Assembly (NCBI GenBank): GCA_004376055.2
Contig: CP049016.1
Span: 620,001-684,000 of the forward strand
Direction: 5' to 3'
Length of the DNA stretch: 64,000 nt
Source of the DNA: Nitrospirales bacterium LBB_01
GTDB taxonomy: Bacteria > Nitrospirota > Thermodesulfovibrionia > Thermodesulfovibrionales > Magnetobacteriaceae
In this document: positions 1-64,000 of the stretch, one piece after another
How the letters are laid out: each line of letters starts with the position of its first letter
Numbering within the stretch: position 1 is the first letter of the stretch
Position numbers and translations under genes: made by a program
Notes under the pieces: generated by a model
The model's input: the letters and a program-made list of their open reading frames with translations, nothing else
Database searches by the model: none
Told to the model about the DNA's origin: nothing

Positions 1-339
1 AGGCGGCGGGAATCGAACCCGCGTCCGAAAGCACTACTCTTAAGCCGCTACATGCTTAGTCTGTTTTTTAGCTCTTGGGTATTTTAGCGCCAACAGACAG
101 GCTCACCGTACCCGTATTCCCTATGATCTCACGCCTGATGCAGGGACCTCATCAGCCGCCAGCCCGCTTTATGACGCATATCCAAGGTAGCAGACCTCCC
201 CAGGAATGCGTGCCGCTTATTTAAGCGGCAAGTGCCAGTTCGTCGTTGGCTTTTGTAAGTTTTTCCGCTTTTTTACGTGACCGCGGAAACACGACATGCT
301 GCCTAAGCCTCATAACCCCCGTCGAATCCATACGCCCCC
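1..339 (-). ncRNA. ssrA: tmRNA (SsrA), 3' end cut by window edge
   Basis: Transfer-messenger RNA for trans-translation, which rescues stalled ribosomes and tags the nascent protein. On the minus strand the RNA begins with GGGGGCG followed by the conserved GGATTCGACGGGGG block. It ends with a T-arm carrying GGGTTCGATTCCCGC and the acceptor strand CGCCT. The 5' GGGGGCG pairs with CGCCTCC, of which the last bases and ACCA lie before position 1. The tag reading frame is intact in the middle. It follows smpB on the same strand with a gap of about 10 bases, so protein and RNA partners are adjacent and possibly co-transcribed. Confidence 0.95.
221..250 (-). other. tmRNA-encoded proteolysis tag frame
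   Basis: The resume codon region reads GCC AAC GAC GAA CTG GCA CTT GCC GCT TAA, encoding ANDELALAA before the stop. E. coli encodes ANDENYALAA, so this tag is one residue shorter but keeps the AND start and the LAA degron end recognised by ClpXP-type proteases. A stem formed by GCCGCTTA and TAAGCGGC spans the stop codon, as is common in tmRNAs. Confidence 0.9.
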
Positions 340-349
340 ATGTGCTTTA

Positions 350-787
350 CTAACTAAACTCTCTGTCCATCTCTCTTTTTATATCACGCTCCTTTATTTT
401 TTCTCGTTTTTCATATTCTCGTTTGCCCTTAGCAAGCCCCACCTCAACTTTCACGTAAGGACCCTTAAAATACACCTTAAGCGGAATCAGCGAATACCCG
501 CGCTGTGCCGTTTTGCCCACCAGCTTCAGTATCTCCTTTATGTGAAAAAGCAGTTTCCGTGTCCTTAGCGGCTCGTGGTTCATAATGTTACCGTGACTAT
601 ATGGGCTTATGTGACAATTAAGCATAAACGCTTCCTTGTCTTTGATTATAACATAACTATCCCGCAAGTTTATCCTGCCCTCACGAATGGCCTTTACCTC
701 AGTGCCCTTTAAACTAACGCCGGCCTCCAGAGTCTCCTCTATCGTGTAGTCATGGTACGCCTTCTTATTTTGAGCCGCCAATCTCAT
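350..787 (-). CDS. smpB: SsrA-binding protein SmpB
   Basis: Small basic protein that binds tmRNA and delivers it to stalled ribosomes. Family landmarks are NKKAYHDY near the N-terminus, LKGTEVKAIREG, an SYV strand, RTRKLLFH and LAKGKREYEKRE leading into the basic C-terminal tail. The chosen ATG gives 145 residues, matching the family, with NKK seven residues in. An in-frame ATG at 805 would add six residues (MCYNKD). Neither start has a clear Shine-Dalgarno. A TATAAT lies six bases upstream of the 787 ATG, so the transcript could be almost leaderless. The gene sits immediately upstream of ssrA on the same strand. Confidence 0.95.
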   Translation of the reverse strand: MRLAAQNKKAYHDYTIEETLEAGVSLKGTEVKAIREGRINLRDSYVIIKDKEAFMLNCHISPYSHGNIMNHEPLRTRKLLFHIKEILKLVGKTAQRGYSLIPLKVYFKGPYVKVEVGLAKGKREYEKREKIKERDIKREMDREFS

Positions 788-887
788 GTCTTTATTATAG
801 CACATTTTTTGCTTTAACTTAATGCTGTTATTTTAATTAATGATAGATGAGACGGCGGTTTTAATCAGAAACGTGTTTTTTGCTTCA

Positions 888-1220
888 CTATAAGCTAATA
901 AGCAACTGAACCTTGTTTACAATATCACGTATAACTTTTTCGGAAAGCTTGCATATATAAACTGCGCGTCTTGCTTGCCAGTCAAGACTTTTTATTTGAT
1001 CAGTCAAGACGGCTCCACTGACAGCTTCTGTACCGCTAATTACTACTTCAAATGGATATCCCTTTATTTGATTTGTGATTGGGCAGCATAATGCTAATCC
1101 GGCTTTTTTATTATATATTTTTGAAGACAGAACAAATGCCGGACGCCGTCCCGTTTGCTCATGACCGCACTGAGGGTCAAAGGAAAGCCTTACGCAATCA
1201 ACGCGGTCAGTGTTTATTTC
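888..1220 (-). pseudogene. MazF/PemK-family toxin remnant without start codon
   Basis: This frame encodes an almost complete MazF-like endoribonuclease: FDPQCGHEQTGRRPAFVLS, then CCPITNQIKGYPFEVV, then SGAVLTDQIKSLDW and a C-terminal helix ending VQLLISL. These match the conserved E-Q-x-G-R-R-P and T-N motifs of MazF. The open frame begins right after a TAG at 1221-1223, and no ATG, GTG or TTG precedes the conserved core. About ten N-terminal residues and the start codon are missing, as if a short deletion took out the mazE-mazF junction. The conserved body carries no other stop, so decay looks recent. Expression by coupling or a non-standard start is not excluded. Confidence 0.75.
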
Positions 1221-1290
1221 CTACGGGACGTCCAAAGTCTAACTCCTTGTGTTGGTTATCGGCAGTTATACCGCTTACAAGTCCCTCCAG
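1207..1290 (-). pseudogene. MazE-like antitoxin C-terminal tail, fused to cyclase gene
   Basis: The last 27 residues of the upstream cyclase-like reading frame read LEGLVSGITADNQHKELDFG followed by RPVGNKH. This resembles the toxin-binding tail of MazE antitoxins (LEELV..ITPENRHEE.D.G.PVG). The terminal E-x-W usual in MazE is missing, and the stop overlaps the start-less mazF frame. The N-terminal SpoVT/AbrB-like DNA-binding part of MazE is absent. I read it as a remnant captured in frame by the cyclase gene, consistent with the adjoining mazF fragment. Confidence 0.65.
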
Positions 1291-2895
1291 TGTGTGTACA
1301 GACTGTTGAGAAAGTCTTCTTAATCTTTCTATCTTAACTGCCCTTCGCTCTATTAAGGAGTCGCCGTTTTTTACTTTATCTATTGTATCTTTACAACGTT
1401 CTATGAAAGCCAGCTTGGGTAATCTTTCTGGTGTGGCATAAGACGTGGCAAAAATAACTCCTGTTTTTGGAACTTTCTTGTTCGCAACATTAATAGCTTC
1501 ATCAAGGTATTTGAAAGAGAGTTTTTTAAGAGTGGTATCTTCTTCTGAGGCAAAACTGTATTCATTTAAGAGAGTAGCCGCACAAAGAAGCACATTAGCC
1601 TTGTAGTGTGGTACAAGCGATAAGCCAAGGTATTCGTCTATCGTTTTCTTTACCATTACAGATTGGTTTTCCCTTTTATTTTCTAACTTTTTCCCTAGAA
1701 GTAAATGTAAAAGAAAAGTTATATTTAATTGATTGGGTTTAGTTTCCTCTATATTCATTATGCTTAACCAATATTTTGCTCTTGCCTTGGAAGCACCAAA
1801 TGATGTTCCTTTATGGAATTCCGCATAAGCTTTTTTACGTAAATCATTGGATTTGTCTACCAATTTGTCAAATGTTTCACCTATATCTACATGGTACAAT
1901 AGCCAATTATCTATAAAATTTGACCAAAAATAGTATAGTAAGCCCGTTTCGGCATATACCTCCTCATTATAAGTATCAAGTTTTATAGCCTGTAACATTA
2001 TCTGCTCTGCTTGATGCAGTAACAACTCACAAGTAAGATAGAGCCCTTTTATGTCAGTTTTATCAAAGGGACAAGAATGTTTAAACGCTTTTTGTATATA
2101 AGAATGTCCTAAAATAATCCAGGCAACTGAAATATCTTTGTTTATCCAAATGACTTTTTCAATAATATCTATAGCCTTGTCAATGTTATCATTCAAGAAA
2201 TTATCAGTTGCAACTTTGACACCAAGCCATGAATTGGAGTAATCTTTAAGAAAAAGTTTTTCATGCATGATATCTTGTTTACGCTTGTCCTTTTTTACTG
2301 AATAATCATTTCTACTCCAATATATCCATTCATAAAAACTCAAAATCTCATAAACAAATTCGTCCTGTGACATGCCTTTAAGTTTTAACCTTTCACCTTT
2401 TGAAAATTGTACCTTGATATCTTTTTCAATTGCTTTTTGGTATGCACTTCCGCTTAACATGATTCTTGTCTGATGACCATGTTCTCTTGCTGTACTTTCA
2501 ATTCTCTTGGCAAGGCTTATTGAGTAGCCCTCGTATGATATATTACTTGCGTTCAATTCGTGTGACCATATATACCCAAAATTTATACCTATTGCTAAGT
2601 CTATCGGTCGTTTTCTTTCTTTCAGTCTTATCTTATTATAATTAGAGGCAAGCCATTTAAGTTTTAAATTTCTCGCTATAGATATAGTTTCTGAAAGTTC
2701 TTTTCCGCCTAAAACTGAAGATTTTGATTTAACGCATTTTTTGATAAACAATAACTCATCACCACTAATTCTAAAATAATCTTTTCCTTTGACGACAGTT
2801 TGTGCTATTTCTTGATAATTATTTAACATTTTTTTATATATTTCTGGTGGCAGGGTATCAGCAAATTCTACGGAGCCTATAATATCTGCAAACAT
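1207..2895 (-). CDS. Adenylate/guanylate cyclase-like protein with MazE-like tail
   Basis: Class III nucleotidyl cyclase domain in about residues 1-190. MFADIIGS carries the first metal-binding Asp, FRISGDELLF the second, and AIGINFGYIW and GYSISLAKRIEST follow as expected. Residues about 200-500 are helical with TPR-like spacing (for example AWIILGHSYIQKA, VYAETGLLYYF) and may be a protein-interaction module. The final 27 residues are a MazE-like tail. The ATG at 2895 starts directly at the first catalytic motif. In-frame codons upstream to a TGA at 2956 still look coding (FQKDERFPAII) but contain no usual start, so the N-terminus may be truncated. A role in cAMP or cGMP synthesis is inferred and untested. 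Confidence 0.7.
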   Translation of the reverse strand: MFADIIGSVEFADTLPPEIYKKMLNNYQEIAQTVVKGKDYFRISGDELLFIKKCVKSKSSVLGGKELSETISIARNLKLKWLASNYNKIRLKERKRPIDLAIGINFGYIWSHELNASNISYEGYSISLAKRIESTAREHGHQTRIMLSGSAYQKAIEKDIKVQFSKGERLKLKGMSQDEFVYEILSFYEWIYWSRNDYSVKKDKRKQDIMHEKLFLKDYSNSWLGVKVATDNFLNDNIDKAIDIIEKVIWINKDISVAWIILGHSYIQKAFKHSCPFDKTDIKGLYLTCELLLHQAEQIMLQAIKLDTYNEEVYAETGLLYYFWSNFIDNWLLYHVDIGETFDKLVDKSNDLRKKAYAEFHKGTSFGASKARAKYWLSIMNIEETKPNQLNITFLLHLLLGKKLENKRENQSVMVKKTIDEYLGLSLVPHYKANVLLCAATLLNEYSFASEEDTTLKKLSFKYLDEAINVANKKVPKTGVIFATSYATPERLPKLAFIERCKDTIDKVKNGDSLIERRAVKIERLRRLSQQSVHTLEGLVSGITADNQHKELDFGRPVGNKH

Positions 2896-3312
2896 TATTA
2901 TTGCTGGAAATCTTTCGTCTTTTTGAAATTTATTTTCCCTCCCTGTGCTGTTACATCAGCGTGAGTCATCTACGAACAATACCGCTACCGTTTGTTTGTG
3001 AGCATGAGTTTTAAAGGTATGAAGGGTTTGTCACTAAGTATATCTCATGGACACATCAAACCAGATGTCCACCTAAGCGCCTGCTGACTACTCTCCCAAA
3101 CCAGCCGCTTTCACCTCAGATAAAAACCAGCATCACGCTCATTCCTGTCCTTTTTCCACTATATTAATTATTTCTGTGAAATGTCAACAGGGTTAACAGG
3201 GCAAACGCATTTCATTGGAAAAGATTAAACAGCTTGCGAGCGATTAACACACATTCTTAAAATAAGGTACTTTTGATGAGAAGGAGGCTGAATTTTAACG
3301 TTTTGTAGGTTT
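2896..3312. other. Gene-free stretch upstream of the cyclase gene
   Basis: No open frame of recognisable family was found on either strand. The first 60 bases continue the cyclase frame without a start codon. The rest may hold the cyclase promoter, but I see no convincing -35/-10 pair. Confidence 0.4.
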
Positions 3313-3404
3313 GACGAGATTGCTTCGCTACGCTCGCAATGACAAACTTGGCTGTTTCTCTTATCTGTCATTGCGAGGAGCGATAGCGACGTGGCAATCT
3401 CGCC
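3313..3404. repeat. Inverted pair of REP-like palindromes (GCAATGAC / GTCATTGC type)
   Basis: The left arm GAGATTGCTTCGCTACGC continues to GCAATGAC at 3343. The right arm starts GTCATTGCGAGGAGCGATAG at 3367 and ends GGCAATCTCGCC. The two arms are imperfect inverted copies around a 23-base spacer. A second copy of the arrangement is at 41647-41772. Repeats of this type are widely scattered in bacterial genomes. Confidence 0.8.
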
Positions 3405-3590
3405 TAAGAAACAAAGCGATAATAACAATATTTTTTCTAATGCGTTTGCCCTGACAGGGTTAAGCATAAGTTTTTCTTATAAACATATCAACTCAAGCTA
3501 TACGCTAAATATGCTTCAACTTCTCTGTATTATTTTAATTACTTATTTTGATATAATAGACTCTTTAAAATTCTAAAGGAGAATTGATAC

Positions 3591-4262
3591 ATGGAAATAA
3601 TAACCCCGGGCACTCCTCAAACCGAGTGCAGAAGATGCGGCGACTGCTGCACAAAAGGCTCCCCCACGCTGCATGTTACCGACGAGGTGTTGCTAATTGA
3701 GGGAACTCTCAACTACAAGGACATATACACTATCAGAGCCGGCGAGCTTGTATATAACAACATTGACGACGAGTTTATCACAATAGAAGAAGAACTGATT
3801 AAAATAAAAGAAAAACCGGGAAGCAGAGAATGTATCTTCTTTAGCAAAGACGACAATTCCTGCAAGATTTACGAAAAACGCCCCACTCAGTGCCAGGCGT
3901 TTGAGTGCTGGAATACAGAAAAATTTCTTAGTGTGTTTGGTGAGGAAAAAATCACTCGTGAAAGGCTTTTAAAGTCCAGCCCCGCACTTCTAAACATAGT
4001 GGATACCCACGAGCTAAAGTGCTCATATTCCGTGCTAAATAACCTCTTTGAAGAGATTCGCTCCGGTAACGATCTGGTTAATGACGTGTTTGCTATCTTA
4101 AATTACGATATGACGCTTCGCCCTATGCTCTCCGATAAGATGGGCGTGCCTAATGATTACATGAATCTTCTTCTGGGGCGTCCGCTTACCGAGACCATCA
4201 TAATGTTTGGATATAAAATTGAAACCGAAGAAGGCGGATATTTTACACTGGTTAATATCTGA
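3591..4262 (+). CDS. YkgJ-family Cys-cluster protein
   Basis: Small soluble protein of the YkgJ/zinc- or iron-chelating domain family. The N-terminus has C-x2-C-x2-CC (ECRRCGDCCTKGSP, about residues 13-26), and the middle has CIFFS..NSCKIYEKRPTQCQAFEC (about residues 83-107). These eight Cys are the proposed metal or Fe-S ligands of the family; its biochemical role is not firmly known. AAAGGAG lies eleven bases before the ATG. The C-terminal 90 residues have no recognised motif. It stands alone, with repeats on both sides. Confidence 0.85.
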   Translation: MEIITPGTPQTECRRCGDCCTKGSPTLHVTDEVLLIEGTLNYKDIYTIRAGELVYNNIDDEFITIEEELIKIKEKPGSRECIFFSKDDNSCKIYEKRPTQCQAFECWNTEKFLSVFGEEKITRERLLKSSPALLNIVDTHELKCSYSVLNNLFEEIRSGNDLVNDVFAILNYDMTLRPMLSDKMGVPNDYMNLLLGRPLTETIIMFGYKIETEEGGYFTLVNI

Positions 4263-4277
4263 GATAAAAAAAATTTT

Positions 4278-4336
4278 TAAACACAAATGGGCACAGATAA
4301 TTTATCAATAGCTATAATCTGTGTTAATCCGTGGTT
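4278..4336. repeat. Imperfect palindrome with ATCTGTGTTAATCCGTGG motif
   Basis: Between the YkgJ-like gene and the convergent membrane-protein gene lies ACACAAATGGGCACAGAT followed by an ATCTGTGTTAATCCGTGG arm. I recognise this as a dispersed intergenic motif in many bacterial genomes. It sits between converging genes and might act as a bidirectional 3' structure. Evidence for a function is weak. Confidence 0.5.
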
Positions 4337-4649
4337 AATAATCCTTTTTTAGGAGGCCGATTATGCCCATGATAAGTATAAATGTGCCAAAAAAGGCATA
4401 AAGAGGCATACCCCACTCAGTTTTTTCAAACGTTGCGATGAGAAACTCGCGTTTGTAGATATATCCCCAGAAAAAAACAAATATATACGTCACAACAAGA
4501 CCAATACGGAATCTCCCCATTAGCAGACAAATTGAATTTGCCACCACAAAAAGCAACATCTGTGCAAGCGGGATTGAAAATTCCTTGTCGGTCAAAAATC
4601 CAATAAGCGTGCTGTCTGTCGCTACCTTTGTTGCAATATCTGCTGCCAT
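4335..4649 (-). CDS. Small three-helix membrane protein, unknown function
   Basis: 104 residues with three predicted transmembrane segments: IPLAQMLLFVVANSICLLMG (about 26-45), IGLVVTYIFVFFWGYIY (about 49-65) and MPLYAFFGTFILIMGIIGLL (about 81-100). The N-terminus is short and mildly acidic. GGGAAAG lies directly before the ATG as a weak ribosome site. I do not recognise a named family. Nearest genes point away or are separated by repeats, so context gives no function. Confidence 0.65.
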   Translation of the reverse strand: MAADIATKVATDSTLIGFLTDKEFSIPLAQMLLFVVANSICLLMGRFRIGLVVTYIFVFFWGYIYKREFLIATFEKTEWGMPLYAFFGTFILIMGIIGLLKKDY

Positions 4650-4757
4650 ACTTTCCCTACAGTATCACAAGTTATAAAAATATGCAAATAAAAAAAATGC
4701 TTATTGAGTTAACTCCTGTAAATTTTTTTCAGTCAGCAAATGATACAGTAAAAAGGA

Positions 4758-4870
4758 CTGGATTCCCGCTCGTAGGCGGGAATGACAAAGGGGGGCAATT
4801 TTACAGGGGAATCCCCTTTAGGGGAGGTCATTCCTTTTTTTCTTGTCATTCCTGCGAAGGCAGGAATCCA
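4758..4870. repeat. MITE-like element with GGATTCC/GGAATCC palindromic ends
   Basis: The left hairpin runs CTGGATTCCCGCTCGTAGGC to AATGAC. The right hairpin runs GTCATTCCTGCGAAGGCAGG to AATCCA. The interior contains GGGGAATCCCCTTTAGGGGA. The same two different arms, in the same relative order, recur at 30744-30871 and, reverse complemented, at 53054-53165. A rearranged copy is at 45124-45205. The stretch 4650-5049 holds no gene besides this element. Confidence 0.85.
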
Positions 4871-5049
4871 TTTTTTTGTTTGCGGAGCTAACTGCATAGG
4901 CAAATAAATTTTTTAGTTTAATTAAACTGTAAAAAAATGCTAAACTACTTTGGGAGTGCTTTATATTCTGTCTGTCGGCAGGCGGACGCTTTGAGACTAC
5001 CTTAAACTATAGTAAGTGATGAAAGGACAATTTGTGCAGGTAAAAAGAA

Positions 5050-7422
5050 ATGGATAAAGTTGCAGCAGAGCGCATAGACAAGTACCGCAACCTCGTTGAA
5101 AATATGCACGACTTTGTGCTTGAGATTGATACCAACTGGCGGATTGTTTTTGCCAATAACTCATTTGCTTTTAATACCGGCTACTCCATTGACTCTCTCC
5201 TAAATACCGACATCATGGCGTATATTCACCCTGATGATATCAGTACGTGTATGCAGATTGCTGAAAAAAACACACTGCTTCGGACTACGTTAGAGTACAG
5301 GTTTAGAAAAGCTGATGACTCATACATGGTGCTTTCCACAAACACTAATCAACTCTATGATTCTTACGGAAAATTGACATCTTACCTGTTGGTTTCATTT
5401 GATATAACTGAAAGAAAACATGCTGAGGATCAGCTTAAGACCGATAAAGAGACGGCAGAGGCCGCAAATGTTGCCAAAAGCGACTTCATAGCCAATATCA
5501 GTCACGAGCTTAGAACCCCTATGAATGGAATAATCGGCATGACTGAGCTTACTTTGGAAACCGAGCTGTCTTCTGAACAGAGGCGGAACCTTGAAATGGT
5601 CAGGGACTCGGCTCACTCGCTTTTGCACTTATTAAACAGCGTGCTGGATTACTCTAAGATGGAGGCAGGTAAGTTTGAACTTGACAGCGTGGATTTCAAT
5701 ATCTATGATGTTGTAGAATCAGCACTTGATCCCCTCGGCGTTCAGTTTCAAAAAAAGGGCATTAAGCTCCACTGCATCATAGAGCCGGATGTTCCTGTGA
5801 CAGTAGTAGGCGACCCTGCAAGACTGAGGCAGATTATAATAAACATTTGCGGTAATGCTATAAAGTTTACAGAAAAAGGCTCTGTTACACTTAAACTTCG
5901 CAAAGATGGAACATCCGTTGGGCTGGATGGCACCGTTATGCTTAATTTCACAATAACCGATACCGGTATAGGGATACCAAAAAACAGAGTGGGCGCCATT
6001 TTTGACAGTTTCACACAGGTTGACCGCTCAACGGCAAGAAAATACGGCGGCACAGGACTTGGTCTTACTATAACGAAAAAACTCATTGTCTTAATGGGAG
6101 GCGACATAACAGTAAGCAGCACCATTAACGTTGGCACCACTTTTAATTTCACTATCCAATGTCGTGCCTTAACAGACAGAGGGGTGGAGCTTAAACCAGC
6201 TCTGGCAAAAATCTTTTCCGGTAAATCCATAATAGTAGCGGACTCTAACGACTCAGGCAGGGCTGCTTTAGTAAACATGTCAAAGTGGTGCGGATTTAAT
6301 GTGTATGAGGCAGAGAGTGTCTCTGAAATAGAGGAGGCTTATAAACAGGCCGCTGCCAAAGGTACTCCGATAGCGCTTGCTATAATATCTCCAGAGTTAA
6401 AAGATACAGACGGTTTTAGCGTTGTGTTGGATATAAAATCTGAAAACCGCCAGCCTGAGCCGGAAATCGTCATGCTAAATTACGGTGCTTCACCGGGATT
6501 TGCCGAAAAATGCCGACAGCTTGGTGTTTTGGCAACTCTTTCAATGCCTGCCAAATATATGGCGTTTGCCGATACTATGTGCATTGTTCTTAGCGGCTCA
6601 ACAGGTGAAGCAAAAACAGCTAAAGCAGTTACCAGCGCTGATAAACAAAAGACATTGAAAATACTCCTTGCCGAGGACAACATAGTAAACCGTGAATTGG
6701 CTGTAAGATTAATGAAAAAGAAGGGGCACTCTATAGTGACCGCAGTGACAGGCAAAGAGGCTCTGGAAAAGCTAAGTGCTGAGAGTTTTGATCTTGTATT
6801 TATGGACGTTCAGATGCCGGAGATGGACGGCTTTGAAGCAACAGGCATTATAAGAAGCGGAAAAGATAAAAATATAAATAAGGAAATAACGATAATAGCA
6901 ATGACGGCTCATGCGATGAAAGGCGACAGAGAGAGATGTATTGAGGCCGGAATGAACGACTTCATATCTAAACCAATTGCGGCAAGCTCTCTTTACGAAA
7001 TAATTGCAAAATACACTCCGGTTGACTCTGAAGAACACACCGTGACTGTATCAGAAGCAGCCAAGACCGAGAGACCGAAACTTGTTGCGTTTGACATAGA
7101 GGATTCACTGGATAGACTTGACAATGACGTGGAGCTGTTTAAAAAACTCTGCGAGGCATTCTTAGAGGATGCGCCACGACAGATTGAAAAACTCAAGGAG
7201 CTCCTTAAAGGCTCCGATGCTCATGCCATTGAAGCTCAAGCACATACGATAAAAGGAATGTCTTCAAACATAGGAGGCTCATTTGTAAGAAATGAGGCTC
7301 TGAGGATGGAATTAGCAGCAAGGAAGCCTGACTTTGAAAAGGTTCGGACAATTTATACAAAAATGGAAACAGAGATGACTGCGTTAATATCCATAGTGAA
7401 AGAGTATGCTTTGGGGAAATAG
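5050..7422 (+). CDS. Hybrid sensor histidine kinase (PAS-HisKA-HATPase-REC-REC-HPt)
   Basis: Soluble multi-domain kinase of 790 residues; no transmembrane segment is visible. A PAS domain spans about 10-125. HisKA has ISHELRTPMNGIIG with phospho-His at 152. The HATPase has NAIKFTE, DTGIGIP and GGTGLGL (about 270-370). A first receiver-like region (about 395-510) has lost its acidic pocket and phospho-Asp (IISPELKDTDGF). A second receiver is intact (FMDVQMPEMDG, Asp 586), and the C-terminal HPt carries AHTIKGMSS (His 732). The layout implies a His-Asp-His relay. The single-domain response regulator 35 bases downstream is the obvious final acceptor. Translation starts at ATG 5050; AAAAAG precedes it as a weak site. 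Confidence 0.9.
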   Translation: MDKVAAERIDKYRNLVENMHDFVLEIDTNWRIVFANNSFAFNTGYSIDSLLNTDIMAYIHPDDISTCMQIAEKNTLLRTTLEYRFRKADDSYMVLSTNTNQLYDSYGKLTSYLLVSFDITERKHAEDQLKTDKETAEAANVAKSDFIANISHELRTPMNGIIGMTELTLETELSSEQRRNLEMVRDSAHSLLHLLNSVLDYSKMEAGKFELDSVDFNIYDVVESALDPLGVQFQKKGIKLHCIIEPDVPVTVVGDPARLRQIIINICGNAIKFTEKGSVTLKLRKDGTSVGLDGTVMLNFTITDTGIGIPKNRVGAIFDSFTQVDRSTARKYGGTGLGLTITKKLIVLMGGDITVSSTINVGTTFNFTIQCRALTDRGVELKPALAKIFSGKSIIVADSNDSGRAALVNMSKWCGFNVYEAESVSEIEEAYKQAAAKGTPIALAIISPELKDTDGFSVVLDIKSENRQPEPEIVMLNYGASPGFAEKCRQLGVLATLSMPAKYMAFADTMCIVLSGSTGEAKTAKAVTSADKQKTLKILLAEDNIVNRELAVRLMKKKGHSIVTAVTGKEALEKLSAESFDLVFMDVQMPEMDGFEATGIIRSGKDKNINKEITIIAMTAHAMKGDRERCIEAGMNDFISKPIAASSLYEIIAKYTPVDSEEHTVTVSEAAKTERPKLVAFDIEDSLDRLDNDVELFKKLCEAFLEDAPRQIEKLKELLKGSDAHAIEAQAHTIKGMSSNIGGSFVRNEALRMELAARKPDFEKVRTIYTKMETEMTALISIVKEYALGK

Positions 7423-7457
7423 AGATTTTCAGATAAAATGAAAGGAGGCATGATTAA

Positions 7458-7859
7458 ATGAGAATACTGATAGCAGAGGATGACTTTACAAGCCGCACAC
7501 TGTTGCAGCATTTTTTGACTCCCTTTGGGGATGTGGATGTTACCGTAAATGGGGCGGAGGCAGTTGAGGCCTTTATGCTTGCTATGGATGAGGGACTTGG
7601 GTATGATCTTATTTGCCTTGACATCATGATGCCTGAGCTGGACGGGTTAAAGGCATTAAAAAACATTCGTGACAAGGAAAAGGCTATGGGAATTACACCC
7701 AACGAAGAGGTTAAAATTGTGATGACTACCGCTCTTGATTCGGCTAAAGACGTGCTTGATGCCTATTACCGAGGCGGTTGTAACGATTATCTTACTAAAC
7801 CTATAGATACAAAAAAGCTGCAAACATTGCTTAAAAATTACGGTTTTATCACTGAATAG
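7458..7859 (+). CDS. Single-domain response regulator
   Basis: CheY-like receiver of 133 residues with no output domain. Key residues are AEDD near the N-terminus, phospho-Asp 55 in CLDIMMPELDG, Thr in MTTAL and Lys in YLTKPID. A strong AAAGGAGG lies ten bases before the ATG. It sits just behind the HPt-ended hybrid kinase and probably takes its phosphate. The output is unknown; it would have to act by protein-protein contact. Confidence 0.9.
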   Translation: MRILIAEDDFTSRTLLQHFLTPFGDVDVTVNGAEAVEAFMLAMDEGLGYDLICLDIMMPELDGLKALKNIRDKEKAMGITPNEEVKIVMTTALDSAKDVLDAYYRGGCNDYLTKPIDTKKLQTLLKNYGFITE

Positions 7860-7880
7860 GCGCTTCTGCAAGAGACGTTG

Positions 7881-8786
7881 ATGGGCGCCTTTGATTTTAT
7901 TGGTCGTCTGATAAATGGGTTATTATTACCAGGCTCTGGAGGGGCGGCGTTTCCCACGGATTTTTTACAAATAGAGCCGCTAAAGACCGACTTTGAAAAG
8001 GCATGGATAGAGATTAATCCCGCAAGAGGGACTTCTTACCGTGTCTATGCTCATGTGCACAGACCATCGGGCGGCGAATGTGGAACAAAATATCCGGCAG
8101 TGGTGATTGTACCAGGCGGGGGCAGCTGCGGAACCGATTATGACGGTAACACCGAGGTAACGGCAGAGGATGTCGCCTCGCTGGGGTTTGTTGTGCTTCA
8201 TTATGACCCGTGTGGGCGGGGTAAAACCAGAAGCGCTGAGGATTTTTGGGGGCCAAAGCATCGTGAGGAATTATCGCAGGTTGTTGACTATCTTTCAACC
8301 TTAACGGATGTTGACTCTAAGGACGTTGGAATTCTGTCTTTTTCTATTGGGATAACCACAGCAACAGGAATGCTCTCAGAATGCCCGCCTAAAAACTGCA
8401 AGGTCAAATATTTGTTTGATTGGGAGGGGCCATCAAACAGGATAAATATAACAAAAAACGATACTCATAAACCTTTAAAGGACTATCCGTGCTCGGATGA
8501 CGCCTTTTGGAAAGAGCGTGAGGCCGTACGTTTTATCGGGCAAATTGAGTGCGGATATTTCAGGTATCAGGCTGAGAATGAACATATGCAGGGAACATTT
8601 AAGGGTCATGCGGTGGAGCTTCTAAATGAAGCCGCAGCAGGGAAAGCTCTCTGGAGCCGCTGCAATGATAACCCCCCTGATATACAATATGATATTGATA
8701 AACAGAACTCATACTACTGGATACCGGAGCACCTTAACCATAAAGGACAAATACTTAAGTATCTACTTGAAATTCATAAGTATTAA
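7881..8786 (+). CDS. Alpha/beta hydrolase
   Basis: About 301 residues of dienelactone-hydrolase-like alpha/beta fold. VIVPGGGSCG forms the oxyanion region, HYDPCGRGKT follows, and SFSIGI is the nucleophile-elbow candidate (S-x-S-x-G in place of G-x-S-x-G). A DWEG strand and a late PEHLNHKG provide candidate acid and His residues. There is no signal peptide or membrane segment. I chose ATG 7881; a TTG lies one codon upstream. It follows the response regulator by 21 bases and may share its transcript. The substrate cannot be told from sequence. Confidence 0.75.
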   Translation: MGAFDFIGRLINGLLLPGSGGAAFPTDFLQIEPLKTDFEKAWIEINPARGTSYRVYAHVHRPSGGECGTKYPAVVIVPGGGSCGTDYDGNTEVTAEDVASLGFVVLHYDPCGRGKTRSAEDFWGPKHREELSQVVDYLSTLTDVDSKDVGILSFSIGITTATGMLSECPPKNCKVKYLFDWEGPSNRINITKNDTHKPLKDYPCSDDAFWKEREAVRFIGQIECGYFRYQAENEHMQGTFKGHAVELLNEAAAGKALWSRCNDNPPDIQYDIDKQNSYYWIPEHLNHKGQILKYLLEIHKY

Positions 8787-8795
8787 ATCCTTTTT

Positions 8796-8840
8796 GCGAG
8801 CAAAGCTCGCATTGAAACTTTTTAAGCGGCGACACGCCGG
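8796..8840. repeat. Two-hairpin repeat A, left copy
   Basis: Hairpin 1 is GCGAGC-AAA-GCTCGC. It is followed by the linker ATTGAAACTTTTTAAG and hairpin 2, CGGCG-ACA-CGCCG. A reverse-complement copy with compensated stem changes lies at 11413-11457. It sits just after the hydrolase gene and before mnmA. Confidence 0.85.
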
Positions 8841-8859
8841 TTAAAAAATATTTAAAAAA

Positions 8860-10026
8860 ATGGAATTCCAGCAAAACATAATAATAAACAAACAGACCTC
8901 TGCTACAAAACCTGGGGTCAAGGGGACAAGTCCCCTTGCAGGAGGGTCTAAGGGAGGACAGAGTCCTCCCTTAAAATCAGTAATCATCGGAATGAGCGGG
9001 GGGGTGGATTCCTCTGTGGCGGCGTATTTGCTTAAGGAGCGCGGGTTTGACGTACATGGGGTGAGCTTCATCCTATGGGAGACACGGCAACGGAGCGGTC
9101 ATGCGGCGTGCTGCTCTTTGGATGCAATTAGGGACGCTTCATTAACCTCTGCGGCACTTGGCATAACTCACAGGGAAATTGACGTAAGGGATATTTTTAT
9201 AGAAAAGGTAATAGAGCCGTTCATTTCAGATTACGGCAGGGGGTTAACCCCAAATCCTTGTATCCTATGTAATAAACACATAAAATTTCCGATACTGATG
9301 GCAGAGGCAGAGCATCTTGGGTTTGAGTATATTTCAACCGGTCATTATGCAAAAATTGAAGACAACACGTTGAAAGCCGGTGTTGACGATAAAAAGGATC
9401 AATCGTATTTTTTATATGTTTTAGAACGAGATATGTTGAAAAAGATTATCTTTCCACTTGGAGACTTGACGAAAGAGGCGGTGCGGGAGCTTGCCGCAAG
9501 ACTTAATCTGGCGTCGGCACATAGAGCGGAAAGTCAGGATATTTGCTTTATAGAGGGCGGTAACTATCGCAAGTTTATAAAAGATTATCTTGGCTCTCAG
9601 GGGGATTCACACGGCAAAATAGTTGACATTGACGGCAAGACTCTTGGAATGCACGATGGGCTTTATGCTTACACGTTAGGTCAGAGAAGGGCAACAGGGG
9701 TGGCAGCGGGTGTGCCGCTTTATGTGGTTGAAATTGACACGGTAAACAACATGCTGGTGTTAGGGCCACAGGAGTTTGTAATGAAACGTGAAATAAACGT
9801 CTCTGACATTAATATGTTGAGTAAAGTAAATGAGGATTTAGAGTTTCCGATAAGAGCTAACGTAAAATTTCGTTCAACTATGAAAGGGGCATCCTGTGTC
9901 TTATCTAAAAACAACAGAGGCGGAATAACCGTAACATTTGATGAGCCGCAATATGCACCGGCAAGAGGGCAGAGCGCTGTTTTTTATGTTGGAGAGCGTG
10001 TTATCGGAGGCGGCATTATTGTATAA
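8860..10026 (+). CDS. mnmA: tRNA-specific 2-thiouridylase MnmA
   Basis: ATP-dependent enzyme that thiolates U34 of tRNAs for Lys, Glu and Gln. The PP-loop SGGVDSS is at about 46-52, NPCILCN supplies the first catalytic Cys (134), and QDICFIEGG the second (229). GQRRATGV and the C-terminal beta-barrel end YVGERVIGGGIIV are typical. Normal members have the PP-loop near residue 11; here about 36 extra residues precede it, mostly translated from repeat B. ATG 8860 is the only usual start in frame after a TAA at 8842, and it has no Shine-Dalgarno, only an A/T-rich leader. Either the extension is real or initiation uses an unusual codon nearer SVIIGMSGG. Confidence 0.93.
   Translation: MEFQQNIIINKQTSATKPGVKGTSPLAGGSKGGQSPPLKSVIIGMSGGVDSSVAAYLLKERGFDVHGVSFILWETRQRSGHAACCSLDAIRDASLTSAALGITHREIDVRDIFIEKVIEPFISDYGRGLTPNPCILCNKHIKFPILMAEAEHLGFEYISTGHYAKIEDNTLKAGVDDKKDQSYFLYVLERDMLKKIIFPLGDLTKEAVRELAARLNLASAHRAESQDICFIEGGNYRKFIKDYLGSQGDSHGKIVDIDGKTLGMHDGLYAYTLGQRRATGVAAGVPLYVVEIDTVNNMLVLGPQEFVMKREINVSDINMLSKVNEDLEFPIRANVKFRSTMKGASCVLSKNNRGGITVTFDEPQYAPARGQSAVFYVGERVIGGGIIV
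8912..8973. repeat. Two-hairpin repeat B, left copy, inside the 5' end of mnmA
   Basis: Starts TGGGGTCAAGGGG. Hairpin 1 is CAAGGGG-ACAAGT-CCCCTTG; then GCAGGAGGGTCTAA; hairpin 2 is GGGAGGAC-AGA-GTCCTCCC. It is translated in frame as part of the MnmA N-terminal extension. The inverted partner is at 11291-11354. Confidence 0.85.
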
Positions 10027-10099
10027 ATTGTATGTATTTTTTTATAATAGTGCCGGATCACAAGTTACTATAAGACAACTATAGACCTCGGAGGGCATT

Positions 10100-11275
10100 A
10101 TGAAGACAGCTATTACCGTGCATATGGCAGACAGAGTGAAAAACCTGCCGCCGTATCTTTTTGAGCGTATAGACAAGCTAAAACGAGAAGCTCTAAAGCG
10201 TGGGGCTGATCTCATAGACCTAAGCATTGGCGACCCTGATATACCCACACCGGAACATATAGTTAAGGCGCTGCAGGGTGCTGCGCAAAATCCTGCCCAT
10301 CACCGTTATCCCTCATACGAGGGGATGTTATCGTTTCGTAAGGCGGTGGCAGACTGGTATAGCAGGCGGTTTCAGGTAAATATAAAACCGGAAAACGAGG
10401 TGCTGTCTCTGATAGGCTCAAAAGAGGGAATAGGGCATATCCCGCTAGCGTTTGTAAATCCCGGAGATGTTGTGCTGTGCCCATCCCCTGGGTATCCGGT
10501 TTATTCGGTAGGGACGCTTTTTGCCGGAGGTTTTCCGTATTTTATGCCGCTTAGGGCTGAAAATGATTTCAAACCGGATTTTACCCAGATACCGGAGGAA
10601 ATCTATAAACGCGCAAAGCTGATGTTTTTAAATTATCCTAACAATCCGACAAGTGCCTGTGCAAGCCGTGAGTTTTTTGGCGATGCCATAGACATAGCGT
10701 ATAAATATAACATCATCATATGCCATGACGCAGCCTACAGTGAAATCTACTATGACGGAAATAAGCCGTTGAGTTTTCTTGAGGTGGACGGAGCTAAAGA
10801 CGTTGGTATTGAGTTTCACTCGCTCTCTAAGACATACAACATGACAGGCTGGCGTGTTGGGTTTGCCGTTGGCAATAAGGACGTCATATTTGGACTTGGC
10901 AAGATTAAGACCAATCTGGACTCAGGCGTGTTTCAGGCAATACAGGAGGCGGCTATCTGTGCGCTTGAGACTGATGACTCAGTGCTTTGTGGAATCAGAG
11001 ACACATACCAGTCAAGGCGCGATGCCCTTTATGACGGACTGTCGTCAATCGGGCTTACTGCAAATAAGCCTGACGCAACTTTCTACCTTTGGAGTATAGT
11101 GCCGGAGGGTTTTACATCTGAGACATTCTCAGCATACCTGCTTGAAAAGGCAGCAGTGATGGCAACCCCTGGAAACGGCTTTGGAGATAGCGCAGAGGGA
11201 TACATTCGCTTTGCCCTCACCGTGCCCGTAGCACGAATAAAAGAGGCCGTTGAGCGTATAAAAAAGATTCTTTGA
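10100..11275 (+). CDS. dapL: LL-diaminopimelate aminotransferase-like PLP enzyme
   Basis: Class I/II aminotransferase of 391 residues. DLSIGDPDIPTPEHIV near the N-terminus, HRYPSYEGMLSFRKAV, PGYPVY, NYPNNPTSA and SLSKTYNMTGWRVGF (PLP lysine 244) match the DapL group. DapL converts tetrahydrodipicolinate to LL-diaminopimelate for lysine and peptidoglycan. The final Arg of the substrate pocket (GYIRFALT) is present. A GGAGG site precedes the ATG. Assignment to DapL rather than another aspartate-family aminotransferase is likely but rests on motif memory. It follows mnmA by 73 bases and may be its operon partner. Confidence 0.8.
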   Translation: MKTAITVHMADRVKNLPPYLFERIDKLKREALKRGADLIDLSIGDPDIPTPEHIVKALQGAAQNPAHHRYPSYEGMLSFRKAVADWYSRRFQVNIKPENEVLSLIGSKEGIGHIPLAFVNPGDVVLCPSPGYPVYSVGTLFAGGFPYFMPLRAENDFKPDFTQIPEEIYKRAKLMFLNYPNNPTSACASREFFGDAIDIAYKYNIIICHDAAYSEIYYDGNKPLSFLEVDGAKDVGIEFHSLSKTYNMTGWRVGFAVGNKDVIFGLGKIKTNLDSGVFQAIQEAAICALETDDSVLCGIRDTYQSRRDALYDGLSSIGLTANKPDATFYLWSIVPEGFTSETFSAYLLEKAAVMATPGNGFGDSAEGYIRFALTVPVARIKEAVERIKKIL

Positions 11276-11290
11276 TAGGGAATTATTAGA

Positions 11291-11354
11291 AAGGGGAAGG
11301 CGCTGCCTACCCCTTAGACCTCCACCGCAAGGGGTTTTGAACCCCTTGACCCCA
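11291..11354. repeat. Two-hairpin repeat B, right copy (inverted)
   Basis: On the minus strand it reads TGGGGTCAAGGGG-TTCAAAA-CCCCTTGCGGTGGAGG and then TCTAAGGGGTAGGC-AGC-GCCTTCCCC. It is the inverted partner of 8912-8973, with changed but still pairing stems. It begins right after dapL and could end its transcript, although no T-run follows. Confidence 0.85.
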
Positions 11355-11412
11355 TGTTTTTTGTCAGCTCTGATGTCTTGTTGTGGTGATTGTGATAAAA
11401 GAATTTTTTCAA

Positions 11413-11457
11413 CCGGCGTTCCGCCGCTTAAAAAGTTTCAATGCGGACTTTGTCCGC
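11413..11457. repeat. Two-hairpin repeat A, right copy (inverted)
   Basis: On the minus strand it reads GCGGAC-AAA-GTCCGC, linker ATTGAAACTTTTTAAG, CGGCG-GAA-CGCCG. The linker is identical to the left copy, while the first stem differs by paired changes. The rest of the interval 11276-11574 holds repeat B and the terminator of the EF-hand gene, with no further gene. Confidence 0.85.
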
Positions 11458-11536
11458 AAAACAAATGAACAAATAAAAAGAGGTTCTTTCACAAAATGAG
11501 AGGGTAAGTATATATAAGAAGTAGCCACTGTTGCCT

Positions 11537-11567
11537 TAAAAAGAGCAGCCGACTTACCGTCGGCTGC
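11537..11567 (-). terminator. Rho-independent terminator of the EF-hand gene
   Basis: The minus strand reads GCAGCCGAC-GGTAA-GTCGGCTGC followed by TCTTTTT. This is a perfect nine-pair GC-rich stem with a T-tract, placed eight bases after the stop codon of the EF-hand gene. Confidence 0.9.
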
Positions 11568-11574
11568 TGCGAAT

Positions 11575-12312
11575 TTATGCACTCAAATTAACATAGCTTC
11601 CAAAGTACGCTGATTTTGCACTGTATCCATTCTGGTTATAGCTGGTAAAACTTTTCTCCGTGCTTGCTGTCTCAGGGTGTTTGAGAGCATATGCAAATTC
11701 CTCAGCGGCACTAACCGTCCCGTCTTGATTGGTATCCTTCTTGTCATAAGATGTGGAATCGCTGCTCTTTGCCGTGCTGCCTGACTTTGCTGCACCGCCT
11801 GCTGGTGGTGCACCCTTTCCTCCTGACGTCTTGAGGGAGGTTTCGATGTCGCTCTGAGTGATCTTCCCTGTGCCCTTAGTGTCTATTTTGTCGAAGAGTT
11901 TTGCTGCATCATCGGCGGAAACACCCTTTGCAGTCAACCCAGCAGTGAATTCCGACTTGTCGAGAGTATTGTCTCCATTTTTGTCAAAGTCTTTCATCAT
12001 ACGAGTGGCCATTTTAGACGGGTCAAAACCTCCTGCGCTTCCCATTCCGCTAACGCTTCTCATTGCGCTTCCTCCAGATGCCTTGAGAGAGGTTTCGATG
12101 TCGCTCTGAGTGATCTTCCCTGTGCCTTTAGTGTCTATTTTGTCGAAGAGTTTTGCTGCATCATCGGCGGAAACACCCTTTGCAGTCAACCCAGCAGTGA
12201 ATTCCGACTTGTCGATATTTTTGTCTCCGTTTTTGTCGAGGTCTTTCATCATACGAGTGGCCATGTTAGACGGGTCAAAACCTCCTGTACTTCCCATTCC
12301 GCTAATAGTCAT
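11575..12312 (-). CDS. EF-hand calcium-binding protein with duplicated module
   Basis: 245 residues with five EF-hand loops. Canonical 12-residue loops are DKNGDKNIDKSE (about 26), DKNGDNTLDKSE (about 110) and DTNQDGTVSAAE (about 196). Two DTKGTGKITQSD loops end in Asp and are weaker. Residues 1-84 and 85-168 are a near-perfect tandem duplication. No signal peptide or membrane helix is visible, so it is probably a soluble calcium sensor or buffer, or is exported by another route. AAAGGAG precedes the ATG and a strong terminator follows. It lies 176 bases after the sigma/anti-sigma/Spy-like operon on the same strand and may belong to its regulon. Confidence 0.85.
   Translation of the reverse strand: MTISGMGSTGGFDPSNMATRMMKDLDKNGDKNIDKSEFTAGLTAKGVSADDAAKLFDKIDTKGTGKITQSDIETSLKASGGSAMRSVSGMGSAGGFDPSKMATRMMKDFDKNGDNTLDKSEFTAGLTAKGVSADDAAKLFDKIDTKGTGKITQSDIETSLKTSGGKGAPPAGGAAKSGSTAKSSDSTSYDKKDTNQDGTVSAAEEFAYALKHPETASTEKSFTSYNQNGYSAKSAYFGSYVNLSA
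11820..12306. repeat. 252-bp tandem duplication inside the EF-hand gene
   Basis: About 120 bases starting at 11839 recur at 12091 with almost no change, and the similarity covers nearly the full 84-codon unit. Synonymous and other changes are very few, pointing to a recent or homogenised duplication. Confidence 0.9.
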
Positions 12313-12488
12313 GTCGATCTCCTTTCATCATTTAATGTAAACTCTCTGTGCTTTTACGTTCTTTGTGGCACTTTACCTTTAAAGCTTTAAAATAGGTGGT
12401 TTAAAACTAAGCTCCCTTACAAACACAAATCAGCTATTCCATTAGTCTCATTAACGAATCACCTCCATTTTTGAGTTAAATTTGTGTG

Positions 12489-12872
12489 TTAGTTTTCATT
12501 AAAGAAGTCGTGCTTGCGCCGCTGTTCTATAATTTTTTCAAATTTTTCCTTTTGGTCAACACTTAAAATTGACATTGTGTTATTGTCTGCCTCTTCTATA
12601 ATTATTTTTATCTGTGGAAACGACTGTTTATGAATCACTCTCATTTTTTTATGCATGGATTCCATGATCAAACTTAATTTTTTTTTCTGTTCCTGATTGA
12701 GATTCAGATCTGTGGCAATATGTTTAATAATTGCTTCTTTCATGTTTACCGGACCGCCTCTCCACATCTGATCCATCCTCATAGTACATATATAATGGAC
12801 TGTGATAGCCCCGACAGAGCAACCTATAATAAAAATAATAATTGTACCTGCAAGTCTTTTTCTGTTGTTCAC
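12489..12872 (-). CDS. Spy/CnrX-like periplasmic sensor protein
   Basis: 127 residues. An N-terminal signal anchor (IIIFIIGCSVGAITVHYIC, about 10-28) is followed by a helical periplasmic domain. The domain has two LTxxQ-type motifs (LNLNQEQ at about 56, LSVDQKE at about 103), as in Spy, CpxP, ZraP and CnrX. Such proteins act as periplasmic chaperones or metal-binding sensors that control an anti-sigma factor. Its start overlaps the stop of the upstream membrane gene by four bases, so translation is probably coupled. It is likely the sensing arm of the sigma system. Metal specificity cannot be told. Confidence 0.75.
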   Translation of the reverse strand: MNNRKRLAGTIIIFIIGCSVGAITVHYICTMRMDQMWRGGPVNMKEAIIKHIATDLNLNQEQKKKLSLIMESMHKKMRVIHKQSFPQIKIIIEEADNNTMSILSVDQKEKFEKIIEQRRKHDFFNEN

Positions 12873-13174
12873 CTTTGTTGTCCTCCCACATAGGTTGAGA
12901 GCACGCTTTGCTCAAAATCGGTATATGCGGCAAAACAATAATACTCTCTCTGCTTATGCGTTATTATGCCAAATTCTAATATACTTAATAATATAATTAG
13001 TGTCACGAAATATGGTATAAGTCTCCATGACCATGCGTATAGATGAACATCATCGTCATTATTTACGTATAGACGCTTTGCCAGGCGTACCTCAAAATTC
13101 CGTTCCAAATGAGAAGTATCCGGTCTCACTTGCCGGACATTTTGAAATAATTCTTCAAGTTTTCTGTTTTTCAT
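12869..13174 (-). CDS. Putative anti-sigma factor, single-pass membrane protein
   Basis: 101 residues. About 50 N-terminal cytoplasmic residues are charged (RKLEELFQNVRQVRPDTSHLERNFEVRLAKRL, in two pieces). One transmembrane helix follows (LIPYFVTLIILLSILEFGII, about 52-71), then a short periplasmic tail. No zinc-binding HxxxCxxC motif is seen, so it would be a non-ZAS type like CnrY. It starts 20 bases inside the end of the sigma-factor gene and overlaps the Spy-like gene. The call rests on gene order and topology rather than on recognised homology. Confidence 0.65.
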   Translation of the reverse strand: MKNRKLEELFQNVRQVRPDTSHLERNFEVRLAKRLYVNNDDDVHLYAWSWRLIPYFVTLIILLSILEFGIITHKQREYYCFAAYTDFEQSVLSTYVGGQQR

Positions 13175-13796
13175 TTTTATCCCCCAAATATCCCCTTAGT
13201 TTCATTCGCGCTCTAAAGGCACGAACTTTTACATTAGTCTCACTCCATCCGGTTAGCTGTGCTACTTCACGAACCGATTTTTCCTCCAGTTCAAGAAGTA
13301 TAATTATCATTTTATCTTTTACGGAAAGTTTATCCAATGCTGCATAAAGCTCTCTGTAAGAGTCATCTTTGTCAGAAATCGGAATTGTCGCAAATCCGTC
13401 CACAGGTTGTTCTACGTCATCCAGTGCAACGTTGTCGGTTCTTCTTTTTTGCTTTCTTAGAGCATCGTAACAACAATTTATAGTGATTTTTATCAGCCAA
13501 TGTTCAAACGGAGCATCTGCTCTATACTTGTTAAGATTGGTGTACGCCCTGATAAATGCCTCCTGGCATATGTCATCAAGTTCACAACTATTCAGAGTAA
13601 AGCGTGTCGTTATTGCAAATACTTTCCGTTTATAGCGTCTGACTAATTCGTTAAATGCCTCCTTATCGCCAGATAGTACAGCTTCTATGTAAATCATATC
13701 ATTAGACTTTTCTTGTATACAAGAAATTTCATTAATTTCGTTAAATAAGATACCCTTTACTTGTGTATGTAAACCAGAGTAAGAATTACTTATCAT
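13155..13796 (-). CDS. ECF-type RNA polymerase sigma factor
   Basis: Sigma-70 family, ECF type. Region 2 spans about 36-105 (AFNELVRRYKRKVFAI, DDICQEAFIRAYTNL, FEHWLIKITINCCYDALRK). Region 4 spans about 145-200 (LSVKDKMIIILLELEEKSV, REVAQLTGWSETNVKVRAFR). AAAGGTG lies about ten bases before the ATG at 13796. The family core begins near MIYIEAVLSGDKEAF at residue 34, so an internal start at 13697 is possible. First gene of a compact operon with an anti-sigma-like and a Spy-like gene, it probably drives an envelope-stress or metal regulon including its own operon. Confidence 0.88.
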   Translation of the reverse strand: MISNSYSGLHTQVKGILFNEINEISCIQEKSNDMIYIEAVLSGDKEAFNELVRRYKRKVFAITTRFTLNSCELDDICQEAFIRAYTNLNKYRADAPFEHWLIKITINCCYDALRKQKRRTDNVALDDVEQPVDGFATIPISDKDDSYRELYAALDKLSVKDKMIIILLELEEKSVREVAQLTGWSETNVKVRAFRARMKLRGYLGDKNEKQKT

Positions 13797-14383
13797 GGCC
13801 GTAACACCTTTATTGATTCAACGTTAAAACACAGCTTATGCAATCTCATCTTTACCTGTTCTGTTATTAAATTTATCATATCTATAATTATAGACGCATT
13901 GCCGGCAAAAAGGTTACAAAATTAAAACAATAACCGTAAGACGATGTGTCAATAGGCATTGAAAAGTGACCAATCCCTTGTATGTTAAGCTCTGAGTGAG
14001 GGAAAAAATAAACTTGAAGAATTTGTAATAATTGAACCAAAGAGTGCAGATGCAACAGAGCGCATTCCCAGGGGGCGTAGTAGCCCGTGGTGCAGTTATG
14101 GTCGTTGTTTATCAGAAAAAAATATTACTTTTGAACACGACTATAGAATTGGAATAACTGTGTCTTTCCGGGGGGCGTGCTTGGAATAAGTAGAAAATAG
14201 TGTTTATAATCGGCTACCAAAAATTTAGGAGGTTAGCCGATGGACGTAGAGCCAGTAGTAAAGCCAACATTAAGTGATGTAGTAGAAAGATTTATACCTT
14301 TTATCGTTTAGATTGATGCGCCTGATGTGCTAGTGAGACTTCTATTTTTCAAAATAGCCCTGAAATATGTTAATATCAATCGG
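13797..14383. other. Gene-poor stretch with possible insertion-sequence debris
   Basis: This interval between the sigma operon and a divergent glycosyltransferase has no intact gene. It holds GTGTCAATAGGCATTGAAAA near 13945, a string that recalls IS21-type termini (weak, from memory), and a truncated 23-codon frame at 14240. Promoters for both flanking genes should lie here, but none is convincing. Confidence 0.4.
14240..14311 (+). pseudogene. Truncated 23-codon gene start with strong ribosome site
   Basis: AGGAGG lies seven bases before ATG, and the frame MDVEPVVKPTLSDVVERFIP ends three residues later. The ribosome site is better than that of most real genes here, while the product is too short for any known domain. 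I suspect the 5' stub of a deleted gene, possibly a transposase. It could instead be a leader peptide. Confidence 0.35.
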
Positions 14384-15811
14384 ATGGTGCAGCAAAGGAA
14401 TCTACGCCGGTTACTCATTGTAACTTTGGCTCTCACCTCGGTCTTTCTGGTTTTTTCATGGATTAGGATAATCTTTCTTTTTCCAATTAACCCCGACGGC
14501 GGGTGTTATCTTTCAGTTACAGAGCGAATTTACGATGGGCTAAGACCATACACCGATATTTCTATAAATTATCCTCCGGTCAGTTATTACTGCTACCTAA
14601 TTGTTAGAAAACTCTTTGGTGGAGGCGACGCTCTCTACAGGTTAGTCCTTTTGATAGTTGAGGCCGCATCGGCTTTTGTGTTGGCTGCAATCGTTAAGAG
14701 GTTCTTTAAGAGTACGACTGTTGCAACATGCAGCGGAGTTGTGTTTTTATTTTTCTATTTGGCTTATGACGGGCCATGGTTTGTCATGGAGCCGTTTGTT
14801 AATTTGTTTTCTCTTTCAGCGGTGTATTTTCTGCTTAATCCGACTCTTATCGGTGCTTTTGCCTCTGGCGTGTGTCTTATGCTTTCTGTCATGTCCAAAC
14901 AGTACGGTTTTTTGATACTCCCTGTGCTGTCGGCGATGCTTTTCATAAAAGATACTGGTTTTGATAAAAAAGGCGGACTGCTGAGAACTCTGTTTTTTGC
15001 TTTCGGCTTTTTTACTGCCGCTTTAACTCTGGTTTATTTTCTACATCTTAACGTTACATCATTTATTTCACAAATAAGCGGTCAAGGGTATGTGAAGGCT
15101 GGAGTATTAAACATGCTAACAGGTATTTTCAGTGTCAGGGGGGTATGGATTATAGGTGTGCTTGCTCTGTCGGTTATTATGTTATTGAAAAAATATGATT
15201 TTTATCTGCTGATTTTTTCCGTTCTTTGTCTTTTTCATATCACTCCCCTCTATGTCAGAACCTATGCTCATTACTTTCAGCTGTGCCTGCCATACGCTGT
15301 AATCCTGTTAGCGTATATAGTTAAACGACTCTTTTTTGATGAGCATTTTCAGGGTAAACGTAGAGAAGCACTGGCTGCTGTCCTTGTCGTGACACTTATG
15401 GGGCCTGTGTCGGCTGCTGTCTATGTGCCTCTTCGTTACGCCATGAGCATAACTGAGAAAAATGAAATACTTCTCATAGCTAAAGAAATAAACACAATTG
15501 TACCGCAAAGGTCGCCAGCTCTTGTTGTAAATGCCACGGAGTTTTATTACTACTGTAACCTCTATCCGCCGACAAAAGAAGAGGGCTATCACGTCATATA
15601 TAAAAGCGGCGATTTTGGTAACCCGTTTAATTATAAAATGGAGACTATCCATTATGTTTTGTGGTTTGACGGGGATATGATAAAGCTCCAGGACTCACGA
15701 TTTGAAAACTATTTAAGGTTAACCCATAAAAGACTAAAGTTGCTGAAGTTTCACGATGGAAAACGCACTGTGGAAATATGGGGGAAATTAGATATTAAGA
15801 CAGAGCCTTAA
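14384..15811 (+). CDS. GT-C-type membrane glycosyltransferase, unknown substrate
   Basis: About 475 residues with some ten hydrophobic segments and an early acidic loop (INPDGGCYLSVTERIYDGLRPYTD) after the first helix. This is the usual position of the catalytic acid in GT-C enzymes of the ArnT/PMT type. YPPVSYYCYLI and AYDGPWFVMEPFVNLFSLSA fit the family. The C-terminal 100 residues form a soluble domain. I chose ATG 14384 just before the first helix; GTG 14327 is open in frame. Neither has a clear ribosome site. It probably transfers sugar from a polyprenyl-phosphate donor; the acceptor is unknown. Confidence 0.7.
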   Translation: MVQQRNLRRLLIVTLALTSVFLVFSWIRIIFLFPINPDGGCYLSVTERIYDGLRPYTDISINYPPVSYYCYLIVRKLFGGGDALYRLVLLIVEAASAFVLAAIVKRFFKSTTVATCSGVVFLFFYLAYDGPWFVMEPFVNLFSLSAVYFLLNPTLIGAFASGVCLMLSVMSKQYGFLILPVLSAMLFIKDTGFDKKGGLLRTLFFAFGFFTAALTLVYFLHLNVTSFISQISGQGYVKAGVLNMLTGIFSVRGVWIIGVLALSVIMLLKKYDFYLLIFSVLCLFHITPLYVRTYAHYFQLCLPYAVILLAYIVKRLFFDEHFQGKRREALAAVLVVTLMGPVSAAVYVPLRYAMSITEKNEILLIAKEINTIVPQRSPALVVNATEFYYYCNLYPPTKEEGYHVIYKSGDFGNPFNYKMETIHYVLWFDGDMIKLQDSRFENYLRLTHKRLKLLKFHDGKRTVEIWGKLDIKTEP

Positions 15812-15824
15812 ACACCATAAACTC

Positions 15825-17090
15825 CTAAACCACACCCTTTAATTTAGCGGCATCCGCTGGGCCAAAAACCGTAAAGGCTTTAGGCACGTTGTCTATAAAA
15901 CCCTCTATGATTTCATAAACATGTTTCATCTTCACGCGCTCAATGCCCCTTATAATCTGAGCAGGGCTGTAGTACCTGCCGTAGTAGATTTCCTGCCGCG
16001 CTATGTTTTGCATACGACCGGATGTGGACTCAAGACTCATCAGAAGGTTACCCTTTAACTGATTCTTTGCCCTCTGCAGCTCATCTTCTTTTAAATTATT
16101 TTTTAACGAATCCATTTCTTTTATTATAGTATCAATGACCTCAACATATTTTTTCTTACCTGTTGCAGCATACACCCCAAAGACTCCGGTATCGCTGTAA
16201 GAGGATAGAAACGAAAATATGGAGTACGCAAGCCCGCGCTTTTCACGTACCTCCTGAAACAAACGAGAGCTGACCCCGGCTCCGTATATTGTGTTAAGAA
16301 TAAGAAACGGATACCTAAGCGTACTGTTTTGCTTTACCCCCTCTATGCCCATACATATATGTACCTCGGAAAAGTCCTTCTTATACACTTTTAATGAGGC
16401 AGAAAATGGAGGTTTTTCATAGACTTTACCTTCAGCAGCTTGATTAGAATCAGCACGCACGGCGCCGATTTTGCTGTTAAGCAGTGCCAGCATCGCCTCG
16501 TGGTTGATGTTTCCGGCACAGGATATGACTACATCCTGAGTTCCATAGTGAGCACTTAAGTGTGAGGTAATATCGTTTCTTGTTATTTCCCGCACTGTTT
16601 CCTGAGTGCCAAGCACAGGCAGCCCAAGCCCGCTCTGTCCCCATATGTCGGTATAAAATAGGTCGTGAATATAGTCGTCCGGGGTATCTTCCACCATTTT
16701 TATTTCTTCAGAGATTATCTCCTGTTCTTTATGAATGTCTTGCTCCCTAAACAATGAATTCATATATATATCCGCAAGAATCTCAACAGCCTCATTGACG
16801 TGTTCTTTCAGCACTTTTACGTAATAGGTAGTGTTTTCTCTGGTGGTGAATGCGTTTAAATCGCCTCCAAGATAGTCTATCTCTGAGGCGATTTGTTCCT
16901 GAGTCCGTTTTTGTGTGCCTTTAAAAAACATATGCTCTATGAAGTGAGATATCCCGTTTTTTTCACGCCTTTCAAAGCGGGCGCCTACTTTCACCCATAT
17001 CCCTATGCTTACAGACCTCACCCCTGCCACTTTTTCAGTAACTATCGGAGTTCCATTTTCAAGATACCCTTTTTTGTACATTTCCCACAT
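15825..17090 (-). CDS. M16-family zinc metallopeptidase (YmxG/PqqL-like)
   Basis: 421 residues. The inverted zinc motif HxxEH appears as ISHFIEHMFFKGT (about 44-56), and the distal Glu lies in KEQEIISEEIKMVED (about 117-131). The second half-domain (about 180-400) contains the RLFQEVREKRGLAY signature. This matches the single-chain bacterial processing-peptidase family (YmxG). The order rpsO-pnp-M16 on one strand is a long-conserved arrangement in many phyla. The ATG at 17090 has GGGGG upstream; ATG 17081 is also possible. It faces the membrane glycosyltransferase gene tail to tail with only 13 bases between. Confidence 0.9.
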   Translation of the reverse strand: MWEMYKKGYLENGTPIVTEKVAGVRSVSIGIWVKVGARFERREKNGISHFIEHMFFKGTQKRTQEQIASEIDYLGGDLNAFTTRENTTYYVKVLKEHVNEAVEILADIYMNSLFREQDIHKEQEIISEEIKMVEDTPDDYIHDLFYTDIWGQSGLGLPVLGTQETVREITRNDITSHLSAHYGTQDVVISCAGNINHEAMLALLNSKIGAVRADSNQAAEGKVYEKPPFSASLKVYKKDFSEVHICMGIEGVKQNSTLRYPFLILNTIYGAGVSSRLFQEVREKRGLAYSIFSFLSSYSDTGVFGVYAATGKKKYVEVIDTIIKEMDSLKNNLKEDELQRAKNQLKGNLLMSLESTSGRMQNIARQEIYYGRYYSPAQIIRGIERVKMKHVYEIIEGFIDNVPKAFTVFGPADAAKLKGVV

Positions 17091-17206
17091 CCCCCACCGG
17101 CTTATTCTTAGTATTATCTGTTCAATATTGAAATTAAAAAAAGGGATAATTTACTATCCCTCCTTTCGTCAATATGACAGCACATAGCAACACTCAGGTT
17201 TTAGAA

Positions 17207-19294
17207 CTATTGCTGCTGGTCCAGTAATACCTCTTTCCGGCTGAGTTTAATCTTTCCGGCTCTGTCAACCTCTATAACCTTAACATCTATCTCGTCGCCC
17301 TCCTGAAGCACATCTGTGACCTTGTTTATCCGTTCCTTTGCTATCTGAGAAATATGCAAAAGCCCGTCTGTGCCCGGTAGTATCTCAACAAATGCGCCAA
17401 AGTCCATGATTTTTTTGACCTTGCCGTGATAAACGCGTCCGACCTCGGCATCCTCAACAATACCCAGAATTATTTCCTTTGTTCTTTTGAGGGATTCCTC
17501 GTCACTTGAGGCAATTGTAATGATACCATCGTCATTAATATCAATCTTTGCCCCGGTCTGTTCTACTATGCTCTTAATCACCTTACCGCCTGAGCCGATT
17601 ACGTCTTTTATCTTATCCATCCGTATCTGCATCTGGTGAATTCGTGGAGCATTTGGTGAAAGATTTTCTCTTGGGGTAGCAATAGCCTCAGTGATTTTTC
17701 CTAAGATATGCAAACGTCCGTTTTTAGCCCTCTGAAGCGCATCAACTAAAATCTCTCTGGTAACGCCCTGTATCTTAACGTCCATTTGAAAGGCTGTAAT
17801 TCCATGCTGAGTACCCGCTACCTTAAAGTCCATATCGCCAAGATGATCCTCAAGACCAAGAATATCCGTAAGCACTGCCACTTTGTCGCCTTCTTTAACC
17901 AATCCCATAGCAATACCTGCCACTGGATTTGAGATAGGAACTCCGGCATCCATAAGCGCAAGCGTTGCTCCGCACACGGAGGCCATAGAGGATGACCCGT
18001 TTGACTCCAGAATGTCTGATACCACCCTTATCGTGTAAGGAAAATTATCGGATGAGGGAATTACCGGCTTAATTGACCGTTCGGCAAGCGCTCCGTGACC
18101 AATTTCTCTTCTGCCGGGTGATTTTAATGGTTTTACCTCGCCAACACTAAACGGAGGGAAATTGTAGTGAAGCATAAAGGACTTATACGAATCCCCCTCA
18201 AGCGCATCAACACGCTGCTCGTCTGAGGACGTTCCCAGAGTTACGGCAACAAGGGCCTGAGTTTCACCTCTTACAAACAGAGCTGAGCCGTGCACTTTTG
18301 GTAAAAACCCGATCAAACAGTCTATACTTCTAACTGTGTGAAGGTCACGTCCGTCTGCGCGTATCCCTTTGTTTAGGATCATATCTCTGATGAGATCTTT
18401 TTCAATGTCTTCAAAAATGGCTGCGATTAGCCGTTCTTTACCCTCGTTATCACCGGTGCAGAGCGCCTTGATAGTATCATCAAGCAGCACGTCAAGCGCC
18501 TTCTGTCGTATGAGTTTACCGGGAATAGAAATCATACCCTTCATCTTCTCAAGGCAGAAATTTTTGACGGCAGCAATCAACACGTCATTGGTTTTAACCT
18601 CGTGTACGTCGCGTTTGGGTTTACCAACCAACTTGCGGAGTTCTTCTTGAGCCGCACATATTTTTTTGATTTCCTGATGAGCATAGTCAATAGCCTCTAT
18701 CAGCACCTCTTCTGAGACCTCAAGGGCGCCGCCCTCAACCATCGTTACGGCATCTTTGGTGCCGGCTACGACAAGACTCATGTCAAGCCCCTCAAGTTCT
18801 GACAAAGAGGGATTAATCACAAGCTCACCTTCTATGCGTCCTACACGTACTGAGGCCACAGGCCCCTCAAACGGAATATCCGATATTGTTAAAGCGGCTG
18901 ATATTGCAGTTATCCCCAGCACGTCGGATACGTTTTCATCTCCAAAAGACAAAAGCGACACCACTCCCTGGGTTTCCGAGTTAAACCCCTTTGGAAACAG
19001 AGGTCTCAGAGGTCTGTCTGTCAGACGGGAGGTCAGAACCTCTTTTTCAGACGGTCTGCCCTCTCTTTTTAAAAATCCGCCAGGAATTTTTCCTGCTGCA
19101 TACGCCTTTTCCTGATAATCTATCGTAAGAGGGAAAAAATCCTTACCTTCAACTATCCGCTTGTCGGCAACCGCCGTAGCAAGCACCATCGTGTTACCAT
19201 ACTTTGCAACCACTGCCCCATCTGATTGTTTGGCCAATAGGCCGGTTTCAAGCACTAACTTCTTTCCGCGTATCTCCACCTCTGTTGATTTCAA
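17207..19294 (-). CDS. pnp: Polyribonucleotide nucleotidyltransferase (PNPase)
   Basis: Phosphorolytic 3'-5' exoribonuclease of the RNA degradosome, 695 residues. Two RNase PH domains flank a helical linker; the first contains FFPLTIDYQEKAYAAGKIPG and SRLTDRPLRPLFP. The second has GIRADGR, ETQALVAVTLG, the catalytic-site region GRREIGHGALAERS and the Asp-rich LGLEDHLGDMDFKVAGT. The KH domain carries IGSGGKVIK (about 560-620), and S1 (about 625-690) ends the protein. It follows rpsO by 11 bases, the classical rpsO-pnp operon in which PNPase often autoregulates at its leader. Confidence 0.97.
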   Translation of the reverse strand: MKSTEVEIRGKKLVLETGLLAKQSDGAVVAKYGNTMVLATAVADKRIVEGKDFFPLTIDYQEKAYAAGKIPGGFLKREGRPSEKEVLTSRLTDRPLRPLFPKGFNSETQGVVSLLSFGDENVSDVLGITAISAALTISDIPFEGPVASVRVGRIEGELVINPSLSELEGLDMSLVVAGTKDAVTMVEGGALEVSEEVLIEAIDYAHQEIKKICAAQEELRKLVGKPKRDVHEVKTNDVLIAAVKNFCLEKMKGMISIPGKLIRQKALDVLLDDTIKALCTGDNEGKERLIAAIFEDIEKDLIRDMILNKGIRADGRDLHTVRSIDCLIGFLPKVHGSALFVRGETQALVAVTLGTSSDEQRVDALEGDSYKSFMLHYNFPPFSVGEVKPLKSPGRREIGHGALAERSIKPVIPSSDNFPYTIRVVSDILESNGSSSMASVCGATLALMDAGVPISNPVAGIAMGLVKEGDKVAVLTDILGLEDHLGDMDFKVAGTQHGITAFQMDVKIQGVTREILVDALQRAKNGRLHILGKITEAIATPRENLSPNAPRIHQMQIRMDKIKDVIGSGGKVIKSIVEQTGAKIDINDDGIITIASSDEESLKRTKEIILGIVEDAEVGRVYHGKVKKIMDFGAFVEILPGTDGLLHISQIAKERINKVTDVLQEGDEIDVKVIEVDRAGKIKLSRKEVLLDQQQ

Positions 19295-19305
19295 ATAGTC
19301 ATCTC

Positions 19306-19575
19306 CTACTTTCTGATACCAAGACGCTCTATCAATGTCTTGTATCGCTTGATATCTTTTGATTTTAAGTATTCAAGAAGTTTTTTCCTTCTTGCCACGA
19401 TTTTTAACAGACCCCTGCGTGAATGGTGGTCTTTGGTATGAAACCTGAAATGCTCAGAAAGATACTTCATCCTGTCATTCAAAAGTGCTATCTGAACCTC
19501 CGGAGAGCCTGTATCTTTCTCGTGAACCCTGAACTCCGTTATCATTGCCAGTTTGCTCTCTTTAGTCTGAATCAA
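19306..19575 (-). CDS. rpsO: 30S ribosomal protein S15
   Basis: 89 residues, the standard length. Landmarks are [35 protein letters not shown] and the C-terminal [13 protein letters not shown]. It binds the central domain of 16S rRNA early in small-subunit assembly. The start is TTG at 19575, seven bases after a strong GGGGGGTG. The next ATG would delete the first helix. It heads the rpsO-pnp-M16 gene line. The 187-base upstream interval holds no gene; a TTGACT with an AT-rich stretch about 17 bases on is a possible promoter, but weak. Confidence 0.97.
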
Positions 19576-19762
19576 TTTATCACCCCCCTTTTTTCATAGT
19601 GTTCTATATTTATTTATAATAACCTGTGTGATGTTAACATAATATTTAATCCCTTGTAAAGGAGAAATTGGGATTGTCATTAATGCTGTTATTTTGAAAA
19701 AAAGTCAAGTAATTTGCTGTAATGTTTTTTTAATATGAAACTACGCCATTTTGAAAAAACAA

Positions 19763-20467
19763 TTACTTAACATACTCAAGACGGAACCCTATGTTGTAGC
19801 TCCTGTAGCCGGCGCTGTTGAATCGACGGTTGTAGCAACGTATATAGACAGGGTGCCGGCTCCAACAACCACCACGAATTACACGGTTTTCACCATCTCC
19901 GGTATATATAGGATTATCATGAGAGTGTTTGCTATACGCATCCTCATCATATACATCATCAACCCACTCCCAAACATTACCACTCATATCAAAAAGCCCT
20001 AACCCATTAGGCAATTTCTCCCCAACAGGATGTGTTTTACCGTCTGAATTTCCGCTATGCCAGGCATAATCATCTAATCTTGCCCCATCACTAGTCCCTG
20101 CCCATTTTTCTTTTTTCCCTCCACTCCTTGCTGCATATTCCCACTTAGCCTCGCTTGGTAAACGATATTTCATGCCTGTCTTTGCGTTTAACTGATTGAT
20201 AAATTCCATTGCATCATTCCAACTCACAGTCTCTACAGGATAATTGTCTCCACATTTAAAGTGTGCTGGATTGCTCCCCATTATTTTAGTCCATTGCCCT
20301 TGAGTTACTTCATATTTCCCTATATAAAAATCATCAACGTATACCTCGTGTACAGGTGTTTCATCCTCATATTTATCGTCAAATGTATCTCCCATTTGAT
20401 AACACCCGCCTTTTACAAACACAAACTCCATCCCTGTCACTAGACATGTATAATCTTTAGCACTCAT
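19763..20467 (-). CDS. Formylglycine-generating-enzyme (FGE-sulfatase) domain protein
   Basis: 234 residues that are almost entirely an FGE-sulfatase/C-type-lectin-like fold. GGCYQMGD at the start, KYEVTQGQWTKIMGSNPAHF, YPVETVSWNDAMEFINQL, YRLPSEAKWEYAAR, LFDMSGNVWEWVDD, VIRGGCWSR and NIGFRLEY are all family hallmarks. True formylglycine enzymes need two active-site Cys close to the C-terminus. Here only GGCW and IRCYNR are near, so catalytic activity is doubtful. Many bacterial homologues serve other roles. There is no signal peptide. It stands alone between rpsO and the glycosyltransferases. Confidence 0.82.
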   Translation of the reverse strand: MSAKDYTCLVTGMEFVFVKGGCYQMGDTFDDKYEDETPVHEVYVDDFYIGKYEVTQGQWTKIMGSNPAHFKCGDNYPVETVSWNDAMEFINQLNAKTGMKYRLPSEAKWEYAARSGGKKEKWAGTSDGARLDDYAWHSGNSDGKTHPVGEKLPNGLGLFDMSGNVWEWVDDVYDEDAYSKHSHDNPIYTGDGENRVIRGGCWSRHPVYIRCYNRRFNSAGYRSYNIGFRLEYVK

Positions 20468-20589
20468 ATGTTAGTAATTTTAGAAGATTTTACTATGTTT
20501 TGGCAATAACAGCTTTATGTTTTTAATGATAATCCCTCCTTTACGTCAACTCCGAAATACAGCAGGACAACACACTGTTTGATTTTCAA

Positions 20590-21729
20590 TCAGGCAATCA
20601 ACTTTTTAAATCCTGTTGAATCAAGCATACGTTTTATTTTGTTTTTTATTTTGTTGTCTGCTATCAGTATAGCCTCAATATGTGCAAAGCATTTCTCTGT
20701 ACATTTATTGACATCATACAGAGGAAGCCCGTTAAATTCGTCAGTCTCAACAGATATATCTATGAAAAACTTAACATCCACGCCATTTTCTCTGCACTTT
20801 ATAAGAGACTTCTCACCCTCTGCAGATGCTCCGAATATAGCAACGCTTTTGACAAAATTAAGAATATAGAATCTTTCCATAAAGTCCTTAATATCTATGA
20901 TTTTAAACTTCAAAAAATATACTAAACGTGCCGCCATGCCGACAAACCGGTTAAAACGTAAAATGTCTATGCAGTTAAATTCTACAAATATCTTTAAACG
21001 TTCAATAGCAGATATGTGTTTCCAGTAAACTTTTGAAAACGCAAAAAGATTCTTCTCAAAACATATGCTTTCTTTGGACTTTGTGCCTTCAAAGCGGCGA
21101 TAGGTTGCAAGTAAGCTGTCAATTTTACAAAATTTGTAACATAAGGCAGACCTTAACAGAAAATCCCAGTCCATAGTGTATTGGTTTTGTTCATCAAAGA
21201 GTCCAACAGTATTGAGCACTTCTTTTAAAAAGAAATACCCACCAGGGTTATAGCAAAATGAGTTAAACCTCCACCATCTGAGCATTGAACTGAAGTCAAC
21301 ATGAGGATTATTTATCCAAAATGTTCCATTTTCACTGAGTACCCGCACATTGCCTACGACAAATTTTTCGCCTTTTTCAAAATACGTCAGCACTGCGCTA
21401 AATGCTCCCGGCTCTAAATAGTCATCGCTGTTTAAATAAACGATAACGTCACCTTTTGACATAGAAAACCCTTTGTTCATCGCATCAGACTGCCCGCGGT
21501 CAGGCTCTGATATCCATTTAAGGTGGGGATAGCTTTTCAGTATTTCTATGGTCTCATCGGTTGAGCCGCCATCCACTACGATGTGTTCAAAATTCGGATA
21601 CCCCTGTGAAAGCACACTTTCTACTGCATCTTTTATGTATCTTGCACTGTTTAAAGACGGCGTTATAACTGATATGAGCAAATCAGGCATTGCTGCTAAC
21701 CCTTTGTCAAACCGAACTGGTCTTTCCAC
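20590..21729 (-). CDS. Family 2 glycosyltransferase with extra C-terminal Rossmann-like domain
   Basis: GT-A fold transferase in about 1-215: ISVITPSLNSARYI, VVDGGSTDETIEIL, YLNSDDYLEPGAF (the DxD-type metal motif) and GGYFFLKEVL. Residues about 280-379 form a separate region with VAIFGASAEGEKSLIKC, VKFFIDIS and GLPLYDV. It resembles the nucleotide-binding Rossmann-like fold of PglD N-terminal domains. It overlaps the 3' end of the upstream membrane glycosyltransferase gene by 34 bases, so the two are likely co-translated and act in one glycan pathway. The sugar is unknown. Confidence 0.82.
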   Translation of the reverse strand: MERPVRFDKGLAAMPDLLISVITPSLNSARYIKDAVESVLSQGYPNFEHIVVDGGSTDETIEILKSYPHLKWISEPDRGQSDAMNKGFSMSKGDVIVYLNSDDYLEPGAFSAVLTYFEKGEKFVVGNVRVLSENGTFWINNPHVDFSSMLRWWRFNSFCYNPGGYFFLKEVLNTVGLFDEQNQYTMDWDFLLRSALCYKFCKIDSLLATYRRFEGTKSKESICFEKNLFAFSKVYWKHISAIERLKIFVEFNCIDILRFNRFVGMAARLVYFLKFKIIDIKDFMERFYILNFVKSVAIFGASAEGEKSLIKCRENGVDVKFFIDISVETDEFNGLPLYDVNKCTEKCFAHIEAILIADNKIKNKIKRMLDSTGFKKLIA

Positions 21730-23240
21730 TTTTGCATGGTCTCTGGGTTATCGGTTACTTTAAAAACATGAAAATTCATTGTGTGAAAGTCTCCGGGTTC
21801 AATCTCTAACACATAACGCCAGTTTGACAAAAGCTCAGGATTGGGGTTTCTTAATAAAACCGTAGTAAAGTTGTATTTTTTTAAAAACTCTCCCATCTCA
21901 GTGGTGTACTTTTCTCGCAGCATAAAACCTTTTCTGTTTGAGTAGTATATAATTCTTGGATTCCAGTCAAAATCTGCAATCACTAAGTATTCGTTGCTCT
22001 GGGTTATAGTTTGCAGAAAATCAGGAAGGGTTATCTTAGGCGGATATTTGTTTTGAAGCAGCGGGAATGTCAGAGTTGTTGACAGAGCAGGAAGGGTAGT
22101 CAGTGTGATAATGATAATGGCTGTGAAAAGAACAATTTTATTTCCCCTTGTAAACTTGCAAAAAAACGCATAAAGAGAGATTCCAATCACTGTTGAAACC
22201 ACAGGGCTTACTGCCATCAGGTAATAGTTATGAATTACGTATAAATTGAAAAATGAGGATATTTCAAAAAGCACTCCTATCAGGCTAAAGAGGAAAAACA
22301 GTGCAATTTTTTTATTTTCTTTCAGAGCGTACCAAAAACCAAACGGTAATAAAAGAGCTAAAAACCCCGGCACTAAGACGTGTAAATGATCAGCAATTTT
22401 TAACCAGTTAGTGCCGTCAAGCCTCTGTTTAAAAGTTCCGTAGTTCCAGTCAGTGAGATTTTTTGAGCTTAGCCATGCCGTAAAAGGCGATGAGTTTTTA
22501 ATATAGTCAGTATAGAGCACCCATGCGTAACCACAAATAAAAGGAATTGCGATAATAATCAGAGCGATAAGTTTTTTCTCTGATAATAAACCTTTGCGGT
22601 TATCGGTTCTGTCCCAAAGCTGATATACTGAAAAAGCAGCCATCAAAGGAATAAAAACAAACACCGTAGTGATTTTGGTTAAATAGGCAAGTATTCCAAA
22701 ACCTAATGAAAGATACATGGAAAAAGGTTTTTCTTTGGTTTCAAGCCACCTAATGAGAAAAAAAAGATACCCCGTAGAAAATGCAACCGAGCAGTAGTCA
22801 ATCATACACGTGCGGCTCCAAAGTATTGTGTAGGGATTAAAAAGATAGTAAAACAAAATGAAAAGAGGCGGTTGTTTTTCCTTGAAAAAACGGGTTGAAA
22901 TTAGATATAAAAACAGCGCCGATATGTAAAAGTAAAAAATATTGGTGATACGGCCTGCAGCATCAATATTTTTAATGCCTGCTTTAGCAAGGAGAGCTGC
23001 CGATATTTGAAACGTAGGAAACTCAAACGGCACCCTCCACGGGGGGCCAAAAAGCGGAGTTTCGTATTCAAAAAACTTAATCCCCTCCTCCGCAAAATTC
23101 CTTATGGTTAAAGCGGTTTGAGTCTGCCTGAAACTATGACTTTCAAGAATTGGCGAATCTATATTAATAAGCCTGAGTGCTGCGGATAAGACTGTGACCA
23201 CAATTACTGTTTGTGTTTTAAGTTTAAGATTATTATGCAC
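21696..23240 (-). CDS. GT-C-type membrane glycosyltransferase (ArnT/PMT-like)
   Basis: 514 residues with about ten transmembrane helices. After the first helix comes DSPILESHSFRQTQTA, where the early acidic residue followed by H-x-x-R-Q-x-Q is typical of this GT-C group. FEFPTFQIS comes next. The C-terminal soluble part (about 415-505) is mixed alpha/beta. The start is GTG at 23240; AAAGGAGGTGAG lies upstream, with a rather long spacing of about 14 bases. It probably uses a polyprenyl-phosphate sugar donor on the periplasmic side and works with the overlapping GT2 gene. Confidence 0.75.
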   Translation of the reverse strand: MHNNLKLKTQTVIVVTVLSAALRLINIDSPILESHSFRQTQTALTIRNFAEEGIKFFEYETPLFGPPWRVPFEFPTFQISAALLAKAGIKNIDAAGRITNIFYFYISALFLYLISTRFFKEKQPPLFILFYYLFNPYTILWSRTCMIDYCSVAFSTGYLFFLIRWLETKEKPFSMYLSLGFGILAYLTKITTVFVFIPLMAAFSVYQLWDRTDNRKGLLSEKKLIALIIIAIPFICGYAWVLYTDYIKNSSPFTAWLSSKNLTDWNYGTFKQRLDGTNWLKIADHLHVLVPGFLALLLPFGFWYALKENKKIALFFLFSLIGVLFEISSFFNLYVIHNYYLMAVSPVVSTVIGISLYAFFCKFTRGNKIVLFTAIIIITLTTLPALSTTLTFPLLQNKYPPKITLPDFLQTITQSNEYLVIADFDWNPRIIYYSNRKGFMLREKYTTEMGEFLKKYNFTTVLLRNPNPELLSNWRYVLEIEPGDFHTMNFHVFKVTDNPETMQKWKDQFGLTKG

Positions 23241-23372
23241 AGCTTAGTTTCTCACCTCCTTTCATGCACTTATACTATCTCTTTAAGAGGAGGGGCAGGC
23301 TTTTAGTTAATATTAGCGCTGTAAGGGAACATTTAGGGCTATAGCGTAACACCCTGCACATACGATATGAGG

Positions 23373-23891
23373 TTACTCAAACACCTCGGTAATGTTAACC
23401 TGTAACCCTTCGATGACTTTAGATGTAACAAATCCTTCAATTGCCGCAACAGAGTGTAGTTTATACTTATCGTTTTCAACTGTTAAAATCTGAACACTCA
23501 TAAATTCAGGCAAGACTATCCAGTACTCAGGTACTTTATATCTTTCATAGATATCTCTCTTAACCAATGTATCCCTTTCGTAACTCCACGGAGAAACAAT
23601 TTCGCAAACCATGTCCGGCACTCCTCGCACCCACCCCCGTACAATAGACAAATTCTCTTTTCTGACAAATAATATGTCGGGTTGAACACGGTTAATTCCT
23701 TCCTCAAAGATTACGTCAAGGGGTGACAAATAAACTTTTCCTAATTTATTACTCCTTACATGGCGGCGTATTATATCTGCTAAATTAAAAACAACATCCT
23801 GATGTTTGTCAAATGGACTAGGCCCCATACTCTCCTCTCCGTTGATGATTTCAGTTAAATCGAAGTCTGTCTCTAAGGTTTCAGTAATCAT
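23373..23891 (-). CDS. Uma2-family (DUF820) putative endonuclease, copy 1
   Basis: 172 residues with the PD-(D/E)xK-like core of the Uma2 family. RVQPDILFV supplies the metal-binding Asp, DMVCEIVSPWS the E-x-(S/K) strand, and RDIYERYKVPEYWIV the signature after it. No partner or immunity gene is adjacent. It is a tandem paralogue of the gene at 24017-24535, with identical C-terminal residues apart from one change. The actual function of Uma2 proteins is not settled; they often multiply in mobile or accessory regions. Confidence 0.85.
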   Translation of the reverse strand: MITETLETDFDLTEIINGEESMGPSPFDKHQDVVFNLADIIRRHVRSNKLGKVYLSPLDVIFEEGINRVQPDILFVRKENLSIVRGWVRGVPDMVCEIVSPWSYERDTLVKRDIYERYKVPEYWIVLPEFMSVQILTVENDKYKLHSVAAIEGFVTSKVIEGLQVNITEVFE

Positions 23892-24016
23892 GGTTTATCT
23901 TAGCGTCAAACTAACGGTTTTGTCAATTATGAGAAGAACTATATATCCAATAACATGGTGAATAAAGTGGGAAGATTTATTTCAAATTCTCTATTGGTAC
24001 AACTTAGTTTCATGGG

Positions 24017-24535
24017 TTACTCAAACACCTCAGTGATGTTAAGCTGTAACCCTTCGATGACTTTAGATGTAACAAATCCTTCAATTGCCGCAACAGAGTG
24101 TAGTTTGTACTTATCGCCTACGATAGTTAATACCTCAATAGTCTGCGGCTCCGGCATAACTATCCAGTACTCCGGCACCCTGTATTTCTCATAGATTGCC
24201 TTTTTTACTGCCGTATCCATCTCATAACTGCCTGATGATATTATCTCGCAAACCATATCCGGCACACCCCTTATCCAATCCTGTGCGATACTCAGGTTTT
24301 CTTTTCTGATAAACAGTATATCCGGTTGTAGCCTATTAATTCCTTCTTCAAAGATAATGTCAAGAGGGGAAAAAAACAATTTCCCAAGCTTATTTTTTCT
24401 GATATGTTGGTTAAGTATATTATACAAATTAGCCGCTATATCCTGATGCTTAAAAAATGGACTTGGCCCCATCATTTCTTCTCCGTTAATAATTTCAGTT
24501 AAGTCTAAATCTGTTAATACGGTTTCTGTCAGCAT
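24017..24535 (-). CDS. Uma2-family (DUF820) putative endonuclease, copy 2
   Basis: 172 residues, same length and frame as copy 1. RLQPDILFI, DMVCEIIS and KYRVPEYWIVMPE are present. Differences concentrate in the middle, while the last 35 residues are nearly identical. About 40 bases upstream of each start are also shared, so the duplication unit (about 644 bp) includes leader sequence. The key residue pair (Asp of QPD, Glu of CEI) is intact in both copies. Confidence 0.85.
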   Translation of the reverse strand: MLTETVLTDLDLTEIINGEEMMGPSPFFKHQDIAANLYNILNQHIRKNKLGKLFFSPLDIIFEEGINRLQPDILFIRKENLSIAQDWIRGVPDMVCEIISSGSYEMDTAVKKAIYEKYRVPEYWIVMPEPQTIEVLTIVGDKYKLHSVAAIEGFVTSKVIEGLQLNITEVFE

Positions 24536-24614
24536 GGTTTATCTTAGTATCAAACTCACGATTTTGTCAATTACAGTGTAAGAAGAACCTAACCGCTGCA
24601 CCATCCTACAAACG

Positions 24615-24632
24615 AGTTACTCAAACACCTCA
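24615..24632 (-). pseudogene. Third Uma2 copy reduced to its 3' tip
   Basis: The bases AGTTACTCAAACACCTCA match the 3' ends of both Uma2 genes (GGTTACTCAAACACCTC, coding EVFE and stop on the minus strand). Nothing upstream of it is conserved, because the kinase gene stop at 24649 lies close by. It is probably the last trace of a third tandem unit. Confidence 0.55.
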
Positions 24633-24648
24633 TAGTGCAGGAGTAGCT

Positions 24649-27600
24649 CTAGTCATCAGTCCCTTTGTCCTCTACCTTTTCATGAGCAACAGGGAGACTT
24701 ATGGTAAACACCGTGCCCTTGCCAAGAGCGCTATCCACAGCAATTGTGCCGCCGTGCCGCTGCACTATTTTTTCGCATATTGCAAGTCCCATCCCTGTTC
24801 CCTCATATTGGCTTTTAGCGTGAAGCCTCTGAAACGGCTTAAATATCTTATCCACATACTTCATATCAAACCCAGCTCCGTTGTCCTCAACACGCAAGCG
24901 GCAAACCCCATCGGCACCGCTGAAACTGCTTATCTTCACAACCGGAGGCACGCCATCTCTGTGAAACTTAAGCCCATTGGCAATCAGATTCATAAGCAGT
25001 TGCTGCAGCTGAAAACGGTCGGCATCTATCACACATAGCGAGGCAGCCTCGATTTTCCCTTTGCTTTTCATAAGCCGCACTTCAAGGTCGGTCTTAATAT
25101 CCTCTACTATGTTATTTAGGTCGGTGGGAGCAAATGGTTTAGCGCGTGTGGTTCGTGAGTAATTTAACAGGTCATCAATAAGCCGCTGCATTCTATCTGC
25201 CGCAGATTCCATTCGGGTAAGATAGTCAACAGCATCAGCGCTTAAAGTGTCAGCAGACACTTCACGTAATCTTTCGCCAAAGGCAACTATTTTCCGAAGC
25301 GGCTCTTGTAAGTCATGAGAGGCAACGTTGGCAAAGTCCTGAAGATCCTGGTTGCTTCGCTTAAGCTCTGCCGCATAGTGAGTGACCGAGTCCTTTATCT
25401 CGATTATTTCTGTAATATCTGCAATCAGCGCAAATGCCCCCGTGACCGCCCCTGTCCCATCCTTAACAGGGGTTGCGTTAATCCTTGTATGTATCAATTC
25501 GCCGTCAGTTGCCTTTAGGGTTAAATTTGCCGCTACCCCAATACCAGTCATTAATTCTCTGATTAGCTCAACATACTGCTCTCTGTCCTCTTTATCTATG
25601 AAATACAATATCCCTTTGTCTTTTATCTCATTAAACGATGCCTTAACCATCGTACAGGTTGAGTCGTTTACCCGTACAACCTGCATCGCTTTGTTTATCT
25701 CAATAAATCCCTCAGATGTGCTGTTTATTATGTTTAGGTACTTCTCCTCAGACTTTTTAAGCGTTTCCTCTACTCTCTTATGCTCTGTGGTGTCTATTCC
25801 CATGCCGGCAAGCAGTCTTTGTCCTGTGACGTCCTTATATGGAAACTTGATAATAAGCCACTGATGGATGCCGTCAGCCTCTGGGATGTTTTCCATAGTG
25901 TCAATGGTTTTCTCTACGGCAAGCGCCATAGAGTCGTGCGCTCTCATGGCTGTAGCAGTTTCTTGTGGAAAGATATCAAAGTCGCTTTTGCCTATTACCT
26001 CATTTTCTTTATGGTTAGTTACCCTGTTGAATTTATCGTTAACAAAAACGTATTTTCCGTCCTCATCTTTTATGAAGGCCATCATGGGGCTTTTGCTCAT
26101 AAAGCTCTGAAACAGTGTTTGACTTAATTCAAGATTTTTCTGCGCCCTCTTTCGCTCCATGATTCCGGCAAGGGTGTTTGAAATTGCTGTCAGAAATTCC
26201 ATCTCAGTGTTGTCTTGCTTATGTCCCTCTTTAACGTACAGGTTTATTATGCCCATTACGCTTCTTTCACCGGAAAGTATCGGCACGCAGTAGTGCCCAT
26301 GAGGAGCGATGCCGTCAAAAGTTATATCGTGCTCATCATCAAGGTGGTCGGTAAAAATAATCTCTTTTGCCACTGCCGCCTTTCCGCATATACACGTGCC
26401 AAAAGGTACCCATTTACAAAGCGTCATGATTTCATTAGAAAGTCCTCTGTTAGCTTTCATTTCAAGCACTTCTCCTGCACCCTCCTCAGCTATAAATATG
26501 CAGCCCTTTGATTCAAGAGCAAGCCATTTTATATTGAGAATGAGGTCAATTACCTCCTCAAGCTGATGCTCAAAAGGAGTCGGCTCCATGGATATAGATA
26601 AAATGGCGCTCGTTACGCGCTGGATGTCGTAATGGCGTCTGTTTTCATCCTCTAAACGTACACGCTGTGTTATGTCACGTATAAACGCAAAGAGAATTTT
26701 CTCATCATTTAAAATATTTATACTGGCCTCAACATATATAGTGGAGCCGTCCTTATTTTTTAGTTTACCATCTAAACGGCCGCCGCCCATTTTAATTATT
26801 TCTGAGATGTCTTGCTTTATATTATCTTGTGTTTTCAATATTTCTATATCTGATACATACATTTTTAATAGCTCGTCTCTCTCGTATCCTTTCATTTTAC
26901 AATAAGCATCGTTTACAAAAGTAAAACTGCCGTACAAATCCGTCATCACAAAACCATCAAGCGATGTACTGAGAATTGCTCTGTTTTGCTCCTCGGAGCG
27001 TTTCCTTTCGAGCATTTCTATTGAGAGTCTGTCGTTTATCAGTCTTAACTCATAAGTTCTCTCTTGCACCTTTAATTCAAGCTCATCTTTGCTGCGTTTG
27101 ATTTCCTCCTCATAGAGCTTGCGCTGTGTTATATCCCTCACCATGACTATAGTCATTGGACTACCTATGAACTCTAAGATATTAGTCCTGAACTCCATAG
27201 GAAACACACTGCCATCCTTACGCTTGCCAACCATCTCCAATGTTTCTATCCTACGCTCAAAAGCGCTCAGGGAGTCATGTATTTCTCTGAACTCATCCGG
27301 CAGAAGAAGCATAAAGGTATGTCCAATAACCTCGGAAACACTGTAACCAAATATTCGCTCAGCTGAGCTATTAAACATGGTAATTGCCTTGTTGTCATCA
27401 AGGGCTATCATGCCGTCGGGCACGTTTTCTATTATGGCTCTTATACTTTTTTCACTGTTTTGCAGCTCTTGAGATTTTTCAAGGAGAGCGTTTCTTGAAA
27501 ATACAATTTCCTCAAAAAGCCTCTTGAACCTAAACTCAAGAGATGAAAGCTGATCCGCAACTCCGCCGGTCTGTTCCAGATTTAAACCGATTTCTTCTGC

Positions 27601-28575
27601 AAATCCGGTAATCCCGTGATTAAGATGAATTATTCTTTTCACTATATATACCATTATGAGTATGAAGGAAAATATCATGAAAAAAGCCGCTGCCGTACTG
27701 AGCAGTCTGCTCTTGTGTCTGATATCAGCGCCTAACTTATCAGCGTCTGCATTAGATATTAAAGAGGCGAACATTATCGCATTTTCAGCATCGCCATAAT
27801 CTAAAAAGGATTTGCCCACAAAAGTAAAATTATCCTTCAAAGTCTCAAGTCTAACTCCTTGCCGTAACACAGCTGGCTTATTGCTTGCGACAACTTTTAA
27901 ATTAGTTCCAGTGGCAAGCGCAACTGTGGTTTGCCCGACAGTGCCAAAAATTTCCTCAAGAAGTTCTGAGTTTATACGGTGGGCTATCATAAGCGTTGCA
28001 ACAGTGTTTCCGCTGCTGTCTTTAACCGCCTCAGAGGCCAGTATGAAAAGCTCCCCGTCAATCGTTGTTTGAAACGTTTGGTTGTAAGTCATCTGTAAAA
28101 TTGTACCTGTTGGTTTTAATAGGCCTGCCGGCGGTTCTTTAGCAGAGTTTTGAAAAAACTCCCTCAAATTTCCATCAGCATCAAAGAGCAGCGCATAGTC
28201 AAAATGAGGAAATACTCTCAGAACAGATGGCGAAGGAACCCATGGCGGAGCTTCTTTTAAGATAGTGACTGTTTTGGTGGAGTTGTCCCATTTTGCTTTT
28301 GAAACATAACTTGTAAAGTTAGGAAGGGAGGCAAACAATTTGACAAACTGATGGTAGCCAAGATAAAACTTGTCAAAAACACGCCTGTTATCAACTGCCC
28401 GCTTTGAAAGTCTGTCGGTAAGTTGAGCGTGCAGGAGTTCCCGCAGATTTTTATCAAGAATGTAACCGCCTACTGCGCTTACGGCAAAGCCGACAAGCAC
28501 CGTAACAACGGCCGTCTTAAGGGTCAGAGATATACGGTTAAGGTTCATGGTGATGTCTCTTAGAGTTTTATACAC
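24649..28575 (-). CDS. Membrane sensor histidine kinase with four PAS and one GAF domain
   Basis: 1308 residues. A transmembrane helix (about 18-36), an extracytoplasmic Cache-like domain (to about 295) and a second helix (about 296-316) are followed by PAS 1 (about 380-500) and PAS 2 (about 535-655). Next come a GAF (about 665-815, with FGTCICGKAA), PAS 3 (about 820-945), PAS 4 (about 950-1070), HisKA with ASHDLQEPLRKI (phospho-His 1087) and HATPase (LMNLIANGLKFH, DNGAGFD, GTGMGLAICEKI). No receiver or cognate regulator is adjacent. Its start overlaps the end of the Rpn-nuclease gene by eight bases. The many sensing domains suggest integration of several internal and external cues. Confidence 0.9.
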   Translation of the reverse strand: MYKTLRDITMNLNRISLTLKTAVVTVLVGFAVSAVGGYILDKNLRELLHAQLTDRLSKRAVDNRRVFDKFYLGYHQFVKLFASLPNFTSYVSKAKWDNSTKTVTILKEAPPWVPSPSVLRVFPHFDYALLFDADGNLREFFQNSAKEPPAGLLKPTGTILQMTYNQTFQTTIDGELFILASEAVKDSSGNTVATLMIAHRINSELLEEIFGTVGQTTVALATGTNLKVVASNKPAVLRQGVRLETLKDNFTFVGKSFLDYGDAENAIMFASLISNADADKLGADIRHKSRLLSTAAAFFMIFSFILIMVYIVKRIIHLNHGITGFAEEIGLNLEQTGGVADQLSSLEFRFKRLFEEIVFSRNALLEKSQELQNSEKSIRAIIENVPDGMIALDDNKAITMFNSSAERIFGYSVSEVIGHTFMLLLPDEFREIHDSLSAFERRIETLEMVGKRKDGSVFPMEFRTNILEFIGSPMTIVMVRDITQRKLYEEEIKRSKDELELKVQERTYELRLINDRLSIEMLERKRSEEQNRAILSTSLDGFVMTDLYGSFTFVNDAYCKMKGYERDELLKMYVSDIEILKTQDNIKQDISEIIKMGGGRLDGKLKNKDGSTIYVEASINILNDEKILFAFIRDITQRVRLEDENRRHYDIQRVTSAILSISMEPTPFEHQLEEVIDLILNIKWLALESKGCIFIAEEGAGEVLEMKANRGLSNEIMTLCKWVPFGTCICGKAAVAKEIIFTDHLDDEHDITFDGIAPHGHYCVPILSGERSVMGIINLYVKEGHKQDNTEMEFLTAISNTLAGIMERKRAQKNLELSQTLFQSFMSKSPMMAFIKDEDGKYVFVNDKFNRVTNHKENEVIGKSDFDIFPQETATAMRAHDSMALAVEKTIDTMENIPEADGIHQWLIIKFPYKDVTGQRLLAGMGIDTTEHKRVEETLKKSEEKYLNIINSTSEGFIEINKAMQVVRVNDSTCTMVKASFNEIKDKGILYFIDKEDREQYVELIRELMTGIGVAANLTLKATDGELIHTRINATPVKDGTGAVTGAFALIADITEIIEIKDSVTHYAAELKRSNQDLQDFANVASHDLQEPLRKIVAFGERLREVSADTLSADAVDYLTRMESAADRMQRLIDDLLNYSRTTRAKPFAPTDLNNIVEDIKTDLEVRLMKSKGKIEAASLCVIDADRFQLQQLLMNLIANGLKFHRDGVPPVVKISSFSGADGVCRLRVEDNGAGFDMKYVDKIFKPFQRLHAKSQYEGTGMGLAICEKIVQRHGGTIAVDSALGKGTVFTISLPVAHEKVEDKGTDD

Positions 28576-29407
28576 TATTTCCCAAAAACTCTTTTAGTTC
28601 ATCTGTTGAAACAGCCTTCTTGATAAGATTTTTAAACTCCTCTAATTTGTCAATGGAATTCATAGTTCTGACCATATTCATCAGCTCAAGGCCAGCTAAA
28701 CCAAATTTAAGTTCAAGCATACCTTCAATCCCTTCAAACAACCCTTTACGTTCACCCTCTATCAGCCCCTTCTCCATACCTTCCAAATAAAATATATCCG
28801 TACTCATATCAACAGTTACTGGCATTTTTTCAACCTCCCTTTTTACGGATTCCGTTAACCCCTTTCTTAGTCTTGCCAAGGTTATTAATTTTATAATATA
28901 GTTTCGTCTTTCCTCAATCGGTAGTTCAGATAATTTTGCAATAATTACCCTTACTGTTCTATCGGCATCGTCTGTTTTGCACAATATTGCCAAAATATTA
29001 TCAGCAGGATCATCACTTTCAAGTAACTCATGGCAGTCGATATCTCGGATGTCTATTATCCTAAAAGTGAAATGCAATCCTGGCAATATAATTTCGTTTT
29101 TCATGTCCAGCTTCTCATCACCGACATAGAGAACCAATTGGTGAACAGGTTTTCTAAAATCACAATATATCAGATATAAATATTCAAACTCCCTGCATTC
29201 CATATTACGATCATTTTGCGCCTGCATCTCTACATGAAATAACGAGTCATCGGGAAGTTCCAGCAACAAATCGGGCTGTCTGTACGTAACGCTTGGAAAT
29301 TGAACATCCAAAAATTTTGCCGTCTCAAATCCAGTCAGCAGCTTCATGAATTTTTGTGGCAGCTCTTTCAAAATACTCTTTAATGAAATGTCAAAGTACT
29401 GAGGCAC
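28568..29407 (-). CDS. Rpn-family PD-(D/E)xK nuclease / transposase-like protein
   Basis: 279 residues. YRQPDLLLELPDDSLFHVEMQAQND carries the D-x(n)-E-x-Q active-site pattern (about 43-66) of Rpn recombination-promoting nucleases. MECREFEYLYLIYC and LVLYVGDEKL follow as expected. The C-terminal half is helical with a charged repeat (EGMEKGLIEGERKGLFEG) typical of the family. Rpn genes spread by recombination and are often highly variable at their C-termini. It lies directly upstream of the large kinase with overlapping ends; a functional link is unproven. Confidence 0.82.
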   Translation of the reverse strand: MPQYFDISLKSILKELPQKFMKLLTGFETAKFLDVQFPSVTYRQPDLLLELPDDSLFHVEMQAQNDRNMECREFEYLYLIYCDFRKPVHQLVLYVGDEKLDMKNEIILPGLHFTFRIIDIRDIDCHELLESDDPADNILAILCKTDDADRTVRVIIAKLSELPIEERRNYIIKLITLARLRKGLTESVKREVEKMPVTVDMSTDIFYLEGMEKGLIEGERKGLFEGIEGMLELKFGLAGLELMNMVRTMNSIDKLEEFKNLIKKAVSTDELKEFLGNSV

Positions 29408-29495
29408 CTAAAACTCCCCCTTCATTTTCTCCCTGTAAATATTTTGTATGCTGCCCAATTTATAAAGCGTGTGGGTCAGAGATATACTGTTAAAA

Positions 29496-30506
29496 TTAAT
29501 TGGGCTCTCCGACAAGCTCATTGCCGTCAAATTTCCAGCCTGCTTTTCTTAACTGAGTGGCTGGCACTATGTAGTAGCTTTTGTCAATTTTTTCAAGATT
29601 TTTCATGATGTAGTCGGCAAGTTTTTTTGCTTTTTCATTAGAAAGGTTAGGAGCATCCCACACTGTAATGTTAAACGTCCGGTAGATGTTGTATTTGCCG
29701 CTGATTAAGGCAGTGTTGTCGTATGGAGAGAGTCCATCTATAGAGAGCGCCTTAAGCACAGACTTTTTATTGTGGTGGTCAACCATCCACAGTGTTTCAT
29801 ACCCGACAGCGCCCTTAACCGAGGCAACCTGTGTAAGCATATCCGCTATTGAGCCGACATCCATGGCCCGTGGGCTGAATAGGTCCTCAGAACCCAGAAT
29901 CAAGCACCAGTGACCGGGACGATTTTTGCAATGGAGCCGTACTATGGGCTTTATCTCAATATCCTGTCCTTTTTTATCAGCCTTTAACTGTGACCACTTA
30001 TCAATTTTACCTCTAAAAATAGTTCTTAGTTCCTCTTTTGTGATGTTTTCAACGGGATTTTCCTTGTTGACCAGTATAGCAAGTGAACCGATGCCGAGGT
30101 TAAAATACTTAAGACCCGGAAGTCTGTCTATTTCACCTGGAGGACAGCACATGCCGGAGATGTCAACAGTTTTTTTGGACACCGCACCTGCAGCTATTCC
30201 GCACGTTCCCTCTTCAACGGCAATCTTTAGTCCGTTTTGTTTTTCATACTCCCGAATAAGCGGCAGAAGGGCAGGATAAATTTGCTGATCAAGCGCTACA
30301 GCGATGTCAGCCCCTTTTGCCCATGATTCGTACTTTATGGGAGCTTTCATCCATTCATCAGACATCTTGAAAATCTTTTTGTTGTCAGAAAACGGTGCGC
30401 CCCTGAGCGGGTCCTTGTCAGCCGCATTTACTGCATAGTTAACACACACCGCACATAAAAGCGCCGTCAATAAAACACTTACTGTGATAAAAATTTTTTG
30501 TTTCAT
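29496..30506 (-). CDS. PstS-like periplasmic substrate-binding protein, Cys-rich
   Basis: 336 residues with a signal peptide (IFITVSVLLTALLCAVC, then cleavage after NAADK-like sequence). The binding-protein fold resembles the phosphate-binding group: SGMCCPPGE, NLGIGSLAILVNKENPV, ITKEELRTIFRGKIDKWSQL and VGYETLWMV. ATG 30506 has GGAGG seven bases upstream; an in-frame start at 30602 would add a non-hydrophobic 32-residue prefix and is rejected. No ABC permease or ATPase is adjacent, so it may feed a distant transporter or act as a sensor. Six Cys (TCG, CCPPG, LHC, HWC and one in the signal region) are unusual for a phosphate binder. Confidence 0.78.
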   Translation of the reverse strand: MKQKIFITVSVLLTALLCAVCVNYAVNAADKDPLRGAPFSDNKKIFKMSDEWMKAPIKYESWAKGADIAVALDQQIYPALLPLIREYEKQNGLKIAVEEGTCGIAAGAVSKKTVDISGMCCPPGEIDRLPGLKYFNLGIGSLAILVNKENPVENITKEELRTIFRGKIDKWSQLKADKKGQDIEIKPIVRLHCKNRPGHWCLILGSEDLFSPRAMDVGSIADMLTQVASVKGAVGYETLWMVDHHNKKSVLKALSIDGLSPYDNTALISGKYNIYRTFNITVWDAPNLSNEKAKKLADYIMKNLEKIDKSYYIVPATQLRKAGWKFDGNELVGEPN

Positions 30507-30743
30507 AAAGTCCTCCATTTTGTAAAACACATTACTACGCCCGTTTATACCGCTTAATGCCTCAATTAAACGAGTCAAACACTTTTGCCGGTATTTTAAC
30601 ATATTTTGAGAGTGAATTTAAGCTAATGTCTGAACTATGATTTCAATGATTTAAGGAATACTATGATTAAGGGATACAAATAAATGCTTGCGAGTTTACC
30701 CAATCAGATTGTTTTGTGTCAACTAAGGACATATAAGAACGGA

Positions 30744-30871
30744 CTGGATTCCCGCTCGGAGGCGGGAATGACCTCCCCTAAAGTGGATTCCCCTATGACA
30801 CCCTCTCTCTGTCATTCCTTTTCTGTCATTCCTTTTCCTTTTTTGTCATTCCTGCGAAAGCAGGAATCCAG
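30744..30871. repeat. MITE-like element, second copy
   Basis: The left hairpin runs CTGGATTCCCGCTCGGAGGC to GAATGAC. The right hairpin runs GTCATTCCTGCGAAAGCAGG to AATCCAG. The interior shares CTCCCCTAAAGTGGATTCCC with the copy at 4758-4870. The interval 30507-30909, between two minus-strand genes, contains no gene apart from this element. Confidence 0.85.
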
Positions 30872-30909
30872 TTTTTTATTTATATCTTTGAACGCAACTC
30901 AATGTATGA

Positions 30910-32040
30910 TTATAAAGAATTCCTTAATAACCCCGCAATGAAGGACAACGTTTCATTTGCGGTGCGCTGCCATGTGTAGCTCTCTGAAAGTTCATAGCTT
31001 CGCTGTGCATTTTTGAGCCTCAACTCCGGCGTATCCATAAGGGTTTTAAGCGCAGCGGCAATACTTTTCGTGTCTTCAGGGTTAAAATAAACGCCGCCGT
31101 CTTTTAAAGTCTCTGTCATTGAACCCATGTTTGAACACGCTAAGGGCAGCCCCGATGACATCGCCTCAAGCAAAATGTTGGAAATCGTTTCACAACTGGA
31201 TGCAAAGACAAATCCATCAGCCTCCTTGTATATCTGGGAAAGTTGCTCGTATGGGATAAATTCTTTGTACGTGATAAACTCACCCTTGGGGTCACCTTTC
31301 TTTATTTCTTTCATAAGTTTATGCAGAGCCGGTTTGTAGTATGACCCCACAAGAGAAAGAGTGACCGGATACCCGGCGGCTCTTAATACTGCAACTGCTC
31401 TGACAACATTATCCTGATGCTTGTACACATCGACAATGGACACGTATAGCCATTTAAACGGGCTTGGTGTGACCAGTATTTTATTGCTGTCAGGCGCACT
31501 TCTAAAAACCGGCGAGACCCCGTGAGGAATGACTACTGTGCTGCATGGGAGTTTTCCTGAAAGCTCAAAAACCTTGTTTCTGGTATATTCAGTTAGAAAA
31601 ATCACTCCGTCAGCTCTCCTAAACGTGGTTTTTTGGGACTTACGAAGAGCCAAAAGCCGGAAAGTCATAAATGAGGGTCCATATCTTAACAACTCCCGTG
31701 TCTCAAACGGCAAAAGGTTTCTTGCCATAGTGACAAAGGGTTTAAAATCACCGTTAAAATTACCGCCTGGCACAAACAAAATATCCGCAAACTTTGCTGC
31801 AAGTTTAGGGAGCACCATGTTTTGCCAGTAAAGCCTATATGGAAGCGGTTTATCAAGCATCGGCTCATGACAAAGACTTATGCCGTCTTTGGGAGTTATT
31901 TTGCTAAGCGTATCTTTGCCTCCCCAAAGCGTTACATTACTAAATCCATGCGCTCTAAAGTCAGCCGCCTTAAAAAGCTCAATTAAATGTGTAAGGCCGC
32001 CGCCGGCTCTTAAGTTGGAGCAATCAACGCCAAGTCTCAT
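30910..32040 (-). CDS. Family 4-type (GT-B) glycosyltransferase
   Basis: About 376 residues. The N-terminal Gly-rich loop is RAGGGLTHLIEL, and the nucleotide-sugar domain carries KWLYVSIVDVYKHQDNVVRA, GYPVTLSLVG and ADGFVFASSCETISNILLEAMSSGLP (the E-x7-E motif). ATG 32040 overlaps the asnB stop in an ATGA arrangement and has AGGAGAG upstream. Starting at 32088 would add 16 residues with no match. It is the last gene of the exopolysaccharide block after asnB and the polyprenyl sugar transferase and probably adds one sugar of that polymer. Confidence 0.87.
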   Translation of the reverse strand: MRLGVDCSNLRAGGGLTHLIELFKAADFRAHGFSNVTLWGGKDTLSKITPKDGISLCHEPMLDKPLPYRLYWQNMVLPKLAAKFADILFVPGGNFNGDFKPFVTMARNLLPFETRELLRYGPSFMTFRLLALRKSQKTTFRRADGVIFLTEYTRNKVFELSGKLPCSTVVIPHGVSPVFRSAPDSNKILVTPSPFKWLYVSIVDVYKHQDNVVRAVAVLRAAGYPVTLSLVGSYYKPALHKLMKEIKKGDPKGEFITYKEFIPYEQLSQIYKEADGFVFASSCETISNILLEAMSSGLPLACSNMGSMTETLKDGGVYFNPEDTKSIAAALKTLMDTPELRLKNAQRSYELSESYTWQRTANETLSFIAGLLRNSL

Positions 32041-33911
32041 CGCAATTGGTCTCTCCTGTAGAAATCTACCAGCACTGCCACTGCCCACAAAATTGAGGCG
32101 GCGTTTCTCTTGCCGCTTAAGTGTAAGTCGTAGAGCTTTAGAATTTCATTGTGATTAAGGTAAAGTGCTCTTAGGGATTCCTTATCGTTAAACCTCTCCA
32201 TTGCCCAGTCTTTAAGCCCCCCCCTAAGCCATATAGCAACAGGAACTGAAAACCCCTGCTTTGGCCTGTCAAGAATCTCACGGGGAATGTATCTGTAGGC
32301 AAGTTTCCTTAACAGATATTTATTGGTAAGTCCTCGCACTTTCCATGTCTCAGGAAGTCTCATAGCAAACGATACGACATCGGGGTCAAGAAGTGGAGCG
32401 CGCGCCTCCAGTGAATAAGCCATAGATGAGACATCAACCTTTTGCAAATAATCATCCGGCAGCGTAAACAGAGTGTCAAGACGCATGGCAGCCTCAGTTG
32501 CGGTTAAACTTTTTGGAAATTCTCTTGCAGCAGTAGTAAAGCAATCGGCAATGCCCACTGTGCAACTGGTTAAGTCAGGAAGCATAATGCTTGAGAAATC
32601 TTTGATAATACTTCGTGTAAAAGCAAAAGCGCTTATAGCATCAGATTTTGTGAGCATCTGCGAAAGCAGTTTTCCCTTATGGCTCGGCACCATTGAAAGA
32701 ATATTTGAGGCTAATTTTCTGAAAGCAGCCGGTATCTTAAACAGCGCCTCAAGCCGTTTCAGAAGCACATAGTAGTGATATCCGCCAAATAGCTCATCGC
32801 CGCCGTCTCCAGTTAACACAACCGTCACAAACCCTCTCGCAAGCTCAGAGACCGCCATTGAGGGCAGTGCCGAGTAGTCAAAAAACGGTTTATCAAACGC
32901 TTCTGTAAAGCGAGGAATCAGATTAAGCAAGTCATTGACACTCATTATTTGTTGATGATGGTCTGTATCAAGGTGTCTTGAAACTCTGAGAGCATGAGTG
33001 CTTTCGTCATATTGTGCCTCTTTAAATCCAATTGTAAATGTCTTAACGCTGCCAGTTGAGAGTTTTCTCATCATAGCCACAACAAGCGAGCTGTCTATGC
33101 CTCCTGAAAGAAACGCTCCAAGCGGAACATCGCTTATCATTTGCAGTTTTACAGCTCTTAAAAGTATCTCATCAAGTTCGTCAAGTAAGTCATTTTCTTT
33201 AGTATGCTTGAGGCTTCTATCCGGCACTCTTTGTCTAAAATCATAGTACCTTTTAACTGTGACGCCGTCAGTATTTACGATAAGGTAATGGCCCTGCGGA
33301 AGTTTTTTGATTTTCTCATAAATAGTAAGAGGAGCTGGAAAATAGCCGATTTCTATGTAGTATCTAAGCCCCTGCATGTCTATATCGCGGGAGAGTCCTT
33401 GAAGCAGTTCATAGATAGCTTTTGAACGTGATGCAAAGGCAAACAAGCCGCCATCGTAGTGATAGTAAAAGGGTTTTTCTCCCATTCTATCGCGTGCGGC
33501 AAAGAGTGTTTTCTCGTGTCTATCCCAAATGGCAAAGGAAAACATCCCGCGCAGACGGTTAAGGCAATATGCCCCCCATATTCTGTACGCCTCAAGGAGC
33601 ACCTCAGTATCGCTGCCACCTTTCCATGTGATATTAAATTCAGTTTCAAGGGCTGCTCGTAGCTCCTGAAAATTATAAATTTCCCCGTTATAGACGATAA
33701 CAAAACGCCCGCAGTGTGACGCCATAGGCTGATGCCCCTCTGATGTAATATCAATAACGGAAAGCCGTCTGTGAGCAAGCCCTGTGTGTCCCTCAGTCCA
33801 GATTCCGGCATCATCAGGACCGCGCTCAGAGAGTTGTTCACATGCTCTTTTTAACCTTTCGGTATTGACCCAAGCTCCTTTAAAACTCACCATGCCAGCT
33901 ATCCCGCACAT
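32037..33911 (-). CDS. asnB: Asparagine synthase (glutamine-hydrolysing)
   Basis: About 624 residues. MCGIAGMV places the catalytic Cys directly after Met, RRLSVID and YNGEIYN belong to the glutaminase half (about 1-190), and LSGGIDSSLV is the ATP-pyrophosphatase loop of the synthetase half. The required N-terminal Cys fixes the start at 33911, four bases after the sugar-transferase stop; AAAGGGG lies about 12 bases upstream. In exopolysaccharide clusters such genes often amidate uronic acids or peptides instead of making free asparagine, and the neighbours support that reading. Confidence 0.92.
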   Translation of the reverse strand: MCGIAGMVSFKGAWVNTERLKRACEQLSERGPDDAGIWTEGHTGLAHRRLSVIDITSEGHQPMASHCGRFVIVYNGEIYNFQELRAALETEFNITWKGGSDTEVLLEAYRIWGAYCLNRLRGMFSFAIWDRHEKTLFAARDRMGEKPFYYHYDGGLFAFASRSKAIYELLQGLSRDIDMQGLRYYIEIGYFPAPLTIYEKIKKLPQGHYLIVNTDGVTVKRYYDFRQRVPDRSLKHTKENDLLDELDEILLRAVKLQMISDVPLGAFLSGGIDSSLVVAMMRKLSTGSVKTFTIGFKEAQYDESTHALRVSRHLDTDHHQQIMSVNDLLNLIPRFTEAFDKPFFDYSALPSMAVSELARGFVTVVLTGDGGDELFGGYHYYVLLKRLEALFKIPAAFRKLASNILSMVPSHKGKLLSQMLTKSDAISAFAFTRSIIKDFSSIMLPDLTSCTVGIADCFTTAAREFPKSLTATEAAMRLDTLFTLPDDYLQKVDVSSMAYSLEARAPLLDPDVVSFAMRLPETWKVRGLTNKYLLRKLAYRYIPREILDRPKQGFSVPVAIWLRGGLKDWAMERFNDKESLRALYLNHNEILKLYDLHLSGKRNAASILWAVAVLVDFYRRDQLR

Positions 33912-33915
33912 AGTA

Positions 33916-35265
33916 TCAGCGCGCCCCTTTGCCAAAGAGAACCGTCTTAACGGTTTCAAACATAATCAGCAAATCCAACATAGAGGAGAGCCGCTTAATG
34001 TAGAAAAGATCGTACTGCAGCTTTATTACGGTATCGTCGTAGGATGCCCCATAGCGGTACTTTATCTGCGCCCAGCCGGTAATTCCGGGTCGTACGCTGT
34101 GTCTGAGGGAGTAGTACGGAATGCTTATGTTAAACCCCTGCACAAAGTCAGGTCTTTCCGGGCGCGGCCCAATAAAACTCATCTCCCCTCTTAGAACATT
34201 TATAAGCTGCGGGAGCTCATCTATCCGAAATTTCCGTATAAACTTTCCAACTCTTGTCACTCTGGGGTCGTTGCTGCTTGCCCACACGGCGCCGTTTGTT
34301 TCGGCGTCAACTTTCATAGAGCGAAATTTTATGATTTTAAAAATTTGACCGTTAAACCCAACCCGATCCTGAGTAAAAAACACAGGGCCTCTTGAGTCAA
34401 GTTTAATCAGCACGGCTGTCAGCGCGCCAATAGGCAGTGAAATTATAAGAATGACAACAGAGATGATTTTATCCGCAATGTGTTTTAATTTTGCGTTATA
34501 GATGTTGTTATTGATTCCGTAAAATGAGGCGTAACTAAGCCATATATCATCAAGGCTAAATACAGGCATCATTGTGGTGAGCTCTTCATACATCTGAGGC
34601 ATATCGTAGATTTCAATACCTTTAAACTTTGCCTCTACAATTGCGGCAAATGTTTCAGCTGTGTGCGTGAGGTCAGAGGCTATGACAATTCTATCCAGTT
34701 TGTCCTCATGAACGAGGGATTTTAAATGTGCTGTTGTGCCTATCGCATTTGAAGTCATATTGTCGTCAATAAAGCCAAGAAACTCAAAATTAGGATTTTC
34801 TCTTATTTTTTCGGCAAGGATTTCTCCATTTTTACCGGCTCCAATGATGACAAGCCGGATTTTACGCTTTGTTTTCTCTATGATCGCTCTAAAAAGCGCT
34901 CTCCAGCCGGATATAAAAGTAAACACAAACGCTGCATTAAGTATAAATATGCCTCTGTGCCAAAATGGAATAATATAAAACAAGACGGCATTAACGGCTG
35001 ATGCCAATAGCACGGCAGAGACAACACGCAACGTGTACCTCTGTCCGGTTGATAGTTCATGAGTTGAATAGAGGTTTAAAACATAGAAGCAAAACAGATG
35101 CACCACAGTGCTTATGATAAGGGCTTTTAAAAAATATGTCGGATTCAGAAACTGATCCATGCGCAAATAGACGGCAAGGAACAAAGACAGAGCAATCAAA
35201 AGCACATCGCCGCAAGCCAACACCATAGCTTTAATGGGGACTATCCTAAAAGAATTTTGAGCCAT
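33916..35265 (-). CDS. Polyprenyl-phosphate sugar phosphotransferase (WcaJ/EpsL-like)
   Basis: 449 residues. Four N-terminal transmembrane helices are followed by a Rossmann-like CoA-binding region (LVIIGAGKNGEILAEKI, about 140-260) and one further helix. The bacterial sugar-transferase domain has FFTQDRVGFNGQIFKIIKFR, DELPQLINVLRGEMSFIGPR and PGITGWAQI. It moves a hexose-1-phosphate onto undecaprenyl phosphate to start a repeat unit. It heads the asnB/glycosyltransferase block, which is therefore an exopolysaccharide or capsule module. Confidence 0.92.
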   Translation of the reverse strand: MAQNSFRIVPIKAMVLACGDVLLIALSLFLAVYLRMDQFLNPTYFLKALIISTVVHLFCFYVLNLYSTHELSTGQRYTLRVVSAVLLASAVNAVLFYIIPFWHRGIFILNAAFVFTFISGWRALFRAIIEKTKRKIRLVIIGAGKNGEILAEKIRENPNFEFLGFIDDNMTSNAIGTTAHLKSLVHEDKLDRIVIASDLTHTAETFAAIVEAKFKGIEIYDMPQMYEELTTMMPVFSLDDIWLSYASFYGINNNIYNAKLKHIADKIISVVILIISLPIGALTAVLIKLDSRGPVFFTQDRVGFNGQIFKIIKFRSMKVDAETNGAVWASSNDPRVTRVGKFIRKFRIDELPQLINVLRGEMSFIGPRPERPDFVQGFNISIPYYSLRHSVRPGITGWAQIKYRYGASYDDTVIKLQYDLFYIKRLSSMLDLLIMFETVKTVLFGKGAR

Positions 35266-35318
35266 ACAGAGCTATTGTATCATAAGCGGCTTGGAAATCA
35301 ATTATCTAAGAGTAATAT

Positions 35319-35924
35319 TTACCCACTTCTTTTAAGAAATTTATCAACAAGAAAATCCCTCAGTTTAGCAGATGCTACAGCTCTGTGGCTTATTTTGTTT
35401 TTAACCTCATCGCCAAGTTCGGCAAAGGTTCTATCATAGCCATCGGGTACAAATATGGGGTCATAGCCAAACCCAAGTGTGCCGCGTGGAGCATCAATAA
35501 TTTTGCCATGCACCTCGCCCATAAAAAACGACTCCACTCCGCCGTCTATAAAACAAAACGCAGAAACATACTTAGCAGTTCTTTTTTCAAGCGGAACATC
35601 CTTAAGGGCAGTGAGAAGCTTAGCGATGTTATCAATATCGGCTGCATTGTTGGCTTTCAATAAATCTGCATACCGTGCCGAATGAACTCCGGGCGCCCCG
35701 TCAAGGGCGTCAACCTCAAGCCCCGAGTCTTCTGAAACCACATACGTGCTAGAGTGCTTATACACAAACAGAGCTTTTATCAAAGCATTGTCACGGTAGT
35801 CATTGCCGTCTTCTACCACAGAGGATAGGTCAACGCCGCCAATAAACTCTATGCCAGTGCCTTTAAACAGCGTGTTTATCTCACGGATTTTCCCTTTGTT
35901 GTTAGTAGCAAGATATATTTTCAT
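35319..35924 (-). CDS. rdgB: XTP/dITP diphosphatase (RdgB/HAM1)
   Basis: 201 residues. The N-terminal [37 protein letters not shown] and [23 protein letters not shown] are diagnostic. It cleans the nucleotide pool of deaminated purines such as XTP and dITP. Its start overlaps the rph stop in ATGA, a frequent rph-rdgB pairing. The C-terminal [14 protein letters not shown] is intact. Confidence 0.95.
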
Positions 35925-36637
35925 GCGGCAAGCGCCTTTTTCTGCATCTCTATTAACTCTCCGATTCCCTTAGAGGCGAGAGAAATCAGAATATCCATAG
36001 TCTCTCTGCTAAATGGGGGGCCCTCGGCTGTCCCCTGAATTTCTACAAATTTTCCTGAACCTGTCATCACTACATTCATATCAACATCGGCAGTGCTGTC
36101 TTCGTCATAACACAAATCAAGCACAGGAGTTCCCTCAACAACTCCAACGCTTACAGCGGCAAGATGGTCTTTAACCACATCTTTGAAAATTATGCCGTTT
36201 TCCTTAGCAAACCTAAGCGCTTCAACAAGGGCAACGTAGGCGCCGGTAATAGATGCTGTGCGAGTGCCCCCATCTGCCTGAATGACGTCGCAATCTATCA
36301 AAATTGTTCGCTCACCGAGGGATTTTAAATCAATCACGGAACGAAGCGCCCGTCCTATTAAGCGTTGAATTTCCTGAGTGCGGCCACTTTGTTTCCCTGA
36401 GCGCGCCTCACGCTGCATTCGCTGATTAGTTGATCGCGGCAGCATCCCGTACTCAGCCGTTATCCACCCTCTGCCTTTGTCCTTTAAAAACGGCGGCACC
36501 GTGTCCTCTATCGTTACCGTACAGATTACTTTAGTGTTGCCTGCGGTAATTAAAACCGAACCCTCGGCGTGCTGCATAACTTTTGTTTCAATCGTTACGG
36601 CTCTTAACTCATCATCTGCTCTGCCATCTGCTCTCAT
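35921..36637 (-). CDS. rph: Ribonuclease PH
   Basis: 238 residues. R-x-DGR at the start, [44 protein letters not shown] (the phosphate-binding Arg region) and [19 protein letters not shown] are all present. It trims the 3' ends of tRNA precursors by phosphorolysis. It lies 32 bases after murI on the same strand and overlaps rdgB. Confidence 0.96.
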
Positions 36638-36669
36638 AGTGTGGTTATTCCTGTCATTGTAAAAAAGGA

Positions 36670-37512
36670 TTAGACGGCAACTGCCGTTTCAAGGGAGGTC
36701 ACCTCAATTTTGGTTATATCCTCTATGGGGTCTTCAAGAAATCGTTTGCCAATTTTTTGGAATCTCTCAGGGCTGTCAGTTACATAATATTTCCTGAAAG
36801 TACCGATTGAGTCTTTTTTAAGAATATCCGAGTCTGATAAAAGCTGTCTGATATTTAACGACTTCTCTATTGCAGAATCTATTAGCGTAACCCCGTCTCC
36901 CATCACGGCTCTTATAACGTTTTTTAAAAGCGGGTAGTGCGTGCACCCGAGCACCAGAGTATCTATCATAGATTGTTTTAAACCGGCAAGATACCGCGCT
37001 GCCACAAGTTGTGTGACGTCTATGTCAAGCCACCCCTCCTCAACAAGCGGGACAAACAGTGGACAGGGTCTCTCAAACACCACAGCAGAGTCGTCAAAAC
37101 TCTGGATTGCTCTTCTGTAAGCGCCGCTTTTAATCGTGGTCTCGGTTCCTATTACTCCTATGCGGCCGTTCCTTGTGGCACTGACCGCTGCCCTTGCTCC
37201 TGAGTCTATAACGCCCAGCGCAGGCACGTCAAACGTCTGCTTTATAACTTCAAGACTGATGGCTGAGGCCGTGTTACAGGCTATTATCAGAAGTTTTATT
37301 CCTTTTTCTATCAGAAAAGAGCTGTTTTCCAGAGAATACTTTGTCACAGTTTCAGGGGAACGTATCCCATAAGGCACACGTGCCGTGTCACCAAGGTATA
37401 TCGTACTTTCGTTAGGAAGCAGAGCGTGTATTGCTTTTAGCACAGTGAGTCCGCCCACTCCGGAGTCAAATATACCGATAGGTTTATCAGCCGTATTTTT
37501 CTCAAGTTTCAT
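36670..37512 (-). CDS. murI: Glutamate racemase
   Basis: 280 residues. [34 protein letters not shown] (first catalytic Cys) and [10 protein letters not shown] (second Cys) are typical. It makes D-glutamate for peptidoglycan. It overlaps the GerMN-domain gene end by 11 bases and lies behind the amidase, so the amidase-GerMN-murI-rph-rdgB set is probably one operon. Confidence 0.96.
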
Positions 37513-38086
37513 TAAATTTTACCTCTTGCGTAAACATTTTTTTCAGTGGATACTTTATATAACAATGGCCGCCGAGGGTATCCTCCTCTTTGCCGTTTAT
37601 GAGTAAAAAAACATCATCTGCTTCAATGTTGCTTGTTATGGTGTCATAGAGGCTCTTTAGCAACAGGAACTCTCCGGCAGTATCTCCCCTGAAATTTCTT
37701 TTTAACTCAGACGATATATCAACATACACTATTCTGTCAACACCGTAGTAAAGCCCAAGAAGTTTAGCTCCCTCAGGAACTCCCTCCTTATCGGCAATAT
37801 GATCACCGCTTAGAAGCTCAGACACTGCCGCTCCAGCTAGTTTCAGAGGTTCAAAGTATTTTTTTGTCTTAACTGAGGCGCTCTTTAATTCCATGCCTTT
37901 ACGATACACCACTGTAAGAGAGGATTCCTCCCCTATTACCTTACCCTGCCCTGCCTCCTTAAGTGCTATAACGCTTTGTGATAAGGGGAAATCGTCTCCT
38001 TTGGACATAAGAACGTATCCAATACCAATGCCTGCCATTACAAATAAAGGTATCAGCAGCAAAAAAATCGTACTACTTTTTCGCAT
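37502..38086 (-). CDS. GerMN-domain lipoprotein-like/anchored protein
   Basis: 194 residues. One N-terminal hydrophobic segment (IFLLLIPLFVMAGIGIGYVL, about 6-25) is followed by a GerMN-type domain with VYRKGMELKSASV, AAVSELLSGDHIADKEGVPE, LGLYYGVDRIVYVDISSEL and FLLLKSLYDTITSNI. This pattern of a beta-strand pair, PEG and VDLS-like strand is the GerMN fold, known from GerM and from LpqB. No lipobox Cys is seen, so it is probably a membrane-anchored periplasmic protein. It overlaps both the amidase gene (14 bases) and murI, indicating coupled cell-wall functions. Confidence 0.8.
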   Translation of the reverse strand: MRKSSTIFLLLIPLFVMAGIGIGYVLMSKGDDFPLSQSVIALKEAGQGKVIGEESSLTVVYRKGMELKSASVKTKKYFEPLKLAGAAVSELLSGDHIADKEGVPEGAKLLGLYYGVDRIVYVDISSELKRNFRGDTAGEFLLLKSLYDTITSNIEADDVFLLINGKEEDTLGGHCYIKYPLKKMFTQEVKFNET

Positions 38087-39053
38087 AAGACACCAAAGCT
38101 GTATAGATAGCTTCTGAAATGGATTTTAAGGTAGCTGCATTATATAAAAAGTCGCTGCTATGTGGAATTTCTATAAGGACTGCTGGGGCTGCTATGGCAC
38201 TAAGGAGCGGCAGCGGCATCTCTCTGTGATAAACCTCAACATCATTAAAAGCCTCCTTAAGCGATGTCTCAAGAGTTTGTGCAAGAGCCAAACTCCTTTC
38301 TGAATACGCGCCCTGCCGCGTATCCACCTTGTACCGTGAGGCTATAGTTTGTGAGCCTACTGGCAGTGTGGTTCTGTAAACTGAAAAATACCTGCCCTCA
38401 GACACATGAAGTGACAGGAATATACTGATGTGCCTCTTTGATGCCTCTGTTATACGCTGCGCAAGTGTCAATGATGAGTCGTCTTTTCTGATTAAAACCG
38501 CTTTTGCTGACCGTACGTTTATCATCTTAGAGAGTTCATTAGCCAAAGACAGTGTAAGAACGCTCTCCTTTGTGTTGCCAACCGGTATGCCTATATCATT
38601 GCCGCCATGCCCGGCATCTATAACGATAATTTGTTGTTTGAGCTCTTTGCCCTCAGGAGGCGCACTCTGCTCTGGTTTCTTGTAGTCTGTTACATACGCA
38701 TCAACCACTAATCTGTAAGGGTTGTTCAACTTTGTTACTTTAATGTTATCAAGATTTTTAACATTTAGATAAATACTGTTGTCTCTGCTGGAAAATTTGA
38801 TACTATCAGGCAATTTTGGAGTCGCAATCGTAAAAGAGTCAAGAAGCGATATCTTTATTACACTGTAAGAGGCTGCAACTTTAGCCTGATTGAGCCATGA
38901 CTCATCGGGCAGTTCAAAAACAAATCGATAGTTGCCTGTCTGTTCGCTAAAGCGCAAAACCACACTGCTGCTTTCCATGGCCATTGCAGCCAACTGCCAT
39001 AACCCAGCCGCAATGACTACAAGCACTGATGAGAGCACATACTTTTTTGTCAC
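38073..39053 (-). CDS. N-acetylmuramoyl-L-alanine amidase (AmiA/AmiC-type)
   Basis: About 326 residues. A signal peptide (SSVLVVIAAGLWQLAAMAM) is followed by an AMIN-like beta domain (about 30-125) and the zinc amidase_3 domain. The latter has IVIDAGHGGNDIG (first His), LTLSLANEL, ILIRKDDSS-like VLIRKDD, FLSLHVSE (His) and AVLIEIPH..FL (catalytic Glu). Family members usually have HAN at the third ligand; here it is LHVSE. GTG 39053 puts the signal peptide at the very N-terminus; a TTG at 39101 would add 16 polar residues. It cleaves the peptide side chain from peptidoglycan, probably in cell separation. Confidence 0.88.
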   Translation of the reverse strand: MTKKYVLSSVLVVIAAGLWQLAAMAMESSSVVLRFSEQTGNYRFVFELPDESWLNQAKVAASYSVIKISLLDSFTIATPKLPDSIKFSSRDNSIYLNVKNLDNIKVTKLNNPYRLVVDAYVTDYKKPEQSAPPEGKELKQQIIVIDAGHGGNDIGIPVGNTKESVLTLSLANELSKMINVRSAKAVLIRKDDSSLTLAQRITEASKRHISIFLSLHVSEGRYFSVYRTTLPVGSQTIASRYKVDTRQGAYSERSLALAQTLETSLKEAFNDVEVYHREMPLPLLSAIAAPAVLIEIPHSSDFLYNAATLKSISEAIYTALVSYAKK

Positions 39054-39125
39054 AACCCTGACATTATAGCATACATGCCCCGCTATATAAAATTGATGCA
39101 ATTGAAATAATTTAGATGTACTTTA

Positions 39126-39134
39126 TGGTATATT
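39126..39134 (+). promoter_or_regulatory. Extended -10 element of Tudor-knot gene 1
   Basis: TGG-TATATT, a TGn plus -10-like hexamer, 50 bases before the start codon. The same string with the same spacing precedes the second paralogue, which makes it likely to be functional. Confidence 0.6.
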
Positions 39135-39184
39135 AATGTGAGTTTGATTTCTGGAATTCGTTGGATTAGAACAAGGAGGTATTA

Positions 39185-39547
39185 ATGGTCACAAAGAAAA
39201 ATTATGGTTTCATGCTTTTTGTTCTTTTGCTGACACTGGTACTAACTCTGAGTTTTGTTGTTGTGTCAGAGGCCTTTGTAAAGGGTGAAAAGGTTAAGGT
39301 GCTGTGGAAAGGCAAGTGGCATTTGGCAACAGTGCTTACTGTTAGGGGAGACTTAACGTATGTACACTATAATGGATACAGAAGGTCATGGAACGAGTGG
39401 GTTGGGCCTGACAGGATAAGAAGCTACAGGCCGGCACCAGTTGCTGTCCCGCCACCTCCTCCAGCGCCAGCGCCAGTTGCTGCGCCGCTACCTCCGCCGC
39501 CACCAAAACCACGACCGCCACTGCCGCCGCCACCCCCATTAAGGTAG
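39185..39547 (+). CDS. Secreted Tudor-knot/chromo-barrel-like protein with Pro-rich tail, copy 1
   Basis: 120 residues. A signal peptide (MLFVLLLTLVLTLSFVVV, about 9-26, cleaved near SEA-F) is followed by a single small beta-barrel (about 31-77): KGEKVKVLWKGKWHLATVL, YVHYNGYRRSWNEWVGPDRI. The W-x-x-G-x-W, Y-x-G-Y, W-x-E-W and D-R-I pattern matches Tudor-knot (MRG15-type chromo-barrel) domains. Eukaryotic versions bind methylated histone tails; the ligand here is unknown. A tail of about 40 residues is almost pure Pro and Ala. AAGGAGG precedes ATG. The ORF ends at TAG in a GC-rich repeat-like tract. The paralogue lies 78 bases downstream. Confidence 0.72.
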   Translation: MVTKKNYGFMLFVLLLTLVLTLSFVVVSEAFVKGEKVKVLWKGKWHLATVLTVRGDLTYVHYNGYRRSWNEWVGPDRIRSYRPAPVAVPPPPPAPAPVAAPLPPPPPKPRPPLPPPPPLR

Positions 39548-39566
39548 GTTATTAGATATGCTTTTA

Positions 39567-39575
39567 TGGTATATT
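39567..39575 (+). promoter_or_regulatory. Extended -10 element of Tudor-knot gene 2
   Basis: TGG-TATATT inside the conserved block TTTATGGTATATTA, again 50 bases before the ATG. Each paralogue thus seems to have its own promoter, duplicated with the gene. Confidence 0.6.
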
Positions 39576-39625
39576 ACTGAGAAGTTAATCTCTGAAATTC
39601 ATTTGGATGTAAAAAGGAGGTATTG

Positions 39626-39955
39626 ATGGTCACAAAGAGACATTATGGTTTCGCACTGATTTTAACTCTGACACTGGCTCTGGGGTTTGCTGTTGTGTCA
39701 GAAGCGTTTACAAAGGGTGAAAAGGTAGAGGTATTATGGAAAGGCACGTGGTATGCGGCAACAGTGCTTAAAGCAAAGGGAGAGCTAACGTATATACACT
39801 ACGATGGCTACAATAATTCGTGGGATGAATGGGTTGGAATTGATAGAATAAGAACCTACGGTGCTGCACCGGTCGCTGCTCCACCACTTCCTCCTACTAC
39901 GACCACCACCGCTCCTCCTAACGTCAACATCAACATTCCTAATCCCTTTAGGTAG
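39626..39955 (+). CDS. Secreted Tudor-knot/chromo-barrel-like protein, copy 2
   Basis: 109 residues. The signal peptide (FALILTLTLALGFAVVSEAF) and the barrel (KGEKVEVLWKGTWYAATVL, YIHYDGYNNSWDEWVGIDRI) are conserved with copy 1. The tail differs: a Pro-Thr stretch (PLPPTTTTTAPP) and an Asn-rich end NVNINIPNPFR. The start MVTK matches copy 1 and is preceded by AAAAGGAGG; a TTG one codon upstream is unlikely. A strong terminator follows. The same fold with different tails suggests that the tails set partner or surface specificity. Confidence 0.72.
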   Translation: MVTKRHYGFALILTLTLALGFAVVSEAFTKGEKVEVLWKGTWYAATVLKAKGELTYIHYDGYNNSWDEWVGIDRIRTYGAAPVAAPPLPPTTTTTAPPNVNINIPNPFR

Positions 39956-39981
39956 CAGCAGGTATAAATTTTGCCGTTATT

Positions 39982-40019
39982 AGGGGGTCTTGCTTTGTTA
40001 GCAGGGCCCCTTTATTTTT
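39982..40019 (+). terminator. Rho-independent terminator after Tudor-knot gene 2
   Basis: AGGGGGTCTTGC-TTTGTTA-GCAGGGCCCCT followed by TTATTTTT. It is an eleven-pair stem, including G-T pairs, followed by a T-rich tract, placed before the chemosensory operon. Confidence 0.85.
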
Positions 40020-40058
40020 GCACTTTATAATTTTACAGCCTTTGTTGTATAATTTTGC

Positions 40059-41612
40059 ATGACGGGTACTCCTTCGTTAACTAACATTCAGAGCTTTATC
40101 TCGGCTCATACAGGGCTCCATGTTGATGAGAAGGATTTGAGTGCTACTATAAATTCACGGTTAAGGCACGTGTCTTTACAGTCGCCTGACGATTACTGCA
40201 CTTTTCTTTCATCGGACACACCTGAAAGCAAACACGAGTGGAAAGTGCTTTATCAGACAATTACTACCGGGGAGAGTTTTTTCTTTAGGGATAAGGGTCA
40301 GTTTTCATTGCTTAGAAATACAATTTTAAGGGAACTTATAGAGCATAACAGAGACAAACGTACCCTCCGGCTTTGGAGTGCTGGCTGCTCTACAGGAGAA
40401 GAGCCATACTCGCTTGCCATTGTGGTTAACGAACTCATTCCGGATATTCACCTATGGGATGTAACTGTCATCGGCACTGATATTAACGAAAACGCTGTAG
40501 AGAAAGCCTCAAGGGGCATCTTTGGCGATTGGTCTTTCCGAATGGTGCCTAAGGATGTGATTGCCACCTATTTTATAAGAAAAAAAGGTAATTATGAAAT
40601 AGAGCCGCGCATACGACGTATGGTTACCTTTAGGCAGGGCAACCTCATTAAAGACAACTACCCAGATATTATCACCGGCATTTTTGACATGGATCTAATC
40701 GTGTGCCGGAATGTGTTTATTTATTTCCAGCCTGAAAACATATCGCTTGCTTTGGGCAAGTTAACAAAGAGCCTGAGAGACGGCGGGTATCTGTTAACCG
40801 GACATGCTGAGCTTCAAGCGGTGCCACACACGGGACTTCTACCAATAGCCTACCCTGATTCCATTATTTTCAGGCGCAGCGATAAAGCCCACAAAAAACA
40901 CACTGAGCTTCCGGTTAATTTCTTACCGGTTCAAAACGTACCCATTCAGCACATACCAGTTCAACAGGTACCAATTAAAAAAGTGGAGAAACACACCGCT
41001 CTGAGAAAACCTGCCGCTCAGGTTATACCCCAAAAGAGCGCTGAAAGGGCGACCGCAGTCCGTCCCTACATACAACCCTCAGGGCCTATCGCCGAATCTA
41101 AAGAGCTGTTAAATGGCGGCAAGTATCCACAGGTTATAGAGAAAATGAGATTTTTTCTAATTGACAATCCAAAACAATCCGAAGCATACGCGCTCCTTGC
41201 CGAGGCATATGCTAATACAGGCGACCTTGCCAATGCTGCCTCTGTCTGTAAAGAGGCCATTGCTATAAATCCGCTTGATACACGCCCGTACTATCTGCTT
41301 GCTCATATTTCGGAGGAGTATGGAAATCACGAAGAGGGAAAGGATATGCTTAAACGGGTCATATATCTTAACCCAAACTGTGTTGCGGCATATCTTGAGC
41401 TAAGCACTATTTACGAAAACACCGGAGACGCCACAAAAGCCCGTAATCTAAAGGAGACTGCGCTTAGTATTCTTGAATCAATGCCGCCTGATATGGAAAT
41501 AGAGTTCTACAGTGGTATGAGAGCAAAAGAGCTGCTTGCAGAATTGAAAAAGTCTCACGCAGCTACCGGTTCACAACGCGGAGCACACAATTTAAAGGTA
41601 AGGAAATCTTAA
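40059..41612 (+). CDS. CheR-type receptor methyltransferase with TPR domain (WspC-like)
   Basis: 517 residues. The N-terminal all-helical CheR domain (about 5-60) and SAM-methyltransferase domain (GESFFFRDKGQF, LWSAGCSTGEEPYSLAIV, VIGTDINENAVEKA, IVCRNVFIYF) give glutamyl methylation of receptors. A Gln/Pro/Val-rich linker (about 285-335) leads into TPR repeats (about 365-500: AYALLAEAYANTGDLANA, AYLELSTIYENTGDA). CheR-TPR fusions are the WspC type. The ATG has no ribosome site; a TATAAT ends six bases before it, so the operon may start with a leaderless mRNA. First gene of a seven-gene chemosensory cluster. Confidence 0.9.
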   Translation: MTGTPSLTNIQSFISAHTGLHVDEKDLSATINSRLRHVSLQSPDDYCTFLSSDTPESKHEWKVLYQTITTGESFFFRDKGQFSLLRNTILRELIEHNRDKRTLRLWSAGCSTGEEPYSLAIVVNELIPDIHLWDVTVIGTDINENAVEKASRGIFGDWSFRMVPKDVIATYFIRKKGNYEIEPRIRRMVTFRQGNLIKDNYPDIITGIFDMDLIVCRNVFIYFQPENISLALGKLTKSLRDGGYLLTGHAELQAVPHTGLLPIAYPDSIIFRRSDKAHKKHTELPVNFLPVQNVPIQHIPVQQVPIKKVEKHTALRKPAAQVIPQKSAERATAVRPYIQPSGPIAESKELLNGGKYPQVIEKMRFFLIDNPKQSEAYALLAEAYANTGDLANAASVCKEAIAINPLDTRPYYLLAHISEEYGNHEEGKDMLKRVIYLNPNCVAAYLELSTIYENTGDATKARNLKETALSILESMPPDMEIEFYSGMRAKELLAELKKSHAATGSQRGAHNLKVRKS

Positions 41613-41613
41613 C

Positions 41614-41721
41614 ATGGAAAGAGTTAGTGAGCTTTTGTATGGGGCTGAGATTGCCACACCCCCTTCGGGGGTTCGCAATGACGGCTCGGGGCTGTGTTAT
41701 TTTTCTGATGGCGGTTCATAA
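41614..41721 (+). pseudogene. 35-codon gene start interrupted by a REP-like element
   Basis: Starts one base after the cheR stop, with AAGGAAATC before ATG. It opens MERVSELLYGAEIAT, then runs straight into the palindromic repeat and stops. The well-placed start suggests a gene between cheR and cheW that lost its body when the repeat arrived, or simply spurious translation. Confidence 0.3.
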
Positions 41722-41772
41722 ATGCGTTTCTTTATCCGTCATTGCGAGGAGCGGCAGCGACGTGGCAATCTC
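41647..41772. repeat. Inverted pair of REP-like palindromes, second copy
   Basis: The left arm is GAGATTGCCACACCCCCTTC to GCAATGAC. The right arm is GTCATTGCGAGGAGCGGCAG to GGCAATCTC. The arrangement is as at 3313-3404, with a spacer of about 55 bases. It separates cheR from cheW within the operon and might modulate expression of the downstream genes. Confidence 0.8.
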
Positions 41773-41813
41773 CTCTTTGCCATTCAGAGTCAAAACTGGA
41801 GTGAGGGTATAAG

Positions 41814-42857
41814 TTGACAACTGATGATATAGCTGTAATACCCTATATCGCTTTTCGCTGCGGCAGGTTTGTTTATGCCGTTGATACGCTCCATGTGAAA
41901 GAAATAATTCATCTGCCGGAGTTTAAACCTGTGGATGAAGCCCCTGAGTATGTGGCAGGACTGGTAAATGTCCGTGGAACCGTTATCCCGCTTATAGATA
42001 TAGACAAACGCTTTGGCCGCAAAGGACACGAGTACGCATTAACCAATAAGGTTATCATCTTCCGGTATAATAGACGGCTTATTGGCGTCATTGTGGATGA
42101 AGTAGAGGATATTTATGACATATCCTCAGATTCTATAGAGAAAGCTCCTATTTATACTGATGAAAAGCTGCACCAAAGCGGCTTTATCGAGCATGTGGCA
42201 AAAATAAATGAAAACATACTTATGATTTTAAGCCACCATAAACTGTTTGACTCCCGTGTGATGGCTGTAATCAGCGAATATGAAGGGCGGGAGGTCTTGG
42301 CGGATGAGTTGCTTTCCTCCGATAAATTACTCTCGTCTGACACCTCAGCCGTTTTTCATAAACGAGCGGTTGCGCTTGCTCCAAAGGATGCCCAACGATA
42401 CGACAGCAGTTCGCTCATGCCTGTTGCCATTGTAGAGCTTGAGGATGAGCTGTTTGGCATTGAGCTTGACGCCGTCCGGGAGTTTATATCCGTCCAGGAG
42501 TACCGGCAGGTGCCATGCTGTCCTTCTCACGTTGTGGGAAACATTAACCTGAGGGGTGAAATAGTAACTCTAATTGATATTCGCAGCACACTTGGACTTT
42601 CCAAAAGCAGCGGCAAGGCTATGGACTCAGCTGTTATTGTAGTAATAGATAACTTTACCGTAGGCATCTGTATAGAATCTCTCAGGGATGTTTTATACCT
42701 GCCGGTTTCGGAGCAAAAGGAGCTTCCGATAGCTATTAAACAGACTAATGAAAGTTTTTTTAAGTGCACCGCCCTTTTTGACGATAAGGCTATTGTGGTG
42801 TTAAACCTGCAAAGCGTTCTTTACAGAGGGTCGTTGATAGTGAATGATATTTTGTAA
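41814..42857 (+). CDS. Double CheW-domain coupling protein
   Basis: 347 residues consisting of two CheW folds: about 8-145 (FRCGRFVYAVDTLHVKEI, LVNVRGTVIPLIDIDKRF) and about 195-335 (VELEDELFGIELDAVREFI, NINLRGEIVTLIDIRSTL). The N-R-G-x-x-(I/V)-P/T-L-I-D-I motif is intact in both halves. It couples receptors to CheA. Wsp systems have two separate CheW proteins, WspB and WspD; one fused protein may serve both roles. The start is TTG 41814, with GGAGTGAGGG upstream. Confidence 0.9.
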   Translation: MTTDDIAVIPYIAFRCGRFVYAVDTLHVKEIIHLPEFKPVDEAPEYVAGLVNVRGTVIPLIDIDKRFGRKGHEYALTNKVIIFRYNRRLIGVIVDEVEDIYDISSDSIEKAPIYTDEKLHQSGFIEHVAKINENILMILSHHKLFDSRVMAVISEYEGREVLADELLSSDKLLSSDTSAVFHKRAVALAPKDAQRYDSSSLMPVAIVELEDELFGIELDAVREFISVQEYRQVPCCPSHVVGNINLRGEIVTLIDIRSTLGLSKSSGKAMDSAVIVVIDNFTVGICIESLRDVLYLPVSEQKELPIAIKQTNESFFKCTALFDDKAIVVLNLQSVLYRGSLIVNDIL

Positions 42858-42879
42858 CCAATATAGGAGGAACTGTTAG

Positions 42880-45027
42880 ATGAAAGTAAAAATGTCGTTA
42901 AAAATGAAGCTGTTTGCGCTCTTTATACTTATTGGAATGATACCGTTTACTGTAGTTGCCATGTACTCATACTCAAAAACAAGGGACAGATTTGTTCAAA
43001 AGACCCTTGACAAACTGGTTGGAATGAGGGAGCTAAAGAAGGCCCAGGTTGAGCAGTATTTTAATAGAATAATCACTCAGGTCTCTACACTTAGCGAAAG
43101 CAGAATGACGATTGATGCTATGAGGGAATTTTCAAGCGCTTTTTACCAGGTTGAAAAGGAATCGGGAGCAAGGTACGATTCCAACCAAAAGCACAATGAT
43201 GACCAGCTGATGGTAAGATATCAGGCTCAAAAGGACAGTATTCCCAATCTGCCAGACAATATTATATCGTCATGGTGGCCTCAAAAGAAGACTGTTAAAA
43301 TTCTCCAGTATGATTACATTGCAGGTAACCCATATCCCATAGGAGGCAAGGAAAAACTTGACTTTGCTGCTAATGATGATACATATAATGCCGTACATAA
43401 AAAATATCACAAGATACTTCGAAATTACTCTAAGAAATTCGGCTACTATGACATGTTTTTGATAGATACTGAAGGTAACATTATCTATACTGTGGAAAAG
43501 GAACTGGATTTTGCTACTAATCTGATAAACGGACCCTACAGCGATTCAAATCTTGCCAAAGCTTTTGACGCTGCTCTCAAATCTAAGGAAAAGGGATTTA
43601 CTAAAATCGTGGATTATGACCCTTATGTGCCGTCAAAAAATGCCCCAGCAGGTTTCATTGCCGCCCCCATATTTGATGGCGATAAGAAAATAGGAGTCAT
43701 TGCTTTCCAATTGCCATTAGACAGGATAAACGACATAATGACAAGCAATAAAGACTGGAAAGGCGTTGGTCAGGGTAGTACGGGAGAGTGTTATATAGTT
43801 GGTGATGACTTTCATATGAAAACAGACTCAAGGCTTTTAATAGAGTCAAAAGACACTTTTATCAATGCTCTTCAAAAACTTGGTACTGATAAAATAGTTA
43901 TAGATGAGATAAAAAGGCATAACACCACAATCGAAATTCTTCAGATAAAAATCCCTGACGTGAAAGAGTCACTAAGCGGCATTACAGACAGCCATATTGG
44001 AGCTCTAAGCTATCTGAATATTCCAGTTCTCATAGCACATGCACCGCTTAATATAAAAGACATGAAGTGGGTAATAATTGTAGAAGAGGCGGAAAGTCAG
44101 GCGTTAATAACATCTCATGAGATCAAAAAAGTTATGTGGATTTTGGGGTTAATCACGGCTATTTGCGTTTTGGCTGCAAGCTACTTTATAAGCCGTGCGT
44201 TAAGTGTCCCTCTAAACAGAGGGATAACTTCTATTTCGTCCTCTACTACTGAAATCTCAAGCACTGTAGAGCAGCACGAAAGAACGGCAGCCCAGCAGGC
44301 CTCCGCAGTAAATGAAACCACCACCACGATGGATGAGCTGTCGGCATCATTTAAGCAATCCGCCGAACAGGCACGGACTGCTTCAGACGGGGCAGGGCAG
44401 GTGCTGGTTATGGTAAATGACGGAGTGGTCAACATAACGGAAATGCTTCACGGAATGACTGTGTTAAAAGAGCGCGTTGAGGCTACGGCATCAAGAATTC
44501 TCCAACTGAGCGAAAAAACCACCCGCATTGAAAGCATAGCAGGAGTGGTGTCGGACTTTGCTAATGAAACCAAGATGCTTGCGATGAACGCTGCAGTTGA
44601 GGCAGTGAGAGCCGGTGAGCACGGAAAAGGATTTTCGGTTGTCGCTATGGAGATACGAAAACTAGCTGAACAGAGTAAGAAATCGGCAGAAGAAATCAGC
44701 GATGTGGTAGCTGAGATTCAAAAAGCCACAAATTCAACTGTCATGGTAACTGAGGAAAGCACAAAGACTGTGGATAAAGAAATGGAGCTAGCGGAAAACA
44801 CCGCAGAAACATTTAACAAACTTACTACCGTTATAAGAGGCTCTGCCGAAAACATTCAGCAAATATTTCTGAACATTCAACAGCAATCCGCCGCAATTTC
44901 ACAGGTGGTGGATGCTATGAGCTCAATAAATAGAGGCGTCAAGGAAACATCAGCCGGAATCACTCAGACAAAACAGGGCATCAGAAACCTTAACGAGGTG
45001 GCGAAAGAACTAAAGGAGATGGTTTAA
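42880..45027 (+). CDS. Methyl-accepting chemotaxis protein lacking a normal HAMP
   Basis: 715 residues. Transmembrane helix 1 (about 11-30) and a large periplasmic double-Cache-like domain (about 35-405) precede helix 2 (VMWILGLITAICVLAASYFI, about 412-431). The cytoplasmic signalling coiled coil has the hairpin ETKMLAMNAAVEAVRAGEHGKGFSVVA, split here as two halves of the conserved tip. After helix 2 only SRALSVPLNRGI remains before the coiled coil starts, so the usual about 50-residue HAMP is missing or very short. TAGGAGGAAC precedes the ATG. It is WspA-like by operon position. Confidence 0.92.
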   Translation: MKVKMSLKMKLFALFILIGMIPFTVVAMYSYSKTRDRFVQKTLDKLVGMRELKKAQVEQYFNRIITQVSTLSESRMTIDAMREFSSAFYQVEKESGARYDSNQKHNDDQLMVRYQAQKDSIPNLPDNIISSWWPQKKTVKILQYDYIAGNPYPIGGKEKLDFAANDDTYNAVHKKYHKILRNYSKKFGYYDMFLIDTEGNIIYTVEKELDFATNLINGPYSDSNLAKAFDAALKSKEKGFTKIVDYDPYVPSKNAPAGFIAAPIFDGDKKIGVIAFQLPLDRINDIMTSNKDWKGVGQGSTGECYIVGDDFHMKTDSRLLIESKDTFINALQKLGTDKIVIDEIKRHNTTIEILQIKIPDVKESLSGITDSHIGALSYLNIPVLIAHAPLNIKDMKWVIIVEEAESQALITSHEIKKVMWILGLITAICVLAASYFISRALSVPLNRGITSISSSTTEISSTVEQHERTAAQQASAVNETTTTMDELSASFKQSAEQARTASDGAGQVLVMVNDGVVNITEMLHGMTVLKERVEATASRILQLSEKTTRIESIAGVVSDFANETKMLAMNAAVEAVRAGEHGKGFSVVAMEIRKLAEQSKKSAEEISDVVAEIQKATNSTVMVTEESTKTVDKEMELAENTAETFNKLTTVIRGSAENIQQIFLNIQQQSAAISQVVDAMSSINRGVKETSAGITQTKQGIRNLNEVAKELKEMV

Positions 45028-45123
45028 GGGGATGGGAGTTGTTAAAGATGGGGAGTTCTAAATGATTTCAAGCCCAGAATCTCCCACAATATATCCTTGT
45101 AATGATGGAATATTCTCTGTTTT

Positions 45124-45205
45124 GTCATTCCTGCGGAGGCAGGAATCCAGGTACCTTAACAGAAGTGTTAAAAGGACTGGATGCCGTATCAAGTACGGCA
45201 TGACA
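45124..45205. repeat. Rearranged copy of the GGATTCC palindromic repeat
   Basis: One hairpin, GTCATTCCTGCGGAGGCAGG to ATCCAG, is followed 26 bases later by CTGGATGCCGTA-TCAAG-TACGGCATGAC. The arms are in the opposite relative order from the other copies, and the second stem has paired substitutions. It lies between mcp and cheA; an in-frame ATG inside it (45181) is not the cheA start. Confidence 0.8.
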
Positions 45206-45219
45206 AATTAAGGGCAATC

Positions 45220-47595
45220 ATGATAGAAGATGCTGAACTAAGAGATATATTTAAGGCTGAAACAGAGGAGCATTTGCAAAAGCTTGAGGATGGGCTAGTC
45301 CAGTTTGAGCAGGCTCCCGATACGCCGGGACTTCTTGAGGAACTCTTTAGAGAATCGCACTCCCTGAAAGGCTCGGCAAGACTAATGGGCGTTGACAAGA
45401 TAGAGCTTGTCAGTCACACACTTGAGGATATGCTGGTTAAGGCCAAGCGCGGAACGACAAAGCTCTCCACCGTCTCCGTAAACAGTATCTATAAGTGTCT
45501 TGACGTTATAAAAGCACTGCTCCATGAGGCTTTAACCGGAGAGACAGCCAATATAAATATTATACATGTGATAGAGGAGCTAAAAGGTGAAAGGGCTTCT
45601 TCACCTCCACCTGTAAAACCAAATCCTGAACCGCCAAAAGCTCAAACACAGACTCCGTCGCCGGCAAAACCGGAATCTGCAGTCATAGAGCCGGTTATAC
45701 CCAAAAAAGAACCTGAAAAGGTATCACTTCAGGCAGAAGAAACACCGCCGCTTTCAATGCCGCAACCGGAAACCCAGCCCGATGATGACACCGAAGAGAC
45801 TGCAACCGGAACTACTGATGCCTCACTAAGTGACGGCGCTGTCCTTTGGCTTGAAGGCAGCGGAAAGCGCTCTATTGAAACCATACGAGTTGAGGCCGGA
45901 AAGCTTGACTCACTGATGGTTCATGTTGGTGAGCTTGTTGTAATAAAAAACCGCATAAACCAACGCATAAACGATATACAAGAGACGGTATCAATGTGGG
46001 AAAGCGTAGTACTGCCGGAACTTAGCGGCAGCTCTGACCTAAGCGTTCAGCAACTGGCGCATTTAGCAAATAACAGGGAGGTATTTTATAAACATCTGAA
46101 TAATCTAAAAAACTCCCTCTCAGAAGATGGCGCAAGGATTTCCTTTGTATCCCAACAGCTTGACCACGGAGCGCACGAACTCATGCTTATTCCCCTTTCT
46201 ACGGTGTTTAACCCGTTTAAGCGCATGGTCAGGGATTTGGCAAATGAAAAAGCAAAAGAGATAAACTTCTATGTAGAAGGCGGAGATACAACTGCAGAAA
46301 AACGAGTCCTTGAGGAAATCAAAGACCCCCTCATGCACATCCTGAGAAACGCCATAGACCATGCAATAGAGACCCCTGATGTACGCAAAGGACTTGGGAA
46401 AAAACAGTGCGGGCTGATTGTACTTAAGGCCTATAAAGAGAGCACAAACATCATTATCGAGGTGCTTGATGACGGACAAGGACTTGCTACGGAAAAAATA
46501 AAAGAAACCGCTATTAAAAATAAACTCGTCGGTCGTGATGTTATGGAGAAAATGACCACAGCAGAAATTCACAATTTTATTTTTACACCGGGATTTTCTA
46601 CAAATAAGATAGTTACGGATATTTCCGGCCGCGGCATAGGAATGGATGTTGTTAAGACCGCTTTGGAGAGGCTTAAAGGCAGTATCACGTTGGAATCTGT
46701 CCCCAACGAGGGATGTAAGATGACACTGCGCATACCTGTAAATATCTCATCTACCAGGGTGTTTCTGGTAATAGCACGTAACCGGACTTATGCTCTCCCC
46801 ATAGAGTTTGTTATGACCACATTTATGCTAAACCTCTCTGATGTTTATAACGTAGAGGGGCAAAAGACTTTTACGTTTATGGACAAACCAGTTTCAGTTT
46901 TATATATAACCGACATCCTTGAAATTACCGAACGTGCCGATTCCGGCAGAACCTTGAAAGCCGACTCATTGGCTCAAAAGCTTCCCTGTATAATGTTTAA
47001 GATTGAGGGGCAGGTGTTTGGCGTTTTAGTCGATGTGCTTGTGGATGAGCAGGAAATAGTGGTAAAATCCTATGGCGGAATATTAAAGCGGGTACGAAAC
47101 GTTTTAGGCTCAACGATACTGGGAAGCGGAGAGGTCTGTATGGTGCTTAATCCGCATGACATACTGAAAACGATAAAGAGCGGCGGCTATAGTTCTACAT
47201 CGCTTCAACAAGCGGAGGCGCTGTCCCAGCAGCACAGCATTTTAATGGCAGAAGACTCCATAACGACACGAACCCAGATGAAGCGCATACTGGAGGGCGC
47301 AGGGTATGAGGTCACAGCGTGTGTGGACGGTCTTGATGCTTTAAATAAGTTGAAAACCGCGGACTTTGACGCTGTGGTATCAGACGTTCAGATGCCTAAT
47401 ATGGATGGACTAACCTTGACGGAAAATATCAGAATGGATACGAAATACAGGGAGCTGCCCGTGATTTTAGTTACAACAATGTCCTCAGACGAGGACATGA
47501 AGCGGGGGATAGAGGTCGGAGCAAACGCCTACATCACAAAACCTGCATTTGACAAGCAGGTGTTTCTTGAAACGCTAAAAAGGCTTATTATATGA
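45220..47595 (+). CDS. Hybrid chemotaxis histidine kinase CheA with C-terminal receiver (WspE-like)
   Basis: 791 residues. P1/HPt carries ESHSLKGSARLMG (phospho-His 47), followed by a long Pro-rich linker. P3 and P4 (HATPase: ILRNAIDHAIETPD, DDGQGL, DISGRGIGMDVVKT) and the P5 CheW-like domain (about 510-640) follow. A receiver at about 668-790 has VVSDVQMPNMDG (Asp 722) and YITKPAF. No P2 domain is obvious. ATG 45220 was chosen because the upstream in-frame ATG lies inside a repeat; AAGGGC is a modest ribosome site. It overlaps cheB by four bases. The fused receiver is typical of Wsp/ACF kinases. Confidence 0.93.
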   Translation: MIEDAELRDIFKAETEEHLQKLEDGLVQFEQAPDTPGLLEELFRESHSLKGSARLMGVDKIELVSHTLEDMLVKAKRGTTKLSTVSVNSIYKCLDVIKALLHEALTGETANINIIHVIEELKGERASSPPPVKPNPEPPKAQTQTPSPAKPESAVIEPVIPKKEPEKVSLQAEETPPLSMPQPETQPDDDTEETATGTTDASLSDGAVLWLEGSGKRSIETIRVEAGKLDSLMVHVGELVVIKNRINQRINDIQETVSMWESVVLPELSGSSDLSVQQLAHLANNREVFYKHLNNLKNSLSEDGARISFVSQQLDHGAHELMLIPLSTVFNPFKRMVRDLANEKAKEINFYVEGGDTTAEKRVLEEIKDPLMHILRNAIDHAIETPDVRKGLGKKQCGLIVLKAYKESTNIIIEVLDDGQGLATEKIKETAIKNKLVGRDVMEKMTTAEIHNFIFTPGFSTNKIVTDISGRGIGMDVVKTALERLKGSITLESVPNEGCKMTLRIPVNISSTRVFLVIARNRTYALPIEFVMTTFMLNLSDVYNVEGQKTFTFMDKPVSVLYITDILEITERADSGRTLKADSLAQKLPCIMFKIEGQVFGVLVDVLVDEQEIVVKSYGGILKRVRNVLGSTILGSGEVCMVLNPHDILKTIKSGGYSSTSLQQAEALSQQHSILMAEDSITTRTQMKRILEGAGYEVTACVDGLDALNKLKTADFDAVVSDVQMPNMDGLTLTENIRMDTKYRELPVILVTTMSSDEDMKRGIEVGANAYITKPAFDKQVFLETLKRLII

Positions 47596-48695
47596 ATATT
47601 TTAAAAAAACGCATAAAAGTTCTCATAGTGGAGGACTCTCCTGTTGCGGTGCTGGCTCTTAAGCGAATGCTTGCAACGTCCGATGAGATAGAGGTAGTGG
47701 GCACAGCGAGGCACGGCAAAGAGGGGCTTGAGATGATTCCCAGACTTAACCCCGATGTAATATGCACAGACCTTCACATGCCTGTGATGGACGGACTTGA
47801 GTTTACCAAAGAAATAATGGCACGCCATCCGCTTCCAACATTAGTGGTGAGCGTCAGTGTGGGCGAAAGCCATACTCAGAATGTGTTTCAACTTCTTCAG
47901 GCTGGAGCTATAGACGTGTTTCCAAAGCCACAGGGTGCGCTGATTGATCAAACTGGTGAATTCTCAGCCGAGTTGGTAAGTAAGATAAAGGTGCTTTCCG
48001 GGGTCATTCCATTTAGTAAACAAAAAAGACAAAAGGCTGTTGCTGCCGGCGTGTTTCCTCCTGCACTACACCCTGCTAAAGCCGTTAGTGTTTCTTTAAC
48101 CAAAGATTTGAGAATGATTGTGATAGGCGCTTCAACCGGAGGCCCGCAGGCGCTTGAAGTTATACTTAAAGCGCTACCTCATGACTTTCCGCTGCCCATA
48201 GTGTGTGTACAGCATATAAGCGACGGCTTTCTTGAAAGTCTTGTCGAGTGGCTCGCTAAGGCCTGTAAGGTGAGGGTTGTGATTGTCAAAAACAACGAGT
48301 TGCCAATGCCCTCAACAGTTTATTTTGCCCCCGATCATAAGCACGTAACATTTAACAGTGAGGGCAGGTTTTTACTGACCGATGCTCCGCCGGTAGATGG
48401 TCACAGACCATCTGTCACAGTGACAATGGCATCCCTTGCCGAGCGTTACCAAAGAGGCGCTATGGCAGTGCTCTTAACCGGCATGGGACGCGACGGCGCT
48501 GACGGGATGCTTTCAGTTAGCAGGGTAGGGGGCACCACTATCGCTCAGGACAAAGACAGCAGTATTGTCTTTGGAATGCCAGAGCAGGCGATAAGGCTTG
48601 GGGCTGCCAAATATGTGCTTGATATTGGAGCTATTGCAAAAGTGCTGGTTGACTTTGCAAATAAAGAAAAGACCGTGAGTTTGACTAAGACCTGA
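47592..48695 (+). CDS. Protein-glutamate methylesterase/deamidase CheB (WspF-like)
   Basis: 367 residues. The N-terminal receiver (VLIVEDSPVAV, CTDLHMPVMDGLEF) is joined to a methylesterase domain with catalytic triad Ser in VIGASTGGPQAL, His in CVQHISDGFLES and Asp in TGMGRDGADGML. It removes methyl groups added by the CheR-type enzyme to reset the receptor. The cheA-cheB overlap of four bases points to translational coupling. There is one base between its stop and the next gene. Confidence 0.95.
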   Translation: MNILKKRIKVLIVEDSPVAVLALKRMLATSDEIEVVGTARHGKEGLEMIPRLNPDVICTDLHMPVMDGLEFTKEIMARHPLPTLVVSVSVGESHTQNVFQLLQAGAIDVFPKPQGALIDQTGEFSAELVSKIKVLSGVIPFSKQKRQKAVAAGVFPPALHPAKAVSVSLTKDLRMIVIGASTGGPQALEVILKALPHDFPLPIVCVQHISDGFLESLVEWLAKACKVRVVIVKNNELPMPSTVYFAPDHKHVTFNSEGRFLLTDAPPVDGHRPSVTVTMASLAERYQRGAMAVLLTGMGRDGADGMLSVSRVGGTTIAQDKDSSIVFGMPEQAIRLGAAKYVLDIGAIAKVLVDFANKEKTVSLTKT

Positions 48696-48696
48696 T

Positions 48697-51633
48697 ATGT
48701 CGCAATTAAATAAGACCAGATTGCTGATAGTAGAAGACAGCGCCATCCAGAGAGAGCTTCTCAAGCGCGTGCTCTTGCGTGCCGATTATGACGTTGTTGC
48801 TGCGGTGGATGGCGTAGATGGATTTGCAAAGGCAGAAAAACACAACCCCTCGTTAATCATAAGCGACATTTCAATGCCTAATATGGATGGCTACGAAATG
48901 TGCCAGAAGATAAAAAACACAGAGAGCTTATCAGCCATTCCTGTGATTTTACTGACAGCCCTTTCAGATGTCAGAGAAATCATACGCGGGCTTCAGTCTG
49001 AGGCCGACTACTACATTACAAAGCCTTATGATGAAAAGTACCTGCTCCTCTGTATAGAGTCGCTTCTTTCCGATGTAAACAAAGGGCAGGACGATGACCC
49101 TGAGGCTGGGCTTAAAATCAGTTTTCTCGGTGAGCATTATACGATAAAAACTCACCCCCGGCAAACCCTTAACCTGCTTCTTTCCACATACGAAAATGCC
49201 GTTCAAAAAAACACCGAGCTGATAAAGGCTCAGTTTGAGTTAAAAACCCTCAACGAGGAGCTTGAAAACAAGGTCAGAGAACGGACAAAGGAATTGCAGG
49301 CCTCTGAAGAGAGCTACAAGGTGCTTTTTGAAAACACTTTTAGCGGATTTTACAGATTTACTCCCGATGGCAAATTTCTTTCGATAAATCCGGCCTTTAC
49401 CTCGATGCTTGGCTATTCAAGTAAGGATGAGATGCTGACATTTTGTCAGGACCTCTCGTGTCAGTATTTTAAGCAGAAAGATTACGAAAAATTTATGGAG
49501 GCCTTAAGAAATAACACCTCTATGAAGGACTTCGTGTGTCATTTAAAAAAGAAAGACGGCAGTGAGTTAATAATAGAGCAAAACATTCGGGTGGTGAGAA
49601 GCGATGACGGAGAGCCTCAGTACTATGAGGGGTTCATTAACGATGTAACTGAGTGTAAGCGTGCTGAGGCACAGTTGATTAAGCTATCAAGTGCTATAAT
49701 ACAAAGCCCTGTGGCTGTGATAATAACCGATCTTGATGGTAAAATAGATTTTATCAATCCCAGATTTTGTGAAATGACAGGTTATAGCCGTCAAGAGGTA
49801 ACAGGGAAAAACCCGCGGTTTTTACAATCCGGTAAAACCCCTCCTGAGGTATATGCCGACCTCTGGGATACGATAAAATCTGGCGGCACATGGCAGGGTG
49901 AGCTGCTTAACAAAAGAAAAGACGGCAACTTCTACTGGAACAGTATCACGGTGTCTCCGATAAGGGATTCAGACGGCATTATCACGCATTATCTGTCAGT
50001 CAATGAGGATATATCAAATCGCAAAGAGGTGGAGGAGACCCTGAGAAAAGCTAAAGAGGCATCGGAGGTTGCAAATCGTGCCAAAAGCGAATTTTTGGCT
50101 AACATGAGCCACGAAATCCGCACCCCCATGAACGCCATTATTGGAATGTCCGGTCTGGTTCTTGACACCGAGCTGCAGCCAGAACAGAAGGATTACATAG
50201 AGATAGTGCTGAACTCAGCCAATTCTCTTTTAACAATTATAAACAGCATTCTGGATTTTTCAAAGATAGAATCCGGCAAACTTGAGCTTGAGGAGATAAG
50301 TTTTGATCTTCGTGAGTTGATGGAAAATATATCCGATCCGCTTTCTATTTCTGCCCACAAAAAAGGACTTGAACTTTCAAGCCATGTAAAACCCGGTGTG
50401 CCGCTTAAATTAATCGGCGACCCGGCACGTCTTGGGCAGATCATTATCAACCTTGTCGGAAATGCCCTGAAGTTTACCGAGACAGGTGAGATAATAATAG
50501 AGGTTGATACAGAGCCGGGTTATGACACCGGAAATTCGGTCATGATGCACTTTACCGTTACTGACACGGGAATTGGAATACCCTCCTCTAAGTTTAAATA
50601 TATATTTGAAAACTTCTCACAGGCTGACGGCTCAATGACAAGGAAATACGGCGGCACTGGGCTTGGGCTTGCCATATCAAAGCAGTTAGTGACACTGATG
50701 GGCGGCGAGATTTGGCTTCAGAGCACTGAGGGCAAGGGCAGCACTTTTCATTTCACGGCAAAGTTTTTCCATAGCGGAGTTAGCGAGTGTATAGGGCCGC
50801 TGTGTTTTAACAATATCAGAGTGCTGGTGTCTTGTAATTTCTCCACCAGCTGTAACTTAATCAGAGACATTTTAAGCTGTGCCGATAATGAAGTTACAGA
50901 GGCACAGGGACCGGATGAGACGTTTAAAAGACTGGAGGCCGCAAAGGCAGCCGGGCGGCCTTACGATATAGCTTTTGTTGATGTGCGGCTTGCTGGAGTA
51001 GGTGGGTTCAAAATGGCAGAGCATATAATAAAAACTCCTGAGGCTGCCTCATCGGTAGTAATGATGCTTAATTCCAATCAAAGAAGCGGCGATGTTGAAA
51101 GATGCAAGGAAATCGGCGCTTCTTCATATTTGATTAAACCGATAAAGTATAAAGAGGTCATAAAAACTATGACTGAGCTTGTGAGAAAGCCCTCTCTCGA
51201 CACTAATATTGTCACGGAGGTGCTAAAGACAGAGCCTGCTCCTGCTGCCATTTCAGCGCTTCGCATTCTCTTAGTTGACGACAACCTTACAAACCGTGTG
51301 GTGGCTAAAGGGATAATGAAAAAACACGGCTACAGTATAACTGAGGCGGAGGATGGTCAACAGGCGGTGAAAATTCTTAGTGAAGGACTATTTGATATAG
51401 TTTTAATGGACGTACAGATGCCTGTGATGGATGGTTTTGAAGCAACAAAAATAATAAAGTCAACAGATTCAACCCGGCATATACCGGTCATTGCAATGAC
51501 AGCACACGCTATGAAAGAAGACAGACAGCGATGTCTTGACGCCGGAATGGACGACTACATAACAAAACCAGTAAGAGCCGCAGAATTGAAAGAGGTCATA
51601 GAGCGGCATAATCCGCTAAAACGGCAAAGTTGA
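48697..51633 (+). CDS. REC-PAS-PAS hybrid histidine kinase with two terminal receivers
   Basis: 978 residues, soluble. An N-terminal receiver ([14 protein letters not shown], Asp about 54) is followed by a helical linker, PAS 1 (about 205-325), PAS 2 (about 327-450), HisKA with [14 protein letters not shown] (His 472) and HATPase ([23 protein letters not shown]). A receiver with a damaged acidic pair follows (about 705-825; SCNFSTS replaces D-D but AFVDVRL keeps the Asp). The final receiver is intact ([11 protein letters not shown], Asp 905). The leading receiver is a logical target for the adjacent CheA. It starts two bases after cheB, in the same operon. Confidence 0.9.
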
Positions 51634-51678
51634 TAACAATAGTGTGGAACACACACAACTTAAATAAAGGGGCGCATT

Positions 51679-53013
51679 ATGACAGAACATGATAAAAAGG
51701 ACGGTATAGATGTCTTATTAGTAGAGGACAGTCTGAGTCAGGCAGTATTTCTTAAAAACCTGCTCGTCAGATACAGGTATAAAGTGAGGATAGCCAGAAA
51801 CGGGATGGAGGGTCTTGAATTCCTGAAAGAAAAGCCGTATCCTGACATAATAATCAGCGACGTACAGATGCCGATTATGGACGGCTATGAGATGTGTAAA
51901 ATTGTAAAAAACAACGACACCTTAAAAACTATCCCTGTGATACTGCTTACTCAGTTGTCGGCGGCAGAGGATATAATAAAGGGACTTGAGAGCGGTGCGG
52001 ATAACTTTATAATAAAGCCATACACGGAGGAATCTTTAATCGGCAGAATAGGCCAACTGATTAAATCATACAAGGCAGAGCAAAGCCCGTCTGCTCCCGC
52101 AACCGGCATTGAATTAACGATGAGCGGGAAAAACTATATACTGAATCCTGAGCGCCGCCAGATTTTAAATCTGCTTGTAACGACATACGAAAAGGTAATA
52201 GACCAAAATAAACTGCTGCTTGAAAAAGAGTACGAATTAACCAGGATGAACAACATATTAGAGCAGCGGGTGGAGGAGGAGACAAAGAAACGGCTGGAGC
52301 ATGAGCAGTTACTGGTTCACCGCTCTAAGATGGCTACAATGGGGGAAATGCTTGGAGTCATTGCCCATCAGTGGAAACAGCCTCTAAATTCTTTTGCACT
52401 TATGGTTCAGGATTTACAAGAGACTTTTACTGCTGGAGAGCTCAATCAGACCTTCATGGACAAGACCGTAGCGGACTCAATGAGCCAGATAGGATTTATG
52501 TCAAAAACGATAGACGATTTCAGAAAGTTTTTTATGCCGTCTAAAAAAGTGTCTGATTTTAACGTTGTTGATGCAGTAAATGAGGTTATACGGCTATTGT
52601 CATCACAGATAAAGGGTAGCAATATTGAGATAAAGGTTGAAAGCGCTGACAATGATAAACTTACGGTTAAGGGGTATCGCAATGAGTTTATGCACGTGAT
52701 TTTAAACTTAATATCCAACTCACGTGATGCTATTGTAGCACGTGGTAAGTCAGGTATTCGTACAATTTCAATAGTAATGAACACAGATGGCAACCGTGTG
52801 CTAACTGAGATTCAGGATACCGGAGGCGGGATATCGGAGGATATTCTTTCTAAAGTGTTTGACGCATATTTTACGACAAAAGGTGAGTCAGACGGCACTG
52901 GAATCGGACTTTACATATCAAAAATAATAATAGAAAATAACATGAGAGGAAAACTCACCGCAGAAAATAAAGGAGCCGGTGCAGTGTTTAGAATATCTAT
53001 TCCTCATTCGTAG
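51679..53013 (+). CDS. REC-headed histidine kinase
   Basis: 444 residues. A receiver domain (LLVEDSLSQAV, IIISDVQMPIMDGYEMC, FIIKPYTEES) is followed by a coiled-coil linker (about 165-215). HisKA has VIAHQWKQPLNSF (phospho-His 230), and the HATPase has NLISNSRDA, DTGGGISED and GTGIGLYISKII. AAAGGGG precedes the ATG. The receiver and linker resemble the front of the 978-residue kinase, which suggests a paralogous pair taking input from CheA. It is the last gene of the chemosensory operon; a palindromic element follows. Confidence 0.9.
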   Translation: MTEHDKKDGIDVLLVEDSLSQAVFLKNLLVRYRYKVRIARNGMEGLEFLKEKPYPDIIISDVQMPIMDGYEMCKIVKNNDTLKTIPVILLTQLSAAEDIIKGLESGADNFIIKPYTEESLIGRIGQLIKSYKAEQSPSAPATGIELTMSGKNYILNPERRQILNLLVTTYEKVIDQNKLLLEKEYELTRMNNILEQRVEEETKKRLEHEQLLVHRSKMATMGEMLGVIAHQWKQPLNSFALMVQDLQETFTAGELNQTFMDKTVADSMSQIGFMSKTIDDFRKFFMPSKKVSDFNVVDAVNEVIRLLSSQIKGSNIEIKVESADNDKLTVKGYRNEFMHVILNLISNSRDAIVARGKSGIRTISIVMNTDGNRVLTEIQDTGGGISEDILSKVFDAYFTTKGESDGTGIGLYISKIIIENNMRGKLTAENKGAGAVFRISIPHS

Positions 53014-53053
53014 GGGCAAATACCGAGTTTCGTTCAAAGACATAAATAAACAA

Positions 53054-53165
53054 CTGGATTCCTGCTTTCGCAGGAATGACAAGAAAATAAGGAATGCCAG
53101 AGAGAGGATGCCCTTTTTCACCGCCTTTCCTCCTTTGTCATTCCCGCCTACGAGCGGGAATCCAG
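53054..53165. repeat. MITE-like element, third copy (reverse orientation)
   Basis: The left hairpin CTGGATTCCTGCTTTCGCAG continues to GAATGAC. The right hairpin GTCATTCCCGCCTACGAGCG continues to AATCCAG. This is the reverse complement of the layout at 4758 and 30744, including the interior ACAAGAAAA-AAGGAATG stretch. It lies between two convergent transcription units and may help terminate both. The rest of 53014-53233 holds nothing else. Confidence 0.85.
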
Positions 53166-53233
53166 TCCTTTTTCTCCGCCATTATATTAACCTTTTTGAC
53201 AGCTACTTGGTATAAACATGCACATTACTATGA

Positions 53234-54352
53234 CTAACTGCCGAGTAACTTTTCGTATAGTTTTATAGCGGATTGTGCCATTTTTTCTCTTGTGAAGAAG
53301 TTTACAAACCGTTCCCTGCAGTTGATGGAAAATCTGTTGTACATCTCCTTGCCGTTTAAAATTAACTTAATAGCGTGTGAAAGCTCAGAGGGTGCCCCGG
53401 GCTCCACATTAATACCTGTCACACCGTGCTGGTTAACCCACCCAACACCGGCAAGTTTTGTGGCTACAACTGGTTTTCCAAACGACATGGCCTCAACCAT
53501 TACTATTCCAAACGCCTCAGAGCGCTCAACCGATGGGAGACAAAATAAATCACAGGCCTCATAGTATGTGCCCAGTTGATGGTCCGGAATGTGTCCGGGT
53601 AGAAAAACCCTGTCACTAAGCCCCAGTGATTTTACCATACTAATTAGACGCTCCTTAAGCGGGCCCTCTCCGGCTATTATTACCGAGTAGCCCTCACCAA
53701 GCTCTGCGGCAGCTTTAATCAGATGCTCGTATCCCTTGTAGTAGATCAATCTGCCAAGGCTGAAGATTATTTTCTTACCCTCGTGGAGTTTCTTTATGGC
53801 TGCAACCTCCTCTTTGTCAGAGGACAGATGCTCTGTTGCCACTCCAATTGGTATTGTCACAGCCTTATGTTCAAACGGATTAAGGTGCCTTGAACAATTG
53901 ATGTAAGTAGGCGTTGTGGTAATTATGGCGTCAGCTCTATTCATAAGCCAGTGCATAACCGGCGCATAGAGTTTAAGGAGCAGACGTTGTCTTACAATAT
54001 CGCTGTGCCAGTGAAGGACAACTTTACTTTTCGGTCTGGCAAGTAAAACGGCAAGGTTTGCCAGCGGGTCGGGAAAGTGCACATGAATAATGTCATAGTG
54101 TTTGTTTATATCCATAAATTTTGAGATCATCTGGGGAGAGATTGAAGTTGAAAGAATCTTTCCGTAGGATTTCGTGCGAATGACGGTGTAGCCGTTATAG
54201 ATTTCCTCCGAATAAATGGAATTGGTGTTAGAACAGAGGACGTCACACCTTGTGCCCTGTTTGTTTATTCCCTCGGCAAGGTTATACATAACAACCTCTA
54301 TGCCGCCAGGGGGTGATGGCGGATAGTATTTCCCAAACTGCAGTACTCTCAT
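53234..54352 (-). CDS. Family 4 glycosyltransferase
   Basis: 372 residues of GT-B fold. FGKYYPPSPPGGIEVVMYNLA is the N-terminal loop, HVHFPDPLANL follows, IFSLGRLIYYKGYEHLIKAA begins the donor domain, and RSEAFGIVMVEAMSFGKPVV is the E-x7-E motif that binds the nucleotide sugar. It lies four bases after another GT4 gene on the same strand, so the pair probably works on one glycan. The donor and acceptor are unknown. Confidence 0.9.
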   Translation of the reverse strand: MRVLQFGKYYPPSPPGGIEVVMYNLAEGINKQGTRCDVLCSNTNSIYSEEIYNGYTVIRTKSYGKILSTSISPQMISKFMDINKHYDIIHVHFPDPLANLAVLLARPKSKVVLHWHSDIVRQRLLLKLYAPVMHWLMNRADAIITTTPTYINCSRHLNPFEHKAVTIPIGVATEHLSSDKEEVAAIKKLHEGKKIIFSLGRLIYYKGYEHLIKAAAELGEGYSVIIAGEGPLKERLISMVKSLGLSDRVFLPGHIPDHQLGTYYEACDLFCLPSVERSEAFGIVMVEAMSFGKPVVATKLAGVGWVNQHGVTGINVEPGAPSELSHAIKLILNGKEMYNRFSINCRERFVNFFTREKMAQSAIKLYEKLLGS

Positions 54353-54356
54353 GCCA

Positions 54357-55508
54357 TTAATACTCTCTTGCGTCTTTTTTGTTGACTATTTCCTTAAAAA
54401 CCCTTACGTGCTGCTCTGAGACTTGCTCCCAGCCAAAGGATTCCGCACGTTTAAGTCCGTTTTTAATCATACGCACTCTGAACTCATCATCCGTAAGTAT
54501 TTCCCTTAACCCCTCGGCGATACTTTCTGCCTTAAGCGGGTCAACGTATCGTGCAGCCCCCTTACATACCTCCTGCATAACCGGTATGTTTGAACAGACT
54601 ACGGGAGAGCCGGATGCCATTGCCTCAACAAGCGGAAGCCCAAATCCCTCGTAAAGGGACGGATGCACAGTTACTGCGGCAAGATTATAATAATACGGTA
54701 AATCATCGTCACTTAAAACGCCTTTAATTAAGACATGCCTGCTTAGCTTTGCGTTCTCGTTAACCGCTCTCAGAAACTCCTTATCAGACGTCCGTAAACC
54801 CTCTGTCTGACCAACTATGACAAGCCTTAAGTCTTTGAAGTCAGGTTCGGAAAGAAGCATCTCAAATGCTTTAAGCAGCCTCATCAGATTTTTATGCGGC
54901 TTTACATTTCCCACATATAGAATAAATTTCTCGGGCAGGTTTAACCGCTCTCGAAGTTTTTTCAAAGCTGACTTATCCACACACGGCTTAAACATCTCCC
55001 TGTCCACGCCGTTTCGTATGGTAACTATCTTAGAGGGCGGCTGTTTTGTGTATTTTACTATCTCAGATTTTGAAAACTCAGACACTGTAATGATTCTATC
55101 CGAAAGGGAGGCTGCCGTGTTTAACATAACTTTGGAGTATAGCTTCTGTTTTGTATTGAGTGTGTGAAAATAGGCCAGCAAAAACATGTCATGAATAGTG
55201 ACAACACGCTTAATGGTTTTGAATGGATAAATTGGTATATTAAAATGGGGTGCAAAAAACAGATTACACTCAGTAGGGAGCAGGTTGAGTATATGGAGCT
55301 GCTCACTCATGCTGAACACGGAATCGGTGTAGTGAATTATCCTTTGACCATCGGGGTTAGTTAAAAGAGGAGAGATTTTTTCCTTGTCGCCAATAAAGGT
55401 AAGATTGATATCATCACGGTTAGATATTGCTTTTAAAAGGCAAGAGACATATCGTCCTATCCCAGAGGAGCCGATTAGGCGAACATCTATGGAAACATTA
55501 CAAGTCAT
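54357..55508 (-). CDS. Family 4 glycosyltransferase (mannosyltransferase-like)
   Basis: About 383 residues. IDVRLIGSSGIGRYVSCLLKA at the N-terminus resembles the WbdA/mannosyltransferase group. FAPHFNIPI, TIHDMFLL, RIITVSEFSKSEI, ILYVGNVKPHKNLMRLLKAF and PSLYEGFGLPLVEAMASGSPVV (E-x7-E) follow. I chose ATG 55508, just before SIDVRL; ATG 55538 adds ten residues. No clear ribosome site is seen. It is the first of a two-gene glycosyltransferase pair next to the glucan dikinase. Confidence 0.88.
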   Translation of the reverse strand: MTCNVSIDVRLIGSSGIGRYVSCLLKAISNRDDINLTFIGDKEKISPLLTNPDGQRIIHYTDSVFSMSEQLHILNLLPTECNLFFAPHFNIPIYPFKTIKRVVTIHDMFLLAYFHTLNTKQKLYSKVMLNTAASLSDRIITVSEFSKSEIVKYTKQPPSKIVTIRNGVDREMFKPCVDKSALKKLRERLNLPEKFILYVGNVKPHKNLMRLLKAFEMLLSEPDFKDLRLVIVGQTEGLRTSDKEFLRAVNENAKLSRHVLIKGVLSDDDLPYYYNLAAVTVHPSLYEGFGLPLVEAMASGSPVVCSNIPVMQEVCKGAARYVDPLKAESIAEGLREILTDDEFRVRMIKNGLKRAESFGWEQVSEQHVRVFKEIVNKKDAREY

Positions 55509-55683
55509 GATGAGACTTATGTGCAAAGCAAAACACAAATATATATTTTTTGGCCATGATTTAAATTATACCAAAATAACATTAGAAATAAAAAGTATAA
55601 AGTTCAGAAATATATAAGACAAGAAAGATCATTGTCAAACGCATAGAGGTGTATGAAGTAAAGCCGCTTAACTGCAGTAGAGT

Positions 55684-58600
55684 CTAAATTCCCACCTGAG
55701 GGCGGCTTTGCACCACGTAGAATCTACCGCCTGAGTAAACCCCTTCTATGTCCTGTGGAGCGCCAAGAGCGGTCTCCACTGCTTTTCCAATATCGGCGAT
55801 AGAAAGAAGCGTGTCGTTTCTGAAATTCTCATCCGACATAAGCGGCTCATTTGAATAATCAAGAGGGACACATTTGGGCTGCGGCGTTATGATGCTGTCG
55901 TAAAGTCCTGCTCCGGCATAGTTTTCCAAATCCTCAGCGTCAGAGTCAGACCGGAAAATCAGCCCGCCTCCGTAAAGCCCAACACTCTTACCAGGGTAGG
56001 ACGACACCACCGGTACTCCTATGGATTTCTTGCAGGTAAAACTCAATGCCCTGCCCGGATAGTTACCAACTATGGTTTCCCCAAGACCCAAAACCACCTC
56101 GGCAAACATCTCCTCCGAATCCCTCGTCACTGGGTTTACCGTGTGAATCACAAACGCATAATCTGCCTCTATGACCCTCTGTATCAGTACAGCCATGTCA
56201 ATGTGTCCATCAAGCTGCATTTTTTTCCTGTTGTAATATGCCCTCGTATTCCACACCGATGCCCACACCTGTTTTATACACGTGCCAAACGTTTCTGTAT
56301 CAGTCCCGTTTGTTTCAGTAAGAAGTTCCGATGAGTGCATCACTGTTGTCAGTAACGATAGGAAATCATCAGGAAGCGACAAAGACATTACAGTCAGCCG
56401 GAGGCTTGATAAAATTGCCGATACCTTCTCGGTGTGCGTTTCAGTTACGGTGTTATTGAGATCCTTTATTAATACGTCATAATTCTTGCGTACGTTTTCA
56501 TTTGCACTATGCCCTAAAATCTTTTCAAAAACACCAAATGGGACAGCCGCAGACATCGGTAAATTTATCCATCCCGGCAGCTTATCCCTGAGCCTTGCTA
56601 AGTTTAGAGACTTACCGCCAACACACGCTTTAGTAAAGTCATCGGCACTGATTACATCTGCTATATCAGATGGTTTAGCAGCTTCTTTCTTGCTACTTGA
56701 CGGTTTAGCCGAGCGTTGTCTTTTAGTTTCAACCGTGTCGGCGGGTTTTTCCAGTTCGTTTATAACAACCTCTCCCTGAGAGTTGATAACAAGAGACACA
56801 TATTTGCCCTTTAACGATTTTAGGTAAGATAAAATCTCATCGCTAAAACAGGTGGCAAAGAGAATCCGCTCATTTCTTGCCCTAACAGAGACGTGAGACA
56901 CAATGTCTGCCATCTCCTCCGATATTACAGCAGTCACTCCGGAGGGAATATCCTCATCGCCTGAGACTTTATCTGTTATTATCACGGTTTGCTGCTTAAA
57001 CTCCATGCCCTCAGTTTCTTTGAGGGTGTGATATAACTCTACGATGCCAGAGGCTTCAAACGGACTAAGCACCTGCCACCTTCTAAGCCCCGCTTCAGTC
57101 CTCAAGAGCTTGTTAAGGTATCTAAGTAAAAGGGAGACTACAAATGGAAACTGTCCCCTTAACACCTCCTCCGTAAACATGGTAACAGTCCAGGGCGCCG
57201 CATTAAACCTGTTACCCAGATGCTCAGCACGTGCTTGGAATGCGCTATAGTAAAAATCAACAAACAGACCTATTAATCGCTCTATTCTTTCCACCACCGA
57301 CAGCGAGCTCAGTACCCATTCGGTGCAATCAGCAGAATTAATCTTTCTTATATGATTAATGCAGCTCTGTATTTCAACCCTGACGTCAGGACAAGAGTTT
57401 GCCTTCTCAACGGGAGGCAAATCAGTTAGCAGTAAGTTTTCTAAAGACAAATCGACAAGCTCAAGCAGTGTGTGTCCGCCGAGATTGGCGTGAAGGTTTC
57501 TCTCTGTCAACACCCGCAGGTACTCCATCAGCGATAAATCAAGAAACAATAAGTCCTTAAGGCGTCCAAGGTCACGCTCTGACACGATGATGTCTCTAAT
57601 GCGCTCTCGTATCCACTTTATTGTGGTAAAAAGCCTTGTAACTATAGTAATATCCATGCTGTCTCTATTGTCAACAATAAATCTGAGAGCAGCCATAACA
57701 TTGCCGCCAAATATGTATGAGACGGAATCGCAGCATCTTTCAAGATCTACCCCTTTATGGACAGAGTTAAGAATCTTTAGGTAGTGTTCAAAATCCCCTA
57801 TCAGAGCATCCCGCAGATGGGGGATGAACTCAGGATCGCTTCTTATGGGGCGCTCAAAACTCATGAGACGCTCTCTGGTTACACCCATAGAGTTCAACAC
57901 TGAGTAGAACACATCAAGACTGCCGTGTGACCGCTGAAACTCTATGTAGGCCTTACAGATTACTATATCATCGGCTGTAGCGTTATTGTGGAGTTTCTGA
58001 TGCCATTGCTCTATAAAGGTGTGATTAACCTCTTTTAACCTGTTTCTGTGCATGATGTGTAGAATCTCATCACGTATTCGCTGACCGTCGCCCCCAGGGC
58101 CTATGTTTGATAGTATCATAGGGATTATGTGTCTGACTTGCGGACTGTCGGCGTATATTGACGAGAGCTTCAGGCACAGTCTGTCAAGAGCGTGGCTAAG
58201 CTCACGCGGCTGTGTGTTGAAGTTTCTTTGCCAGTCAAGCTGTCTGAGTGCCGAGTACCTAAGCCATATATACATAATGTACAATCCGTTTCTGTCATTA
58301 GACATTCCCTCGCAGAAATTATGACACAGATTAAATCTGTGCATGAGTGTCCATGACTGGGGTCCTGTTTCTTTAGATACAATTTCGTCAATGACTGTAG
58401 TGTGGTCAGTATCACCGAGTGGCTGAACCTCTTTAAGTTGTATTTTAAAGTCCTCACGTCCGTTTTTTATCCACGCATTCTTATCAGGCTTAAAAAGTAC
58501 AAACAGAATGCAGGCTGGGGCGGTATCTGTTGGAAATTTTATAGTTAAACGTCCGCTTTTTTCTATAAATTCATTTTCAAGAGAGCTGTTTTTAATAATA

Positions 58601-59286
58601 GAATTCCCCTCCGACACTTCATATTTTGTCGGAATTTCCCACTTGTTGCCGCCTCTATCGGAAACTCCCCAATGAAGAATTAACGGCGGTGGGATGTCAG
58701 TGCTCAGGCTAAGCACAATTTGTGATGAAGACTTATCCATGGATGCGTACAGTGTGCCGTGTGGAGGCAAATTAAATGTAAAACCGTCGGTTTCTCTGTT
58801 GTGCACAGGATATTGCTTGAGGACTTCTGAGGATACGTCTATTACTTTAGATTTACTAACAATAAAATCCTTAATTCTAAGTCTGAAGTTTTTTCCGCCG
58901 TTATTGTCCCATGAGTTATTGTGTGAAAAATACAGAACAAACTCAATCATCTTATAAGGAGTATCTTTTTTAACTTTTAACAGGAGTTCATTAACAACAT
59001 CCTCATCGTTACGTAGAGTTTTAAACGGTGATTGAAGCGCTGCACCCGTTACATTAAGTGATCCCTCCGGCCACAAATCCAACTCAGGGGCATTCCATTT
59101 GCCCTTCTCGTCTCTTGTCAATCCCCAGTGCAGGACGTCAGGCAAAATAACTGGAGTTTTTTTATTTTGAGATGAAACCCGCAGTCTTATATATATAAAC
59201 GAACCATTATCAGCATCTTGTCCCCCGGGCGGCTCGGCGGTTAATACAACTCCCTTATCAGTTTTGAACTCGTAGGTCGTCCCCAT
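55684..59286 (-). CDS. Alpha-glucan water dikinase (GWD-like), full length
   Basis: 1200 residues. The N-terminal half has two starch-binding-type modules (about 5-130 and about 150-280), with repeated HWG-(V/L) and W..P motifs. LHNNATADDIVICKAYIEF (about 427-447) is the plant GWD signature. The phospho-His region is DIVSHVSVRARN (His 798), and the C-terminal ATP-grasp domain has VGGKSLNLARL, VWASVWNTRAYYNRKK, FRSDSDAEDLENYAGAGLYD and YVVQSRPQ. GWD puts phosphate on glucose C6 of starch-like glucan, using both ATP phosphates and water. GGAGG precedes the ATG. It probably regulates turnover of glycogen-like storage glucan. No glycogen genes are adjacent. Confidence 0.9.
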   Translation of the reverse strand: MGTTYEFKTDKGVVLTAEPPGGQDADNGSFIYIRLRVSSQNKKTPVILPDVLHWGLTRDEKGKWNAPELDLWPEGSLNVTGAALQSPFKTLRNDEDVVNELLLKVKKDTPYKMIEFVLYFSHNNSWDNNGGKNFRLRIKDFIVSKSKVIDVSSEVLKQYPVHNRETDGFTFNLPPHGTLYASMDKSSSQIVLSLSTDIPPPLILHWGVSDRGGNKWEIPTKYEVSEGNSIIKNSSLENEFIEKSGRLTIKFPTDTAPACILFVLFKPDKNAWIKNGREDFKIQLKEVQPLGDTDHTTVIDEIVSKETGPQSWTLMHRFNLCHNFCEGMSNDRNGLYIMYIWLRYSALRQLDWQRNFNTQPRELSHALDRLCLKLSSIYADSPQVRHIIPMILSNIGPGGDGQRIRDEILHIMHRNRLKEVNHTFIEQWHQKLHNNATADDIVICKAYIEFQRSHGSLDVFYSVLNSMGVTRERLMSFERPIRSDPEFIPHLRDALIGDFEHYLKILNSVHKGVDLERCCDSVSYIFGGNVMAALRFIVDNRDSMDITIVTRLFTTIKWIRERIRDIIVSERDLGRLKDLLFLDLSLMEYLRVLTERNLHANLGGHTLLELVDLSLENLLLTDLPPVEKANSCPDVRVEIQSCINHIRKINSADCTEWVLSSLSVVERIERLIGLFVDFYYSAFQARAEHLGNRFNAAPWTVTMFTEEVLRGQFPFVVSLLLRYLNKLLRTEAGLRRWQVLSPFEASGIVELYHTLKETEGMEFKQQTVIITDKVSGDEDIPSGVTAVISEEMADIVSHVSVRARNERILFATCFSDEILSYLKSLKGKYVSLVINSQGEVVINELEKPADTVETKRQRSAKPSSSKKEAAKPSDIADVISADDFTKACVGGKSLNLARLRDKLPGWINLPMSAAVPFGVFEKILGHSANENVRKNYDVLIKDLNNTVTETHTEKVSAILSSLRLTVMSLSLPDDFLSLLTTVMHSSELLTETNGTDTETFGTCIKQVWASVWNTRAYYNRKKMQLDGHIDMAVLIQRVIEADYAFVIHTVNPVTRDSEEMFAEVVLGLGETIVGNYPGRALSFTCKKSIGVPVVSSYPGKSVGLYGGGLIFRSDSDAEDLENYAGAGLYDSIITPQPKCVPLDYSNEPLMSDENFRNDTLLSIADIGKAVETALGAPQDIEGVYSGGRFYVVQSRPQVGI

Positions 59287-59313
59287 CAGCCTCCATTAAA
59301 GAACCCCTATTTT

Positions 59314-59967
59314 CTAAGTATCAGACTTAGTGCCTAAGTCTGGGGGAGTTACAGCAGATTCCTCAGTGCCTTTGACAATAGTAGTTACTTTTTCGTGATA
59401 TAAAAACACAGCGTTTTTCGTTTCCTCATCAAGTGTAGGATGATTATTTAACATGGAAATTATTTGCTGCCCTTCAGAGTCTATCTGTTTTATCAGATCA
59501 TCCTTCAGGGTGTGCATAGTTTGCAAGTTGTCAACCACAGTATTTACATCTGTCACAAAATTCTTGATAAGATACACATCCCTGCCCCTTAAGAATAGTC
59601 GTTTTGACAGATCCCCTGCAACGATTGCCTGCATTTCTGTTATAAGTCTGCTAAACGGGCTTAAAATCCTGTAGGTAAAAAGCATAACAAGAAAAATAGC
59701 AACAAACCCATAACTCAAAAACACAACAAAAAACGCTATAACGCTCTTATTGCTGAAAGTAACCTCAGAACCGTCATGTATGCCTGTGTATTTAGCTACT
59801 ATTATGGATGTTATAACCAATAAGACCAGAGCGCCCCCGATAACCAGAGCAACAACTGTGCCAAAGTTTGCGACTAAAGGTGAACGCTTATACTTGTCAT
59901 CATCGCCCATAGCCAATATTAACATAGAAAGATATGCAAATGTCAAGAAAATAATAAAAATCCTCAT
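59314..59967 (-). CDS. Membrane protein with HAMP-like domain and coiled coil
   Basis: 217 residues. An N-terminal hydrophobic segment (IFIIFLTFAYLSMLILAM) and two further helices (VVALVIGGALVLLVITSIIV about 38-57, VIAFFVVFLSYGFVAIFLVMLF about 74-95) precede a HAMP-like stretch. The HAMP-like part is YRILSPFSRLITEMQAIVAGDLSKRL (about 97-122, in two pieces). An amphipathic coiled coil (about 125-195) ends the protein without kinase, cyclase or MCP output. It might be a partner of a separate signalling protein. There is no strong ribosome site. The stop lies 27 bases before the dikinase start on the same strand. Confidence 0.7.
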   Translation of the reverse strand: MRIFIIFLTFAYLSMLILAMGDDDKYKRSPLVANFGTVVALVIGGALVLLVITSIIVAKYTGIHDGSEVTFSNKSVIAFFVVFLSYGFVAIFLVMLFTYRILSPFSRLITEMQAIVAGDLSKRLFLRGRDVYLIKNFVTDVNTVVDNLQTMHTLKDDLIKQIDSEGQQIISMLNNHPTLDEETKNAVFLYHEKVTTIVKGTEESAVTPPDLGTKSDT

Positions 59968-60002
59968 AAGTTTTATAAAAACATTATCAACTTACATCCT
60001 TA

Positions 60003-60251
60003 TTAATCATCCATATTGAACGGATGGCGGCTTTCAAGATAATACTGTAAAGCGCTTTTTGCTATCCGCCATCTGCCGGCTACTTTGGATGCCGCTATGT
60101 CGCCTATCTCAACAAGCCGGTACATGGTTATATAACTCATCCTCAGCATCTTAGCTATCTCATCAATAGTGTAAAACTCCGGTCCCTTTGTTAACTCCGC
60201 CCTAATTTCCTCAATCTCAAAAAAAGAATCAATCTCCTCTGAAATGTTCAT
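60003..60251 (-). CDS. Small excisionase-type helix-turn-helix protein
   Basis: 82 residues. YTIDEIAKMLRMSYITMYRLVEIGDIAASKVAGRWRIAKSALQYYL, shown here as the continuous core in about 27-72, is the winged-helix fold of the excisionase/MerR-like HTH_17 family. It probably binds DNA as a small regulator or architectural factor. A consensus sigma-70 promoter lies about 170 bases upstream. It is divergent from the XRE-type gene at 60484. Confidence 0.8.
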   Translation of the reverse strand: MNISEEIDSFFEIEEIRAELTKGPEFYTIDEIAKMLRMSYITMYRLVEIGDIAASKVAGRWRIAKSALQYYLESRHPFNMDD

Positions 60252-60393
60252 TACCTCTTAGTCCCCCTTTGTTGTTTTTGATCGTATAATTTCTCTATCA
60301 CTACTGAAGCGTTGATTAATACCTTTAAAATGTTTAAAATACATGACAGTAGAAAATATTAACCTGAAAATGGTTTGCTTGTTTCGCTTTCGG

Positions 60394-60457
60394 AACAAAG
60401 TGTCAATATGTGTTTTCATAGACATATTGTACCGCATTAGAAACAAAGTGTCAATAT
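60394..60457. promoter_or_regulatory. Two direct repeats AACAAAGTGTCAATAT, operator candidates
   Basis: The 16-base sequence AACAAAGTGTCAATAT occurs at 60394-60409 and, identically, at 60442-60457, exactly 48 bases apart. The second copy contains the -35 box of the minus-strand promoter, and the first lies downstream of its start site. Placement between two divergent DNA-binding protein genes suggests operators for one of them. Confidence 0.65.
60426..60454 (-). promoter_or_regulatory. Sigma-70 promoter reading toward the excisionase-type gene
   Basis: On the minus strand TTGACA (60449-60454), 17 bases, then TACAAT (60426-60431). The -35 is perfect, the -10 has one mismatch and the spacing is ideal. 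The predicted start near 60419 leaves a leader of about 170 bases. Confidence 0.8.
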
Positions 60458-60483
60458 AAATGTTATGTACCGAATTAATTTTT

Positions 60484-61197
60484 ATGGATTTAAAAAAAAG
60501 AATAGGAGATTACATAGTCCAGCTGATGGCTCAATACCAGCTGACATATCGGATGCTTGCGACCGTGTTGGGAATAAGTCCTGGCAGGTTATCATCGTAT
60601 TGTAATGCAAAAGAGCTGCCGCGAGCGGATGTTTTAATAAAACTTGCCGATATCGGAGGAATTACGGTGGATGATCTCCTTAGGACAAACAAACCACCTG
60701 TGCATAAAGAACTGATAATATCAGCCTCCGGCCTATCCAGCGTGACACCTGCTAACAGCTACATATACAAAAACGGTGATTTGACTGACACACAAGCGGC
60801 AATTGTTCAGGACATGGCAGAGGAAATAGTGGAGCTTGAGAGAGAAACCAGTGGTAAGCCAAAAAGCCTTGCGGCTGTCTATAATGCCGTCAGTAAACAT
60901 TTTAAAGTTCAATATTACAGACAAATTAAGGAGACTGAATTTCAAAAAGTTGAGTCATATCTGTTAAGGTGGAAGGGTAAATTAAAAAAGGCAAAAGCAT
61001 CGCCTGATAAGGACATTCTGATACGTAGAAAAAAGCGTTGCTCGGACATTTTGTCTATAACTAAAAAGGAGCTGGGCTGGACCAGGAAAGGACTGGACAA
61101 TTATATATACGAAATTTACGGAGTTAACTCAATAACCGATCTGGAGGATAGTCAACTGGAACACTTGTACTCTAAGGTGTCGGCAATGAAAGGTTAA
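60484..61197 (+). CDS. XRE-type DNA-binding protein with ORF6C-like C-terminus
   Basis: About 237 residues. The N-terminal helix-turn-helix is YRMLATVLGISPGRLSSYCNA (about 22-42) in a typical five-helix XRE domain (about 8-65). The C-terminal part (about 105-165) has AVYNAVSKHFKVQYYRQIKE and VESYLLRWKGKL, like the ORF6C domain of phage antirepressors. The tail is Lys-rich. I chose ATG 60484 (MDLKKR); ATG 60460 adds eight residues. Neither has a Shine-Dalgarno. It sits two bases before the TMTC-like gene on the same strand. Phage-derived regulator or autorepressor is the likely role. Confidence 0.75.
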   Translation: MDLKKRIGDYIVQLMAQYQLTYRMLATVLGISPGRLSSYCNAKELPRADVLIKLADIGGITVDDLLRTNKPPVHKELIISASGLSSVTPANSYIYKNGDLTDTQAAIVQDMAEEIVELERETSGKPKSLAAVYNAVSKHFKVQYYRQIKETEFQKVESYLLRWKGKLKKAKASPDKDILIRRKKRCSDILSITKKELGWTRKGLDNYIYEIYGVNSITDLEDSQLEHLYSKVSAMKG

Positions 61198-61199
61198 TA

Positions 61200-63203
61200 A
61201 TGTTAGCGCTCAAAGATAACCTTTTAAAGTGGATGCCGCCAATTGCAGTATTGGTTTCCATAGCCGGAATCTATTTTCAGGTTGTGCATTTTGATTTTAT
61301 TAACTACGATGACCCTGTTTATGTCACAAATAATCCTCTTGTATTGAATGGCTTTACGCTGAATAGCTTTTTACAAGCCTTTAAGACAATGACCAACGGC
61401 TATTGGTCGCCGCTTGTGGATATTTCCAATATGCTGGCTGTTTCTATGTGTGGTTTAAAGGCTTACGGACATCATCTTATTAACGTTGTCATTCATGCGG
61501 CAGCATCAATCGTGTTGTTTTATGTCATTCAGGGATTATTTAAGACTACAGGTGTTAGTTTATTTACGGCTCTTGCCTTTGCAACACACCCAATGCATGT
61601 TGAGTCGGTTGCATGGATTTCAGAGCGAAAAGACGTGTTGTATGCACTGTTTTTTTTTATTTCCATATTGCTTTATATGTATTATGTCAAAAAACCGTCA
61701 GTCTTGAAATATCTTTTGATACTAGTTGCCTTTATCTTTTCTTTAATCTCAAAACCTATGGCTGTATCGCTGCCATTTGTTCTGCTCCTATTTGATATAT
61801 ATCCGCTGGAGAGATTTAAAGGCAGTGCTGACAGGCTCACTATAATCTATGAGAAAATTCCTTTTTTCCTCTTATCTGCAATTATTTCCGTTGTAACCTA
61901 CATAGCACAGAAAAGCTCAGGAGCTGTTGACACTGTTACACCGATTGCTCTATCAATACGGCTTAGCAATGCTGTGACCTCGCTTATTAAGTACATCTCA
62001 AAACTCTTCTTTCCTGTAAACATGTCTATTCTATACCCATACGATGTTAACATTGCACTTTGGAAAGTGCTGGTTTGCGTAATTCTGTCAGCGGGAATAA
62101 CATTTGTAGCCCTGTATGATTTTCTGAAAAAGAGACGTCCATACATTTTTATCGGCTGGTTTTTTTATTTAGTGACAGTGGCGCCGGTTATTGGTATCGT
62201 TCAGTCGGGTGCTCAGTCTATGGCAGACAGATACACGTATGTGCCCTATGTTGGGCTGTTTATAATAATTGCCTGCCTTGTGTCAGAGCTAACGGTGAGA
62301 TTTAGAAGGTATCGTGTCACAGCCATACTTGCTATCATTGCCATGATGTTAATTTCGTACAAACAAATTTCTTACTGGAGAAACTCTGAGACAATTTTAA
62401 GGCATAGTATTTCGGTAACAGAAAATAATTATATTTTATACAACAACTTAGCCGATACATTGCTAAGACAGTGGAAAATTTCTGAGGCTGTGAACAATTA
62501 CTCGGCGGCAATTTCTATAAAGCCTGACTTTGCCGACTCCAGAGCAGGCATCGGAATTACATATATGTATGCGGGAAACACGGAAAAAGCTCTGGAAAAC
62601 TTAAACCTTGCTTTACAGTTAAACTCAAGGTGCATAGAAGCATACATGGGGCTTGGCACTATAATGTCATCACGGGGGCAGTTTGAGGCGGCGTTTCAGT
62701 ATTTTAACAAGGCGTTGACTATATCGCCAAACTCAGCCCTGCTTCGCTACAACCTTGGGATAACGTATTTTTATACGGGAAAACCGAAAGAGGCACTGGA
62801 GAACTTGAACCTTGCTTTGCAGTTAAACCCATATGACGCAAAAACGTACTTCTATATCGGGAATGTTTATGCCTCAACCGGTAAATTAACGGAGGCTGAG
62901 AACGCCTATCGAAAAGCTCTACAATTGCAGCCTAACTACCCTGACGCAATGGTTAATCTTGGCAATGTGCTTATTTACGAAAGACGGTTTGATGAGGCGG
63001 TTAATGTCTTTACGGCAGCTTTAAGTGTGTCTCCTGTATCGGTAGAAGCTTATAATGGGTTGGGAAGCGCCCTTATGCTAAAAGGTGATATACAGCGGGC
63101 AATAGAAGCCTTTCAAAAAGCTGTCTCAATCAGGCCGGATTTTAAGGACGCTCTCACAAATCTTGAAATTGCAAAGAAAAGGGCTGAGGGGGGCAGCAGA
63201 TGA
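61200..63203 (+). CDS. TMTC-like integral membrane protein with C-terminal TPR array
   Basis: 667 residues. About ten transmembrane helices (about 10-400) have the early acidic loop FINYDDPVYVTNNP and HPMHVESVAWISERKDVLYA, which are hallmarks of the TMTC/DUF1736 O-mannosyltransferase-like family (GT-C fold). About 400-660 contain seven TPR units, with repeats such as GIGITYMYAGNTEKALENLN and GNVYASTGKLTEAENAYRKA. Two of the TPR units are nearly identical (ALENLNLALQLN). The TPRs face outside the cytoplasm and probably hold the acceptor. Eukaryotic TMTCs mannosylate cadherins. The bacterial target is unknown. Confidence 0.88.
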   Translation: MLALKDNLLKWMPPIAVLVSIAGIYFQVVHFDFINYDDPVYVTNNPLVLNGFTLNSFLQAFKTMTNGYWSPLVDISNMLAVSMCGLKAYGHHLINVVIHAAASIVLFYVIQGLFKTTGVSLFTALAFATHPMHVESVAWISERKDVLYALFFFISILLYMYYVKKPSVLKYLLILVAFIFSLISKPMAVSLPFVLLLFDIYPLERFKGSADRLTIIYEKIPFFLLSAIISVVTYIAQKSSGAVDTVTPIALSIRLSNAVTSLIKYISKLFFPVNMSILYPYDVNIALWKVLVCVILSAGITFVALYDFLKKRRPYIFIGWFFYLVTVAPVIGIVQSGAQSMADRYTYVPYVGLFIIIACLVSELTVRFRRYRVTAILAIIAMMLISYKQISYWRNSETILRHSISVTENNYILYNNLADTLLRQWKISEAVNNYSAAISIKPDFADSRAGIGITYMYAGNTEKALENLNLALQLNSRCIEAYMGLGTIMSSRGQFEAAFQYFNKALTISPNSALLRYNLGITYFYTGKPKEALENLNLALQLNPYDAKTYFYIGNVYASTGKLTEAENAYRKALQLQPNYPDAMVNLGNVLIYERRFDEAVNVFTAALSVSPVSVEAYNGLGSALMLKGDIQRAIEAFQKAVSIRPDFKDALTNLEIAKKRAEGGSR

Positions 63204-63234
63204 GTAAGACACATCTTGTATTGAGTTACAAATA

Positions 63235-64000
63235 ATGGCGCTGCTAAGAAACATATCATTCCTTACAGCCTCACAAATAACAGAAAAGGTGTTAAGTCTG
63301 CTGATTATTGTCTTTATTACACGTAAACTCGGCGCTGCGGAATTTGGTCTGTACTCGCTTACAATGTCTTTTGTCGCTCTGTTTTACTATTTTTATGACG
63401 GCGGGCTTCAGACATTTTTAATTAAAGAGGTTGGAAAAAATAGAGCAATTGAGAGAGGATATTTAAATAGAATCATTACCTTACGGGTTATTCTGTGTGT
63501 GTTTGCAGCAATCATCTCTCTCATTACGGCTTATGCAAGTGGATATGGCGCACAGGAGTTTTATGGAATATTGATTTTTTCACTTGCAACGGCATTTGTC
63601 TATACCTCTTCAATTCTGAGAGCGCCGTTTATGGGAATTGAGAAAATGGAGGTAGAAAGCGGTTTAACAATTACATTTAGATTTTTAAGCGCTGTAGGGA
63701 TTTTACTGCTTCTTGTGATGGGCGTAAAAATGCCTCATCTGATGCTTCCCTATCTGCTTTCCGGTATCGTCGTTATGCTTATGTCTGTGTTTATTTTTAA
63801 ACGGTATTTTCATAATTATACGGCAGATGGCGGCAGTATTAAAATGTTGACAATTTTAAGAAAATCCATACCGTTTGCTTTGGCCGCCTTCATGGGCGAG
63901 GTGCTTTTTAATATTGACAAGGTTATACTTGCAAAGTATGAAACTCTTTCCACCGTTGGGTTATATAATGGAGCCTACAAGATAGTTATTGTCGGCATGT
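63235..64000 (+). CDS. Wzx-type oligosaccharide flippase, 3' end cut by window
   Basis: 255 residues visible, still open at the window edge. The N-terminus LRNISFLTASQITEKVLSLL, FITRKLGAAEFGLYSLTMSF and the later FALAAFMGEVLFNIDKVILA match the polysaccharide flippase (MATE/MOP) family. Six or so helices are visible; a full protein would have 12-14. ATG 63235 overlaps the TAA of an 11-codon frame that begins at the TMTC stop, which might couple the two. It probably moves lipid-linked sugar units across the membrane for the nearby glycan pathway. Confidence 0.88.
   Translation, partial: MALLRNISFLTASQITEKVLSLLIIVFITRKLGAAEFGLYSLTMSFVALFYYFYDGGLQTFLIKEVGKNRAIERGYLNRIITLRVILCVFAAIISLITAYASGYGAQEFYGILIFSLATAFVYTSSILRAPFMGIEKMEVESGLTITFRFLSAVGILLLLVMGVKMPHLMLPYLLSGIVVMLMSVFIFKRYFHNYTADGGSIKMLTILRKSIPFALAAFMGEVLFNIDKVILAKYETLSTVGLYNGAYKIVIVGM

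Follow-up and report, generated by a model that had tools for sequence, protein, structure and literature searches.

Two probably unrelated copies of a dispersed, hairpin-rich A-B repeat form the inverted bracket around mnmA-dapL in a Nitrospirota genome

In Nitrospirales bacterium LBB_01, the gene pair mnmA-dapL is framed by two inverted copies of a composite repeat, made of a module A and a module B (the window is the whole stretch of 64,000 nucleotides that was analysed, positions 620,001 to 684,000 of contig CP049016.1). A-B is very probably a new modular, hairpin-rich, non-coding repeat of the BOX/SPRITE/ERIC-like kind, and the bracket two unrelated copies of it; mnmA-dapL itself is an ordinary ancestral gene pair. 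This removes a false lead, that of a housekeeping cassette without a transposase, and puts in its place a new repeat family of the Nitrospirota, in which an old, family-wide B is joined to a genus-specific A and the whole is held in strict polarity toward the 3' ends of genes.

The bracket itself, first seen in a sequence-only reading of the window, is confirmed: both inverted pairs are recovered within the 64 kb, the A arms (8792-8848 and 11405-11461; 57 nt) being 88% complementary and the B-edge arms (8900-8925 and 11342-11367; 26 nt) 85%, and the A core occurs exactly twice, against 0.00 occurrences expected from shuffles. The limits first given for the bracket, 8796 and 11457, are right to within a few bases, by which they miss the ends of the repeat; the similar-edged spacers between A and B, of about 71 and 58 bases, match what is found, and covariance models give the full extent of B (Table 1). 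A complete unit measures about 190-210 bp and consists of a conserved A/T-rich tail that sits ahead of A, the two hairpins of A around an invariant core (TGAAACTTTTTAA), an A/T-rich spacer of about 58 nt, and the two G+C-rich hairpins of B; in most copies the conserved sequence reaches about 25 nt beyond A.

Table 1. The two A-B copies of the window, the genes that they frame and their outer neighbours.
Feature	Position	Strand	Remarks
alpha/beta-hydrolase-like ORF, A-side neighbour of left copy	7878..8786	+	by inspection; no Pfam match
left copy, module A	8792..8854	+	covariance model 82.9 bits; covariation; hairpin 1 GCGAGC-AAA-GCTCGC, hairpin 2 TTTTTAAGCGGCG..CGCCGGTTAAAAA
left copy, A/T-rich spacer	8855..8911	+	57 nt; contains ATG 8860
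mnmA (PF03054, PF20259, PF20258)	8860..10026	+	starts inside left copy, with B in frame
left copy, module B	8912..8974	+	covariance model 74.8 bits; covariation; hairpins GGGGACAAGTCCCC and GGGAGGACAGAGTCCTCCC
dapL-like aminotransferase (PF00155)	10100..11275	+	adjoins mnmA in all family members examined
right copy, module B	11290..11355	-	covariance model 79.0 bits; starts 14 nt past dapL stop codon
right copy, spacer	11356..11398	-	
right copy, module A, inverted	11399..11461	-	covariance model 85.1 bits
right copy, conserved outer tail	11462..11486	-	family consensus TAAATCTTTTAATCTGCTCGTCTG
EF-hand protein, A-side neighbour of right copy	11575..12312	-	

Across the 3.27-Mb genome (G000), the A core is found 15 times with at most three mismatches, and in 14 of these cases B comes next, with order and orientation unchanged. 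Counted by covariance models (R1 for A, R2 for B), there are 17 good copies of A, on both strands, and about 26 of B; the congeners have 3 (G001), about 36 (G002) and about 27 (G003) copies of A. When 81 A copies from the four congeneric genomes are read in context, 75 have B behind them on the same strand, at a modal distance of 57-60 nt, and A-B is thus one modular unit. Among the genomes searched, A is restricted to the genus, with none found in another 36 genomes from its family and order, and B is older and family-wide: in the 25 relatives searched it occurs in all congeners and, without A, in several other genera of the family, reaching by itself 98 to at least 150 copies per genome in one genus (at least 150 in two of its genomes). 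An exact pattern search for B was uninformative, the control counts being comparable. A has been added to B, or kept with B, only in this genus. The family joins a fixed order of modules to the separate occurrence of one of them, as in BOX-like modularity, and it is dispersed, non-coding, multi-copy and structured, as MITEs and BOX-like repeats are. That the repeat belongs to an undescribed class, as first proposed, stands: Rfam 15 gives no match above the gathering score at A-B (the sole match in the window is the tmRNA), phage and plasmid collections give no A-B match, IMG/VR gives no exact match to the A core, and the literature searched for repeats in Magnetobacterium and Nitrospirota yields nothing relevant. 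The family appears to be undescribed.

Within the bracket, synteny bears on whether mnmA-dapL has moved: the two genes are adjacent in the congener G001 and in four other genera (g2, g3, g4 and g7) without A-B at the site, the stretch from g7 having one A-like core about 1.2 kb downstream of dapL. Since this order is conserved in genomes without the repeat, the idea of a mobilised gene cassette fails. The arms, moreover, are not sisters. The left copy is orthologous in the sister species G002 and G003, where both its flanks are conserved; the right copy, behind dapL, is absent from G001, G002 and G003 and present only in this genome, and synteny with G002 and G003 breaks at its edge (about 11288) and picks up again at about 14345. 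The two window copies share 70% identity, and comparison with other copies gives a mean of 68.5% (rank 52 of 142); the nearest relatives of the left copy are its orthologues in G002 and G003 (83% and 82%), while that of the right copy lies at a different locus. This unequal sharing among species, together with the closest-copy identities, shows arms of different age, derived from different source copies. As two unrelated copies of a dispersed repeat, they do not mark a mobile cassette.

It is hardly credible, then, that the A-B arms are the ends, and mnmA-dapL the cargo, of an element resembling a composite transposon or mobile insertion cassette, with a transposase acting in trans. The arms are inverted, no transposase lies between them, and inverted pairs do exceed chance in the genus; against this, inverted ends of such an element should be closely related, and these are as similar as random copies; cargo and ends should form one unit, and G002 and G003 have the left end only, so that the left arm is common to three species and the right arm to none; and the other pairs are mostly of the opposite layout. 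Conserved synteny and the unequal age of the arms lead us to reject it. The sequence-only reading had named A-B singletons at 3' ends as what would make the pairing chance, and the units are indeed dispersed, mostly as singletons, at 3' ends.

The left copy overlaps the annotated mnmA ORF. By inspection, the start codon of mnmA in G002, G003 and probably G001 is a TTG located between B (where present) and the sequence SVIIGMSGG or its equivalent; in the present genome it has been lost to a deletion of about 17 nt. The sole upstream in-frame start is the ATG in the repeat, and the annotated mnmA ORF consequently takes in B as some 38 additional residues, with the Pfam domain of MnmA starting at residue 40. 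The predicted N-terminal extension encoded by repeat B (window 8860-8992) reads MEFQQNIIINKQTSATKPGVKGTSPLAGGSKGGQSPPLKSVIIG..., and a predicted repeat-encoded stretch of the peptide MEFQQNIIINKQ....

The unit is tightly placed at its B end. With orthologous duplicates removed, the median distance between the B end and the facing gene's stop codon is 11 nt (n=38), and in 35 of the 38 genes whose 3' end faces B the stop codon is within 44 nt; the A side is placed far more loosely (median 159 nt, n=39, likewise without orthologous duplicates), and B-only copies show the same tendency toward gene 3' ends. The apparent inverted bracket very probably results from this usual orientation (B toward the gene 3' end) on the right and a chance copy on the left. 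All four hairpins covary: 10 of the 18 pairs in the A helices show two-sided changes (46 compensatory cells), as do 15 of the 20 in the B helices (256 compensatory cells), with 0 of 500 shuffles as high in either module, and standard pairs fill 98% of the A and B helix cells in the alignments of all copies. Fitting the alignments to the models favours structure; the numbers of compensatory cells are nonetheless large. The hairpins are kept, as RNA or as DNA, while the sequence drifts to about 70% identity.

A location directly behind stop codons, strong covariation and a family-wide B are also what one would see if A-B were an immobile RNA structure of 3' ends, a terminator or stabiliser, inherited vertically or arisen by convergence. 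We consider this unlikely: the full A-spacer-B at about 70% identity in unrelated loci requires copying, as does a copy number that ranges from 3 to about 36 between congeners, and some copies are absent from three congeners. Nor do the copies carry a canonical terminator call; at both copies of the window terminator calling gives no canonical intrinsic terminator, and B is followed by a T-rich tail, not by poly-T. We prefer to read this dispersed repeat as non-autonomous, with neither terminal inverted repeats nor coding capacity, and probably spread by machinery not its own; once mobile, as seems probable, it would have multiplied in the genus ancestor and been retained directly behind genes, with its B end toward the stop codon, where it does the least harm, or some good, and where its hairpins may act at the 3' ends of transcripts. 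On this view, the copy ahead of mnmA dates from the common ancestor of the three species that share it, and the second, unrelated copy, behind dapL, arose in this genome only. The strict 3'-end polarity and the defined modules make both mobility and an effect at transcript ends testable.

In the genome at large, A-B units do not always stand in inverted pairs around genes: 11 of the 17 A copies are singletons. The other six form three close pairs, all inverted, and this number exceeds chance (0.22 expected, P=0.0015, or P=0.012 when copies are restricted to the origin-proximal half). G002 has five close pairs against 1.1 expected (P=0.004), again all inverted, and G001 has one direct pair. As the pairs are without exception inverted in both this genome and G002, the placement of A-B is not fully independent. 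Pairing is to this extent non-random, as first suspected, but its usual layout is the opposite of that around mnmA-dapL, namely B-A-gene-A-B with a single accessory gene within; the layout with A outermost has one further case, in G002, where the pair surrounds a long gene judged nuclease-like by eye. In all seven pairs tested the two members show ordinary identity to each other, and the pairs are thus not recent duplications. Standing between core genes, the enclosed genes are SIR2-like, DUF4062, antitoxin-like and others of no known kind, and it is this enclosing of variable genes by inverted pairs that most deserves attention. The genes at L240:1460-2236(-) and L242:1264-1974(+) encode homologous proteins of 258 and 236 aa without Pfam matches; each gene stands alone between inverted A-B copies, and the two belong to different loci, in two species.

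Five loci with A-B only in this genome (L312, L313, L314, L316 and L321) were compared with the relatives, using a flank query of 2279 nt (two flanks were covered in part). In L313 and L316, the segment missing from the three congeners comprises A-B and DNA on its A side with toxin-antitoxin genes or their remnants (by inspection); in L312, B is found in all four species and A only in this genome; L314 and L321 have had their intergenic region replaced. Extra DNA on the B side occurs in none of the five, and across species, where one flank is conserved and both could be tested, it is the B flank each time (about 7 against 0). The five comparisons yield no clean single-element empty site and no precise insertion with target duplication, and mobility of the bare unit is for this reason something we infer. 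The dated changes fit a repeat fixed at a gene 3' end beside variable intergenic space, and would also allow for A-B having arrived along with accessory genes.

For the latter case, A-B would be one junction of accessory-gene insertions behind a core gene, made by a site-directed or homology-assisted process, the A end turned to the new genes and the B end to the core gene; in the window the inserts would be the outer hydrolase and EF-hand sides, not mnmA-dapL. Several observations point this way: the new DNA with toxin-antitoxin-type genes in L313 and L316, always on the A side; the B flank as sole conserved flank; the variable genes enclosed by pairs; the synteny break that coincides with the right copy; and the neighbours, which on the B side are mostly housekeeping proteins and on the A side are mixed, with defence or toxin-antitoxin matches (HicB-like, SIR2-like, DUF4062 and PADLOC candidate proteins). 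However, with B about 10 nt from a stop codon new DNA can land only on the A side, so that geometry alone predicts the pattern; core genes also occur on the A side (GlnE, CinA); neither a recombinase nor a clean junction or free form turned up; and the left copy of the window has both flanks conserved in G002 and G003. We therefore hold the junction to be improbable, and see only a slim chance that A-B is the end of a process inserting toxin-antitoxin or defence-like genes behind core genes, in which A would receive the cargo, B be anchored at the stop codon of the core gene and B-A-cargo-A-B pairs be completed insertions. The hydrolase-like ORF beside the left copy also occurs in G002 and G003 and was not found in the G001 stretch. 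Beyond the right copy, window 11462-14345 holds a cluster of the EF-hand protein, an LTXXQ-motif ORF and a sigma-70-family factor, which is missing from the orthologous site in G002 and G003, where other sequence stands instead.

Among the known systems closest to the dispersed A-B repeat are the BOX elements of Streptococcus pneumoniae, which have subunits in fixed order and much secondary structure, occur mostly in one species group, are most likely non-autonomous and, when large, can form expressed ORFs (PMC3049150); the two are alike in fixed-order modules, structure and narrow range, a likeness of description. BOX is described with terminal inverted repeats and target duplications (PMC3049150), whereas A-B shows neither: its left end (TATAAATCTTTTAATC) and right end (CCCTTA) have no complementarity, and no target duplication is visible at its ends. 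Unlike BOX, A-B has a bias to gene 3' ends with fixed polarity. SPRITE, a terminator-like repeat of S. pneumoniae, is likewise found near the 3' termini of coding sequences (PMC3049150), but is a single AT-rich terminator-like element, whereas A-B, with its four hairpins, is not called as a U-tract terminator. With MITEs of the ERIC/Correia type, A-B shares being short, structured, intergenic, sometimes in coding frames and variable in copy number; those MITEs have terminal inverted repeats (PMC10969869), none of which was found in A-B. Rickettsia palindromic elements lie in frame within unrelated protein genes (PMC10969869), as the left copy does in mnmA; this in-frame case, unlike theirs, is a single one, N-terminal, and follows the loss of the original start codon.

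Hairpins near both ends, with no terminal inverted repeats and no evident target duplication, would further suit an IS200/IS605- or RAYT-derived palindrome-associated element (PATE/REPIN-like) moved by a Y1 transposase. This is very doubtful, as the number of Y1 transposases is out of step with that of A-B copies: there are three IS200-like genes in G000 (17 A copies) and none in G001 (3); G002 (about 36) and G003 (about 27) have only weak RAYT-like matches; and no A-B copy was seen abutting a Y1 transposase gene. On this distribution, Y1 transposases are an unlikely driver of A-B.

Some further observations concern individual copies. Sixteen of the 17 A-B copies of this genome lie less than 0.83 Mb from dnaA (C1:1054; Rayleigh p about 0.01), and B-only copies are found chromosome-wide. 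Other short palindromic repeats are nested between or beside A and B in L313, L317 and L321 (GGATTCCCGC..GCGGGAATGAC; ATTGCGAGGAGCG..CGTAGCAATCTC; TTGGAGCAGTC..GACTGCTCCAACG). In L320 (C1:3216393), a CRISPR-like array with the repeat GTTGTGGGTTGCTACCAGGTACTGATATGTTATACT stands on the A side of an A-B copy, and among the B-side neighbours PADLOC reports Cas2, probably the adjacent 110-aa ORF. Finally, A is seemingly flipped between G002 and G003, within the same flanks, in L276 compared with L298 and in L244 compared with L285.

Follow-up and report, generated by a model that had tools for sequence, protein, structure and literature searches.

Does a bacterium encode a complete alpha-glucan water dikinase (GWD), and if so, in which glucan metabolism could the enzyme take part? 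The question is raised by a gene in the 64,000-nucleotide stretch of the Nitrospirales bacterium LBB_01 genome that was analysed here (the window). The open reading frame, located at positions 55684–59286 of the window on the minus strand, starts with ATG, contains no internal stop codons, and encodes an alpha-glucan water dikinase of 1200 residues, designated GWD-A. The gene is single-copy in the 3.27-Mb genome of this member of the Nitrospirota.

GWD-A can be divided into two N-terminal modules, a helical domain, a phosphohistidine domain, and a C-terminal ATP-grasp region. The first, Ig- or CBM45-like module spans approximately residues 1–150 (58837–59286, minus strand; limits estimated), and the second, Ig-like module, which contains the best PF23166 stretch, is formed by residues 180–284 (58435–58749, minus strand). 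The first-pass annotation described both modules as CBM45-like; two stretches do match PF23166 Ig_N_CWD1 (133 bits, over the curated cut-off), a family that Pfam names an 'Ig-like N-terminal domain'. In the first module, the HWG (residues 53–55), W (Trp64), and WDNN (Trp126, Asn128, and Asn129) positions are conserved in 30 of the 32 aligned bacterial homologues and gapped in two. The Pfam scan detected no CBM20 in GWD-A, and a single-sequence structure prediction of the N-terminal 300 residues was too poor for use (pLDDT 45). The helical domain, residues 289–731 (57094–58422, minus strand), includes the LHNNATADD motif at residues 432–440 and was aligned to plant GWD (PDB: 9ha9) with an E-value of 1.4e-67. 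The phosphohistidine domain, residues 737–847 (56746–57078, minus strand), matches PF22973 GWD1_pHisD with 120.6 bits against a cut-off of 27, and the sequence and its alignment identify the catalytic His798 in the SHVSVRAR motif (CAC codon at 56893–56895, minus strand). The catalytic histidine of the plant enzyme is His992 in potato, as given in PMC12892837. The nucleotide-binding ATP-grasp region, approximately residues 884–1198 (55693–56637, minus strand), is covered by three stretches of PF01326 PPDK_N (89 bits, over the curated cut-off) and by stretches of NCBIfam PEP synthase. It harbours the RSDSxxED loop, residues 1112–1119, within the segment IFRSDSDAEDLE (residues 1110–1121).

The catalytic apparatus of the enzyme is intact. 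LHNNATADD, His798, and the C-terminal ATP-grasp are all present, as the first-pass annotation had stated, and the loss of catalytic residues, which it had named as the finding that would speak against its reading, did not occur: residues His433, Asn434, Asn435, Asp439, Asp440, His798, Arg802, and Arg804, together with Lys892, Arg1020, Glu1063, Arg1112, Glu1118, Asp1119, Gln1193, and Arg1195, are identical in all 32 aligned bacterial GWD homologues. The description 'full plant-like' holds for the domain order and is a slight overstatement for the CFATC motif, which we take to be the redox cysteine pair of plant GWD1. The first cysteine of the pair is missing from the bacterial enzymes, since the residue that precedes FATC is Leu in 27, Val in two, Phe in two, and Pro in one of the 32 homologues, and Cys in none. 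Chance is excluded as the source of the motifs and domains. To judge from its domains and residues, the window protein is near certainly a GWD, and it is very probably active on alpha-glucan.

The storage-glucan gene set of the LBB_01 genome is complete. Glycogen synthase and branching enzyme, proposed earlier as partner genes to look for, were found as three GT5 synthases (265.6, 237.3, and 224.5 bits) and a GH57 enzyme, whose gene adjoins one GT5 gene and a DUF4912 gene; glgC (431.7 bits, over cut-off) and glycogen phosphorylase GlgP (1121.5 bits) are also present. A second GT5 (213–240 bits, or partial) occurs in 24 of 33 relatives with GWD, as opposed to one of 67 without. The proposed search for a glucan phosphatase gave no match in the genome to the dual-specificity phosphatases of the laforin/SEX4 type (PF00782), which in any case show no association with GWD (4/33 relatives with and 4/67 without it), and yielded a candidate of a different kind, a TIM barrel.

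Two genes lie upstream of GWD-A on the same strand. The first, 27 nucleotides away, encodes a 217-residue membrane protein with a weak HAMP match (59314–59967, minus strand). Its homologues were found at 10 of 41 ORF-called loci, and directly adjoin GWD at the five loci inspected (L002, L029, L030, L034, and L048). The second encodes an 82-residue helix-turn-helix protein (HTH_17; 60003–60251, minus strand) and is conserved at four loci within the genus of LBB_01, two of which are one contig.

The TIM barrel is the most constant second member of the glucan-phosphorylation module. It is an endonuclease-IV/CbiR-like protein (PF01261), encoded at G000:C1:22573-23391 in the LBB_01 genome, 650 kb from GWD-A, and the two genes are far apart in most of the family as well. 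The TIM barrel is nevertheless present in 28 of 33 relatives with GWD and one of 67 without (Fisher 1.3e-18, a value that ignores the kinship of the genomes). In the phylum sample it was found in 20 of the 22 genomes with GWD over the cut-off and in none of the 273 others. Fourteen genomes outside the family of LBB_01 carry it; in ten of these it adjoins GWD-A or is fused into a neighbouring second dikinase, GWD-B, in one it lies 2.9 kb from GWD on the same strand (G069), and in three it belongs to a TIM-GH13-GT5 cluster (G054, G088, and G095), which, if the contig extends far enough, also includes DUF4912 and GH57 genes. A genome from another order (G201) has the gene order GWD-TIM-GH13. The TIM barrel is not indispensable, because four genomes of a single family (G043, G052, G079, and G087; 89–100% complete) carry GWD without it. 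Taken together, it is highly likely that the TIM barrel is functionally tied to GWD.

GWD-B is a divergent dikinase that was found in nine genomes, usually beside GWD-A. Its N-terminus is a TIM barrel, and no CBM20 was detected in the three GWD-B proteins scanned. The RSSSNCED loop of GWD-B is in the usual place, ahead of VWASLW, in six of six proteins. One GWD-B gene is located at L063:9987-13463.

The distribution and the gene tree of GWD bear on an alternative in which an ordinary bacterial GWD, laterally acquired from an alga, phosphorylates glycogen alone, and its link to the TIM barrel reflects nothing but shared genome ancestry. This alternative, which we regard as unlikely, fits with the patchy occurrence of GWD outside one family (22 of 295 genomes of the phylum sample, over the cut-off), its absence from all 14 control genomes, and the legend to Fig. 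9 of PMC6260743 (2018), which suggests that some bacteria could have gained GWD by lateral transfer. Nevertheless, GWD and the TIM barrel are gained or lost together within six families (f2, f4, f5, f6, f8, and f13), so that of two genomes from the same genus one has both (G034) and the other neither (G022), and the two genes can be adjacent or fused. Furthermore, bacterial GWD-A and the plant domain are 34–43% identical and form no close pair; therefore, a recent transfer is excluded. In agreement, GWD is present in 18 of 19 sampled members of the family of LBB_01, and in the gene tree this family, apart from one member (G009), groups together with a support of 100/98. The recent eukaryotic transfer that the first-pass annotation named as a second contrary finding is thus rejected by the lack of a close plant match and the deep bacterial diversity; an old transfer is compatible with the tree, which contains one plant domain. 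The suggestion that the enzyme could illuminate how plant starch phosphorylation arose is not supported: the plant domain is placed without strong support, and, with this one domain, the AU test does not reject a topology in which the 33 bacterial GWD-A rows form one clade (p = 0.497). Neither viral contigs, searched with the alignments of GWD and of the TIM barrel, nor phages yielded a match, and plasmids gave PEP synthase-like and distant matches only; genome contigs queried with a single protein yielded one locus. The best explanation is that GWD forms part of an old, inherited glucan-phosphorylation module of the family of LBB_01 and scattered relatives.

All 26 aligned TIM domains, including six from GWD-B fusions, have identical residues (HHEDHHDHE) at the nine ligand positions of the three-metal site of endonuclease IV. 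In the TIM protein, the predicted ligands are His74, His108, Glu139, Asp169, His172, His198, Asp209, His211, and Glu245. The register was obtained by hhalign of the TIM barrel against 14 endonuclease IV sequences (E-value of 2.3e-10), and the assignment uses what we take to be the ligand numbering of E. coli Nfo. Among named families, the phosphodiesterase CbiR comes closest, with an E-value of 8.9e-8, below the CbiR cut-off (31.9 and 33.3 bits for TIM proteins against model NF041277, cut-off 105). No endonuclease IV call exceeded the cut-off; one TIM protein reached 15 bits against the deoxyribonuclease IV model, for which the cut-off is 244. The family has invariant motifs of its own, GNQT, FEW, and HxHxHEN. 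The three-metal ligands name no substrate, because they are also kept in MJ1311 (PDB: 3wqo) and in a related TIM barrel that most members of the order carry (all ten examined matched the profile), which for the same reason was unhelpful as a negative control. The substrates of endonuclease IV and CbiR are phosphodiesters, not sugar monoesters, which counts against a role as phosphoglucan phosphatase. We consider it about as likely as not that the TIM barrel acts as a phosphoglucan phosphoesterase.

Slightly less plausible still than acquisition from an alga is a role as sugar-phosphate isomerase or epimerase, in which the TIM barrel would convert phosphosugars freed from the phosphorylated glucan. 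In its favour, Pfam describes PF01261 as the xylose isomerase-like TIM barrel family, and the annotation of a distant relative reads sugar phosphate isomerase/epimerase; however, all nine endonuclease IV-type ligands are conserved, the best named match is a phosphodiesterase, and in the aligned sequence of the isomerase-like 4kw2 the second His is replaced by Glu and DxH is absent. That the TIM barrel substitutes for endonuclease IV in DNA repair and meets GWD by accident is very improbable: of the 18 family members searched, 16 have no match to the endonuclease IV model TIGR00587, among them LBB_01 itself, which has the TIM barrel, and 12 of 12 other genomes do have one, but three genomes (G006, G009, and G021) carry both proteins, the fusion to a dikinase and the position between GWD and GH13 genes would make no sense for repair, and an exonuclease III-like gene, recognized by eye only, lies 5 kb from the TIM barrel in the LBB_01 genome (L076:3420-4211).

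The explanation that we favour as a whole, and hold to be somewhat probable from the sequences, is that the dikinase and a metallo-phosphoesterase form a bacterial cycle of glucan phosphorylation and dephosphorylation. By virtue of its family membership, GWD would transfer the beta-phosphate of ATP via His798 onto glucosyl residues of a glycogen-like storage glucan. Phosphorylation may loosen the glucan or bring it into solution so that it can be degraded, or else restrict its branching. The TIM barrel would most likely take the phosphate off again, and this may clear a block for phosphorylase or amylase. The substrate, phosphate position, phosphatase activity, and physiological role are all inferred. 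More tentatively, bacteria may possess a reversible cycle of their own, in which GWD-A phosphorylates, a three-metal TIM hydrolase unrelated to SEX4 and laforin removes the phosphate, and the GWD-B fusion of nine genomes may do both; such a cycle is possibly older than plastids or independent of them.

Dikinase-based glucan phosphorylation is viewed as a feature of eukaryotes that make starch. GWD has been proposed to have evolved with the primary plastid (a proposal cited in PMC6260743), and PMC6805951 reports that Gloeomargarita, the presumed sister lineage of the plastid ancestor, yielded no GWD homologue. PMC13011383 leaves open whether bacterial glycogen is phosphorylated at all, and the first 300,000 of the 445,374 characters of PMC11046441, a review of prokaryotic alpha-glucan enzymes, contain no 'dikinase', 'GWD', or 'laforin'. 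The assertion that bacterial GWDs are little studied fits the literature found, with the qualification that the Fig. 9 legend already mentions them. Our search, within the text it covered, found no study of a bacterial GWD and none joining GWD with a PF01261 TIM barrel; phrase searches miss mentions, because that legend names bacterial GWD and the exact phrases matched no paper. The new part is the TIM-barrel partner. High-resolution GWD structures are described as missing in PMC12892837, and the PDB copy searched here contains two entries of one GWD domain (9ha9 and 9qvi); a compact bacterial GWD lends itself to structural work. Given an inherited bacterial GWD and its conserved phosphoesterase-like partner, the phosphorylation of bacterial glycogen becomes directly testable in E. 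coli, and the partner may represent a new class of glucan phosphatase.

Plant GWD1, which we take to have approximately 1460 residues against the 1200 of the window GWD, presumably also carries the RSDS..ED loop near its C-terminus. Plant GWD1 (EC 2.7.9.4; solved helical domain 9ha9/9qvi) and the window GWD share the order of N-terminal glucan-binding-like modules, helical, phosphohistidine, and ATP-grasp domains, the catalytic histidine, and the LHNN..DD motif, with 35% identity across the helical domain. Unlike plant GWD1, the window GWD lacks the first cysteine of the redox pair, belongs to a bacterial gene set, and has a candidate partner phosphatase whose fold differs from that of the plant system. 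GWD-B is paralogous to GWD-A as PWD (GWD3) is to GWD1, whereas the N-terminus of PWD is a CBM20 and that of GWD-B a TIM barrel. The partner TIM barrel shares its nine metal ligands with endonuclease IV and CbiR of the AP endonuclease 2 superfamily, and its sub-cut-off matches and own motifs set it apart as a separate family. CbiR, an enzyme sensitive to EDTA, produces cobinamide phosphate from cobalamin (PMC7733943). The role proposed for the TIM barrel would be equivalent to that of SEX4, LSF2, and laforin, the removal of phosphate added by GWD; these enzymes are dual-specificity phosphatases (PMC5779698), and their fold is unrelated to the TIM barrel.

The dikinase GWD-A, a bacterial alpha-glucan water dikinase (GWD), is encoded at 55684–59286 of the window on the reverse strand by an intact open reading frame of 1200 residues, present as a single copy in the genome. 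The genome under study, of the phylum Nitrospirota, is a single contig of 3.27 Mb with a completeness of 99.87%. Two PF23166 modules, PF22973 and PF01326 each match GWD-A above the curated Pfam cut-off, and residues 289–731 are covered by the solved helical domain of plant GWD. The residues named in the first-pass annotation are correct, and the catalytic residues are unchanged in all 32 aligned GWD-A sequences. The alignment comprises 32 of the 35 GWD-A reading frames, excluding the partial locus L064, locus L046, and L032, a duplicate of L002; the L002 sequence is also found within G003, a genome scored as the same genus as the one studied here. The first cysteine of the redox pair of plant GWD1 is absent from all 32 bacterial sequences.

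The gene 27 nt upstream of the dikinase (59314–59967, reverse strand) encodes a membrane protein that matches HAMP weakly and has homologues at ten GWD loci of the window's family, two of which are one contig. In the window's genus it is preceded by an HTH_17 protein (60003–60251, reverse strand). These neighbours may provide a regulator or a membrane anchor for GWD. A run of chemotaxis and two-component genes occupies 40059–53013 of the forward strand, where CheR-TPR and Cache-MCP proteins, assigned by Pfam, are followed by proteins of the receiver/histidine kinase type and, recognized by eye, one that resembles CheB.

Among 100 relatives, 33 have a PF22973 match above the cut-off. In the window's family these are 18 of the 19 genomes, the sole miss being the 64% complete G018; in the rest of the order they are 15 of 81. 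The domain also exceeds the cut-off in 22 of 295 genomes of an even phylum sample, which overlaps with the 100 relatives, and is absent from the 14 control genomes. A helical-domain tree of 33 GWD-A, six sequences of the divergent second dikinase GWD-B, and one plant sequence separates GWD-A from GWD-B with support of 100/100, and places the window's family, except for G009, in a single group inside GWD-A (100/98). Identity to the plant helical domain is 34–43% for GWD-A (35.2% for the window) and 18–21% for GWD-B. For practical purposes, the tree grouping and the 34–43% identity rule out a recent transfer into this genome. The only plant sequence in the tree sits on a long branch and its placement lacks strong support; the AU test does not reject a tree in which bacterial GWD-A form a single clade (p 0.497). 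An ancient transfer between eukaryotes and bacteria, in either direction, is possible.

Clustering of reading frames around GWD loci identified a partner, a PF01261 TIM barrel that occurs in two forms: as a separate gene adjoining GWD-A, in G034, G055 and, judged by coordinates, G201, or as the N-terminal region of GWD-B. Strong matches (E < 1e-20) occur in 29 of the same 100 relatives, namely 28 of 33 with GWD versus one of 67 without (Fisher 1.3e-18, kinship ignored); weaker matches (E 1e-4 to 1e-10), which represent a related TIM protein in most remaining genomes, were left uncounted. The one genome with only the barrel is the incomplete G018, and the five with only GWD are G014 (56% complete) and four members of a single family, G043, G052, G079, and G087. 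In the phylum sample, the barrel profile matches 20 of 22 genomes with GWD versus 0 of 273 others (kinship ignored); 21 matches were listed, and a partial one of 58.7 bits in G052, which has GWD, was dropped. The two genes are both there or both missing in families f2, f4, f5, f6, f8, and f13, and within one genus G034 has both and G022 neither.

Outside the window's family, gene order was compared in 14 genomes with the barrel: 11 of the relatives and three more from the phylum sample. The barrel adjoins GWD-A, or lies within an adjoining GWD-B, in ten (G021, G034, G055, G062, G077, G092, G094, G201, G285, G307; the G094 contig holds just the last 243 residues of GWD), is 2.9 kb from GWD-A in G069, and is part of a TIM–GH13–GT5 gene cluster in G054, G088, and G095, followed by DUF4912-like and GH57 genes in the first two. 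Within the window's family, the barrel fusion adjoins GWD-A in G009 and is on a separate contig in G008; in the remaining members, including the genome under study, the barrel gene is located elsewhere. A GH13 gene often comes after the barrel, or directly after GWD where the barrel is missing (G043, G052, G079, G087), and is present in 15 of 33 relatives with GWD versus two of 67 without. A second GT5 (213–240 bits, a class that we set by bit score) occurs, among the matches listed, in 24 of 33 (partial in G095) versus one of 67.

Eighteen barrels were aligned, with 49–87% identity to this genome's own copy. The top PDB match is MJ1311 (E 2.9e-12), followed by AP endonucleases at about 1e-3, and the closest NCBIfam family is the cobamide phosphodiesterase CbiR, scored under its cut-off. 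When 14 endonuclease IV sequences from relatives are aligned to the barrel with hhalign, its residues H74, H108, E139, D169, H172, H198, D209, H211, and E245 coincide with the nine three-metal ligands of Nfo. This HHEDHHDHE set is kept in 26 of 26 barrels, including six GWD-B fusions, G201, and G285. As aligned, the isomerase-like 4kw2 has seven of the nine. The related barrel of most of the order keeps those ligands that were aligned, and therefore the ligands indicate metal chemistry, not substrate. Endonuclease IV (TIGR00587) is missing from 16 of 18 searched genomes of the window's family (f1), this genome among them, and present in 12 of 12 from the rest of the order.

The partner genes anticipated by the first-pass annotation are present in part. 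The genome encodes glgC (1963909–1965015, 431.7 bits), three GT5 synthases (at 707380, 1356136, and 2198029; 265.6, 237.3, and 224.5 bits), GlgP (225900–228044), and, at 3152 kb, a GT35-like protein of shorter length. A DUF4912 gene (1357675–1360214), possibly for an uncharacterised glucan protein, and a GH57 branching enzyme follow the second GT5; a DUF4912 gene also adjoins the branching enzyme at locus L049. The genome search returned no DSP phosphatase, and the GH13 gene of the clusters is absent. In this enzyme family, GWD phosphorylates glucosyl units at C6 and PWD at C3; both draw on the beta-phosphate of ATP and a conserved histidine (PMC12892837, PMC13011383). By the family reaction, GWD-A would phosphorylate bacterial glycogen, the TIM barrel would remove that phosphate, and phosphorylase and the GH13 enzyme, where present, would act on the cleared chains. 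Alternatively, phosphorylation may serve to alter glucan structure, because covalent phosphate lowers branching-enzyme affinity (PMC13011383). GWD in bacteria has been noted before, in the Fig. 9 legend of PMC6260743. The linked three-metal barrel, its fusion to GWD-B, and the GWD–TIM–GH13 order were not found in the literature searched, and to that extent are new here.

GWD-B occurs in nine genomes (G008, G009, G021, G062, G077, G092, G307, G285, G055; loci L040, L049, L057, L059, L063, L039, L141, L142), and adjoins GWD-A in seven. It is truncated at a contig end in G285, split across two overlapping frames in G055, and about 1130–1214 residues long where complete. A distinct unit of about 350 residues either precedes the GH13 gene that lies downstream of GWD-B or is fused to it (L049:5216–7561, L057:11421–12482, L056:12560–13648); scanned alone against Pfam, it gave nothing above cut-off. 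GWD-B retains the catalytic histidine and SHxxxRAR, but has LHRxxGPEDx in place of HNN..DD. Of the 140 positions that do not vary among 25 GWD-A, 47 are likewise invariant across six GWD-B. The RSSSNCED loop of GWD-B precedes VWASLW in six of six sequences (one reads RSSACGED), as in PEP synthase. The corresponding RSDSxxED loop of GWD-A follows VWASLW in the three sequences inspected, its residues being kept in 32 of 32, and therefore the ATP-grasp segment is displaced in GWD-A. Plant GWD1 presumably has the same loop order as GWD-A; if so, this would be a rare change common to plant GWD1 and bacterial GWD-A.
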